Below the pieces are notes generated by a model that was not told where the DNA came from, ran no database searches, and saw only the letters and a program-made list of their open reading frames with translations. A stretch of DNA of 44,064 nucleotides from a virus, in the IMG/VR virus record IMGVR_UViG_3300018080_004981, positions 1 through 44,064 of that record; one strand, 5' to 3'. The translations under genes were made by a program, and so were the position numbers. How positions within the stretch are numbered: position 1 is the first letter of the stretch; each line of letters begins with the position of its first letter. Below are positions 1-44,064 of the stretch, in pieces.

Positions 1-126
1 AGCAGCGGCAGCCGGAGGAGCAGCGGCAGCCGGAGGAGCAGCGGCAGCCGGAGGAGCAGCGGCAGCCGGAGGAGCAGCGGCAGCCGGAGGAGCAGCGGCA
101 GCCGGAGGAGCAGCGGCAGCCGGCGG
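1..126 (-). repeat. 18-bp tandem repeat encoding PPAAAA hexapeptides
   Basis: Seven consecutive 18-bp units run from the left edge to 126. Six are identical and the innermost has one substitution (gag to gcg context). They lie in frame inside the SSB-like gene and encode Pro-Pro-Ala-Ala-Ala-Ala. The array probably continues beyond the window. A perfect nucleotide repeat is prone to copy-number slippage and to assembly collapse, so the true tail length is uncertain. Confidence 0.9.
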
Positions 127-1230
127 TGCGCCAACGGGGGAAGCACCCACCGGAGGAGCGCCCGCAGGCATACCAGCGGGAACACCGACAGGAGCACTCG
201 AAGCGTCAGGGGCAGCGTTGTAATCCGCACCGGCCTGGGACTGTTGCTGCTGTGAGACGTAGAACCGTCCCTCCTCGTACGAAAGGAGGTGAACGAAGTC
301 CGTCGGGTCCACCATAGCCGACTGGTTCTGAATGTAGGCAAGCCACGCATCGTCGTAGGCGTAGTACCGGTTGACGAACATGACGTCGTACTCCGTCTTC
401 ATCAGCGAGCCGGGCTTGCACTTCGAGGTGTCCTTGACCACAGAGAGAACCGGGAAGCCCTGATCGGTAGGGCTGAAGAAAGCGAACCCTCCTCCACCCG
501 CGACCTCAGCACTCGCCGTGTACAGGTTGAGAAGCTTTGCGTGGACCTTCTTCGGAGCGAACCAGATCTGGTGAGCGACCTGGGCCTCGTCACCCTCGTC
601 GCGCGGACGAACCCCCAAGAACTTGTCGTGGTCGAACACCATGATGACGTACTTGCTGGCGGCCTGCATGCTCCTGGCCATCTTGCGCTCGGCCGACAGG
701 ATGGGATCGTTGTCTACGTACTGCCAGTAGCCGTCCTTGGAGAGAGACTTCTTGTCGACGCCACACGACTCCCACCGGGCGTTGTACGCATCCCAGTGGC
801 GCTGCTCTTCCTCGCAAAACGCACACCGAACCGGCTGATCGAAGAGCGGTCCACAACCGAGGCTCTCCACGAGGTACTTGTTCATCTCGATGGGACAGAG
901 CACCGTGCTGTACCCGATTGTTCCATCAGGTCGAGAGAAGTTCTGGACGTTGTGCACCGGAAGCTTGAAGTAGAAGGTGTTGATGGGGTTGGACGCATCG
1001 AGCGCCACCAAACCACCTCCCGGTCCTACCATCCCGTACTTCTGAACCATCTCCGCCGTCGGGTTGAAAAGACGCCAGTAATGCGGAGAGAAGAGAGGGA
1101 CGAGGATGTTGTTGGTGTGAGTGGCACCAGCCTTGTCCGGAAGAGGCTTCCACAACTCTCTCGGGGAGGAGCCGCCCTTCTTCGACTCTGCCTCCTGCTC
1201 ACGCTGATAGGGCATAGAAAAACCGTTCAT
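1..1230 (-). CDS. Putative gp32-like single-stranded DNA-binding protein (C-terminus cut by window edge)
   Basis: The frame is open from the ATG at 1230 to position 1 with no stop, so the gene is partial (410 codons visible). It overlaps the upstream gene by ATGA. The N-terminal ~330 residues look globular. A cysteine/histidine cluster at C112, C126, C136-x2-C139 and H145 could bind zinc, as in T4 gp32. After a Gln-rich stretch near residue 335 the chain becomes Gly/Pro/Ala-rich and ends, at the edge, in at least seven PPAAAA hexapeptides. SSB proteins usually have a flexible low-complexity tail of this kind before an acidic tip, which would lie outside the window. The role, coating ssDNA at the fork, is inferred from this layout and from the replication neighbours. 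Family membership was not tested by alignment. Confidence 0.5.
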   Translation of the reverse strand, partial: MNGFSMPYQREQEAESKKGGSSPRELWKPLPDKAGATHTNNILVPLFSPHYWRLFNPTAEMVQKYGMVGPGGGLVALDASNPINTFYFKLPVHNVQNFSRPDGTIGYSTVLCPIEMNKYLVESLGCGPLFDQPVRCAFCEEEQRHWDAYNARWESCGVDKKSLSKDGYWQYVDNDPILSAERKMARSMQAASKYVIMVFDHDKFLGVRPRDEGDEAQVAHQIWFAPKKVHAKLLNLYTASAEVAGGGGFAFFSPTDQGFPVLSVVKDTSKCKPGSLMKTEYDVMFVNRYYAYDDAWLAYIQNQSAMVDPTDFVHLLSYEEGRFYVSQQQQSQAGADYNAAPDASSAPVGVPAGMPAGAPPVGASPVGAPPAAAAPPAAAAPPAAAAPPAAAAPPAAAAPPAAAAPPAAAA

Positions 1231-1880
1231 GAACTTCCTCCCATTTGCCGCATCAAGGCGGCTTCGTCGAGGGCCATTGGCCCGATGTTCCCTTTTTTGG
1301 CCATCTGCATCTTGGCGTACAGATCCAGATGGAAGGATTGGCTGTTCAGCCGGTCCGCTACCTTGTGTACGATCTCGAACTCTTCTTGAAGACGGCGCAA
1401 GGTATCCACCACCGTCTCGAAGTACCAAGCGCTCTCGCCCAGCAAGTACTTGTACATATCGGCGTAATACTCCTCTGCGGAACCCTTGTACCCCTTGCGG
1501 GATGCCAGGTTGAACGCCGCCGTACAGAACTTCATACGCTCATTATCGGACGCATCCGCAGTATAGATCTGGATGGCGGTATCCTGGATCACAGAAGCCG
1601 TCGGCTTGTTGTCGCCGTAAGAAGACAAGAGAGCCCGAGCATAGCTATTACTGTGCGCCCACCACTTCCGTGACCAGTTCTCCTTGAAGCCCTCGTACCT
1701 ACTCTTCAGACGAATCGCCAAGGCCTCCCAGTACGCCTGGATACCGGCATGCGTCTGAAGCATCTCCTCCACGTCCTCCGGGCGAAACGTGAGCATCTGC
1801 TGTACGTCCTGCTCGGGCAGGTTCTCGTTCAGAGACACCGTGACGTAACCCCCGTTGACACCTATGGAGAAGTTACCCAT
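1227..1880 (-). CDS. Unknown helical protein, possibly UvsY-like recombination mediator
   Basis: 217 residues, starting with ATG immediately after the stop of the upstream metallopeptidase-like gene and overlapping the SSB-like gene by ATGA. The sequence is mostly charged helices. A Trp/Lys-rich segment (about residues 60-80) is followed by a long heptad-like helix (about 155-200). There are no catalytic motifs. UvsY, which loads recombinase onto gp32-coated ssDNA, is a small helical protein with similar composition, and translational coupling to an SSB-like gene would suit that job. This is only a suggestion from context and general look. It could equally be another replication accessory protein. 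Confidence 0.3.
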   Translation of the reverse strand: MGNFSIGVNGGYVTVSLNENLPEQDVQQMLTFRPEDVEEMLQTHAGIQAYWEALAIRLKSRYEGFKENWSRKWWAHSNSYARALLSSYGDNKPTASVIQDTAIQIYTADASDNERMKFCTAAFNLASRKGYKGSAEEYYADMYKYLLGESAWYFETVVDTLRRLQEEFEIVHKVADRLNSQSFHLDLYAKMQMAKKGNIGPMALDEAALMRQMGGSS

Positions 1881-2531
1881 CTACTCACTGCCCTGAGAGC
1901 CGCCTTGCGGGAACTGGCCCGGCGTGAGACCCAAATTGTTGAGCCCCTGCACGTAATCCGAAGCGTCGTCCAAGCTCAGCCCCACCCCAGACGGGCCGAT
2001 GATGCCCTGCGTCCAGAACACACCGAACTTGTGCAGAACCTTCGAAAAGTCCTGGGTATCGTGCCCGAGGTTGCCATCCATGCCGGGCTTGATGTGCAGC
2101 ATCTCGTGGTAAAGCGTGATCGTCTCCAAGATATCGATCATCTTCTCGGACTCTTCGCCCGCACCGACCTTGGCACGGATGGCGCTGTCGTTGAGCGTAA
2201 TGACGTACCGGGGATCGAGAAGACTGGCTTGACTCTTCACGAAAGACGTCAGATCGAGCAACCCGGCGTGAACCAAAGAGGCGATGATGTGCCGGTAAAC
2301 AGTAGGCTGGGACTTCGAACCCACGTAGCGGCATTCCCCGAGCCACTTGCCGTTATTTACCCCTATCGCCCTTACGAATACGACGCGCTGAAGGTCGATG
2401 TGCCCCAGGTCCTCCGAAAATTTCTCGACCAACGCTTCTGCTCGATCCCGAAGAGACTCTTCGAGCACCCACCGGTCGCCCTTCGGACCCACCAGCTCCA
2501 GCACCTCGTTCAACAGATCCCGTTCTTCCAT
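1881..2531 (-). CDS. Putative phage metallopeptidase (HEXXH protein)
   Basis: 216 residues from the ATG at 2531, preceded by AGGAG at a good distance. A TTG eight codons upstream is a less likely start. A zinc-peptidase signature HEMLH lies at about residues 142-146 and is followed by a Gly/His/Asp segment (GHDTQDF, His about 157) that can supply the third ligand. This arrangement, a HELLHI-like helix then a short HDxxDF segment near the C-terminus, matches what is known of the putative phage metallopeptidase family (PhageMetallopep). Substrate unknown. The protein has no signal peptide, so it is cytoplasmic. The C-terminal ~40 residues are Gly/Leu/Gln-rich and look disordered. It sits between clamp-loader and recombination-type genes, with no clear reason from context. 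Confidence 0.6.
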   Translation of the reverse strand: MEERDLLNEVLELVGPKGDRWVLEESLRDRAEALVEKFSEDLGHIDLQRVVFVRAIGVNNGKWLGECRYVGSKSQPTVYRHIIASLVHAGLLDLTSFVKSQASLLDPRYVITLNDSAIRAKVGAGEESEKMIDILETITLYHEMLHIKPGMDGNLGHDTQDFSKVLHKFGVFWTQGIIGPSGVGLSLDDASDYVQGLNNLGLTPGQFPQGGSQGSE

Positions 2532-2718
2532 CTCTGAGACTCCTATACTCCTCAAGGGTCAATTTGCGGATCTCAAAAAACCCACAGATACGGCACCACA
2601 GCTGAAGGTGACACGCCTCGTCTGTGACCACCGTCCCTCGTACCCGGAGGAAGCGATCTTCGCAGTTCGGACACCTCTGACGATCAAACCACGAATCTCT
2701 GTACTCCTCACTTCGCAA
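2353..2718 (-). CDS. Small zinc-ribbon ORF overlapping both neighbours
   Basis: A third reading frame between the clamp loader and the metallopeptidase encodes a clear zinc ribbon: CPNC, 23 residues, CRIC (about residues 16-46 from the TTG at 2718). The TTG has AAGG upstream and overlaps the end of the clamp-loader gene by 11 bp. The frame stays open to 2353, so the last ~60 residues overlap the metallopeptidase gene out of frame for about 180 bp and read like a shadow (Arg/Gly/Ser-rich). Only the first ~60 residues look like genuine protein. Either the protein has a long non-conserved tail, or a frameshift or missing base hides the real stop. Function unknown; possibly nucleic-acid binding. 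Confidence 0.5.
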   Translation of the reverse strand: MRSEEYRDSWFDRQRCPNCEDRFLRVRGTVVTDEACHLQLWCRICGFFEIRKLTLEEYRSLRDGRTGSVERGAGAGGSEGRPVGARRVSSGSSRSVGREIFGGPGAHRPSARRIRKGDRGK

Positions 2719-3790
2719 CGCTGCATACCTTGGCCGCGAACATGCTCCAAACAACCTTGGGGTCTGGAGCGTACCGCATGAGCTGGGAAGTCTCCTCCCA
2801 CTCTCGAACCAGGTACCGAACGTCATCGAGACCTAACCTTAAATTACAAGAAAGGGACTCGTAGGGTAGCCCAGTTTTGTACGCCCCGGTATCTGCGGGG
2901 ATACCCGACAGGTAGAGCATAAAATCGTGCAGCAGCGTAGGGATTCCGTCCAAAAACAGCGTACGCAGGTCCCGACCCTCAGAGTTCCACGAACGGATTT
3001 CCTCCATGAAGACCCGGAGATTTTTCTGATCGAGGACCTCAGCCATATCACCGAACTCCTCCCTCGAAACTACCCCCACAGCCTCCTTGAGAAGGTTGAC
3101 GTCCAGAGGACCATCCCCGGAAGCGATAACCAGGGATTCCAAAATCTGCTGGGTATCCCTCAACGATCCACCGCCGAGCAGGCTCAGTCGCTCGACGAAC
3201 TCCTCCGTATGCGACTTACCTTCGGTCTGGAGAATACGCCGTACCCCCTCTGCTACCTCGGAAGAAGTGAAGGACCTCAGCGGCATCGACAGACACCGTG
3301 ACCGCAACGTGTCCGACAGCTTCTGGGGGTCTGTGGTTACGAGTAGGAAGACGGTGTTCCGAGGGGGCTCCTCTACAAGCTTCAACAAGGCTGCCTGGGC
3401 TCCTTTGGAGAGCATGTGACACTCGTCGAAAATGATCACCCGGTATCGGTGGACGATGACCTGCTTCAGCAGACCCTCTAGCTCGCGGACATCATCTACG
3501 CCGTTGTAGGTAGCAGCATCACGCTCCAGGATGGACTGGTGGCTATCGTAAAGCTCCCTACACGAGGAGCACACCCCACAGACATCCCCGGCTTGCATGA
3601 AGCTGTCGCAGTTCAAAGCCCGCGCGTACAAACGGGCCAAGGTGGTCTTCCCGGTCCCCCTGATTCCCGCAAAAAGTACCGCCCCCGGAACCCTGCCCAT
3701 CAGGATCGAGTTCACCAGGATGCGCACAGACACCGGCTGTCCGATGACCTCTGAGAATGACCGAGGACGGTACTTGATCGAGAACTGCAT
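2708..3790 (-). CDS. dnaX: DNA polymerase III gamma/tau-like clamp loader ATPase
   Basis: 360 residues from the ATG at 3790, one base after the upstream stop. The open frame extends further upstream, but that part is out-of-frame shadow. N-terminal KYRP box (about 6-9) typical of gamma/tau and RFC. Walker A GIRGTGKT (42-49). Zinc module C61, C71, C74, C77. Walker B with DECH (122-125). Sensor 1 threonines near 152 and an SRC motif (164-166) carrying the arginine finger. All the AAA+ clamp-loader residues are present, so it should hydrolyse ATP to open and load the clamp encoded at 9028-10176. It is short (no tau extension). No delta or delta-prime gene was recognised, so it may act as a homo-oligomer or with host subunits. 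Confidence 0.9.
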   Translation of the reverse strand: MQFSIKYRPRSFSEVIGQPVSVRILVNSILMGRVPGAVLFAGIRGTGKTTLARLYARALNCDSFMQAGDVCGVCSSCRELYDSHQSILERDAATYNGVDDVRELEGLLKQVIVHRYRVIIFDECHMLSKGAQAALLKLVEEPPRNTVFLLVTTDPQKLSDTLRSRCLSMPLRSFTSSEVAEGVRRILQTEGKSHTEEFVERLSLLGGGSLRDTQQILESLVIASGDGPLDVNLLKEAVGVVSREEFGDMAEVLDQKNLRVFMEEIRSWNSEGRDLRTLFLDGIPTLLHDFMLYLSGIPADTGAYKTGLPYESLSCNLRLGLDDVRYLVREWEETSQLMRYAPDPKVVWSMFAAKVCSVAK

Positions 3791-3791
3791 G

Positions 3792-4715
3792 CTACTTGTA
3801 GTAGGAGAGGTCCCTCTCGTAGAACTCCTTGAACGCCTGCTTGATACGCACCACCCGAGGAGTCTTGTTCTCAGGCTTACCCCAACCCCAGTTGCCGAAC
3901 TTGGACCGGTTGACGCGCTTCCACGCCTCCACGAAGACCTGCTCCGGCCAATCACCGATGCGCTTCTTGGAGTTCTGGAACAGCCGATAGGCCGCAGCAG
4001 GGTTGTTCTGCCACAGGTTCAAGAAGAGGGCCACGCAGCCGCTCGACCACCCCGCCTCCTGGTCCGCCATGACCAGATCATTGATCGTAGCTCCCCCAAG
4101 AGGGCTACGGGGGTGTTGCATCTGGCGTGAGAACTCCTGCTCCGCGAAATGGGCCTGGGCAGCGGCCATCCCGAACGCACAACCCATATCCGCGAACAGA
4201 CGAGCGAGACGGAGAGCGAACCGCTTCTGGCTCTGGAAGCTGTCCGGGTGCGCAACACGACCCATGCAGATGTCGACGATCTTCTTCTTCTGGGCTTTCT
4301 TACGAGGATCGAGCACCTGCGCTTGAACGCCCCCAGGTACCCACACGAACTTACCCCCAGTGATCCTGAAACCGAACTGCTCGAACTTCTGGCAACCAGT
4401 CTCTTCGTCACAGCAGATCACGTCGAAGAGGGTATCGTGATCGTCCTCCGCACCGTCAAAGTCGTAACAAGGGATCGACTTGAGGCTCTCCAGGAACTTC
4501 TGGAGTCGACCGCTCGTGAACGTCCACTGCATGAACCCAAAGGTGACTCCGGTCTCGTCATACATGACCACAGTGTCGTGCGCGCCCTCACACCGAGCCA
4601 CGACACCGAGAACACGCTGCATCGGGGTAAGAGGCCCCGGAGGGTCGTAAAGGTTCTCCCCTCGTACACGAGGGCCTCCCCCGTCCTTCCACTTCACCCA
4701 CGTCGCCTTAGCCAT
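3792..4715 (-). CDS. Putative lysozyme-like peptidoglycan hydrolase
   Basis: 307 residues. The ATG overlaps the upstream zinc-finger gene by 8 bp. Around residues 40-75 it shows a pattern seen in lysozyme-like muramidase/transglycosylase domains: a Cys-Glu-Gly near residue 43, a Tyr-Asp turn, then TFGFMQWTF, where Glu would be the general acid and the Gly/Gln/Trp segment lines the cleft. The C-terminal half is rich in Trp, Asn and Lys. There is no signal peptide or transmembrane segment, so release would need a holin or another route. Its position inside the replication block, between a clamp loader and a zinc-finger protein, is odd for an endolysin and lowers confidence. A structural or unrelated helical protein remains possible. 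Confidence 0.4.
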   Translation of the reverse strand: MAKATWVKWKDGGGPRVRGENLYDPPGPLTPMQRVLGVVARCEGAHDTVVMYDETGVTFGFMQWTFTSGRLQKFLESLKSIPCYDFDGAEDDHDTLFDVICCDEETGCQKFEQFGFRITGGKFVWVPGGVQAQVLDPRKKAQKKKIVDICMGRVAHPDSFQSQKRFALRLARLFADMGCAFGMAAAQAHFAEQEFSRQMQHPRSPLGGATINDLVMADQEAGWSSGCVALFLNLWQNNPAAAYRLFQNSKKRIGDWPEQVFVEAWKRVNRSKFGNWGWGKPENKTPRVVRIKQAFKEFYERDLSYYK

Positions 4716-5532
4716 TGGAGGACCCCTTCTTCTTCGTGGCCTTCTTCTTCGTGGCCTTCTTCCCGTCCACCAGCAACGGCACCTTGCGCGTAGCGACCTT
4801 CTTCTTCGCGACCTTCTTCTTCGCGACCTTCTTCTTCGCGACCTTCTTCTTCGCGACCTTCTTCTTCGCGACCTTCTTCTTCGCGACCTTCTTCTCGTGC
4901 ACCCGCATGTGAGCCTTCAATCCAGCGGCAGACTTAGCCTTGAAACCACAAACGGGGCAACGGAGGGCCTTATCGGTCTCGATGGCCTCCTCGGCGGCCT
5001 TGCGCTTAGACCGGAAAGCGTCGTCTCCCGTGTATTCGCACTTCGTCTCCCTGTGGAGGTTGAAGTCGTCCTCGTCACGGAAACCGAGACCGCAATCGGG
5101 ACACCAGAAGGGGATCTCATCCTCGGGAGCCGTAGAACGCTCCGGACGGAGTCCCTTCTTCTTCTGCATGAAGTACTGCAACCGCTCCATGAGCATCCGG
5201 TAGGACGTGTAGGAGGTACCATCCCGGTCGGTGAGGACGTCCCGGATAGAACGACGCATCACGGATAGGTCAAAGAGATTCTCCTTCAAGAACGTCAAGA
5301 CCCCCAAAATGGAACGCACGTTGTGCCGGCGAGCACGAGCCGACGCCAAAGCCCTCTCGTGGAACCGGATCTGTCCCTCCAGCTCCGCGTCTTCCTCTCG
5401 AAAAGACTCCAAGATGAGATCGAACTTCGTCAAGACAGCGCCCTTGAAGTCGTTGCTGGACCCAAAAACTTCCTCAGCCATCTTTGCGTGAACGTCCTCG
5501 ACGTCCAAGTTCTTCTTCTTCGATTCAGTCAT
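4708..5532 (-). CDS. C2H2 zinc-finger protein with lysine-rich histone-like tail
   Basis: 274 residues from the ATG at 5532, which has a strong GGAGGAGAGG just upstream. The N-terminal 125 residues are helical and charged. Two zinc fingers follow: CPDC...H...C (about 144-165) and a classical C2H2 finger CPVC...H...H (192-212). The last 60 residues are almost pure Lys/Val/Ala with six KKVAK units and two TKKKA-type units. The tail resembles bacterial histone H1-like C-termini and should bind DNA non-specifically. Sequence specificity of the fingers is unknown. A role in compacting or marking phage DNA, or as a transcription factor, is inference. It follows the DNA polymerase gene by 10 bp, so it is probably co-expressed with it. 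Confidence 0.65.
   Translation of the reverse strand: MTESKKKNLDVEDVHAKMAEEVFGSSNDFKGAVLTKFDLILESFREEDAELEGQIRFHERALASARARRHNVRSILGVLTFLKENLFDLSVMRRSIRDVLTDRDGTSYTSYRMLMERLQYFMQKKKGLRPERSTAPEDEIPFWCPDCGLGFRDEDDFNLHRETKCEYTGDDAFRSKRKAAEEAIETDKALRCPVCGFKAKSAAGLKAHMRVHEKKVAKKKVAKKKVAKKKVAKKKVAKKKVAKKKVATRKVPLLVDGKKATKKKATKKKGSSNG
4793..4897 (-). repeat. 15-bp tandem repeat encoding the KKVAK tail
   Basis: Seven 15-bp units starting with gcgacc on the plus strand occur at 15-bp spacing. The outer one or two are imperfect. They encode the lysine-rich tail of the zinc-finger protein. The repeat is coding and not a regulatory or CRISPR array. Confidence 0.9.
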
Positions 5533-5542
5533 CCTCTCCTCC

Positions 5543-7750
5543 TTACACAGCGTCTTCTTGGATGTGCTTGTCACTCCAACGCTGCACAATTTCAGTGTCC
5601 ACCAACAACGGTACCCGGAACTGTGTCATCTCTCTGAGCCGGACAGTCATCGCGTCATCCATGATCGCGCACACCTGATCGATGCAAGAAGTATGGGCGT
5701 ACACTACCAATTCATCGTGGATATGCAAAATAGGTGCTGCGGGCAACTCGTGACGATGGATCTCCTGGTTGATCCAGACCAGCGATAAGGAAGCCATGTC
5801 CACGGCAGTACCCTGAATAGGGCTGTTGACGGATTGACGCAGCGCGCGACCCACCTTGCCCTTCACGTAGCGAGCTTCCCTGTTGATGACGCACGAGTGG
5901 AGATGCGGGCACGCCTTGCACTTCTCGAACTGCCTGCTCTTGACTGCCCGCATGTGATCACGAAGCTGCTCGGTAGTGATCTGATAGAGTTCCTGAGGAT
6001 CGATGCCAAGCCATAGTGGGTACGGGCCGTCCTTGTAGCACGGAGGACGCGACTCCCACTTGGGAGCGGCTACGGTAGGCGGTACCTGTAGTTGAGCATC
6101 GGGAAGATGACGTCTACGCCCAAACAGGTTGTTCACGTACCCGTAAGCCTTAACGAACGCGTGCGTATCATCGATCCATTGACGAAGCACAGGGGCTGCC
6201 CCGAAGTAGTCGTCGTTTATAAGAGTGTGTGCCTCATCAGGGGTCATCCCGAGCCTCTCCGCCAAGGAGAACTCGCTCTGCCCGTAAATGATACCGAAGT
6301 TGACCGTCTTGGCCTTGGAGCGATCCGCCTTATGCTGCCGCTTCACCTCCTCGGGTGAGAGATTCGGATGCCAGATCTTGGCAGCCATGGCCGCGTGCAT
6401 GTCGTGCCCTGCGTTGAAACCATCGATCCAGACCGGCTCTCCTGATAAGTGAGCAGCCACCCGCAATTCGATCTGGGAGAAATCCTTGAAGATCAACCTG
6501 TAGTCATCCGCAGCGCACCACATCGACTTCACGATCAAGCCGCCGTTCTCTGGTCTGGGCAACGTGGTGAGGTTCGGGTCGGCGCACTTCAGACGCCCAG
6601 TAGCAGAATCCATCCAGAACGTAGGGTGGACCCACCCCACTCGACCTCCATTGGTGACCTCCTCCACCTTGTCGAGAGCCGCCTCCGCGTACAAACCGTG
6701 GATCTGCTGCGCTCTACGGAAATTGAGCAAAGGTTCTCGAATAGGGTGCTCAAGACCCTTCAAGGCGTCTGCATCGGTAACCCACTCCTTATGCTTGTTC
6801 TTCTTCCCTGGCAGACCCAGCGTTTCGAAAAGCATCTGACCGAGCTGCTTGGGTGAACCCACGTTGAACTTCGCCCCGCACATCTGGTGTACCGCTCGCT
6901 CAGAATCCAGGAGAACCTTCGCCTGCTCGTTGAGAACCTGACGCGCCACCTTGAGGTCGAGCGGAACCCCGTGCAGCTCCATCAAGGTCAGCGTGTGCTG
7001 GAGCGGCATGATGAGATTGTTGAAAACCCACGTCAGCCCCTCTTCCTCCAGCATGGGCGTGAAAACGAACTTGAGAGCCAACGTGAGGTCGGCATCAGCA
7101 CAAGCGTAGGGGTATAGGACCTTCAACGGCACCTTGGAGTACCGCTTCATGTGCTGATCGTAGAACTGGAGAGCCTGCTGGAGGTCGTCCTTGAAGTAGC
7201 TAGCCCCTTGAGACAGGTACGCGTCCGAAATACCGAGCTTGATCACCTTTCCGTCGACGGAGAAATCGGACTTCAGCGCGTGAGAAGACACCAGCCGCTC
7301 CTCGTCGAGAAGAGCGTGAGCGAGCATGGTGTCGAACGTCAAGTTCCTAGTGTGGATGCCCATCAGAGCGGCTAGCTGCCGAACATCGAACTTTCCGTTA
7401 TGGGCGACCTTGGGAATGTCGGTCTCCAAGATCTCCTTGAGGGACCCCTCGGCGTTTTGTTGACGAGCACCCCAGTACGGGCCGTCGTCGGAACGACTCA
7501 CCGGGACGTATGCCGCCGTACCCGCTTCCCACGGAAGTGCCTGGGTACGGCCCCATGCGAACGAGATGCCCGCTACGCGGTGAACAAAGTCTTCGGGAAG
7601 CTTCTTCTTACCCTTCCAGGTAGGGTGGTTGGTCTCGATGTCGAAAGCGAATTCAGCAGAACGCCCCAACTCCTCAAGAAGCCATGACAACTTCTTGGGG
7701 GTGTCGACGAGGTGGTAAGAAGGGGGCGCCTCTACCTTCGAGAAGAACAT
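5543..7750 (-). CDS. polA: Family A DNA polymerase with 3'-5' proofreading exonuclease
   Basis: 735 residues; the ATG directly follows the stop of the upstream gene. The exonuclease domain is intact: D37/E39 (FDIET), N118...D122 (HNGKFD) and an acidic ExoIII motif near 219-221. Polymerase motif A is DFSQIELR (D423). Motif B has R477, K481 and NFGIIYG. Motif C is HDE (678-680). There is no 5'-3' exonuclease domain; that activity is encoded separately at 18764-20308. Between the GRRR-LPDA segment (about 544-551) and NSPIQGTAVDM (about 642) there are ~80 extra residues with C611-x2-C614-x5-C620, a likely structured or metal-binding insertion in the fingers. It should be the phage replicative polymerase, presumably tethered to the clamp. 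Confidence 0.95.
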   Translation of the reverse strand: MFFSKVEAPPSYHLVDTPKKLSWLLEELGRSAEFAFDIETNHPTWKGKKKLPEDFVHRVAGISFAWGRTQALPWEAGTAAYVPVSRSDDGPYWGARQQNAEGSLKEILETDIPKVAHNGKFDVRQLAALMGIHTRNLTFDTMLAHALLDEERLVSSHALKSDFSVDGKVIKLGISDAYLSQGASYFKDDLQQALQFYDQHMKRYSKVPLKVLYPYACADADLTLALKFVFTPMLEEEGLTWVFNNLIMPLQHTLTLMELHGVPLDLKVARQVLNEQAKVLLDSERAVHQMCGAKFNVGSPKQLGQMLFETLGLPGKKNKHKEWVTDADALKGLEHPIREPLLNFRRAQQIHGLYAEAALDKVEEVTNGGRVGWVHPTFWMDSATGRLKCADPNLTTLPRPENGGLIVKSMWCAADDYRLIFKDFSQIELRVAAHLSGEPVWIDGFNAGHDMHAAMAAKIWHPNLSPEEVKRQHKADRSKAKTVNFGIIYGQSEFSLAERLGMTPDEAHTLINDDYFGAAPVLRQWIDDTHAFVKAYGYVNNLFGRRRHLPDAQLQVPPTVAAPKWESRPPCYKDGPYPLWLGIDPQELYQITTEQLRDHMRAVKSRQFEKCKACPHLHSCVINREARYVKGKVGRALRQSVNSPIQGTAVDMASLSLVWINQEIHRHELPAAPILHIHDELVVYAHTSCIDQVCAIMDDAMTVRLREMTQFRVPLLVDTEIVQRWSDKHIQEDAV

Positions 7751-8326
7751 CTACCACCTCCGCGCAGAAGCAGACGTGCTGTCACCCCAGTTGTCGCGCA
7801 CGTACATCCACGCCCGGAGCAACACGATGATGAGATCACGGAGGTCCCGTTGCTGGATGAAGAACTCCCTCTCCCGATCTCCCGCTCCGTTAACGTACTC
7901 CCTCCAGCAACACACCGAGAAGGAGGTCACCTCTCCTTCCTCGGTGGCCACAAGCTCCGCGACCACCGACCCTTTGCTGAACTCCTTGAGAGACGTAACG
8001 TCCTGCATGACCGCAGAGGGCTCAAGCTCCTTGAGACCTGAGCAGGAGCTGCCGGACATCTCCGGCACTTCACGTGCGCCGTCACCGTCACGCATCTCCT
8101 TGTGACGCTCAGAGATGTAGGTCATCGCTTCCACGACCGACATCACCATCAACGGTATATTGGGTACTCGGGTGAACGGAGAAAAGTACCGGACAGTACC
8201 CTCTACACACTCCGTGGCGCACACGACATCAAAGAACACCTTCTGCGCCGACCCTACGTACTTGTGGTAGACCTCGACAACCACCCCCGAATCACCAAAC
8301 TCAGCGACTTTCACAGAATCCACCAT
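7751..8326 (-). CDS. Protein of unknown function
   Basis: 191 residues. The ATG overlaps the upstream stop as TGATG and the gene ends right at the polymerase start codon. N-terminal half: beta-rich (about 1-50). Then a helix with Met/Thr/Ile (about 58-78) and an acidic Ser/Gly linker (about 80-110). The C-terminal half is beta then a strongly hydrophobic/basic helix (about 160-180). No motif recognised. Tight coupling to the polymerase suggests a replication accessory role, but nothing in the sequence proves it. Confidence 0.75.
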   Translation of the reverse strand: MVDSVKVAEFGDSGVVVEVYHKYVGSAQKVFFDVVCATECVEGTVRYFSPFTRVPNIPLMVMSVVEAMTYISERHKEMRDGDGAREVPEMSGSSCSGLKELEPSAVMQDVTSLKEFSKGSVVAELVATEEGEVTSFSVCCWREYVNGAGDREREFFIQQRDLRDLIIVLLRAWMYVRDNWGDSTSASARRW

Positions 8327-9018
8327 CAGCCGTCACCCTTACCTTTACGGAGGTTCTCCACATCGACGCGTCGGACGTATGCGGCGCGATCTACGAGAAT
8401 CTTCTCGATTTTCCCCTTCTTGACAAGGTTGAACATCGCCACATGAGTCAAACCTTGCATCCGGGCCGCTTCCGCAACAGTCACCAACTCGTTTCCGTCG
8501 TCGTCACGGAGCTTCTTAGGGGTTGATGGGGCAGCTTGAGCCTCTTCGGGTTCTTCGGTCTCTATCTCCAGGTCCATCTGCGCCTTGTCCTTGGGGGCTT
8601 CTTCGGACTCAACAACCTCAAGCTGACCCTCGCGAAGGACGTGACGCTCCATAACCAGATCGTACAACTCCTGGAAGCTCAGCTCTCGCAGGTTATGCTT
8701 AACGCATGACAAGAACTTCTTCCGCTTAGAAAAACCTATACCCAACCTCACGCCGTAAACGGCCAAACAGAAGTGGTGCACGTCACAGGTAATGTCGCAA
8801 GGACGACCTATGATGTTACCACACTTAGGACACTTCTGACCGCCGTCCATGGGGGCCAAGATGTTACAGATGTGACTCTCTAGCTGAGGATCAGAGAAGC
8901 ACTCCCGTCCGATGACTTCCTCCCCGAGCCTAGAGGAGTAGTGCCGGTTCATCTCCTTCAGCACATCCTCGTCGAGGAGTACTTTCGGTGCTACCTTGGG
9001 CTTCTCGTTGCTCGACAC
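8326..9018 (-). CDS. Zinc-binding protein with C-terminal helix-turn-helix
   Basis: 230 residues. A Cys/His cluster at C63-x2-C66, C74, C78 and H81/H82/C84 suggests one zinc site. An acidic linker (about 132-165) leads to a C-terminal HTH of the MerR/excisionase type (about 178-225): VTVAEAARMQ, then a recognition helix and a basic wing ending in RRVDVENLRK. The C-terminus should bind DNA; the zinc domain may bind DNA or a partner. It sits 9 bp downstream of the clamp gene. It could be a regulator or a specificity factor of the replisome. No closer assignment is possible from the sequence. Confidence 0.6.
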   Translation of the reverse strand: MSSNEKPKVAPKVLLDEDVLKEMNRHYSSRLGEEVIGRECFSDPQLESHICNILAPMDGGQKCPKCGNIIGRPCDITCDVHHFCLAVYGVRLGIGFSKRKKFLSCVKHNLRELSFQELYDLVMERHVLREGQLEVVESEEAPKDKAQMDLEIETEEPEEAQAAPSTPKKLRDDDGNELVTVAEAARMQGLTHVAMFNLVKKGKIEKILVDRAAYVRRVDVENLRKGKGDG

Positions 9019-9027
9019 GACTACCTC

Positions 9028-10176
9028 CTAGACGGGCGCCTTGATGAGAAGAGTAACGTCGGCTCCAGTCTCATCGGTGATGACCAGAGACGTCTCGTCC
9101 TTGTCATAGAAAACCAAATGCTCCTGATGGAGCTTCATCGAGTTGATCGCTCGGTTCTTGTGAACCCTGAAGGGGATCATGTCGGTCGCTCCCCCCACAA
9201 GGCACTCTACCAACTCCTGAACCTCGCACCCGTTGTGCGTCTTGGCGCTCACGCTCCACACCGGGTTTCCGCTCGACCCTATACCGGACACCGAGAACAC
9301 TACCAGCGACTCCTCGGTACCCACCACAGTCGACACCAGGTCCAGCACTTCCAAGAACCTCTTTTTGTTGAAAACGTACTTCCTGCCGGCAGGATCGATC
9401 TGCATTACCCCCGATTGAAGACCCAACGCGTCGGCGTAACATATTGGCAGATCGTCATAGAGCTTCGGGGTGAGTACGATCACGGAACTGCGTAACTGGT
9501 AGCCGAACATGTTCGAAGAGAAGAAAAAGTTCTGCACCTCGTCCTTGAACACTTGAAGTGCCTTCGACTGGGAGAACGGCAACACGTGCCGGGCACCCGA
9601 CCACGGCGCATCGTCCCAGAGAGACAGAGTAGGGTGTGCGCACAACCGAACAGCGGTTTCGCTGAACTTGACGACACGGCACAGACCTTCAACGGTGTTG
9701 TCAATCAGTATGCCCGAAAACCTGGGCGTCTCACCGATAGATCCCCCGCAAGTCACAATAGACTGAGCGAGCCACAGAATCGACTCAGTGTCCTCCTGAC
9801 GGAGACACGACAGCTCCGGTAGAGCCGGCTGCTTGACGTACGACGCGGCAGGGAACTTGACGGAGATGTTGTCCTCGACGACCAAGAGGAAGTTTTTACG
9901 AGGCGTGAACTTGATCTTACTCCCCTCGTAGAGCCTCTTGAAAAGAGCAACGAACTTGGGCGACTCGACCCCCATGTTGAAGGTCTTGCCACCTTCCACA
10001 GGGTGAGAGGCGAACACCACGGCTTCGGAGTCCTGGGAGAACAGGTAGAAGTTGGTACCATCGTACGAGATGTACACATAGTCGTTCTTGGGACTACACT
10101 TCTCGATAGCCCGACAAAAATCAAAACCGAACTTGTAGTCGACAACGAAGCTGGAGCCGTCAACACTTACTAGCAT
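9028..10176 (-). CDS. Sliding-clamp-like protein (DNA polymerase III beta-like)
   Basis: 382 residues, about the length of bacterial beta (366-380). The ATG overlaps the upstream sigma-like gene by 7 bp. The sequence alternates short strands and helices in the way of three clamp folds. The first (about 1-125) has a YISYDGTNFYLFS hairpin and an alternating strand near KFTPRKNFLLVVEDN. A later one ends with YDKDETSLVITDETG and LLIKA strands. A helix with FNKKRFLEVLDLVS (about 280) resembles the beta helix that lines DNA. Its neighbours (clamp loader, polymerase, primase) support the call. It would encircle DNA and tether the polymerase. The sequence is divergent, so a structural prediction would be the test. 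Confidence 0.65.
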   Translation of the reverse strand: MLVSVDGSSFVVDYKFGFDFCRAIEKCSPKNDYVYISYDGTNFYLFSQDSEAVVFASHPVEGGKTFNMGVESPKFVALFKRLYEGSKIKFTPRKNFLLVVEDNISVKFPAASYVKQPALPELSCLRQEDTESILWLAQSIVTCGGSIGETPRFSGILIDNTVEGLCRVVKFSETAVRLCAHPTLSLWDDAPWSGARHVLPFSQSKALQVFKDEVQNFFFSSNMFGYQLRSSVIVLTPKLYDDLPICYADALGLQSGVMQIDPAGRKYVFNKKRFLEVLDLVSTVVGTEESLVVFSVSGIGSSGNPVWSVSAKTHNGCEVQELVECLVGGATDMIPFRVHKNRAINSMKLHQEHLVFYDKDETSLVITDETGADVTLLIKAPV

Positions 10177-11018
10177 ACCTGGTCTGCCTTGATGTAGATG
10201 GGCTCACAGCCCTTCTTCTCCGGATACAACTTGTGCACGACACTCACTGTCCTAGAGATCTCCCGACGAGCCACCTCGATCCTGCGGTAGGACATCCCTA
10301 AACGACGGGAAAGGGCCACGTCGGTCGCCCCAGGATCATCACAGAGGCTCTCCAGCACACCCTGCGCGGTCAAGGAGATGCGCTCAGAGATATTGCGGAC
10401 CAAACGGGCTGCCTCGATCCTCACCTCCGGCTCAGGGCCACCGTCAGTCAAGTGCTCCAGCACCTCGTCCCCCGTGGGGTGCTCGAAAGAACTCAGCCCA
10501 CCCTCAGCCCGAGAGTCCCCGGCGTACTCCGGAAAGTCGACGTCTACGTGATGCGCGAACCCACCCTCCCCGGCATCGTAGCCGCGTTTTTCCGTCCGAG
10601 TCGACTTGACCAGGTTGAATGCCTTCCCGAGAAGACGGTTATATAGCAACGACTCTATTTTTGCGGTCTTCACGACCTCTACAGAGGACTCGTCCACCCA
10701 GATTTCCTCTGGGACCTTTGTCGTTCGGGGAGTAGAGAGGAGGACCGCGCGTCCGTCTTTGCGCAGCATGTGGTACAGGCGACGATTCCTCCGAAAAAGA
10801 GGGGATCTGTACAGCTCCATGACGTCTGCAACAGAAAGAAGCAGTTCACCGAGAACCTCCTCCTCTGGCAGAAACGTCGACTTCGCCGTGTCCACCGTCA
10901 ACCTGAAGATCAGGCCACGCCACTTCTGGACCGCTAGAGCCAGACCAGGATGCTCGTCGTGTAGACGACGGATGACCTGATCGATGACTACCAAGGCAGA
11001 ACGCTGACGATTCTTCAC
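10170..11018 (-). CDS. Putative sigma-factor-like DNA-binding protein
   Basis: 282 residues from a GTG at 11018 that overlaps the primase stop as GTGA, with GGAGG just upstream. The N-terminal 140 residues are helical and basic, with segments that could correspond to sigma region 2 (about 25-75 and 115-140). A low-complexity linker with acidic and Gly residues follows (about 148-200). The C-terminal part (about 218-258) reads as a region-4-like HTH: DVALSRRLGMSYRRIEVARREI, with a typical turn at Gly-Met-Ser. Its role could be recognition of phage middle or late promoters. Another helical HTH protein is possible. Its position between primase and clamp is not diagnostic, although phage sigma factors often sit among replication genes. 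Confidence 0.45.
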   Translation of the reverse strand: MKNRQRSALVVIDQVIRRLHDEHPGLALAVQKWRGLIFRLTVDTAKSTFLPEEEVLGELLLSVADVMELYRSPLFRRNRRLYHMLRKDGRAVLLSTPRTTKVPEEIWVDESSVEVVKTAKIESLLYNRLLGKAFNLVKSTRTEKRGYDAGEGGFAHHVDVDFPEYAGDSRAEGGLSSFEHPTGDEVLEHLTDGGPEPEVRIEAARLVRNISERISLTAQGVLESLCDDPGATDVALSRRLGMSYRRIEVARREISRTVSVVHKLYPEKKGCEPIYIKADQVC

Positions 11019-11992
11019 AGTCCCTCCGTACGTGACCGCACCTGCGCCAACCTGGAAGCGGAGAGCGCCCCTGGGTCTTCGTCCTTCTCAAGATGAACCA
11101 AAGCAGGATCTAGCCCGAACGCACACAACTCGTCGTAGATCTTACGACCGTAGTCGACCACCTTGCCGTTCCTCTTCTGAACAACAGCATCCCCGTCCAT
11201 GCACACGACAAGCTTCACCCCGAGACGCACCGAAAGATCCCGCAACCGATTCAGCTGAGCTGCGCTGGCTTCCTTGGTGAACAACCCCACCGCTTCGCAA
11301 CCCAGCTTCGCCATGTTCCAGACATCGCTCGGACCTTCTACGACCCACAGCTCACCAGACGTACCGGAGACGAGCCAACCTCCGTAGAGAACGTTCTGGA
11401 TGGGGGAACCCGTTGGGGTTCTCCACCGCAGCTTGGCGTCAGGATTCAGATACCGGACCTGGAACGTGATGTACGCCCCGTTTAGATCGTAAACAGGAAC
11501 CACGATGGAGTCCCCAATGAAGATGCCCGCACTGTCTCCGCTACGTCCGTACAAGAGACCAAAACGACCAACTATCTCCGGACCAATCCCCCTCTCGGTC
11601 AGGTACGCCACAGACACGATGGGTTCTACCTGGGGGGCCTGCGGAAACTCACTGATCCAGTAGTTTCGCTTCTTCTCCGGATGGGCAGCAAGGAGGGCTT
11701 CGATGTCTGGGGTGACCTGGGTGACACGGAGGTCCCGGTACACCTGAGCCCAGCTCTCGATCCCCTCCATGAGCTTGTAGAAGTACGCGAACGACCCCCT
11801 GACGCCACAACGCGGAGAACCGCATACAAAAACGCCACGGTCTATATCTATGCTGAACGACGGAGAATTGTCGTCATGGAAAGGGCACTGGGTGTGTAGC
11901 TGGCCGCCAGAACTAGGCGTTTTATCAGGGAACTTCGAAAGTATATACCCACGAACGTCCAAAAAACACCTACCAGACACGTAGAGACTCAC
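11015..11992 (-). CDS. dnaG: DnaG-like DNA primase
   Basis: 325 residues as drawn from the GTG at 11992. Zinc-binding CHC2 domain: C36, H39, C57, C62 with the CPFHDDNSPSF signature. The Toprim domain has the glutamate in VVEGPSD (E219) and MDGD (266-268), both metal-binding. No DnaB-interacting C-terminal domain is evident; it is about half the length of bacterial DnaG, as is common for phages. It makes RNA primers for the helicase encoded just upstream. The GTG lacks an obvious ribosome binding site. A TTG at 11962, preceded by GGTAGG, is an alternative start that keeps the whole CHC2 domain. A promoter-like sequence lies in the gap upstream. Confidence 0.92.
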   Translation of the reverse strand: MSLYVSGRCFLDVRGYILSKFPDKTPSSGGQLHTQCPFHDDNSPSFSIDIDRGVFVCGSPRCGVRGSFAYFYKLMEGIESWAQVYRDLRVTQVTPDIEALLAAHPEKKRNYWISEFPQAPQVEPIVSVAYLTERGIGPEIVGRFGLLYGRSGDSAGIFIGDSIVVPVYDLNGAYITFQVRYLNPDAKLRWRTPTGSPIQNVLYGGWLVSGTSGELWVVEGPSDVWNMAKLGCEAVGLFTKEASAAQLNRLRDLSVRLGVKLVVCMDGDAVVQKRNGKVVDYGRKIYDELCAFGLDPALVHLEKDEDPGALSASRLAQVRSRTEGL

Positions 11993-12003
11993 ATAGCGTG
12001 AGC

Positions 12004-12037
12004 ACTATACCTAGCACATACAAAAAGGGGCTGTCAA
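12004..12037 (-). promoter_or_regulatory. Candidate promoter upstream of the primase
   Basis: In the 74-bp gap before the primase the minus strand has a perfect TTGACA (12037-12032). Downstream come TAGGTA at 18-bp spacing and TATAGT (12009-12004) at 22 bp. Neither is ideal: the well-spaced hexamer matches the -10 consensus weakly and the good hexamer is too far. A gap this size is rare in the window, and TTGACAG recurs in two other gaps, which supports a real element. Transcription would start near 12000 and read the primase-to-SSB block. Confidence 0.4.
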
Positions 12038-12049
12038 GAAAAATCCACT

Positions 12050-12075
12050 GAACAAAAGAACGGTACCTAAGTACC
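12050..12075 (-). terminator. Weak terminator-like hairpin at the helicase stop
   Basis: On the minus strand GGTAC-TTAG-GTACC forms a 5-bp stem with a 4-base loop that contains the TAG stop of the helicase gene. It is followed by GTTCTTTTG. The stem is short and the T-run is interrupted, so it would at best attenuate read-through before the promoter-like element downstream. Confidence 0.25.
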
Positions 12076-13413
12076 CGTTATGTATGGATTTATCTTAACT
12101 GCATGAGCCCAGAGACGGTGAAGTTCCCTAGAAATCGTCATCCGGGGCAAATCCGCGTCCAAAACAACCTCCGGTATAGTGATAGACCCTCCCCGGACGA
12201 ACTGAGGACTGAGAACGATGATCCCCTCCGCCTTCTCCTCATCGGTCTGATCGATGGCAATACTCAGATCGAGAGCCCTGGAGATGTCCGTGCTGAGACC
12301 ACGATGCTTCAAGCCGATACGCTCGACCGTTGCGCCTTCCATGTTCGCCTGAGAGGCCACGAAAAGCGGAACCGAGAACTTCTCGGCATGCCGCTTGAGG
12401 TCCCACACGATCTGCTTTTGGTCACGGCGCTCTTCACGGAAAGAACGGCTAGGCGCAATAATGTTCAGGTAGTCCCACACTTCGACATCCGGAATCCAAC
12501 CTTCTTTCACGCGGAAGTGTTCCAGCTCTGACTCGATGTCCGGGACGGTCGTCTCCTCCGGAGTTGCCTTGATGACCTTCAGCCGATTACCCCACGTGCT
12601 CATCCACCGGAAGGTGGCATCCATGGCGTCCTTCTCTGCCTGTGTCAGCAGGAGGCCGGAGACGCGTTCGTAGTTCAGCTCACTGAACATAGCGTCATAG
12701 CGGTCCATGGTCATCTCCTGGGAGTTCTCGTACGTCACATGCAGGACGTTGAAACCCTGCAAGAGCGTCGAGTACCCCATCGCGTTCAAGAAGATGGACT
12801 TGTACCGCTTGAAGGGGGCGAGAAAATCGACAAGCATCGGAGCGCGGATGGTGAACTGCGCGTCCAGACCTTGAATACCGGTAAGCACCCGTGGACTTGT
12901 CGCCGGGTTGTCACGGAGGACACGACGACGCTCGACACGCTCCTCGTAGGTCGACGCGTAGTCGACAATTTCCAACTGAGAACCCTCCACGACACGGCGA
13001 CCTTCGAGGACAGCCTCGTGCAGCTCGTCGAAGAGAAAATCAATGCGAGAAGTCCGAGCGAACCCCTCATAGGCCGACCGCGTCTTAGTGTTGGCGACAC
13101 AGTACGCCACGTAGGCCCGGAATCGATCCGAAGCATCCTGCTCGAACGTAAGTTGCTTCGCGTACAGATTCCAGATCTGGAGACGGTGCTTCTCCCGAAC
13201 GTCTTCGTCCTCAAGGGACAAAAACTCCTGCTCCATGAAGTCCCACACCGGAGGACTCCAGTCGCGCTCACGAAGGAGCTTCACCATCCACTGGTAGGAC
13301 TCGACCTGGAAGTGCTCGGGCTGCGTAGAGTGAAGGACGTCCGGATCGATAACGCCTGACCGCTGAACAACGGCGGCCAGGAACTCCTCCTCTACGCGAA
13401 CATCGATTTTCAT
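12067..13413 (-). CDS. dnaB: DnaB-like replicative helicase with altered Walker A
   Basis: 448 residues from the ATG at 13413, which overlaps the loader gene as ATGA. A GTG three codons earlier is possible. The N-terminal domain (about 1-110) is helical as in DnaB. The RecA-like C-terminal domain follows a LTGIQGLDAQF segment (about 176-187), the usual DnaB entry motif. Walker B is VEVWDYLNII (D about 314), and the SQ motif is ASQANMEG (Q about 355). The P-loop region reads APFKRYKS (199-206) where GxxxxGKS/T is expected. Lys205-Ser206 are kept, but both glycines are replaced (Ala, Tyr). It is flanked by its loader and the primase, as expected for the fork helicase. ATPase activity is likely but should not be assumed. 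Confidence 0.82.
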   Translation of the reverse strand: MKIDVRVEEEFLAAVVQRSGVIDPDVLHSTQPEHFQVESYQWMVKLLRERDWSPPVWDFMEQEFLSLEDEDVREKHRLQIWNLYAKQLTFEQDASDRFRAYVAYCVANTKTRSAYEGFARTSRIDFLFDELHEAVLEGRRVVEGSQLEIVDYASTYEERVERRRVLRDNPATSPRVLTGIQGLDAQFTIRAPMLVDFLAPFKRYKSIFLNAMGYSTLLQGFNVLHVTYENSQEMTMDRYDAMFSELNYERVSGLLLTQAEKDAMDATFRWMSTWGNRLKVIKATPEETTVPDIESELEHFRVKEGWIPDVEVWDYLNIIAPSRSFREERRDQKQIVWDLKRHAEKFSVPLFVASQANMEGATVERIGLKHRGLSTDISRALDLSIAIDQTDEEKAEGIIVLSPQFVRGGSITIPEVVLDADLPRMTISRELHRLWAHAVKINPYITGT

Positions 13414-14153
13414 ACCGGCCACTCACTCATGCCATCAGCGGTTCTGAAGTCCTCGCCGCCCCCGACCTCTACCTGCCGAAAAACACGACCCCCAATGACG
13501 CCGTCAGGACGAATCTCCAGCACCGAGTCCAGAACACCACCGTAGAACCCCGAAAGACTCGACGGGGCATAGTTGGAAGTGATGATGGTGGGGAGCCGAT
13601 GATCGAGCCGGTGGTGCATGATACGGTGCAGCATCGTAATGTTGGACTCTTTTTTCCAGTCTGCACTACGGGACTCCGTCCCGAGGTCATCGATAACGAG
13701 GACAGACGCGCGCCACGTCTCTTCGTCCCAACCCCTGCGCTCTTTCTCGCACATGGCGTGAATGTTCTCGAAAGCATAGGTACGGCGGGGATCGTAGTTC
13801 TCAGTCTTCGACAACGTCCACAAGAGCACGTACAGCAGGTAGTGCGCCAAGGTGGTCTTCCCGCGACCGTTCTCTTTCGAGAAGATGTACAGACACAGCC
13901 CCTTCGACATCACCTCGAAAGGGTTGTAGAGAAAGTACTGAACCGCTTCCGCACCGTTCTCTATCATCGGGAGTTGGTACTGAGGTGAGCTAACCAGGTC
14001 CAGGGTGTGCTCGTGGAAACCACCCCCTACGAGACGGTTGAACGCCCGAAACTTGATCGCACACGCACACAGCTCGTCACCGAGGTAACCCGTACCTCGG
14101 CACGCAGGACAATCGCGCTGGATCTTGATTCGCAGCGGTGACCAGTCGCTCAT
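13410..14153 (-). CDS. dnaC: DnaC-like helicase loader ATPase
   Basis: 247 residues; the ATG overlaps the Nudix gene stop as ATGA. An N-terminal zinc module C15-x2-C18...C29-x-C31 precedes an AAA+ core: Walker A KENGRGKT (93-100), Walker B VLVIDDLGTE (about 151-160) and sensor 1 ITSN (191-194). This is the DnaC/IstB-type layout. It should bind the helicase and load it onto ssDNA; the direct coupling to the helicase gene supports this. The zinc module may contact ssDNA or SSB. Confidence 0.88.
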   Translation of the reverse strand: MSDWSPLRIKIQRDCPACRGTGYLGDELCACAIKFRAFNRLVGGGFHEHTLDLVSSPQYQLPMIENGAEAVQYFLYNPFEVMSKGLCLYIFSKENGRGKTTLAHYLLYVLLWTLSKTENYDPRRTYAFENIHAMCEKERRGWDEETWRASVLVIDDLGTESRSADWKKESNITMLHRIMHHRLDHRLPTIITSNYAPSSLSGFYGGVLDSVLEIRPDGVIGGRVFRQVEVGGGEDFRTADGMSEWPV

Positions 14154-14854
14154 TCCTCGGACAACTCCTTCAGCGTCTTAGAAGACTCCGAGTGGGAGAC
14201 TCCATGAGCTTCCTGCCACGCCACAAGCGCGTTCACAACGATCTGAGACCACCCCTCCAGAACCCGCAAGCGGTGAAGTTCCTTCAACGGAAGCCACCGA
14301 AGGTTCTTCCCCTCAGACAGCATCTGTAGGCGCTGAGAGTCCCCCAGATCGACCTGTGCCTCCAATATGAGCCCAAGATGGACCCTCCCCACCTCGTCGC
14401 TCTCGTCATACAGGATACCCCTCACTCGCAGCTTATCGTGCAGAACAGAGCTGGCCGGAAAATGCTTACCGCCGTCCACGTACACCAACTCCTCGTCGAT
14501 CTCCCGGAGTGCCGCGTGGTACACCATCCGCTTCCAAAAAGTCTGCGCGTCGTCCTTGTTGATGTGGCCCCCGATACCGATGGAGTGCTTGGCGTCCAGA
14601 CGGGATTCTCGGCCACCGGACCGTTGGTAGGTCAGGAACATTCCGTCGCAGGAAATGACGTTGTACGGGATGACCTGCTTGTACTGCGGACTCTTCTCTG
14701 CCTCGTCCCGGTCCACGAAGAACGCCCCCGACAGGAGACCCCAAAAAGCCTCGACAGCCTCATCCCCGAACACCAACGGGCTATCCGCGAGTCCCGGCAC
14801 CAGATTCAGTTCACTCTCCTTGATCACCCACACCCACTCTCGCTCGTTGGTCAT
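14150..14854 (-). CDS. Nudix hydrolase family protein
   Basis: 234 residues from the ATG at 14854, which overlaps the upstream stop as ATGA and has GGAGG 8 bases upstream. An ATG five codons earlier lacks this. The Nudix box lies around residues 95-123: GIGGHIN..., then AALREIDEEL, with R117, E118, E121 and E122 as the metal-binding part. The segment between the glycines and REIDEE is about seven residues longer than the standard 23-residue box. Likely hydrolyses a nucleoside diphosphate linked to another moiety; substrate unknown. In phages Nudix enzymes can clean up modified nucleotides or decap mRNA. The location in the replisome operon suggests nucleotide metabolism. Confidence 0.75.
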   Translation of the reverse strand: MTNEREWVWVIKESELNLVPGLADSPLVFGDEAVEAFWGLLSGAFFVDRDEAEKSPQYKQVIPYNVISCDGMFLTYQRSGGRESRLDAKHSIGIGGHINKDDAQTFWKRMVYHAALREIDEELVYVDGGKHFPASSVLHDKLRVRGILYDESDEVGRVHLGLILEAQVDLGDSQRLQMLSEGKNLRWLPLKELHRLRVLEGWSQIVVNALVAWQEAHGVSHSESSKTLKELSEE

Positions 14855-16002
14855 CCTCTTTTCCTCCATCGAACATCACGGATCGCCCGATACGGTGACA
14901 CGTTGATCCCGACGTCGTTCCAGATGTCGGGATAAAGACCCCACTTGCTGTACTCCTCCCACGTTGGCGAACCTGACAACAGCCGAGCGTCGTCCCACGA
15001 GTGCTTGAACTCCACAAAGTTCTCCGGGAGGCACGAAATGCACAGATACTTGTTGTTGGCGTAGTGACGCTTGCCCCGACGCTGCGTGCCATCCGAATAG
15101 TAATAGTACCCGTCCGCACGGATAGAAACTATCTGAGATGCGTCCTCGGAGTCGTCCGAAGAGGGCCTCCACCCCTTGGGGATGCAAGAATCTGGAAAGT
15201 CGCACTCAGCTGACAACCCCAAAAACTCCCGAATCGGGCGCCACGGATCGTTCTGGGTCTTCTTCAGAACTCTCATATCGGGGTCAAGGGCGTTGACGTT
15301 CACTATCGCCATGATGCCTACGTGATCGTCGGGACTGATCTCGACGCACCTAGAGAACTTCTGCTGAAGCCACCACAAGTAGTCGACACCCTCCGCTTTG
15401 AGAGAACGGATACGGTCGGTGATTCTGTGGTAGAGCACCAGGTACTTCTTCGGAGCACGTTTCCCGGAAGAAAACGACTTCGGCTCCGGACCCACAAAAA
15501 CGCCTTTCCCGAAGTACGCCCGGCGTCGATGCTCGATCTGCAAGCGGATGAACTCCAGCATGAAGAACGCCACCTCGTCGACAGCCTCCCGAGAACCAGC
15601 GTGCTCCCGGAATTTCTCGAACCACGTCCAGTGGATACGCTGGTTGAGAAGCAGCGTCGGACGTTCCCACATCTCGTAGGGCGTCATCAAGCACGACAAG
15701 ACCAGGTAGGACTTCCAGTGAACGTCCATCTCGTCCATCCGATAGAGGAACATCCGAAAGTTGTCGCGCTTGATCTTCAGGTACTTGTAAGGGTCCTCCT
15801 CGTGCCATGGCTTCATCAGCCCCGAGTACCCCATGTAGGCCCACATCTGCCCCGAGAGTTCGATGATCTCCGGAAAAATGGGGTCTGGGTCTGGGCGTGT
15901 GGTCTTGTCAAAATAGATCGGAGACAGCCCTTGCTCGGACGCCTTCAAAATAGGGTGACCGTGGAGATCAGTACGCACCATCTGGTCCAGGAACTCGTTC
16001 AC
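14851..16002 (-). CDS. Protein of unknown function
   Basis: 383 residues from a GTG at 16002 with GAGGTG upstream; 8 bp after the SNF2-like helicase gene. The sequence is rich in Trp, Tyr and Arg. A helical middle (about 75-185) has many aromatic residues. A Tyr-rich run near residue 300 (GYYYYSDG) is followed by Arg/Lys. No catalytic or fold signature was recognised. The cluster position between helicase and Nudix genes suggests a DNA-metabolism role only by association. Confidence 0.75.
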   Translation of the reverse strand: MNEFLDQMVRTDLHGHPILKASEQGLSPIYFDKTTRPDPDPIFPEIIELSGQMWAYMGYSGLMKPWHEEDPYKYLKIKRDNFRMFLYRMDEMDVHWKSYLVLSCLMTPYEMWERPTLLLNQRIHWTWFEKFREHAGSREAVDEVAFFMLEFIRLQIEHRRRAYFGKGVFVGPEPKSFSSGKRAPKKYLVLYHRITDRIRSLKAEGVDYLWWLQQKFSRCVEISPDDHVGIMAIVNVNALDPDMRVLKKTQNDPWRPIREFLGLSAECDFPDSCIPKGWRPSSDDSEDASQIVSIRADGYYYYSDGTQRRGKRHYANNKYLCISCLPENFVEFKHSWDDARLLSGSPTWEEYSKWGLYPDIWNDVGINVSPYRAIRDVRWRKRG

Positions 16003-16010
16003 ACTTCACC

Positions 16011-17822
16011 TCACAGAGACAAGTACCGCAAGAGGTCCTCACGTCCCATCTCTACCAGCTTTTCGTTACTCGTCGTGATCGCATCGGCCATGTCCTGCTT
16101 GCCCAGCAGCTTGTCCCGGATCAGCTCATCCACCGAGGCCACCACATCCAGAAAAACTACCGTCGCTGGTTTGGCGCGGATCATATCGAGCCTGGTCGGA
16201 GCGGACGCCGCTACCCGGCGGTGGATACGGTCCAGGGACTGCTTGTACAGAGTGAATGAGTACGGACGGTCTATGTAGATCGACGTGCGGCCTCGCGCCA
16301 AGAAGTCGACCCCCGTCCCTGCCTTGGCCGGAATGCACACCGCGACCCTCGGAGACGCGGCGTTCTCGAACTGGTCTGCGATAACTGCCAGCTCGTCGTT
16401 ACCCACCCCTCCGTAGATCTTGACCGCTCCGTAGGTGGAGTTGTAGCGCTCGTAGAGCAGCTCCACCCCCTTCCGGTACTCCGTCCACAAAACGACCTTG
16501 GCCTCTGGATCGGAAAGCACCTCTTCGAGGACCGAATCGCACTCCACGTACTTCGCAGACTCCCCCTCCTCGTCCAGAAGACTCGGATGGTTCATCACCT
16601 GACGTAGCCGCAAAACCGTCGAGTTGTCAGAGAGAAAGCGGTACAGGTTGACCATGCTGTCACGAGGAAGATCGGCAACGATCTCCCCGCAAATGGTCTT
16701 GTACAGAGCCAGCTGCTTGCCTGACATCTCGACGTCTCTGACCATGAACACCCGGTCCGGGAACCCAGTCATGTCGTCCTTGGTGCGCCTGATCGACACC
16801 GCCTCCAGCAGACCCTTCAGCTCGTCGAGATTCTTGAAGCCCACCACCTTGCGGTGGGTCCCTCTATGCCCGTACGTGACGTTCTTCTTGACCACAAAAT
16901 GGTTCTCGAACTTGTTCTGATGGGGAACCGTGTCCAGGGACAGAGAACGGAGGACGACGAAAGCGTTCAACGGGCTCTCGCTGACGGGAGTACCGGTCAT
17001 CAGGATCGCACGAGGTCGATTACCCTCTCGATCCCTGGAGTCGTTCAGCAACGACAAAACACACTTCGTACGCTTCGCGTCCGGGTTCTTGTACATGTGG
17101 AACTCGTCAACGATAATCATATCCCACTGCATATCCCGGAGGAGCTTCAAAATCTGGCCACCCCACTGCTTGCCGCCCCCGATAAGGTTCTCCGGATGGA
17201 TGAGCAAGACGTCCCACTCGGTGTCCTTGTTCCCTTGGATAAAGCTGAGCGCTCTCTTGCGTCCGTTCGGGACCGCCAAGGGCTTCAAATGTGTGTGCTT
17301 TTTGATCTCCTTCAGGAAACCGATCTGCACTGTGTAAGGGCAAATAAGGAGCGAACGACGTACCTTCGGACCCAAGGCAACGACAGTCGCCAGGGCTTCC
17401 AAACTCTTGCCAACTCCCATCTCGTCGAAAATCCCCACACGCCGATTGTTGTACGCGAAGGAGATCGCAGAGAGCTGATCTTCGTACGGAACCGTCTTCA
17501 ACTTACCGTCGAGAAGACCGCTCACGAACTGATTGTTGACGCCCTTCTTGATCTCTTCGTTGCGCACCCGCTGTGAGTGAATCCACGTGATCCACTGGAA
17601 AGCATCCTCGTGGATGGTTCGCCCCTCCACGAGACCCAGCATATCGAGACGGTGCCGGAGCATCGCCATGTCGTAGTAAGAGATTGTCCAGGTGTTCTCG
17701 TCCACCTCGTACGACGACAGCAGACCACGCACTACCAGGTACACCCGCTCGTAGTAGGGATGCCGGGGATCTAACTGAACGCAGATGCGTTTCCCCTTGA
17801 GAGAGATCTCAATCAAAATCAC
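16011..17822 (-). CDS. SNF2-type superfamily 2 helicase/ATPase
   Basis: 603 residues. The first possible start is GTG at 17822, but TTG at 17816 sits better behind AGGGG; both fall in the end of the upstream gene (14-bp overlap). Helicase motif I EMGVGKS (about 134-140), motif II DEFH (239-242), motif III MTGTP (275-279). Late motifs include AKAGTGVDFL and a QSLDRIHRRV arginine-finger motif. The DEFH and QxxxRxxR pattern fits SNF2/Rad54-like or UvsW-like translocases. It probably remodels forks or recombination intermediates and works with the neighbouring exonuclease/glycosylase and TSCPD proteins as a repair group (inference from gene order). Confidence 0.87.
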   Translation of the reverse strand: MILIEISLKGKRICVQLDPRHPYYERVYLVVRGLLSSYEVDENTWTISYYDMAMLRHRLDMLGLVEGRTIHEDAFQWITWIHSQRVRNEEIKKGVNNQFVSGLLDGKLKTVPYEDQLSAISFAYNNRRVGIFDEMGVGKSLEALATVVALGPKVRRSLLICPYTVQIGFLKEIKKHTHLKPLAVPNGRKRALSFIQGNKDTEWDVLLIHPENLIGGGKQWGGQILKLLRDMQWDMIIVDEFHMYKNPDAKRTKCVLSLLNDSRDREGNRPRAILMTGTPVSESPLNAFVVLRSLSLDTVPHQNKFENHFVVKKNVTYGHRGTHRKVVGFKNLDELKGLLEAVSIRRTKDDMTGFPDRVFMVRDVEMSGKQLALYKTICGEIVADLPRDSMVNLYRFLSDNSTVLRLRQVMNHPSLLDEEGESAKYVECDSVLEEVLSDPEAKVVLWTEYRKGVELLYERYNSTYGAVKIYGGVGNDELAVIADQFENAASPRVAVCIPAKAGTGVDFLARGRTSIYIDRPYSFTLYKQSLDRIHRRVAASAPTRLDMIRAKPATVVFLDVVASVDELIRDKLLGKQDMADAITTSNEKLVEMGREDLLRYLSL

Positions 17823-18237
17823 CCCTCAAGAACTCGTCAACCTCAGACTCCCGCTTATCCTGCTCGGACACCGACGCCATCTCCAAGACACGACCCTTCA
17901 GGAGGGGGTACCCCTTGCACCCTACCCCCTTGACCTCGATCTCGCGTACAGGAGCCCCAGGGCTCAAGTAGTAGAGCGACTCGAACGTCCTACGCTCGTC
18001 CGCCCCCACGTTGACCAACGACGTCTTGACCGAGATCCGAATAACGTCACCCGAGTCGGCCTCACCCTTCCACAGGTACCACAGGATGCCCTTGGAAGAC
18101 TCCAACCGCGACGTCAGGTACTTGCCGCACTTGTCCTGCCACGAACACTCCTCGTCGTTGATCCACGCACGGATGAGCTGGCCCTCTCGACGTCGTTGAG
18201 CCGTCTTCTGGTAGCCAATCTGTACGATGAACTTCAC
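17809..18237 (-). CDS. Protein of unknown function
   Basis: 142 residues, start ATG overlapping the TSCPD gene stop as ATGA. Mixed strands and turns with a basic N-terminus (about 10-25) and an acidic C-terminus (about 120-142). Two cysteines flank residue 35. No recognisable domain. It lies between a TSCPD protein and an SNF2-type helicase; co-translation is likely. Confidence 0.75.
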   Translation of the reverse strand: MKFIVQIGYQKTAQRRREGQLIRAWINDEECSWQDKCGKYLTSRLESSKGILWYLWKGEADSGDVIRISVKTSLVNVGADERRTFESLYYLSPGAPVREIEVKGVGCKGYPLLKGRVLEMASVSEQDKRESEVDEFLRGDFD

Positions 18238-18767
18238 TCGCCACCCTGCGGAGCTGTGCTGACCTCCTCAACAACCTGCTGCCACTCGGCGTCGGCCTCA
18301 TTGAGGGGCAAGCCGGTCTTCGCCGTCGGAGGAAGCTTGGCCTCCATCCACCGAACAACGAGATCTACGAGAGATTTCGCCACAGGAACATCAGGAACAC
18401 CGCTGATGCCCGACGGCTGGAACTCTTGGTACTTGAACTTCTCGTAGACCTTCGCCGGAGGAACCCCGAACTGAAGAAGCAGCGAAAGGGCGATGGACCA
18501 CATGTCCGCGAGACCATGCAACTCGTGCCCGTGCTTGCCCATCCGGATGAACACCTCGCCAGGGGTACCGTCGGGGTAGCAACCCACCGTGAAGTACCCC
18601 TTGATCTCCGTGATCTCCTTCTTCTCGTTCTCACGAGTCAGGGTGAACCGCACCGTACGGCTCTTGCGCTCATCGAGAAGGGGACGACGGATAGGCTCGT
18701 CCCCGTAGCACTCGTGGAGTCCAACCAGAGAGGTCTCGATGTCGACCGGCTGTTCTTTCTTGATCAT
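18234..18767 (-). CDS. TSCPD-domain protein (ribonucleotide-reductase-associated type)
   Basis: 177 residues, ATGA-coupled on both sides. Residues about 55-120 match the TSCPD domain found at the end of B12-dependent ribonucleotide reductases and as separate proteins: KGYFTVGCYPDGTPGEVFI, then a Gly/His turn, then a helix with LSLLLQFGVPP and an FQPSGIS-like end. The domain is expected to bind or regulate a nucleotide-reducing enzyme. No reductase gene is visible in the window, so the partner must be elsewhere in the phage or in the host. The N-terminal part has charged strands; the C-terminal part is helical and Pro/Gln-rich. Confidence 0.75.
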   Translation of the reverse strand: MIKKEQPVDIETSLVGLHECYGDEPIRRPLLDERKSRTVRFTLTRENEKKEITEIKGYFTVGCYPDGTPGEVFIRMGKHGHELHGLADMWSIALSLLLQFGVPPAKVYEKFKYQEFQPSGISGVPDVPVAKSLVDLVVRWMEAKLPPTAKTGLPLNEADAEWQQVVEEVSTAPQGGE

Positions 18768-20308
18768 CGCGTCACCTTGTCCAGAAAAGTTCTGATCGTG
18801 GTCGCCGCGTAATCCATATCACGCGAGGTCTTGACAGACCGAAGTGCTCCCGAAGGGTGCACGCAGATAGCCACCTTGGCGTCAACGTCCCCCACGAGAC
18901 CAGTAGGGTTCTCCAGGATTTCCCCACAGTGCTTGGACACCCGGCTCCGATACGGCGTCACCGCAGACATCGCTTCGTTCCCGAAGCAGATGATGAACTT
19001 GGGCTTGAGCAGATCCAGCTCGGCGCGCAGATACGGAAGGCACGCCATGACCTCGGGGTACGTAGGGGGTCGATTGTTCTCCGAATAGCACTTGCAGGTG
19101 TTGGTGATCCAGCACTCCGACCGGCTAACACCGATCTGCTCAAGAAATCGATCCAACCGGGACCCCGCAGGGGCCTCGGGGAAGAAGGGCACGCCGTTCT
19201 CCAGCTCCTGCGCCCCTGGGTTGCGACCGAGGAGAAGAATCTCGCGATCTTCCGCCCCCGAAGCGTACGTGGGGCCTTTATCCCCGCAATGAGACCTCAG
19301 CTCACAACGGTTGCACTCCGAGATGGCCCAATCGACCTCCCTCAGAGAGCCCCAGGACGGATTCTGCGCGCCGTAAGCTTCCATGTAGTCCACCATGCCC
19401 GTCAGGTCCGTTACACGGTCTGGAAGGAGCCCTGACGGCACAGGATAGCGTCTCCCTATGTGCTCCGACAAGATCTGAACCCGCATAGGGTCCCTGTAGA
19501 GGGGTTTGGACACCTGTTCGAGGAGAACTTGGCGTTCCTTCTCAGAAAGACAGTGAATCGCCTCCCGTAGAGATGGAATCTTGACGAGCCGGTACATCTC
19601 GGCAAGAAAATCCCCCTCGGGGAGTATCTTGGAGGTGGATTTCTTCTCGTCGAGTTCCTTGGCGTGCTCCGGGTTGAGCAGCTCGCCAAGACTCCCGAAC
19701 CGGCGCAACAAAGCAGACCCGGTTTTCGGCCCAACCCCCTTCACCCCCGGAAGATTGTCCGAGGCATCCCCAACGAGAGCCTTCAGATCGGGAATCTGAG
19801 CACAATCCACCTCGAAGTGAGCCTGCGCGGACGTCTGATCCACGAACAGCTCCTTCTGATGGTCGTAGACGTGGACCCGGTCGCTCACGAGCTGCCAGAG
19901 ATCGCGATCTCCGGTCGCCAGGATGACTTCCCAGCCACCGAGGACGTACGCGAAGTACTCAGCGAGCCACGCCAATACGTCGTCGGCCTCCACCCCGTGG
20001 ACAACTACCTGACGGACTCCGTACGCGTCGAGATACCGGCGTGCGAGCATCAACTGCTCGTCGAGGGCCTCCAGATCGATGGCAGAGTCCCTCTTTTTCT
20101 GCGCCCGGTGGGCTTTGTACTCCGAGTACAGCTCCGTCCGCCACCGAGATTTCCCCCTATCCCAGCACACCACAACATCCTGAGGCGTGAATTTCGACAT
20201 CACCTCGAAGAAGTAAGTGATGACCTTCTGAGCGATGCCCTCGATGGGGCTGGAGTGGGCGGCACGCCACAGAAGAGGGTTACCGTCGATGAGAAGCACG
20301 CGACTCAT
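18764..20308 (-). CDS. 5'-3' exonuclease fused to family-4-type uracil-DNA glycosylase
   Basis: 514 residues from the ATG at 20308. Residues 1-about 290 are a PolA-type 5'-3' exonuclease/flap nuclease: LLIDGN (D8), CWDRG (D50), VEADD (106-110), TGDRD (132-136) and the helix-hairpin motif GDASDNLPGVKGVGPKTG (180-197). Residues about 325-514 read as a family 4 (iron-sulfur) uracil-DNA glycosylase: C332-x2-C335, C407 and C423 as cluster ligands, motif A GRNPGAQE (361-368; GEAPG in most members) and motif B HPSGAL (484-489). The linker (about 290-325) is short. This one chain could excise uracil and degrade the nicked 5' end. The polymerase gene lacks a 5' nuclease, so this protein probably also removes primers. 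Confidence 0.88.
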   Translation of the reverse strand: MSRVLLIDGNPLLWRAAHSSPIEGIAQKVITYFFEVMSKFTPQDVVVCWDRGKSRWRTELYSEYKAHRAQKKRDSAIDLEALDEQLMLARRYLDAYGVRQVVVHGVEADDVLAWLAEYFAYVLGGWEVILATGDRDLWQLVSDRVHVYDHQKELFVDQTSAQAHFEVDCAQIPDLKALVGDASDNLPGVKGVGPKTGSALLRRFGSLGELLNPEHAKELDEKKSTSKILPEGDFLAEMYRLVKIPSLREAIHCLSEKERQVLLEQVSKPLYRDPMRVQILSEHIGRRYPVPSGLLPDRVTDLTGMVDYMEAYGAQNPSWGSLREVDWAISECNRCELRSHCGDKGPTYASGAEDREILLLGRNPGAQELENGVPFFPEAPAGSRLDRFLEQIGVSRSECWITNTCKCYSENNRPPTYPEVMACLPYLRAELDLLKPKFIICFGNEAMSAVTPYRSRVSKHCGEILENPTGLVGDVDAKVAICVHPSGALRSVKTSRDMDYAATTIRTFLDKVTR

Positions 20309-20357
20309 GCTCTTAAAATACAAGATGGGGTTGAAGGTGGCAGAACTAGGGGTTGGG
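20309..20357 (-). other. 49-bp intergenic gap, no clear signal
   Basis: Between the zinc-finger gene and the exonuclease fusion. On the minus strand it is A/T-rich near the start codon, but no good -35/-10 pair, palindrome or terminator was seen; only a weak AAGAG precedes the ATG. Confidence 0.5.
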
Positions 20358-21677
20358 CTACTCGGCTAGACGGTTCACCAGAAGTCGTTCCCTGTCGTCC
20401 TCCTTGCGAGGCTGCTCTACCTCACGAATGAACTCCGCAGGAACCAGCCTCTGGCCTTGAGTGTTCACCTCACCCTTCAAGGCATTCCACTTGGGAACGT
20501 CGAGAACAAGCCTGAGGCAGTCGTCGAACCCGTTGGCCGTGAGCCACTCGACGATGCGCGCCTCGTCCCGCTTGATCACCGTATCCCCGACCGAAACGAC
20601 CACCTGAGCCGCAAAACCGCCGTCTTCTAGGTACTTGGAGGGCTTGCCCGGCTCCGACTCCACTCCGTGCTCCTTCACGTAAGCCATGAGAGGTGCACGA
20701 AGCTCCTTCTGGACCTCCTCGAAGGCCTTCTTGTACTCAGCCTGGGCATCACGGGCCGCAGCGTACCTCTGAAGATCCTCGCAGTACTTCACGCGAAGCT
20801 GAGCCTGCTCCTCCTGGAGTCGCTGCTCCTCGAAGTAGTCGTACTCGGGCTCGTCGATATCTCGCTCACCGTCATCAGGCTTGAAGCCCAGCGCCCCCAT
20901 CGAGGGCTCGACCGGAGACAGCTTGAGGACACGGACATGACCCGCCAGGACCTGCTTCTCCTGGACCGCCCAGAGCGCCTCTCCGCCTTCGGCACGACAG
21001 ATCAGCATCACGTCTCCCTGCACGACCTCCTTCTGGAGCACCTGAACCGTCAGATCCTCGACATCGACTGCCTGCCAGGAAGCCGTCTGGGGGTTCTGCC
21101 ACCAGGTAGGGCCGTTCAGGATGAGAGCAGACCCCACGGGCACCGTCAGAATAACAGCAGGCGGCACTTCCGGAGGTGGAGGAGCGTCCGGAATCGGGTC
21201 CGCAGCCGGAGCGGTGATCGTCTGGTTCCCTTCGAGGGGAGGGGTGACCTCCACGGGCGTTGAGGTCGGGACAGTAGACGAGACATTCTCGGTCGACGGG
21301 ACCTCCGGCTCCGCAGGAACCTCCTCGGTTTTCTCGGGAGCCTTCTCTGCCTCCTCAGGAGCAACAGGCTTCGTCGCAGTCGTCTTCTGAGGTGCCTTGC
21401 GGGCCGGGACTGCGGGAGCTGCCGGCGCGGCCTCCCCGTCATCGACCACAGGGTCCGGAGGGACGTTCCCCATCTTCTCCAGCTCCGCCTTATGCTTGAG
21501 CTTCATGTGGGTCTTCACGTACCTCTCGGCCTTGAAACCACCTTTTCCGCAAATCGCGCACTTCCACTTGGTCCCCTCGGACATCATCTCCTCCTTGGCA
21601 GATCGTACCCTGTCTAAGGTCCTCTCAAGCGGAGGCGTGAGAGCCCTTTCTACAGCACCGAGAGCCTTTGCAAACAT
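20358..21677 (-). CDS. C2H2 zinc-finger protein with Pro/Ala/Glu-rich linker
   Basis: 439 residues from the ATG at 21677, which has GGGAGGA upstream. An in-frame ATG at 21584 behind AAGGAGGAG is a real alternative start. A C2H2 finger is present (C40-x2-C43, H57, H62). A Pro/Ala/Glu/Thr-rich disordered region runs from about 72 to 178. Beta-rich segment at about 175-260, then a charged coiled-coil helix (about 280-330). The C-terminal ~100 residues (GGFAAQVVVSVGDT, then DVPKWNALKGEV) form a separate globular module I cannot name. The finger should bind nucleic acid and the coiled coil could oligomerise. First gene after the regulator, so probably early expressed; function unknown. Confidence 0.65.
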   Translation of the reverse strand: MFAKALGAVERALTPPLERTLDRVRSAKEEMMSEGTKWKCAICGKGGFKAERYVKTHMKLKHKAELEKMGNVPPDPVVDDGEAAPAAPAVPARKAPQKTTATKPVAPEEAEKAPEKTEEVPAEPEVPSTENVSSTVPTSTPVEVTPPLEGNQTITAPAADPIPDAPPPPEVPPAVILTVPVGSALILNGPTWWQNPQTASWQAVDVEDLTVQVLQKEVVQGDVMLICRAEGGEALWAVQEKQVLAGHVRVLKLSPVEPSMGALGFKPDDGERDIDEPEYDYFEEQRLQEEQAQLRVKYCEDLQRYAAARDAQAEYKKAFEEVQKELRAPLMAYVKEHGVESEPGKPSKYLEDGGFAAQVVVSVGDTVIKRDEARIVEWLTANGFDDCLRLVLDVPKWNALKGEVNTQGQRLVPAEFIREVEQPRKEDDRERLLVNRLAE

Positions 21678-21719
21678 CGATTGTCCTCCCGTACAGCCCA
21701 CATACAAGCCAACGAGGCA

Positions 21720-21750
21720 ACCTTACTATAGCATTGAGGCTCTGTCAATG
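21720..21750 (-). promoter_or_regulatory. Candidate promoter with overlapping inverted repeat
   Basis: In the 79-bp gap the minus strand has TTGACA (21748-21743), TATAGT at 12 bp and TAAGGT at 17 bp. The TTGACA is embedded in a perfect inverted repeat (CATTGA, 7-base loop, TCAATG; 21732-21750) that could be an operator or simply a hairpin. It would drive the zinc-finger, exonuclease-glycosylase and helicase genes. The weak -10 keeps confidence low. Confidence 0.38.
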
Positions 21751-21756
21751 AAAAAA

Positions 21757-22206
21757 TCAGGAGGCGTCTTCGGAGTCCGGCGGGGTGAGGTCAGCGAAGG
21801 GGTCCCGAATCGGGGAAAGGTTCTTGATCCCCGTGATGACCATGTTGACGACGAACGCGTTCTTGGACATCTCCGCGCGCTTGGAGAACTCGACAATACG
21901 GTCATGAACAGACGAAGGGAAGCTGACCAGCATCTTCCTCGGGATGTCCGGTGCGTACTCCGTCCCTGTCAACTTCCACTGGCGTACACCGCGCCGAACC
22001 TTGTCCTCGACCACCCGGTGCTCTCTCAAAACACGAAGATTGTTCCCCACCTTTGACAAGGTGTGAGTCTCCGCGAACTTCATCTCCAAGAACTTGACCA
22101 CCATCTCGGTAGTCACCCACTCGTGCTCGCGCTCTAGGTACCCCAGAGCCTCGATGATCTTGTGACGCAGGACAATAAGGGGGTCTTCCTGCCGGCCCGT
22201 GCTCAT
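21757..22206 (-). CDS. Winged-helix plus ribbon-helix-helix transcription regulator
   Basis: 149 residues, ATG at 22206 with AGGAGGA upstream. Residues about 10-80 look like a winged helix: two helices, a recognition-type helix with THTLSKVGNNLRVLRE, then a basic wing (VRRGVRQWKL). Residues about 90-128 fit a ribbon-helix-helix: a beta strand RKMLVSFPSSV, helix A (HDRIVEFSKRAEM), a turn at Ser-Lys-Asn, and helix B (AFVVNMVITGI). The acidic tail is disordered. Two DNA-binding modules in such a short chain are uncommon. With its own promoter and palindrome it is a good candidate for an autoregulated switch between the tail and replication blocks. Confidence 0.68.
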   Translation of the reverse strand: MSTGRQEDPLIVLRHKIIEALGYLEREHEWVTTEMVVKFLEMKFAETHTLSKVGNNLRVLREHRVVEDKVRRGVRQWKLTGTEYAPDIPRKMLVSFPSSVHDRIVEFSKRAEMSKNAFVVNMVITGIKNLSPIRDPFADLTPPDSEDAS

Positions 22207-22219
22207 GAGAATCCTCCTC

Positions 22220-22235
22220 TCCGGTATACACCGGA
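22220..22235 (-). promoter_or_regulatory. Palindromic operator candidate TCCGGT-GTAT-ACCGGA
   Basis: A 16-bp sequence with perfect 6-bp arms and a 4-base centre. It lies between the predicted -10 and the ribosome binding site of the regulator gene, around +11 to +26. Binding here would block transcription, and a hairpin there could mask translation. RHH dimers usually bind short palindromes in their own promoters, so autoregulation is the natural inference. Confidence 0.5.
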
Positions 22236-22252
22236 AGCCTTAACATCTTGAA

Positions 22253-22281
22253 GATATATCACGAATCCCGGAGGCTGTCAA
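22253..22281 (-). promoter_or_regulatory. Sigma-70-like promoter of the regulator gene
   Basis: Minus strand TTGACA (22281-22276), exactly 17 bp, then TATATC (22258-22253). The -35 is perfect and the -10 matches 5 of 6. It lies 50 bp before the ATG. This is the best promoter in the window and would serve the regulator and possibly the genes after it. Confidence 0.65.
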
Positions 22282-22298
22282 TAGAGGGGAGTCTCTAT
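22281..22298. repeat. Short inverted repeat at the end of the fibre gene
   Basis: ATAGAG, 6-base spacer, CTCTAT, overlapping the TAG stop (22295-22297) of the fibre gene and touching the -35 of the regulator promoter. There is no T-run after it, so it is not a convincing terminator; it may be an operator half or chance. Confidence 0.3.
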
Positions 22299-25200
22299 AC
22301 CCAGGTGTAGATGGGGGGAGTACCGCCGTTATAAGACGTGAAGTTGGTGAAGGTCAACGTCTCATAGAAGCACCCGCCGTAGTAGTTTGAAGGCCAGCCG
22401 CCAGATTTCGCCAAGTAGACTTTAGGGGTATCGGAAAGCAGAGAAACGGATGCAACAACGTGAATGGCATTTCCGTTGAAGAAGAATTCCGGAAGCCTCC
22501 CCGCACCGCCCGTATTCAGCAGAGACTGCACGTGCATCACGTAAGGGTGGTTTGCGGAAACTGCCCCTGAGTTCCCCTCCCAGTTGAACGCACTCGTACT
22601 CGTGCACGTGGTGTAGAAAGTATTCCCTTCTACGTGAACAAGAGGGTATTCCCCGTTAGCAGCATCCCACCCAGAAGCCGGGAGGATGTAGAGAGCATGG
22701 AGCGGAGTAGGAACTCCGGTGAACACGGAGTCCGTATCATCGAAAACACACCCCTTGATCGAATACTGGGAAGGGTACGACGTCGGCATCCTCAAGTAGC
22801 AGAGATAACCGTAAGTGGACGAACCATTCGTGCCTGCAACGGTCTGTACACCTCCCCCAGGACCTGCCCTTGTCGTCAGGAGACAACCGTCGATGGTCAC
22901 GTTAGCGCAGTCCCTGGCCTTGATGCACGCGCTACCCGCCGGAACGTCCAAAGTGGACCCATTGAAGATCGGCTGGAGGAGCATCTTGTTGCCGCTTAGA
23001 GAAACCCCAGCGCAATCATCCCCGTACACCACGCAATGCGAGCCTGAACCACCCCCGAGGCTGCTATAGGGGTTCCCGTTGTACGCCGCAGCCACGACCA
23101 CGTTGTCGCTGATCAGAGAAAGAGGGGTGGAGGTGGCGGCGTAGATCCCCGTCCCGTTCCCGTAGATGTAGTTGTTGTTCACGGAAACTTGATTGGCGAT
23201 CTTTCCGAAGAAACCCGCCCGGAGACCGCTCAGCACGTTTCCGCTGACCGTGCAGTTGATCGGCACCCTGTCCGAAGAAGACGTACTCCCCATGTAGAGC
23301 GCCGCTCCGTTAGACGAGTTGTCCCCGTTCAGGATCACGGTATTACCGGACACCGCGCTGTCCGCCAAGGCGTGGTCCACGTCGATCCCAGCCACCCGGA
23401 AAGAGGTCGTCGACATCCCAGGAAGGATGACAACGTTATCGTTGATAGTGGCACCCTGGATTCCCTGCGTGCCCACCACATAGCTAGTACCGCTGATGTA
23501 GATCCCGCGAGTGCTGTTACCACTGGACCTGAGACCGTACAGGATGTTCGCGTCCACAGTGAGGCCCCTGGTATGGTCTCCCCCGGAAGAGGTGTGGTCC
23601 AGGGTGATGCGGATACCACGAACCGACCCCTCGGACGACAGACCTCCCATCAGGTTCTCGCTCACAGAGATCATCGAGAGGTCGGGCTCCGTCACCGTCA
23701 AATCGCACTCGACGATGACCCCCGTCAGCTCGCTGCTCAAGTAGTGCCCGGAAGAAGTACCCTTCACGAAAGCCGTCATGAAGTTACCGTCGATCTTCAG
23801 AACACCAGCTGTGTTCAGGACCGGGAAGCTATTGATGTTGGCCCGAACACCCAAATGGTAGAGATACGTCATCGTGTTGCGGGAGATCTCCACCCCGTAA
23901 CACGCCCCTTCCAGGAGAACACCCCCTCCAAGATACGAGAACGCGTTCCCCGTAACGGAAATACCACCTCCGTCGAGGAGCAGCACCCCTGTGATGATCT
24001 GCGTCGACGATCCAGAGTGCCTATCAACGTTGTTCCCCTCGATATGCACTGAGAACAGCTGATCGACGATGATGCCCGTAGGGGAGTTGAGTTGCGCTCC
24101 GTTGTTGCCGATCCTGATCGTGTTGTCCCTGATGTAGATGTCTCTCGTATCGATACTGGAAGAAGATGTATTCTGCACCAGAATACCAGCACCGATAGCA
24201 GAATCATTCGTGTCAGGAACCTCGATGTAGTTCCCCTCCAGGTGGAGGTCTGCCACATCGAAGAGCGAGATCGCTATCGGGTAGATCGAGGGGACGCTGT
24301 AGATTCGGTTGTTCCGGACCGACCAGCTCGTCATCCCGTCGGCCTTGAGACCTGCGCCAAAGATAAACGGACAACCGATGGATACGTTGTTCTCGATAGT
24401 GACGTTGTTGACAGACGTCTCACCGATCACAAGCAGCTCCCAGGCCACGAAAGGGGCTCCCGTGCTGAAGTGATAGCAATCCCGGATCGTGGTCAAGGAA
24501 CCGGCAGCGAAAGTGATCGAAGTAGCATCGTTGTTGACGATGTTGACCCCTTCGACCACGCAACCCTGCTGGACGTGCCAGTTGTAATCAGCTGCGACGT
24601 TACACTGGACGACAGCGCCAACAGGGCTCACGGAGAGCCCCTTCACGCCGCGAACATTCACATACTGCGGCTGCCAGACCGGAAAATCGATGGTCACGCT
24701 GCCGATGATGTTGATCCAGTGGGCACCGAGATTCTCGGTGCCGGACATCGCGTGACGCGCATACTCAAACGCCGCGAAGAGGTTGTCGTACGCCGCCTGC
24801 CCGTGGTGGGCAACGCTGGTAGCGATACGAGACGCTACCGACCACGGATCGGTGACGTGGTTCACGTTCTGGGTGAAGTCGACAATCCGCGTAATGTCAG
24901 TGGAATCCGTAGCCAGATAGTAGAGGAGAACCCCTCGTTCCGGAGGATCTCCCGGACCCGAGAAGTGGTAGGTATCCGAAACGTTCGGGATGTTCTCCGT
25001 CAGCCCAAGAACGTACCTCATAGCCGCAGAGACGTCACCGCCGTAGCCCCCTGTGATGTCGAGAACGTGATAGTTGCCCTCCATGTCAGCCCACACGAAC
25101 TGAGACGTGCTGGGGAGAGCCGAAACCGTCTGCACGGAATCCGCCACGATCCTCTGCCCACGGCAGTAATAGGCACCTCCGTTGATATCGATGCCGAACC

Positions 25201-27037
25201 CGGTGCCCCCGTAGTCGTACCCAAATTCGTTGTAGACACCGTTACGCCGCATCACGCAGCCCGAACGTCCAAGCTCGTTATTCGGGGAGTAGATGAGGTC
25301 CTGTAGCGCGCTATCCGCCATGTTGCGCTTACAGGTGTTGCCCCAGTGACGCTTGTCCACAGAGTTCCGGCTGGAGCTGAGAGGGTTGTACCCGAGAACC
25401 CAAGAAGGTCCCGTAGGCTCGTAGTAGTACACCAGGGACGCGATGTGCATGTACTCATCGGTACCGTCGGTGAGAGACGCGAAGATGGTAATCGTGTCCG
25501 AAGCATTCGCCAGAGGCAAAAACTCGTCAGAAGCCACAGCGGAGAACGTGGGGTTGACCCACAGATCGATCCAGTGGACGCCGTCAGCGGCATAGAGCCT
25601 GATAGCCTGCGGAGGGACGGCAACCGAGGTCACCGTGACCGGCTTGCCTCCATCCCAGATGAACGTCCACGGCGCCCCTCCCGTGCACTGCACCTCCAAC
25701 GTCGCGCTGCCGGAGGGGTAGTTGTCGCTCATGTCGACGATCCAACAGCCCGTGACGTTGCGAGAGTGGCCGGAAGGCGAACCAGGGAAGGCCGCCTTCA
25801 TCTCGTGGATCATATCCCCTTCGTCGGTCACCAAGACCTCGTAGAGATACGCCGACTTGTCCGTCGGAGGCGTGATAGTGACAGCCGACGTAGGTTCGAC
25901 GGTAGTCAGCTTCTGCCCGTTCACGTAGTAGGTGTCGCCGCCTACAGCACCTACGACAGTGTAGGTGTCCGGGGTCTGTGTCTCGTCGATACTCACGGAG
26001 AGGAAGTTGGGCTGCGATATCCACGAGATCCCATTACAGTGCATGAGGTTCTGATGCTCATCCAGTAGCGAGAACGACTCCCCGGTGATGTCGTCCAAAG
26101 ACAACGCATGGGGGTTGGTGGGGGATAGAACACCCGTACCAAGCATGTTTCGATGCAGGGAGTCCTCGCCCGTCAGCCTCGGGATGTCCTGGTAGTAGAG
26201 ATTAGAGATCGTGATGGTCTCCGTCATCGGGAACGTACCCGACGTCGGAAGAACCGACGTGGCGACAGAAATCCTGATGTACTCACCTGCACCATCAGGG
26301 ACATCGATGGTCGCGTCAGCGCTGATCGTCTGCGTGGCACCTGCTCCGTTGGAGGTGGTCCACGTGAAGTCATAAGTACTCGGAGCCGTGTAATCGTACT
26401 CAAGCGTGCCATCACCGACCGGGGTGTCCGGAGAGACCGCCAAGACGTCCACACCGAGAATCGTCGTCAAGGCCCGAGGAGTCGCGTACAGGATGTTGTT
26501 GAACTCCAACGGGTGCTGAATACTGCTCGCGGTCAAGTCCGAAGCCGGTCCGTTGGCGGTCACCTTGGCCAGGATCATGCACCTGTCCTGCGCGTCGTTG
26601 GCCAGATTGTCGTCCGTGGCGGCAAGCGCCAAGAACTCCGCCTCGGTGTAAACCCGAAGACGCCAACCCATCTCGGAGAAGATAGGGTAGGTGTGTTGAT
26701 CGCTCTCGTGGGGCTGACTGTGAGTGTTGTTCTCGGTGTAGATGGCCAACACGTAGTTGACCACGCCGCTCGTCTCGTCCGACAACGCGATGTCGAAGTA
26801 ATCGCTGTCGCTCTCCAGGTACTCACCGTTAGGAGCGAAACCCCCAAACTGCGTCACGTCGATGTGCGTGTACGGGCCTGGGCCAAAGGTATTCACCGAC
26901 ACTACACCGCCGTACAGGATGCCCCTGCTTGTCCAGTCCAGGCGATTCCTGAGAATCTCGGCAGCCTTGGTGGTCTCGGTACGACGCAGCGCAATGTGGT
27001 CAACAGTTACGCCATCAGGATAGAGAGAACCCAGCAT
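22295..27037 (-). CDS. Tail fibre/tailspike with right-handed beta-helix
   Basis: 1580 residues, ATG at 27037 with GGAGG 8 bases upstream. N-terminal ~190 residues (repetitive Tyr/Asp/Gly strands) are probably the baseplate-attachment part. A small domain (about 200-258) is shared with the 1200-residue neighbour. The middle (about 270-700) has modules with YYVNGQKL / YYCRGQRI-like hairpins. From about 740 to 1440 there are many rungs of the form (V/I)xxNxIxxxxxx(I/V), for example IRDNTIRIGNN and VSGNTVILNGD, typical of pectate-lyase-like parallel beta-helices. The C-terminal ~140 residues are Tyr/Gly/Phe-rich, likely receptor-binding or trimerisation. It probably recognises or degrades a host surface polysaccharide; catalytic residues cannot be assigned by eye. 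Confidence 0.85.
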   Translation of the reverse strand: MLGSLYPDGVTVDHIALRRTETTKAAEILRNRLDWTSRGILYGGVVSVNTFGPGPYTHIDVTQFGGFAPNGEYLESDSDYFDIALSDETSGVVNYVLAIYTENNTHSQPHESDQHTYPIFSEMGWRLRVYTEAEFLALAATDDNLANDAQDRCMILAKVTANGPASDLTASSIQHPLEFNNILYATPRALTTILGVDVLAVSPDTPVGDGTLEYDYTAPSTYDFTWTTSNGAGATQTISADATIDVPDGAGEYIRISVATSVLPTSGTFPMTETITISNLYYQDIPRLTGEDSLHRNMLGTGVLSPTNPHALSLDDITGESFSLLDEHQNLMHCNGISWISQPNFLSVSIDETQTPDTYTVVGAVGGDTYYVNGQKLTTVEPTSAVTITPPTDKSAYLYEVLVTDEGDMIHEMKAAFPGSPSGHSRNVTGCWIVDMSDNYPSGSATLEVQCTGGAPWTFIWDGGKPVTVTSVAVPPQAIRLYAADGVHWIDLWVNPTFSAVASDEFLPLANASDTITIFASLTDGTDEYMHIASLVYYYEPTGPSWVLGYNPLSSSRNSVDKRHWGNTCKRNMADSALQDLIYSPNNELGRSGCVMRRNGVYNEFGYDYGGTGFGIDINGGAYYCRGQRIVADSVQTVSALPSTSQFVWADMEGNYHVLDITGGYGGDVSAAMRYVLGLTENIPNVSDTYHFSGPGDPPERGVLLYYLATDSTDITRIVDFTQNVNHVTDPWSVASRIATSVAHHGQAAYDNLFAAFEYARHAMSGTENLGAHWINIIGSVTIDFPVWQPQYVNVRGVKGLSVSPVGAVVQCNVAADYNWHVQQGCVVEGVNIVNNDATSITFAAGSLTTIRDCYHFSTGAPFVAWELLVIGETSVNNVTIENNVSIGCPFIFGAGLKADGMTSWSVRNNRIYSVPSIYPIAISLFDVADLHLEGNYIEVPDTNDSAIGAGILVQNTSSSSIDTRDIYIRDNTIRIGNNGAQLNSPTGIIVDQLFSVHIEGNNVDRHSGSSTQIITGVLLLDGGGISVTGNAFSYLGGGVLLEGACYGVEISRNTMTYLYHLGVRANINSFPVLNTAGVLKIDGNFMTAFVKGTSSGHYLSSELTGVIVECDLTVTEPDLSMISVSENLMGGLSSEGSVRGIRITLDHTSSGGDHTRGLTVDANILYGLRSSGNSTRGIYISGTSYVVGTQGIQGATINDNVVILPGMSTTSFRVAGIDVDHALADSAVSGNTVILNGDNSSNGAALYMGSTSSSDRVPINCTVSGNVLSGLRAGFFGKIANQVSVNNNYIYGNGTGIYAATSTPLSLISDNVVVAAAYNGNPYSSLGGGSGSHCVVYGDDCAGVSLSGNKMLLQPIFNGSTLDVPAGSACIKARDCANVTIDGCLLTTRAGPGGGVQTVAGTNGSSTYGYLCYLRMPTSYPSQYSIKGCVFDDTDSVFTGVPTPLHALYILPASGWDAANGEYPLVHVEGNTFYTTCTSTSAFNWEGNSGAVSANHPYVMHVQSLLNTGGAGRLPEFFFNGNAIHVVASVSLLSDTPKVYLAKSGGWPSNYYGGCFYETLTFTNFTSYNGGTPPIYTWV

Positions 27038-27057
27038 GTATCAGCCTCCTGCTACAT

Positions 27058-27091
27058 GCCCGTCGGTATCGAGGAGATGTGACCGACGGGC
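27058..27091. promoter_or_regulatory. Perfect 9-bp stem-loop before the fibre gene
   Basis: GCCCGTCGG, 16-base loop, CCGACGGGC. It sits between the stop of the small membrane protein gene (27121) and the ATG of the fibre gene (27037). No T-run follows on either strand, so classic termination is unlikely. On the transcript it would lie just 5' of the fibre ribosome binding site, and its loop includes a CTCC run that could pair with GGAGG. Translation control, RNA processing or transcript stability are all possible. Confidence 0.55.
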
Positions 27092-27120
27092 CTCGGAACA
27101 CGTTTCCGGTTCCACCCACT

Positions 27121-27306
27121 CTACCATCTCGGAGGTGGGGATTCTAAACCCAAGGAACCTCCAAGAAGAAACCCTGCCAAACAGAGAATCCCTACGAAAA
27201 AGGACACAAGCAGGAACGCCAAGGAGACGTCCTCAGCGAAAGAATAATACGGCAATTTCGAACCCTTAGGTGCTATAGGAGTAACCCCCACGACGCCCCT
27301 ACACAT
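27121..27306 (-). CDS. Small single-pass membrane protein
   Basis: 61 residues if it starts at the ATG 27306 (8-bp overlap with the upstream gene); a GTG at 27291 preceded by AGGGG is an alternative. One hydrophobic segment (about residues 28-50, FLLVSFFVGILCLAGFLLGG) would span the membrane. The C-terminus is short with three prolines. Size and topology fit a holin, pinholin or spanin-like protein as well as an unrelated membrane peptide; there is no lysis gene beside it. The hydrophobic stretch is far too ordered to be a shadow frame. Confidence 0.55.
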   Translation of the reverse strand: MCRGVVGVTPIAPKGSKLPYYSFAEDVSLAFLLVSFFVGILCLAGFLLGGSLGLESPPPRW

Positions 27307-30300
27307 TCGTCAAGCCGGGAACATACGCCCCCGGACCGAAGAGATGCAGACCCTTGAGCAACACGGAGTGCATCCTGAAATCCCTCAGGTCTCGAACACC
27401 GCTCACCGACAACCGTAGCTGATGGATGACGTGGCCACCTGCGGGCTGGGTCACGTCGACGTTCTCGTTGCGCTCGATCTCTACCCAGGAAGCGGCCAAG
27501 CACGCCGAAGAGTCTACCCCGGAACGATGCTCGAACTTGATGGTCAGCTCGTTCTGGACGTACATCCTGGCTTCCTGATGAGTCAGGAAGTACTGAGCAC
27601 CCTCCAGGTACTGCGAGGAGTCCATGCTGACCGTAAAGGGATCAACGAACCGCCAGTTGGCCGGAGAGATTTCCCGACGCTCCTCGGGACCTTCGAAGTA
27701 GAGAGAAGCCTGCGCCTGGTCCATGTTCGAACGCCGGTCGAGTGCAGCACGCCGAGTCTCCCTGTTGAAGTACACCGGGACAGTGGCCTCTCGGGTGAGA
27801 ACGTTGTGCTCCATCCGGTTCCACAAGAGGTAGTCTGCAAGCCACATGTAGTCCTGGTAGGGACTTCCTAGATCGAGAAGAGGTGTCGTGAGCTGGTAAA
27901 CCGGATTGTAGTTCATCGTGTAAGACGACGACGGCTTGTAGTCGGCGGGGTTGATGAACTGGATCTGGTTGGACGAGTTGAACTGCCAGAGATCGTTCGG
28001 TACGGAGATGCCGTCTTCGAACAAGATCGCAGCTACCTGGTCCATGTCAGACTCGTAGAGAAGTGAAGCCGTGTAAGGTGCACCCGCACTGAACGTCAAC
28101 TGCTCCCCTTTTACCGGCAGCAACGACGGAGACAAGAAGGAGTACCGGAACGGCGTCGTAGGGACGATATCCAGGTTGACCAAAGTGGCAACGGAGAAGT
28201 CGGCCTCACCGATAGAGCCGTGCACGTTCACCGGCACTCCGTTAGAGTCGAACTCCGTCACATCGAAGATATCGAGTGACGAATGCGCCGGCATGATGTC
28301 GCGCGTACGACCCTGCTGCACGGTGTTGTCGGTAATGGCGATGGTCTTGGAGGTAGTAACCGCTGGGGGACTGCCGGTGGGCAGCGGCAATAGCGAGTAC
28401 ACCACGTCTACCTCGATCTCAGAGCCATCGGGAGCCACCAAGATGTAGCTTCCATCACTGGGGATGGACACCCACCCGGCCCCTGGAGTCCACGACGTGC
28501 CGTAAGGAGTCCACCGGAACCGACGAAGGTCACCCACAGAGTTGTACTCGTACTCGAACGCTCCGTTCCCGGCTGGCGTGTCATCAGAGAGACGAATGAT
28601 CTGGGCACCCGCGAACACCCTCTCGCGGCTCGCCTCCTTGAAGTGCAGACCGAGGTACTTCTGCGTCGTCGTCCGTAGTTCTTCCGGAGACCACGAGAAG
28701 ACCAGCTCACCGAAGAACTGTCGGTGCCGATACCGGGGGACGGTGACCTCCCCGAGAGCCCTGGAAGTGATGTACTCGATGTCGATCCGAGGATCATCCA
28801 CCGAGACCTCCATCCCTGGAGTTGCCTGAGCCATCTCCACGGACACCAGAACCTCGTTCGGGATCAATCCAGCGGGAATGATCTGCTCTACTTCCACGTA
28901 GGTAGCCTTTTCGATCCCCGTACCGCCAGCATCGGTGGCCACTGGAGTCAATGTGCCTGAACGCCACGTAGCTCCACCGTCGAAGCTGAAGCTCAGAACA
29001 GCCTGAACAGCGGTGGCGTTGTGGGACAAAATCCACGCGGAGAACTTGGCCTTGAAGCCCTCGTAGTCGTAGAGGAGACCGGAGTTCTTCTGCGGGGACA
29101 ACCCTCCGCGCTCCACCATAGGAGCCGGATACTGAAGGGCGCGACCCCTGAAGTTCACGTAGTCCCCGGCAGCGTCACGGTAGACGTACCTGAAAGCCGG
29201 ACACGGGGCCAACGGATGTGTCCTGCCCCGTATCACACGAGAAGGTTCGATCCTGGAAGTTGCTCCCGCACCCCATCCGGTGAGGTACCACGCATCCGGT
29301 GTTTCAGGATCTCCTACCGACGTGTCATCGAAGATATCAACAAGACCTGCCGTGACAACCGCCGGTAGCGCAGAGGTGTCCACAGTCACCCAGGTCCCCT
29401 TCGTCGACGACAGCTGATGTGCTTTCTTGCTGTAGTTGGTCGAGAAAGCGTAGATGAAGCTGACCGTAGAGGACCCGTAGGTGGGGAGATCATCCAGGAA
29501 CACGTGCACCGTCAGGGTATGCCCCAGGGCGTCCGTCAGCGTGTAGGTGCCGTCTTCGGTGATCGTCACCCATCCGAGACCGGGTGCCCACGTACCACCT
29601 GGAGAACCCCATCTCAATCGTTGCACCGGGGGTGTGACGGTCCCGTCGTAGTAGTACTCCAAGGTGGAATCCGTATCGACCCGGATAGCACCCATGATGT
29701 TACGAAAGGTCACCCCCGCTAGCGTACCCGTAGGCGCAAATACGATGTCACCCGGCTCCACGCCGAAGATCTCGACCGCCGCGTTCAGAGGTCCCGGCTC
29801 GACGCAGACCCAAGGCTTCGTGAACCCGTACGCAAACAGGACCTTGGAGTTGTAGGACGAGAAGATGGTCAAGCCCGCAGCGGCGTTCACAAACGCCACT
29901 ACTTGCGCCACAGACGGAGTAGGGTAGCCGGGGATGGTGCTGAGATCGACCGTAAGGGTACCATTCCCCCAGTTGAGGTAGAGATAACGAGTGGTCGCGT
30001 TCAAGACGAAAGGACCCGCTCGTCCGAGAATAGAAGGCGGATTGGTCTCCACCGGTCCAGGGAGGAACATCTCCCCGTCAACGGCTTTCACCGGAAGACC
30101 AGGGGTGAACAACGTGCCCCACCGAAGCTCCTGCGTGACAGGGTTGTACTGGAGCGCCATGGAAGGCGCACCGCCGGAAACGTCAGCCTCGGGCGTGCCG
30201 AGAACCACCCCAGGAACGCCAGCACCGCTGTACTGCGAGTACGCCGACCTCTCCAGGAATCGATGATTATCGAGCATCGACTGGTCTAGCACCCAGTTCG

Positions 30301-30901
30301 GCCCCCAGAACCGACGAGTGTATCCGAACGGAGGGATCTGAGTGAACGCGGCTACAGAGGTCTCCAAGCCGCGCACTTTTCCGCCATAGTTTCGATACGC
30401 ATTATGCATCTCGTGCACTACGTACCGATACGTATCGAGGTCCTGACCCAAGTCGTTGTAGACCCCGATATTCTTCCCGAAACGATCCTCGATACCGTTA
30501 ATGGTAACCGTCTCGATGGACAGGTCGTCCTTGGCTTCTTGCCAGTCGTCGTCCATCCCCTCGAAGACCTCAGCATAAGCGACATGCCAGATCGCACTCT
30601 CGCGAACGGTGACCCAACTCGGGAGACGACGACCGTTAGCGAGATTCACGAGCAGGAACTCGTTCTCCCCCAGGTTGAGGTGGCGACTGAAAACCACGTT
30701 CCCTTGGCTGTCAGAGGTGACGTGTCCGGAGAAAAACTCGTTGATGTAGAGCCCGAACTGCGTGTTCGGATACGCCGTACGGAGACGAATATCCGTGTTC
30801 CCGTGCCGGTAGGGAATGATGGTACCCTTGGCCTCGTAGAAGGGACCATCGATGACAGCCTTGACCAGCTCAGCGTACCTGTTCACACCTTCGAGAGCCA
30901 T
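27299..30901 (-). CDS. Large tail/baseplate structural protein
   Basis: 1200 residues, ATG at 30901 with GGAGG upstream. N-terminal ~200 residues with strands and a VVHEMHNAYRNYGG helix; then beta-rich modules. Two copies of a ~65-residue domain at about 405-470 and 768-838 share LEYYYDG.../FEYEYNS..., then RLRWG/RFRWT and GWVTITEDGTY / GWVSIPSDGSY. A jelly-roll-like segment near 638-700 begins with SFSFDGGATWR. There is no enzyme motif. It lies between baseplate J-type genes and the fibre gene, so it may be a fibre-attachment or tail-tip protein (inference). Confidence 0.8.
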   Translation of the reverse strand: MALEGVNRYAELVKAVIDGPFYEAKGTIIPYRHGNTDIRLRTAYPNTQFGLYINEFFSGHVTSDSQGNVVFSRHLNLGENEFLLVNLANGRRLPSWVTVRESAIWHVAYAEVFEGMDDDWQEAKDDLSIETVTINGIEDRFGKNIGVYNDLGQDLDTYRYVVHEMHNAYRNYGGKVRGLETSVAAFTQIPPFGYTRRFWGPNWVLDQSMLDNHRFLERSAYSQYSGAGVPGVVLGTPEADVSGGAPSMALQYNPVTQELRWGTLFTPGLPVKAVDGEMFLPGPVETNPPSILGRAGPFVLNATTRYLYLNWGNGTLTVDLSTIPGYPTPSVAQVVAFVNAAAGLTIFSSYNSKVLFAYGFTKPWVCVEPGPLNAAVEIFGVEPGDIVFAPTGTLAGVTFRNIMGAIRVDTDSTLEYYYDGTVTPPVQRLRWGSPGGTWAPGLGWVTITEDGTYTLTDALGHTLTVHVFLDDLPTYGSSTVSFIYAFSTNYSKKAHQLSSTKGTWVTVDTSALPAVVTAGLVDIFDDTSVGDPETPDAWYLTGWGAGATSRIEPSRVIRGRTHPLAPCPAFRYVYRDAAGDYVNFRGRALQYPAPMVERGGLSPQKNSGLLYDYEGFKAKFSAWILSHNATAVQAVLSFSFDGGATWRSGTLTPVATDAGGTGIEKATYVEVEQIIPAGLIPNEVLVSVEMAQATPGMEVSVDDPRIDIEYITSRALGEVTVPRYRHRQFFGELVFSWSPEELRTTTQKYLGLHFKEASRERVFAGAQIIRLSDDTPAGNGAFEYEYNSVGDLRRFRWTPYGTSWTPGAGWVSIPSDGSYILVAPDGSEIEVDVVYSLLPLPTGSPPAVTTSKTIAITDNTVQQGRTRDIMPAHSSLDIFDVTEFDSNGVPVNVHGSIGEADFSVATLVNLDIVPTTPFRYSFLSPSLLPVKGEQLTFSAGAPYTASLLYESDMDQVAAILFEDGISVPNDLWQFNSSNQIQFINPADYKPSSSYTMNYNPVYQLTTPLLDLGSPYQDYMWLADYLLWNRMEHNVLTREATVPVYFNRETRRAALDRRSNMDQAQASLYFEGPEERREISPANWRFVDPFTVSMDSSQYLEGAQYFLTHQEARMYVQNELTIKFEHRSGVDSSACLAASWVEIERNENVDVTQPAGGHVIHQLRLSVSGVRDLRDFRMHSVLLKGLHLFGPGAYVPGLTNV

Positions 30902-30903
30902 CT

Positions 30904-31905
30904 CTAGTATCCTCCACCGAGACCCTTCGACGCATCACTGGGAGTGACGAGCTGGGTATCGTTCACGATGTCCATCTCTACCCCGGATTGAGCGCTGTTG
31001 ATCGATCTCAAGCCGTCCACATAGTAGTACCTGTACGAATCCCTGGAGGTGGCCTTGTCGTTACCCACAACGGAGACGTCCACCTCCCCCTCGTAGGCCG
31101 CCGACTGCCACGCATCGTCCCGGCTCGCCGGCACCAGACCGCGTACTCGTTTATCGGAGACCACCACAGTGTCATGCACAGGCTGGTTCTGAAAAACCGC
31201 GAACGGTCTGTAGTAGAACCACTCCACACGAGCCACGTCGACGTCGTAAGAAGCTGACCCGTTGAAAGAGTAGATGACGAAATGCGCTGGGTTAACGATG
31301 TACCTCACAGAGCGCATCACTACCGAACCGTTCGCGATGAAGTACACGTCGGTTCCCCAACGCAGTATCTTGAACATCGAGAGACCGGTCGTCCAGGGAA
31401 GCTCGATCTTCAACAGATCTACCGGAGAGCCTCCGACGTAGACTCCACATTCCAGACGAAGGTTCCCTTCATCTGAGAGATAGACAACCATGGCCGCGAA
31501 GTTAGAAGAGTCCACAAACAGGTTGAGGGCAAACAGAGCGACATTGCTCGAAGGGTTCGCAGTCGGAGCAGACAAGGACATACGGACTTCACCTTGGGTA
31601 TCGCCCCACTGCTTCACCGACTGAACACCAGCGATGCTTGCCGGAGTAGTTCCGGTGGACATCTGCAAGTGATCGGCCCCTACCGTGATCGAACCGCTCC
31701 CCGTCGAAGCGTCCGTCCACTTGAGGGGGTCAAGAACCGCTCCAGTGAAGTAGTCATCCCACTGACGAGGATCGAACCCCTCACCGAGGATGACGAAGCG
31801 GTTACCTCCCGGAGCAGGGCCTTCGAGAGGGTCCACCGAGTGAACCACGGCCTGCGGGCCGTACAGGACCCCGCTACCGTACTTGAATAGCTGATAGTAG
31901 CCCAT
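30904..31905 (-). CDS. Tail structural protein with IPT/TIG-like and lectin-like domains
   Basis: 333 residues; the ATG overlaps the baseplate J gene stop by one base (TAATG). After a short N-terminal strand (YYQLFKYGSG) comes a DPLEGPAPGGNRFVILGEGF motif (about 24-44), typical of the first strands of IPT/TIG Ig-like domains. A concanavalin/LamG-like jelly roll follows (about 55-235). The last part (about 240-310) has VVSDKRVRGLVPA and VDVSVVGNDKA, which look like the remaining strands of the IPT fold. So the lectin-like domain appears inserted in an Ig-like domain. Likely decorates the baseplate or binds sugars. Confidence 0.7.
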   Translation of the reverse strand: MGYYQLFKYGSGVLYGPQAVVHSVDPLEGPAPGGNRFVILGEGFDPRQWDDYFTGAVLDPLKWTDASTGSGSITVGADHLQMSTGTTPASIAGVQSVKQWGDTQGEVRMSLSAPTANPSSNVALFALNLFVDSSNFAAMVVYLSDEGNLRLECGVYVGGSPVDLLKIELPWTTGLSMFKILRWGTDVYFIANGSVVMRSVRYIVNPAHFVIYSFNGSASYDVDVARVEWFYYRPFAVFQNQPVHDTVVVSDKRVRGLVPASRDDAWQSAAYEGEVDVSVVGNDKATSRDSYRYYYVDGLRSINSAQSGVEMDIVNDTQLVTPSDASKGLGGGY

Positions 31906-33335
31906 TACGACACCAAGCTGACCACGAGGTCTGCGTCCTCGATGAAAGCGTGTTCGTATGGTCCGATTTCGATGTCCGACACCCCCGTACCGTCTTTCTC
32001 AGCCAAGGTCACGTAGACCCAGTTGTCCACACCGAAGATCTCAGCCACCTGAGCATCGATATCAAACTCCTCCAGATTCTCCCCAAGCTTCAACCCGTTG
32101 ATGTAGCTGATGACGCGCTCCCTGACCAAGTTGAGGACCGTAGTCGGGTTACCCGACTTCACCTTCAGTTCCGCCTCGATCTCCACCAGCTTCGGCTGCG
32201 CCCACCGGAACAAGACGTCGGAGCCCATCACGAAGTACTCGGGCTGCGTGTAGTAAGAAGTGACGATGGTGATCATCGAGTTGTAGTTGTAGACAATCCG
32301 CAACGGGTCCCCGAGAGCAGGTGCCGTCCCTCCAAGGATGAACCGGATACCGTCCTGACCCCGGTCGCTGTAGGCGTAGATCCCTTCCCCGGTGACGACT
32401 TCGTAGTCAGTCCCTTCGGTATACACGGTCACGCCGCTCGAAACCGTCAAGACCGACATCAACGGTTGCTTGGGAACCGGTATCAGCTCCCCCAGACCGG
32501 GATAGGTAGTGTCGAACGTGTCGTTGAGGGGAGCCTCTGCCATCAGCCAGACGTCGACTGCCCCGGCGTCGTCGGTATGCCGGGTCAGGTTGACGTCATT
32601 GCCGTACACAACATACACATCCTCGATATTGTTAAAGTTGTCCAACCCAAAAAGCGACAAACCCGCCGGAGTCGACCCCTGATTCCCCCGCACTTGCATC
32701 AAGTAGCGCTCAGCAAGATCGCTATTGGTTTCTCGACCAAGACCACTGGTGGTGGCTTCCTTATTCGTCACGTACTCGAACGAAGAAAACGCACGGCGAA
32801 ATTGAACAATCGTGTTCGCCCCCACCATCGAAGCTTCTCCGGCGAGAACACTCGCCACCGCAACATCAATTTCGTACCTCTCGGTCGCGGCGTTGTAATA
32901 GCTAGACGAGGGGACAGTCAGAGGACCGTACATCACCGCTGACTCAATCGTCCTGAAGTTGATGACGTTCCCCGTCTGAGGGTTTGCTGTCGTAGCCAAA
33001 GGGAAATTGACGGGTATATGGATATCAGTCGTCGGAGGCTGAAGTCGGGAAAACGTCACTGTGGTCACTGCCGGAGAACCAGACCAGCGGATCATCCCTT
33101 CGTTGAACACAAACGCGTCCAGATCATCCGGGTTGAAGCGCTCCGCGTACCTCATGCTCATCAGCTGGCTGAGATAGACGGTGTTGTCGTGCATGTCCTT
33201 CATCACCGACGCCGGAGGGGTGACGAAGAGGTCCTTGACCGGACCTATCGAAGTGTCGAGGTTACCATCCCTCGCTGCCGCTGCATCGGAGATCTCACCT
33301 TCGAACTGAGCTACTGTTTTTCGTTGAATAACCAT
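31905..33335 (-). CDS. Baseplate J-like (gp6-type) wedge protein
   Basis: 476 residues. Centre of the chain has the features of the baseplate J family: AERYEIDVAVASVLAGEASMVGANTI-type strands leading to TNKEATTSGLGRETNSDLAERYLMQ (about 190-220), the usual TNxxATxGGxDxEsdeelreR signature in divergent form. The C-terminal third alternates strands and helices. It should form the wedge ring around the hub with the gp25-like protein encoded 3 bp upstream. Strong support for a contractile tail. Confidence 0.8.
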   Translation of the reverse strand: MVIQRKTVAQFEGEISDAAAARDGNLDTSIGPVKDLFVTPPASVMKDMHDNTVYLSQLMSMRYAERFNPDDLDAFVFNEGMIRWSGSPAVTTVTFSRLQPPTTDIHIPVNFPLATTANPQTGNVINFRTIESAVMYGPLTVPSSSYYNAATERYEIDVAVASVLAGEASMVGANTIVQFRRAFSSFEYVTNKEATTSGLGRETNSDLAERYLMQVRGNQGSTPAGLSLFGLDNFNNIEDVYVVYGNDVNLTRHTDDAGAVDVWLMAEAPLNDTFDTTYPGLGELIPVPKQPLMSVLTVSSGVTVYTEGTDYEVVTGEGIYAYSDRGQDGIRFILGGTAPALGDPLRIVYNYNSMITIVTSYYTQPEYFVMGSDVLFRWAQPKLVEIEAELKVKSGNPTTVLNLVRERVISYINGLKLGENLEEFDIDAQVAEIFGVDNWVYVTLAEKDGTGVSDIEIGPYEHAFIEDADLVVSLVS

Positions 33336-33338
33336 GAT

Positions 33339-33773
33339 CTACCTCGTAGTACCCCCCAAAGAAAAATTAGGAAGATTACCCAACGTGTAAAAATCTACAC
33401 GCCAACGGAAATTGCGAGGATCAGTCTCATCGCCCCACACCTGTATAGGCGAGAATGAATCCAGCAGCTCTCTGTAGGTACGCCGACTATACTGTTTGTG
33501 GCGCTGAGTCCACTGATACCGATTCAGGGAGTTCCTAAGGAGAGTCTGGAACTGGAACAACGCAGGCATGCTCCAACCCAGCTCGGGCTCCCCATCTACG
33601 GCCCTCCCGACGACACGATTGAGCCCGGCACCGATCCCATCAGCGCGCACCCCCGTAGTGAGCACCATCCGACATTCCTGGCGTAGCTTCTCCTCGCCCG
33701 TGATAGTCTCGTACCCGTTGTTATCGTGGTACCGAACGATGTCACCATTTTCGATTTTCAGAGTCCAACTCAT
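33339..33773 (-). CDS. gp25-like baseplate wedge protein
   Basis: 144 residues. The ATG at 33773 overlaps the upstream stop (TGATG); a GTG one codon earlier is less likely. The middle segment EEKLRQECRMVLTTGVRADGI... (about 26-50) recalls the gp25/IraD family pattern, in which a helix is followed by LTTxxGER-like residues. Together with the adjacent baseplate J gene the assignment is reasonable, but the match is not strong. In contractile systems this protein nucleates the sheath. Confidence 0.55.
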   Translation of the reverse strand: MSWTLKIENGDIVRYHDNNGYETITGEEKLRQECRMVLTTGVRADGIGAGLNRVVGRAVDGEPELGWSMPALFQFQTLLRNSLNRYQWTQRHKQYSRRTYRELLDSFSPIQVWGDETDPRNFRWRVDFYTLGNLPNFSLGGTTR

Positions 33774-34273
33774 CACGGCACCGCCGATGCTGCTTCCATC
33801 ATGGCCCAGTAATGAGCGTCATCGACAGACTCTACTAGGGCCACGAGTTCGTTCTTGATACCCTCCCAGTACTGAAGAAGCACTTCCAGCTCGTCCGTGA
33901 AGGATACCACGTTCTTGTACCGTTCCCTCCAGACCGTGAGCGCAGACGTTGCGGTGTCGAACAGCAACAGCGCAGGGTCGGTGATCATCTGGTAGAACTC
34001 CGGGCACAGTTCTTTCAAAGGGCCGTCCGGTATGTTCGTCAACGCGTCCCTGACCTGATCAATGATCGTCTGGACAATCGCCCACGCAGCCTCCTCCAGA
34101 GCCTTCAAGATGTCGAACTGCGCCAACCAAGCCACGAGCCACTGAATCTGTAGATCGATGTACTCGATGATGGCCAACAAGATGGCCTTCAGCGCCTCAA
34201 GCAGAGGAGCCACCTGTGCGTAGAGCCATCTCAAGATGCACAACGCGATAGTCCCTGCGCCTGTTAGAGCCAT
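33773..34273 (-). CDS. Helical baseplate-region protein of unknown function
   Basis: 166 residues. The N-terminal 60 residues form strongly hydrophobic amphipathic helices rich in Trp, Leu and Ile (about 8-56); the rest is helical and acidic. It could associate with membrane or with the hub. No family recognised. Starts behind AGGAGGACAGG, 9 bp after the spike gene. Confidence 0.7.
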   Translation of the reverse strand: MALTGAGTIALCILRWLYAQVAPLLEALKAILLAIIEYIDLQIQWLVAWLAQFDILKALEEAAWAIVQTIIDQVRDALTNIPDGPLKELCPEFYQMITDPALLLFDTATSALTVWRERYKNVVSFTDELEVLLQYWEGIKNELVALVESVDDAHYWAMMEAASAVP

Positions 34274-34282
34274 CCTGTCCTC

Positions 34283-35800
34283 CTACAACGTCATCGACTT
34301 CGTGGACAACGTACCGCTCAAGGCAGACAACAAGGTCTGCGCCGCTGTAGCCAATGTCTGGAAAGGAACAGACAGTGGCGTCAAGGGCGGAGATGATGTC
34401 GCCGTAGAAAGCGCCTGGAACGTCGTCGCCGTGAGAGTCAAGTATGCCGTCAACGCCGTGTTGAAAGTAGTACCCTTGATCAGCGGCTCTACCGCACCTG
34501 TTCCGAGCTGCAAAAGAGGAGCTTCGAAAGTCAAGTTGCCCAGACAAGTCACCACGGCAGGGCTTGCCCCAAGACTGATCGACCCCGACGCTAGGGAGAT
34601 CGAAGGTGCCGTAAGAGTCATCGCCCCTGCGGAAGTGAGGTCCATGACGCCACCAGCAGTAAGACCTAGAAGACCGCCCACGGTTATGTCCCCGAGACCG
34701 CCAACAGCGACCCCGTAGTCACCACCCACATTCAAGGAGTACGAACCCCCAACAGTCAAATCGTAGGTCCCCGTCGAAGTCCAGCTCGTAGAGGTGTTGA
34801 GAACAGTCCACGTCGAGACCGGGGTGAACCATTGGAAACCGGTAACCAACGGAGCGGAGACTCCGTAGTTCCCCAGATTGTCTACAAGTTCCGTCCACAA
34901 GGCAACCTGGCCCGTCGCGTCGTCAAAAGTACGACGAAGAACGCGCGTAGCGGTGCCGGTCATGGCCACCGATAGGTCCGGAGAAAAGACTTGGGGACCA
35001 ACGATCTGCTTAGTCGTGTCGTCGACAACCTGACCCTCGGAGGTACGCACCATCAGGAGACCGTTTTGGTCCACAGAAGTCAGCGAAGCGCGCCTAATGT
35101 AGTTGGTGTGCTCCTGCCCGACATTGCCAGCGCCCGGAGTGACCAAATCGTAGATGTAGCTCTCCTGGGAATCCACGCCGGGAACGAGGATGCGCCGGGC
35201 CGACCCAGCCCTGATCTCGGAAGAGTCTCCGTACCGGGTGTGCACGAGGTCGGATTGGATGCGTACCTCGCCGTTAGGCTTATCGAGAGTCACCGAGTGG
35301 GGACCTGCTGTCAGGGACGCTCGGTCCCCCAAGTAGAGAGCGCAATTCCGCGCGCTCTTGAACGACCAGTCCCCCGGACGTAGCCGCTTACCCGAAGCAT
35401 CCCCCCACCCGATGCCGCCCCTCTCTTCGTTAGCGTCATCGTACCTCTTAAAAGCAGAAAAATCTATCGTGTGGTAGCTAAGGGAGAACGCATTCCCCAT
35501 TGCGTCGAAACCCACCAACAGGGTATCGCCTATCTGGGGTAGATAGACACCCCACGAAGAACGAAGATAGTTCTTGTCCGTATCACTTTGCTTCGGAGGG
35601 AAAGACCACCCCGCAAGAGGTATCGGGACTTCAGGACGCGGATGACCCCCTCCTTTCAGGAACTCCACGCTCACCGTACCACGCTCCAAGTGCAAGTCCT
35701 TTACACGAACCATATGTATGGTTGAGTAAAACTCCCGGTAAAGACGTCTTTCCTCCAAGATCGGAGAAGTACTGGGATTCATGTTGGAGCGGCCAGACAT
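34283..35800 (-). CDS. Baseplate spike protein (gp5/gpV-like)
   Basis: 505 residues. An N-terminal OB-fold-like domain (about 28-115) has GTVSVEFL, VYLPQIGDTLLVGF and a FSLSYHTID strand. From about 345 to 420 short repeats of the type xxLTVGGSYxLNVGGDY form the triple-stranded beta-helix needle of T4 gp5 or P2 gpV. The C-terminus (PLIKGTTFNTALTAYLT...) with a Thr/Leu/Ala-rich helix is common after the needle in related spikes. It should sit at the tip of the tube and pierce the outer membrane or wall. No lysozyme domain is visible here; a hydrolase domain is instead on the tape measure. Confidence 0.8.
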   Translation of the reverse strand: MSGRSNMNPSTSPILEERRLYREFYSTIHMVRVKDLHLERGTVSVEFLKGGGHPRPEVPIPLAGWSFPPKQSDTDKNYLRSSWGVYLPQIGDTLLVGFDAMGNAFSLSYHTIDFSAFKRYDDANEERGGIGWGDASGKRLRPGDWSFKSARNCALYLGDRASLTAGPHSVTLDKPNGEVRIQSDLVHTRYGDSSEIRAGSARRILVPGVDSQESYIYDLVTPGAGNVGQEHTNYIRRASLTSVDQNGLLMVRTSEGQVVDDTTKQIVGPQVFSPDLSVAMTGTATRVLRRTFDDATGQVALWTELVDNLGNYGVSAPLVTGFQWFTPVSTWTVLNTSTSWTSTGTYDLTVGGSYSLNVGGDYGVAVGGLGDITVGGLLGLTAGGVMDLTSAGAMTLTAPSISLASGSISLGASPAVVTCLGNLTFEAPLLQLGTGAVEPLIKGTTFNTALTAYLTLTATTFQALSTATSSPPLTPLSVPFQTLATAAQTLLSALSGTLSTKSMTL

Positions 35801-35803
35801 TTT

Positions 35804-38311
35804 CTAACCCTTCGCGTTCTCTGACAAAAGCCTCGCGTAGTTGAACGGCGTCTCTCCTCCGAAATGCTGAAAGTCCTCTAGCTTAGGGGAAGTCCCTTCC
35901 TTGTAGACGCCTTTCCACCCCCTAGCCAGATTAACGTTAACCGTCGTATCGCAAGCGCTGTTGACGACCATGCTGTGCTGACAACTAACGATATTCGCCA
36001 CGTAGTTCCTCTGCCTCCAGTACAACGGACGGTTCACCATGAGTCCAAAATGAGGGAGAGTCTGTAACCCGATATTACGAGCCTCCGCATTCGTCTTCCT
36101 TAGCTCCACCGCAGCAAAAAGACGGGCAGCCTCTTCAGAAGTGACCTCCGTCCAAGGACCTTTATCAGCTGCGGGGCGTACACCAAGCAGAGGAACAAGG
36201 CCGTGGGCTGCCGCCCACTGAAAGCGCCGAGAGTTGATGTCGTTGGCCTCTTCAACACGAGCGATGTTGTTCGGAGCTATTCGAGCCAACGTCTTGAGAC
36301 CGTTATCGTTCAGCGAACTGCTGAAACCGAAGGTTTCGTGACGGTTAATAGTAAAGTAGTCAGAATAGTTAAAATTCTGCGCGTTGTAGGAACCACCGAA
36401 CCCCTCCAACGTGAGCTGAAGATCCGAAGACAGCTCCATCATCTCCAAAATATCAGACTCCGTGTAGTCCCCGCTCGCAGCAGACCACTCCGACACCCAT
36501 TCACGAAGCGGCTTCTCCCCTTCCTTTCGCAAACCCTGCAAACCTGCACGACCTTCGATCTCCGCATTCGTGATATGGGAGTCCTCTCCATCGAACATCC
36601 AAGGATCGAAATCGTAGAAAGGCATCTCGAAAACAAGGTCCCCCCTACCTGTGGAGTAAAAACAGAACTGAATCTGCTCCGCCAAATCGTAAATGTAGGT
36701 AAGACGGTCACGAAAATCGGAATGGAGATCCCCCTGAGCCCCACTAACCATCTCGTTCATTACGCCTGCGGAGAGACCGAGACCCAGACGCGTCGGGGCC
36801 ACGTAAAACACACGACCACCCCCTACTGGATAGGTGTCTATGTCCGACCCAATGATGCTGACAACGTCCACCACGCCGAGACCGTCAGAATTAGGGGCGG
36901 AGGTCTCGTCGGCAGCCATATCGGTTAGATCGTCAACACGAACCCGACTGTGCAACATGTCGTTGAGCTGACGCAGATTCCCCATCGTGATCGGACTTCC
37001 TGTGGCCTTCTCTAAACCGTCTAGCTCGGCGTCCCCGATGTAATATGCGTACACCCCCTTGGACTCTTCTTTGCGCTTAAACGTTACCCCGTGAGGAGCA
37101 TACACCGGAGGGAAGAAGGACCCCTGGAACCTACTCTGCTTAGCGCCAATCAGGTACTCTTCCAAGGATGACCGCCGTTGAGTATCGGTCATCTTGTTGA
37201 TTTCATCCAAACTCTTATAAACACCGTGCTTCTGAAGGAAGACCTGCACCTCTGAGTCACTGAAAGCCTCTACAGCCCGATTGGTCAACTCAGTCATGAC
37301 CCCCTCGTAGGCTTCCTTACCGAAGAAGAGCATCTCCAGAATCTCGTACGCAGTAAAATGAGCAAATAGCTCCTGATACGCAACCCAGTTCAACGCGGCT
37401 ACGTCGCCCGCACCCTCGAACGCAGGATCAAACTTGAAGATCTCCTGAATGCTCTTGTCGAGCCCAGCGTCTACGTTGAGCTGGAAATAAGAGTACCGAA
37501 GTGTTTTACTGACGTCAGTCCCTACGATAGTAACCGTGGACTCCTGATTCACCCCAACGTCTTCGGTGAAACCGTCTACAAAGCCGGAAAACATCCAGTA
37601 CCATATGGTCGGGACAAAAGGATCGCGAAACGCAATTCTTATAGGATCGTTCGGATGGAAGATGCAGTCACCTTCAGTAAAAGGGTACGTGTATATGTAA
37701 TCTTCCAAAAAAATAGGAAACGCGTCCCAATCCTCTCCCAAGGCGTCTATGACCTTCTGAGACTCCGGGGCATACTGCGTGGCCTTCTTTTCCACTACCG
37801 TCTTCTTTATGGAATCGGGGACAGAACCCTCCTCCCAGTTCTCCTGGAACCAACCCGAGGCAGCTCTCAACTCGTCATTGAATGCGCTAACCACGTCCAC
37901 AAAAGACTGCCCCACCTGCTCATTGGCGAATGCCCCAAAAAAAGCCTCTAGTACATCTACGTCCTCCCCCGCTTCGTCGCGAAAGTACTGCTGCAACCCT
38001 GCGAAGAGGGTAACGTTGTCTTTAAGGTAGTTGACAAGCTGTTCCCGGCTGTCGCTAAGCGCAACCATATCGGTATGATCGATGATGTATTTGTCCAACG
38101 GGTTATGCAGAGTGATTGAACACGTAGAAGGAGCGCGATCCATGCTGCCCCCGGATTGGTTGACACGCACGTCTATAACGTCCCCCGACACCTCCTGCCC
38201 GTAAATGAAAACACGGAACGCCGGAAAAGCGGCGCGGTAGATGCCTTCTTGAGACGAGAGGACCGACTGCTCCGTCCAGAGTTTTTCACCCAGTTTACCC
38301 AGTTCAACCAT
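35804..38311 (-). CDS. Baseplate hub protein (gp27/gpD-like)
   Basis: 835 residues; the ATG at 38311 overlaps the upstream stop as TGATG. Near the N-terminus are AFRVFIYGQEVSGDVIDVRVNQS and SCSITLHNP strands, and further on a FSGFVDGFTEDVG...STVTIVGTD motif (about 244-268), which is typical for the tube-like hub domains of phage D/gp27 proteins. The first hub domain is interrupted by about 130 mainly helical residues (about 85-215), larger than in small hubs. A helical tail lies at about 780-835. It should form the trimeric ring between tube and spike; the order hub then spike supports this. Confidence 0.7.
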   Translation of the reverse strand: MVELGKLGEKLWTEQSVLSSQEGIYRAAFPAFRVFIYGQEVSGDVIDVRVNQSGGSMDRAPSTCSITLHNPLDKYIIDHTDMVALSDSREQLVNYLKDNVTLFAGLQQYFRDEAGEDVDVLEAFFGAFANEQVGQSFVDVVSAFNDELRAASGWFQENWEEGSVPDSIKKTVVEKKATQYAPESQKVIDALGEDWDAFPIFLEDYIYTYPFTEGDCIFHPNDPIRIAFRDPFVPTIWYWMFSGFVDGFTEDVGVNQESTVTIVGTDVSKTLRYSYFQLNVDAGLDKSIQEIFKFDPAFEGAGDVAALNWVAYQELFAHFTAYEILEMLFFGKEAYEGVMTELTNRAVEAFSDSEVQVFLQKHGVYKSLDEINKMTDTQRRSSLEEYLIGAKQSRFQGSFFPPVYAPHGVTFKRKEESKGVYAYYIGDAELDGLEKATGSPITMGNLRQLNDMLHSRVRVDDLTDMAADETSAPNSDGLGVVDVVSIIGSDIDTYPVGGGRVFYVAPTRLGLGLSAGVMNEMVSGAQGDLHSDFRDRLTYIYDLAEQIQFCFYSTGRGDLVFEMPFYDFDPWMFDGEDSHITNAEIEGRAGLQGLRKEGEKPLREWVSEWSAASGDYTESDILEMMELSSDLQLTLEGFGGSYNAQNFNYSDYFTINRHETFGFSSSLNDNGLKTLARIAPNNIARVEEANDINSRRFQWAAAHGLVPLLGVRPAADKGPWTEVTSEEAARLFAAVELRKTNAEARNIGLQTLPHFGLMVNRPLYWRQRNYVANIVSCQHSMVVNSACDTTVNVNLARGWKGVYKEGTSPKLEDFQHFGGETPFNYARLLSENAKG

Positions 38312-39063
38312 CACACCAACTCGTTAAAAAACTCAGTCCCCAGCGTGAGGGAAATGTACCTAAAAATGTCATCCATTGAAGGAATCGTTTCTGTCGCCAC
38401 GAAAGAAAAAGAGTACGTCTTGCTGAAAGGGTTAGCCGCGTCGTCGGTAAACTCCAGCACACGGTCAAAATGACCGATGAACTGAATCAACGCATTGGCC
38501 AACATAGGGCTACTGTACATGAAATAAAAACGATTAGGGTACCCCCCGAACGGATCAATAACAGGCTCCCGCGTGAGGCTGTACAGGTTCCAGAAGTTCA
38601 CGAGCTTCGAAGCACCTTGCAACGCCTCGATATCAAGCCCCTCCTGGTTCGTGACCGACTTCACCCAGTCCCGGAACTTCTTGATATTCTCAGAGAGATA
38701 CTTGCTGTTGCGCTGCATCCCAGTACGGATGTTGATGTTCCCCGTCGCCCCAGCAAAACTGATGTTGATGACGTCGTTGTTGCGACCCTTCGCGTTCGTC
38801 CAGTGATAGAACACAGCACCGGACTGCGTATCTCGCCTCGTAATCCTCTTGTTCTGCGAAAAGGTCACAGTCTCCGGATTCATCTTCATGCGCACAGGAT
38901 CAATGCCGTTGTTCATACGTTGATCCGAAGTGAACATAAAAGGAACTCGATACGCAACATCCTCGTAGGGGTTGAGTATCCGATCAAGAATACGTTCTGT
39001 AGAAGGTGTAGGAGTCGTCTCCCCACCAAACGTATTACGCAAATTTTCCAAAAATGTCGCCAT
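38311..39063 (-). CDS. Tail/hub-proximal structural protein
   Basis: 250 residues. An N-terminal Thr/Pro-rich linker precedes a beta-rich core with MKMNPETVTFSQNKRITRRDTQSG, then a Gly/Asn stretch and helices. The order tape measure, this gene, hub, spike matches the slot of hub-adaptor or LysM-type tail proteins of myoviruses. No LysM motif is seen, so the role is only from position. Confidence 0.5.
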   Translation of the reverse strand: MATFLENLRNTFGGETTPTPSTERILDRILNPYEDVAYRVPFMFTSDQRMNNGIDPVRMKMNPETVTFSQNKRITRRDTQSGAVFYHWTNAKGRNNDVINISFAGATGNINIRTGMQRNSKYLSENIKKFRDWVKSVTNQEGLDIEALQGASKLVNFWNLYSLTREPVIDPFGGYPNRFYFMYSSPMLANALIQFIGHFDRVLEFTDDAANPFSKTYSFSFVATETIPSMDDIFRYISLTLGTEFFNELV

Positions 39064-39071
39064 TACCTACC

Positions 39072-41867
39072 TCAGCCCGGAGCGAGCCCCAGCGCAGCAA
39101 GCTGGTTAGCCTGCTCCCCTTGGCGCTTCTTGGTTCGCTCTCGATGTTGCTTTCCGGTTGCCCATTCACGCGCCTCGCGACCAGCAGCGGTATCAGCTCC
39201 TGGCCTCCAGAAGAGGGCACGCTCGTAGTTCCGTCCTCCAGAAGGAATGGAACCTAAGAGACCCCCACCCCTCATGAACGGCGGAAGTCCCTCGCCCTCG
39301 TTGGCGTGAATGAACCCCGTCGCACCCTTCGTCCAGTCCTGTGTCCCGGAATCACCTCTCAAGATGCTGCGCGCGAAATCAATCGTAGCCTGCGAGGGGC
39401 GACGGCGCGTAGCGTACTGGCGGTTGTACCGCTTATTGTTGTTCTGCTTCCCCCACCCCTTACCGGAAGTGGCCTTGTTCTTGAGAGCACCCCCACCCCT
39501 GCCCTTGGCACGATTGATCAGAGTGTGCGCGATACCTACCAGCTCCTTCTTGCGCGCAGGACTGTACCCTCCAGCTTCGCTCTGAAGGACACGAGCCAGC
39601 GCCTCCACGTCGTCCCCGGTGTACTTGCCCTCACTGGCAAGAGCCATACTGCTGAACTCTCCCTCCAGCTCCGCTTCCTCGGAAGCGAAGGAAAGCCCAC
39701 AACGAGGGCAGTTGCCGCCGATCTCGAATGAAATGTTGCCCTGGGTGTCTACACCGCCCACTTCGAGAGTGACTCCGCCTCCAGCCCACGGGCCGTCCCA
39801 TTCCGACTGCGCAGCCTGAGGGTCCTTCTTTACCGAAGCAGGTGCCTTCGCCATCTGCTTGGGAGCCATCGAAGATTGACCCGACTGGAGCGATGCCACG
39901 GGGATCTGCACCACTTGAGACGGAGCGAACGCGTTGCCCGCACCCCGACCCTTGGTACCCGGCATCGATCTGAGTCGAGAAGACGCAGGATCGAAGTTCC
40001 AGGCCTCCTGGAGGGTCTTCATCGAGGTCCCCAGGACGTCAGAACCCATGCGCTTCATCGCCTTTGTCATCTGGGACAGACCCCGGTTCATCTTGCGCTT
40101 GTGCTCTTCCGTGTTCCCGAACAAGGCGTTGATGTCAGCCGCCAACCGATTATTGTCCTGCTGATCGCCGCTGATGCCGTTCACAATGAACTCAGGGAGG
40201 GCCTTGAAGAACGCAATCAGCCACGACACGGCCTGGATGACCATGCCCATGATACCCTGCCCTACCTTGGCCAGTCCCTTCATCCACGAGTTCATCGTGC
40301 GCTCGAATTTGCTGCGCTTGGTGGCCTCCACGCCAAACGACTTGGACAGGATCTCGGAATTCTGCTTGGCCGCCGTGGCTGCCTCTACGGTCTTCCCCTC
40401 CTTCATCTTGGAACCGATCTCGGCTATCAGACGGGCACCCTCAAACCCGAGACCCATCTGCTTCTCCATGTAGAACCGCGCGGTCTCCTCGTCCCCTCCA
40501 GTGGCCTCCATGGCGATGTCGTAGACGGCCTCGACGATTCGCGTGACTTCTCCACTGTTGTTGCCCTCGGCAACACGGCGGAATGCGTCCATCATCTTCT
40601 GCCGTGCTTCGAGTCCTCGACCGTAGCCGAGCCGTTCCCCGAGAATGATCTTCCAGGAATCCGACATCTTGGCGATCCCAGACGCCATCTGCTGTATCCC
40701 CATCGCGGCCTGCTTTCCCGCGAACTGCTTGGGAACACCCATCTTGGAGAACTGCTCCGTAACGTGCGAGTAGATGTCCACGACGTTATCGATGTCGTAC
40801 CCCATCTTGGCCAGCTCCTTGCCAGCATCCTCCACGTTCTTCACGTACTGCATCGCACCGATACCGGAATCCCGACCCACCATGTACATCCGGGTCAAGG
40901 ACTCCCTGGCCTCGTCAGTGGTCTTGCCGTAGTCGGCCATCAGGCCCACCATCCGCTTAGCGCTCTCCCCACCTCCCAGCTCGAACATCTTGTCCAGAGC
41001 CAGAGTCACCGTGACGGCACTGCTGTGGACGCCCTTGAGCCGCGTATCGACAGTCCGCGTCATCTGATCGACGCTGACACCGCCGTCGACAAAAGCCTGG
41101 GCAACCGACTGAATCTGTTCCCGGTTGATCCCCATGTACTGCTGCAACGACTCCTGGATCGAGGACAGGTGACGAGTTCCAGAACGTACAGCCCCCTTCA
41201 CCCCGTCATCGTAGGCGGCGATGAGGATGTTCTTCATCTCCCCGGCCTGGGCACGAACCCTGTCGCGGTCCATGTAGCCGTGGATCATGATGCCGATACC
41301 ACCCGCTGCAAGGGCCTTCCACTTCGGCACCTTGAGCTTCTGCATCATGCCGCCGATCTTACCCTTCAGCGTCCTCCACTCTGACCGAACCACCTGCTTG
41401 GACTTGTTGGCCGCCCAAGCACGCGCACCGCTCTTCTTACGGCCCTTGCTGTCACGCCCCTTAGCGCCTCCTCCGCCGTCCTCGGCGTCCACCTGACCCG
41501 CAACAGCGTCTGCCTTGTCTACAAGCCCCCTTGCGCCCGCTGAGAGGCTCTCAAAGTCCTTCTCGGCGGCCTTGACCGTCTTCTCCAGCTCGTCGAAGGA
41601 CTTACCCATGCTCCCCGCGAGCTTCTCGAACTTCTGAGAAACCCCCTGGACGTACTCCTGCCCCATACCGGTCAGCTTCGACCCCTCCTTGAGGGTGGGA
41701 TCGTTCTCCAGATCCGAGAACACGGTCTTGAAGCTGTCGCGTAGAGACGCACCGAGCGCATCGATCATCTCAGTGTTGCGCTGAGATACCTCACTGATGG
41801 CGTCACCGAGTTCGGTGAACTTGAACCGAGCAGCATCGAGATGCTGTATGTCAACGATATCGGTCAT
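39072..41867 (-). CDS. Tape-measure-like protein with C-terminal SleB-type cell-wall hydrolase domain
   Basis: 931 residues, ATGA-coupled to the upstream paralogue. Coiled-coil N-terminus (about 1-125), then a Lys/Arg-rich stretch. The central helical domain (about 187-420) begins with a Gly/Ile membrane-like segment and GYMDRDR and is homologous to the neighbour. Later come amphipathic helices with a hydrophobic patch (about 535-560), a Pro/Ala linker, then CPRCG (720-723). From about 750 to 880 a hydrolase domain starts DVEALARVLQSEAGG...ELVGIAHTLINRAKG, matching the SleB/hydrolase_2 pattern (Glu in SEA, NR at the helix end). It would measure tail length and, when ejected, cut peptidoglycan. 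Confidence 0.78.
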   Translation of the reverse strand: MTDIVDIQHLDAARFKFTELGDAISEVSQRNTEMIDALGASLRDSFKTVFSDLENDPTLKEGSKLTGMGQEYVQGVSQKFEKLAGSMGKSFDELEKTVKAAEKDFESLSAGARGLVDKADAVAGQVDAEDGGGGAKGRDSKGRKKSGARAWAANKSKQVVRSEWRTLKGKIGGMMQKLKVPKWKALAAGGIGIMIHGYMDRDRVRAQAGEMKNILIAAYDDGVKGAVRSGTRHLSSIQESLQQYMGINREQIQSVAQAFVDGGVSVDQMTRTVDTRLKGVHSSAVTVTLALDKMFELGGGESAKRMVGLMADYGKTTDEARESLTRMYMVGRDSGIGAMQYVKNVEDAGKELAKMGYDIDNVVDIYSHVTEQFSKMGVPKQFAGKQAAMGIQQMASGIAKMSDSWKIILGERLGYGRGLEARQKMMDAFRRVAEGNNSGEVTRIVEAVYDIAMEATGGDEETARFYMEKQMGLGFEGARLIAEIGSKMKEGKTVEAATAAKQNSEILSKSFGVEATKRSKFERTMNSWMKGLAKVGQGIMGMVIQAVSWLIAFFKALPEFIVNGISGDQQDNNRLAADINALFGNTEEHKRKMNRGLSQMTKAMKRMGSDVLGTSMKTLQEAWNFDPASSRLRSMPGTKGRGAGNAFAPSQVVQIPVASLQSGQSSMAPKQMAKAPASVKKDPQAAQSEWDGPWAGGGVTLEVGGVDTQGNISFEIGGNCPRCGLSFASEEAELEGEFSSMALASEGKYTGDDVEALARVLQSEAGGYSPARKKELVGIAHTLINRAKGRGGGALKNKATSGKGWGKQNNNKRYNRQYATRRRPSQATIDFARSILRGDSGTQDWTKGATGFIHANEGEGLPPFMRGGGLLGSIPSGGRNYERALFWRPGADTAAGREAREWATGKQHRERTKKRQGEQANQLAALGLAPG

Positions 41868-44053
41868 CGTGCGCCCATCCGGGTAGAGCTATTCTGAGAA
41901 ACCCGTTTCCTCGATTCTATCAGAGAAGATGTCGTTCCTTTTTTACCCACAGCGGGTTTTGAAATACCGTCAGAAGACTCACTCACGTTGGAGTTCATCG
42001 TGCGGTCCTTGGCACGAGCCTCCCTGCGAACCTTCTGCGGAGAGCGGCGTCTAGACTTTCTACCAGCCTGCGGTTTGTCTGCGGAGGAGACTGCCTTCTG
42101 GACCTTCCCTCGACGTTCCGTCTGATCAGGAACCGCCGCGTCCAGCTCCACGTCGGCGTCCGTATCGACATCGAGATCGTAGTCTCCGCTAGACAGAATA
42201 TCCGGGTCTTCGTCGATCAGGTCCTCCCGAACCCTTTCCTCGTCAACGTCCATACCCCCACCGTACCCAGGAGCCATCGGAGCCTCTACCGGGGCTTGAT
42301 CACGCAAAACATCCAAGAGAGGGCCAAACGTCTCCCGAAACTCACCACCCAAGGCCTGTCCGGCGATCTCGAAACCACCGATGAGCTTCTCCCAGCTACC
42401 GGCCATCGTGTTGAAGACCTTGTTCTGCTGAGCGTAGATGCGGTGATACACCTCTTGACGCTCAGAAACAGGAGTCAAGAGAATCTGAGCCTCCCCTTTG
42501 AGGCCGACCATCAACACCGAGACCAGGTCCACCAGGATCGCCAGGATCGCCTCACCGATACGCGCCATCCCGCGAATCAGCTCTCTCCGAGTACGGTGCA
42601 AAGAGGAGACACGCTCGCTCTCCGTCTGGAAAGCCTTGCGAAGCTCTTTTCGCTCTTTCTCGGACAGGTCCTCCAGCTTGCCACCCTCAGCTAGCTTCTC
42701 CCCCGCGTCCCAAACCAACTGAGCAGTCCGGTTCTTGACGTTCAGAAGCTTCGAAGTGGCGTAGATCCCCCGACTCCGCGACGTAGAGGTCTTGGACTTC
42801 AGAGTACGTACGGTGGAACGGATGAGATTCTCCAAAAACTGGTCATCATCCCCCTTAGAGATGCGGCGCAGACCGTCGTCGAACCTCAGCATCAACGAAA
42901 CCGCATCCGCCTCCTGGTCCTGGTACATGTCCCTAGCAAGAACGATCTTGAGCTGATCGTCCAGCTTCGTAAACGACGTCATCAGATCGGCTACAACACC
43001 TTCGGCCTGCTTCCCCGCGTACCTCTCGGACAACCCATGCGCGGAGTAGAAATCGATCACCTTCCCCGCGAAAACAGCAGCCGTCTCCGCCTGTACGCCC
43101 ATTCGCGAAAGAGGATCAGCAGCAGACATAACGATGCGCGTGAAGTTACGAACACCGATAGCGCTCCGAGCACCGGCAGCGGTCAACCGAGTGTAGAACC
43201 CCGCAGCGTCATCCAACTTCATCCCGTAGTCGCGAACGAGACTCGTGATGTCCCCCATGGCCTCCGCCGTGGCGAAGTTGAAGTGCTTCCCTATACCCAG
43301 CGCCAGGGTGACGACGTTCTTCCCCACCTTCCCCAACCCATCATCAAAGGTCTTCAACATGTCAGAAGCGCGGAAGCCATTGTCGACCATCAACTTCACC
43401 GCGCCCTGGGTTTCTTTCCGACCCACACCCCATTGCCACTGGGCGCGCTCACCCCAATTGGCAAACCACCGAGTGGCTCTCCGGGAACTCGCTGAGAACA
43501 GCGAGTCCACACTACCCTCGAAGAGGTTGGCCATCTCGGACATCTCAGCACGCCGACGGTCACGCTCTGTGTACCCGAGAACCATCGCCCCGATGAGACC
43601 ACCGACAAAACCCGTAGCCACTCCCCCTGGAATCTTGCGCAGAACGCTCTGTAGCTGTTTCTTGACCGAAGCTGCCTCTTTGCCAACAAACTTCGCAAGA
43701 CGTGATTGCCGCTCTTCGGCCTCATCAGTGGCGCTGTCTGCCTCCTGGGCCACCTTCTCGGTCGACTTCAGGGCCTCCTCGGCATCGTTCTTAGCCCCTG
43801 CCGTATCCGGGACCGGCGGAAGAGGTTGCGTCTTCTCGGGGGCTTCCCCTCGGGGGTCCTCGTTACCGAGAAAGTTTTCGATCTTCAACGACCGGAGCTT
43901 GTCGAGAGCGCTGCTCATGGTGCGCTCCTGTCGGTCGTACGCGCTGAGGCTGCTCTCAATCTTGGACACCGAGGCATCCGTCATGGGAAGAATCAACGGA
44001 GGAGGATCACCCACTGAACCGGAACCCAACGTGATGTCGTCCGATGCACGCAT
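41864..44053 (-). CDS. Tape-measure-like protein, paralogue (start possibly outside window)
   Basis: 729 residues from the first ATG at 44053, but no ribosome binding site is seen and the frame stays open to the window edge, so the gene may extend beyond it. Pro/Glu-rich N-terminus (about 60-90), a charged coiled coil (about 90-140), then a Gly-rich hydrophobic segment (about 142-160) and GYTERDRRRAEMSEM. The following helical domain to about 385 parallels residues about 190-420 of the downstream protein, with shared AGKQA and TSL-DYG motifs. The C-terminal third is helical then highly basic/acidic disordered. It may form part of the tape-measure assembly or an ejected internal protein. Confidence 0.7.
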   Translation of the reverse strand: MRASDDITLGSGSVGDPPPLILPMTDASVSKIESSLSAYDRQERTMSSALDKLRSLKIENFLGNEDPRGEAPEKTQPLPPVPDTAGAKNDAEEALKSTEKVAQEADSATDEAEERQSRLAKFVGKEAASVKKQLQSVLRKIPGGVATGFVGGLIGAMVLGYTERDRRRAEMSEMANLFEGSVDSLFSASSRRATRWFANWGERAQWQWGVGRKETQGAVKLMVDNGFRASDMLKTFDDGLGKVGKNVVTLALGIGKHFNFATAEAMGDITSLVRDYGMKLDDAAGFYTRLTAAGARSAIGVRNFTRIVMSAADPLSRMGVQAETAAVFAGKVIDFYSAHGLSERYAGKQAEGVVADLMTSFTKLDDQLKIVLARDMYQDQEADAVSLMLRFDDGLRRISKGDDDQFLENLIRSTVRTLKSKTSTSRSRGIYATSKLLNVKNRTAQLVWDAGEKLAEGGKLEDLSEKERKELRKAFQTESERVSSLHRTRRELIRGMARIGEAILAILVDLVSVLMVGLKGEAQILLTPVSERQEVYHRIYAQQNKVFNTMAGSWEKLIGGFEIAGQALGGEFRETFGPLLDVLRDQAPVEAPMAPGYGGGMDVDEERVREDLIDEDPDILSSGDYDLDVDTDADVELDAAVPDQTERRGKVQKAVSSADKPQAGRKSRRRSPQKVRREARAKDRTMNSNVSESSDGISKPAVGKKGTTSSLIESRKRVSQNSSTRMGAR

Positions 44054-44064
44054 AACGCGCGCTG

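Follow-up and report, generated by a model that had tools for sequence, protein, structure and literature searches.

The 44,064-base virus record analysed here (the window) encodes a 514-residue protein in which a PolA-type 5′ nuclease is followed by a uracil-DNA glycosylase (UDG)-fold domain with four predicted iron-sulfur (Fe-S) cluster cysteines (Table 1). Judged from the sequence and from structural models, both domains are complete in the one chain, with the nuclease acids, the UDG fold and the four cysteines retained. Our preferred reading, held tentatively at a probability of about 0.42, is that the protein is a phage lagging-strand (Okazaki) 5′ nuclease whose C-terminal Fe-S UDG-fold domain scans the same nascent strand, and that this domain would act in most lineages as a non-canonical uracil glycosylase but be non-catalytic in a branch of two (L029 and L115).

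Table 1 Genes, domains and residues of the window discussed in the text
Feature	Position	Strand	Remarks
Clamp loader	2708..3955	-	Profile matches
Family-A DNA polymerase	5543..7750	-	3′-5′ exonuclease and polymerase domains only
Possible processivity factor	9028..10176	-	phrog_947, E 4e-6; no Pfam match
DnaG-type primase	11015..11992	-	Profile matches
DnaB-like helicase	12067..13422	-	Profile match; Pfam DnaB_C below its cut-off
DnaC-like helicase loader	13410..14153	-	Profile match
SNF2-type helicase	16011..17822	-	Profile matches
TSCPD-domain gene (PF12637), stand-alone	18234..18767	-	Its ATG overlaps the stop codon of the fusion gene
Fusion gene, 5′ nuclease (FEN) and UDG-fold domain	18764..20308	-	514 aa; ATG at 20308, stop codon 18766-18764
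UDG-fold domain, residues 322-514	18767..19345	-	Pfam, sequence and fold matches
Motif B HPSGALR, residues 484-490	18839..18859	-	Sequence alignment, motif table
C423, predicted [4Fe-4S] ligand	19040..19042	-	In 8/8 lineages
C407, predicted [4Fe-4S] ligand	19088..19090	-	In 8/8 lineages
N403	19100..19102	-	Equivalent of UdgX N91 (uracil-recognising)
Motif A GRNPG, residues 361-365	19214..19228	-	Family 4 has GE[A/G]PG
C335, predicted [4Fe-4S] ligand	19304..19306	-	In 8/8 lineages
C332, predicted [4Fe-4S] ligand	19313..19315	-	In 8/8 lineages
Linker region, residues 261-321	19346..19528	-	Fast-evolving; pLDDT <50 at 320-323
PolA-type 5′ nuclease domain, residues 4-244	19577..20299	-	PF02739 at 4-160, PF01367 at 169-244
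Upstream gene	20358..21707	-	Weak, sub-threshold Mu Gam-like match (E 0.0044); zinc-finger-like start by eye

As the preliminary description of this DNA had proposed, a 5′ nuclease and a UDG share one chain: the gene is a single open frame with zero internal stops, uninterrupted between the halves, and each half matches Pfam domains above the curated cut-offs. The nuclease half matches PF02739 (E 7.3e-30, 104.3 bits against a cut-off of 34.3) and PF01367 (E 4.3e-17, 62.8 bits against a cut-off of 40), and the C-terminal half matches the UDG family PF03167 at residues 351-493 (E 4.5e-25); residues 325-514 match UDG models by both sequence and fold. Other exonuclease-UDG fusions exist, the full-length chain being present in 13 IMG/VR records of large uncultured phages with 11 different metagenome numbers, and an assembly artefact or frameshift is rejected on this ground. 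Two records are identical to the window across the gene. The fusions fall into eight lineages, namely the window, L004/L005, L006 (identical to L007, with L009 one base different), L010, L026, L008, L029 and L115 (identical to L116).

The nuclease motifs are complete where the preliminary description had placed them. Nine acidic residues (D8, D50, E107, D109, D110, D134, D136, D181 and D184), which we take to be the catalytic acid set by equating them with those of the Taq and T5 work, are invariant in an alignment of seven lineages and are also present in L115, leaving the nuclease acids intact in all eight. By sequence, the closest solved chains to this half include Taq polymerase (E 4e-27), a mycobacterial 5′-3′ exonuclease and the T5 5′-exonuclease; by structure, the closest PDB entry is 9l56 (Z 28.3, r.m.s.d. 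2.5, 275 residues aligned), with the T5 enzyme 1exn at Z 27.0. The PF02739-PF01367 architecture and the catalytic acids are common to the fusion, the PolA N-terminal domain of Taq and the T5 and mycobacterial FENs (fold Z 26-27 to the latter two), whereas behind the nuclease, where Taq-type PolA carries its polymerase, the fusion has a UDG-fold domain and no polymerase. The half is thus by sequence a PolA-type 5′ nuclease with a full catalytic acid set, for which flap/exonuclease activity is predicted. An AlphaFold2 model of the window chain (mean pLDDT 89.0, pTM 0.63) indicates that both folds are firm and that the mutual placement of the two domains is not settled.

The closest structural match of the UDG half is the family-4 UDG 1ui1 (Z 24.2, r.m.s.d. 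2.9, 182 aligned), with 1ui0 alongside and UdgX 6ajo at Z 22.6; the closest solved chains by sequence are UdgX (E 4e-19) and then family-4 UDGs. A family-4-like domain with cysteines 332, 335, 407 and 423 and an HPSGAL motif at 484-489 had been described, and these features are all found at the positions given; equally borne out is that motif A reads GRNPG rather than GEAPG, a change that may alter catalysis. With family 4 (UDGa; 1ui0, 4zbx, 1vk2) the domain has in common the fold (Z 23-24), the four cysteine positions, the pocket Phe and Asn and the HP of motif B, but it differs in having GRNPG for GE[A/G]PG, a separate tree branch, a nuclease fused to it and a lower score against the NCBIfam model TIGR00758, at which the window (105.9), the stand-alone relative L047 (119.3), L008 (123.6) and L029 (58.4) all lie below the cut-off of 125.3. 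Nor does the window reach the cut-off of the UdgX model TIGR03914 (90.8 against 189.95). Unlike UdgX of M. smegmatis it has neither GEQPG nor a KRRIH-type R-loop, and three UdgX rows have His at the C407 position. UdgX-like covalent trapping is rejected because the R-loop His is absent from the fusion. The GxNPG pattern resembles UDG families 2 and 3 with their catalytic Asn, family 2 (MUG/TDG) having GINPG as its motif A. GRNPG has just this pattern in common with family 2, which is absent among the 50 structural matches listed for the window model.

We compiled a motif table of 51 rows, in which GExP occurs in 35 and GRNPG in nine. Of these nine, seven are fused and represent six lineages, the other two being the stand-alone relatives L047 and L117. 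The first set of rows was restricted to frames that hit the clade profile with E <=1e-8 (79 matches, 43 distinct), eight rows were added later, and the table omits duplicates and the other bacterial UDG matches L094, L095 and L097-L102; L056 is truncated and L134 unclassified. As its phage-collection rows were drawn from 8 of 43 matched records plus SPO1, GRNPG could also occur in cultured phages. Rows are labelled polymerase-fused by frame length or annotation, five of them (L034, SPO1, L049, L128 and L130) being verified by Pfam. In polymerase-fused L032, L034-L036 and L050 the catalytic motifs are kept and the cluster cysteines lost, the opposite of the decay described below for polymerase-fused L128 and L130; L051 and L054 likewise keep GExP and have lost the cluster cysteines.

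The rest of the predicted uracil pocket accompanies GRNPG. E368, F375, N403, K406, H484 and R490 are kept together with it in six of the eight fused lineages, whose UDG halves are 54-78% identical (the near pair L004-L005 apart), and L047 and L117 keep the first five of these residues, L117 having His for R490. In alignment with UdgX the equivalent positions are E52 and R362, Q53 and N363, F65 and F375, N91 and N403, K94 and K406, H178 and H484, and R184 and R490. Published UdgX mutants bear on the motif A change. The excerpts of PMC10359453 state that UdgX E52, at motif A position 2, activates the loop His, that its family-4 counterpart activates water, and that H109S/E52N is about 75-fold below H109S, yet active. 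In the excerpts of PMC10776899, E52A lowers k2/Km about 50- to 100-fold and stays active, N91A and H178A have zero activity, and the double mutant E52A-H109A is inactive. The window protein resembles that double mutant in having neither the Glu nor the loop His.

Outside the 13 records no fusion was detected in the collections scanned. Among 50,697 phage records, none of the 1204 matching the window chain, and none of 1266 matching the L029 query, had a single locus spanning 80% of the chain; the same was true of the 1455 matching records among 72,556 plasmid records. In bacterial genome contigs, none of 14 loci was fused, 13 being plain nuclease or PolA-length frames, while at L070 the nuclease match is split over two frames. 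These scans rely on short peptide patterns and tblastn drops divergent halves, so distant fusions may escape. Scanning with just the L029 chain gave no further relatives; with L047, the sole gain was L081, a UDG match that lies on the L049 contig.

In the syntenic phage L047 (a 170 kb record) a UDG of 200 residues occupies the slot of the fusion, with the upstream-gene homologue before it and the TSCPD homologue after it; its flanks are homologues of the window neighbours (upstream gene 32% identity over 262 residues, TSCPD 42%, a 142-aa gene 58%, SNF2 helicase 50%). A search of this record for a PF02739 nuclease gave none, suggesting that the two activities need not go together. The other stand-alone GRNPG UDG, that of L117 (46.8 kb), has a primase-polymerase gene as well as a family-A polymerase at its locus, and its record gave no PF02739 match either.

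Two unrooted UDG trees of 35 rows each set the fused rows and L047 on one side of a strong branch (100/100, length 1.74 in the first tree; 99/99, length 0.89 in the second), with bacterial family 4, the polymerase-fused rows and, in the second tree only, UdgX on the other, the UdgX rows forming a branch of their own. L117 joins the fused rows and L047 next, on a very long branch (99/96, second tree). L047 is placed within the fused clade (91/91 and 91/85), and an AU test did not reject the fused rows as a single clade (p 0.49), which bears on fusion versus later split for L047. A second AU test, constraining the fused rows, L047 and UdgX together, gave p 0.033; it left out L117 and hence is not relied on. 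Descent from a three-domain nuclease-UDG-polymerase chain was considered and rejected: scanning frames with nuclease and UDG profiles revealed no such chain, and in the trees the UDG halves group apart from the polymerase-fused ones.

Conservation was tabulated for the 28 pairs of eight sequences from seven of the eight lineages (L115 excluded). In 26 pairs conservation is higher in the UDG half than in the nuclease half, the exceptions being L004-L005 and L008-L029; every one of the 28 has its lowest conservation in the linker. For the UDG half dN/dS was computable in 15 of the 28 pairs and ranges from 0.09 to 0.32, values that are rough because most pairs have a dS (mostly >1) close to saturation or beyond it.

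Two lineages depart from this pattern. L029 has lost motif A and the stacking Phe through an in-frame loss; L115 likewise has neither of the two, and its motif-B His has become Asp. What both retain is the four cysteines, N403, the FGNEAM stretch and R490. The tree makes the two lineages sisters (96/93), and their motif loss was probably a single event followed by further decay, although the long L115 branch and the shared gap could attract them to each other. Modelled alone, the L115 domain is still predicted to adopt the UDG fold (pLDDT 91.7, pTM 0.89; Z 23.0, r.m.s.d. 2.3 and 172 aligned residues to family-4 1ui0).

These lineages raise the question of whether the domain is catalytic anywhere in the clade. 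A rival somewhat less probable than the preferred reading is that no lineage has a catalytic UDG half and that the domain serves throughout as a DNA tether or structural part, giving the nuclease a tighter hold on DNA or a link to the replisome. Such a role would account for two of eight lineages losing motif A yet keeping the four cysteines, N403, R490 and, in the L115 model, the fold. Similar combinations occur elsewhere, polymerase-fused L128 and L130 having an altered motif A (SRMPN and GRMPN), no motif-B His and four cysteines, and L044 having changed pocket residues and four cysteines; the inactivity of UdgX E52A-H109A points the same way. There is also a viral parallel in vaccinia virus D4, a family-1 type UDG. 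D4 is bound to its partner A20 rather than fused. According to the abstract of PMC4450493, it serves replication as part of the processive polymerase complex. Against a tether throughout stands the retention of GRNPG, E368, F375, N403 and H484 in the other six lineages despite their divergence, and in L047 and L117 as well, since a mere tether has no need of the pocket.

The neighbourhood of the gene is one of replication (Table 1), and the polymerase of the window has neither a UDG match nor a 5′ nuclease domain. A family-A polymerase was found in nine of ten related records, in open frames of 735-771 residues, the tenth record (48.5 kb) being without a match. PF02739 occurs as one copy in eight of the nine related records searched; the L115 record also has one, and each of these copies belongs to the fused frame. 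PF03167 gave one match in each of nine records searched. The replication-gene setting and a polymerase without its own 5′ nuclease domain make primer removal the likeliest main task of the nuclease, we infer.

Neither of the two AP endonuclease families searched for was found in the related, possibly incomplete, records (PF01261 in 0/9 and PF03372 in 0/10, against controls in 13/14 and 10/14 genomes), nor was the dUTPase family PF00692 (0/9, controls 11/14). The preliminary description had suggested that the fusion couples uracil excision to trimming of the resulting 5′ end. Such coupling is possible, and is favoured by the retention of F375, N403, H484 and R490 in six of eight lineages; a simple repair machine, however, is counted against because the water-activating Glu is Arg in the motif A of the fusion, because motif A is lost in two lineages (one of them also without the motif-B His) that keep the four cysteines, and because PF01261, PF03372 and PF00692 were not found. 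We therefore regard as improbable that the protein is a dedicated long-patch uracil repair enzyme, with excision and 5′ end removal as its main job and a host enzyme removing primers. One chain holding both predicted activities and a conserved pocket would suit such an enzyme, but not its place among replication genes, nor the intact nuclease acids in 8/8 lineages beside UDG motifs lost in two. It is most improbable that the domain targets foreign or host uracil-bearing DNA and marks it for the attached nuclease, for despite the pocket kept in six of eight lineages and the lack of a PF00692 dUTPase in nine records, nothing in the sequence points to this and the neighbours are replication genes.

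Under the preferred reading, a lagging-strand nuclease with a strand-scanning UDG-fold domain, the nuclease half would remove RNA primers and flaps while the UDG-fold domain scans the nascent strand being trimmed. In most lineages the pocket (F375, N403 and H484) may flip and bind uracil, which would be released at a low rate or through a changed chemistry in which N363 and R362 of GRNPG replace the family-4 Glu. A host enzyme might then nick the abasic site, leaving a 5′ end that the tethered nuclease could remove; the host would be needed here because no PF01261 or PF03372 AP endonuclease was found in the related records. In the L029/L115 branch catalysis would have been lost and the domain retained as a DNA-binding or structural part.

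We favour this reading because both domains score above their cut-offs and have matched folds with invariant nuclease acids and cysteines, because the fused frame is the only PF02739 nuclease found in records having one, beside a window polymerase with exonuclease and polymerase domains only, and because the pocket persists with GRNPG in six of eight lineages and the UDG half is the more conserved in 26 of 28 pairs. The excerpted UdgX results agree, in that E52A and H109S/E52N stay active whereas N91A and H178A do not. It is weakened because a site in which Arg replaces the water-activating Glu could be dead, as the inactive E52A-H109A suggests, and because L029 and L115 keep the domain although motif A, and in L115 the motif-B His too, is lost. 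It is further weakened because AP endonuclease and dUTPase of the searched families were not found in the possibly incomplete records, L047 has the UDG without the nuclease, the placement of the domains is unsettled (pTM 0.63) and dN/dS is rough. A more speculative proposal, to which we give little credence, is that the GRNPG Fe-S UDGs are a distinct replication-linked branch that reads uracil without the family-4 Glu; the fused domain could then recognise uracil in RNA primers or misincorporated dU, guiding the nuclease to the ends to be trimmed rather than repairing DNA.

UDG-like domains on phage polymerases, such as that of SPO1, are of an already known kind. In the SPO1-type polymerase gp31, too, a replication enzyme of a phage bears a UDG-fold domain, there at the N terminus of the polymerase, whereas the 5′ nuclease of SPO1 is the separate gene gp32.85 and the SPO1 UDG domain is without the cysteines, pocket Phe and Asn. 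The solved phiLo family-A polymerase (9qhs), also a polymerase fusion, gave a weak sequence match to its UDG-like part (E 0.043), and its structural match to the L115 domain (Z 11.8) is spread over a wide chain range. A UDG on a flap nuclease, the GRNPG motif and a catalytic-motif loss that proceeds in steps while the cysteines stay were not encountered among the literature matches listed or in the collections searched; the matches listed hold no description of a flap nuclease-UDG fusion, although an earlier mention is possible.

The arrangements of UDG-fold domains on replication enzymes that we observed are the N terminus of phage family-A polymerases, the C terminus of a DnaE-like chain and the C terminus of the flap nuclease, and we know of no established reason for such domains. 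The clade supplies a UDG with an unusual predicted motif A and forms a natural series that begins with an intact pocket, continues with the loss of motif A and ends with that of the motif-B His, while the cluster cysteines persist at every stage. The series separates catalysis from whatever function remains, making the role of the Fe-S UDG fold in the replisome directly testable.

The DnaE-like arrangement lies on a WWE3 MAG contig (L096:1471-3453, G017:C47), where an open frame of 1112 residues matches PF17657, PF07733 and PF03167 and ends in a UDG domain with GEAPG and four cysteines. Close to the UDG gene of L047, two adjoining open reading frames (4136-4959) are built of a repeated NQTPEICMAAVK-type unit. 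In L115, a pentapeptide-repeat gene with a DUF7666 match (1915-2982) stands directly upstream of the fusion, and the SNF2 helicase frame (6231-8525) contains a LAGLIDADG-like match, possibly an intein.
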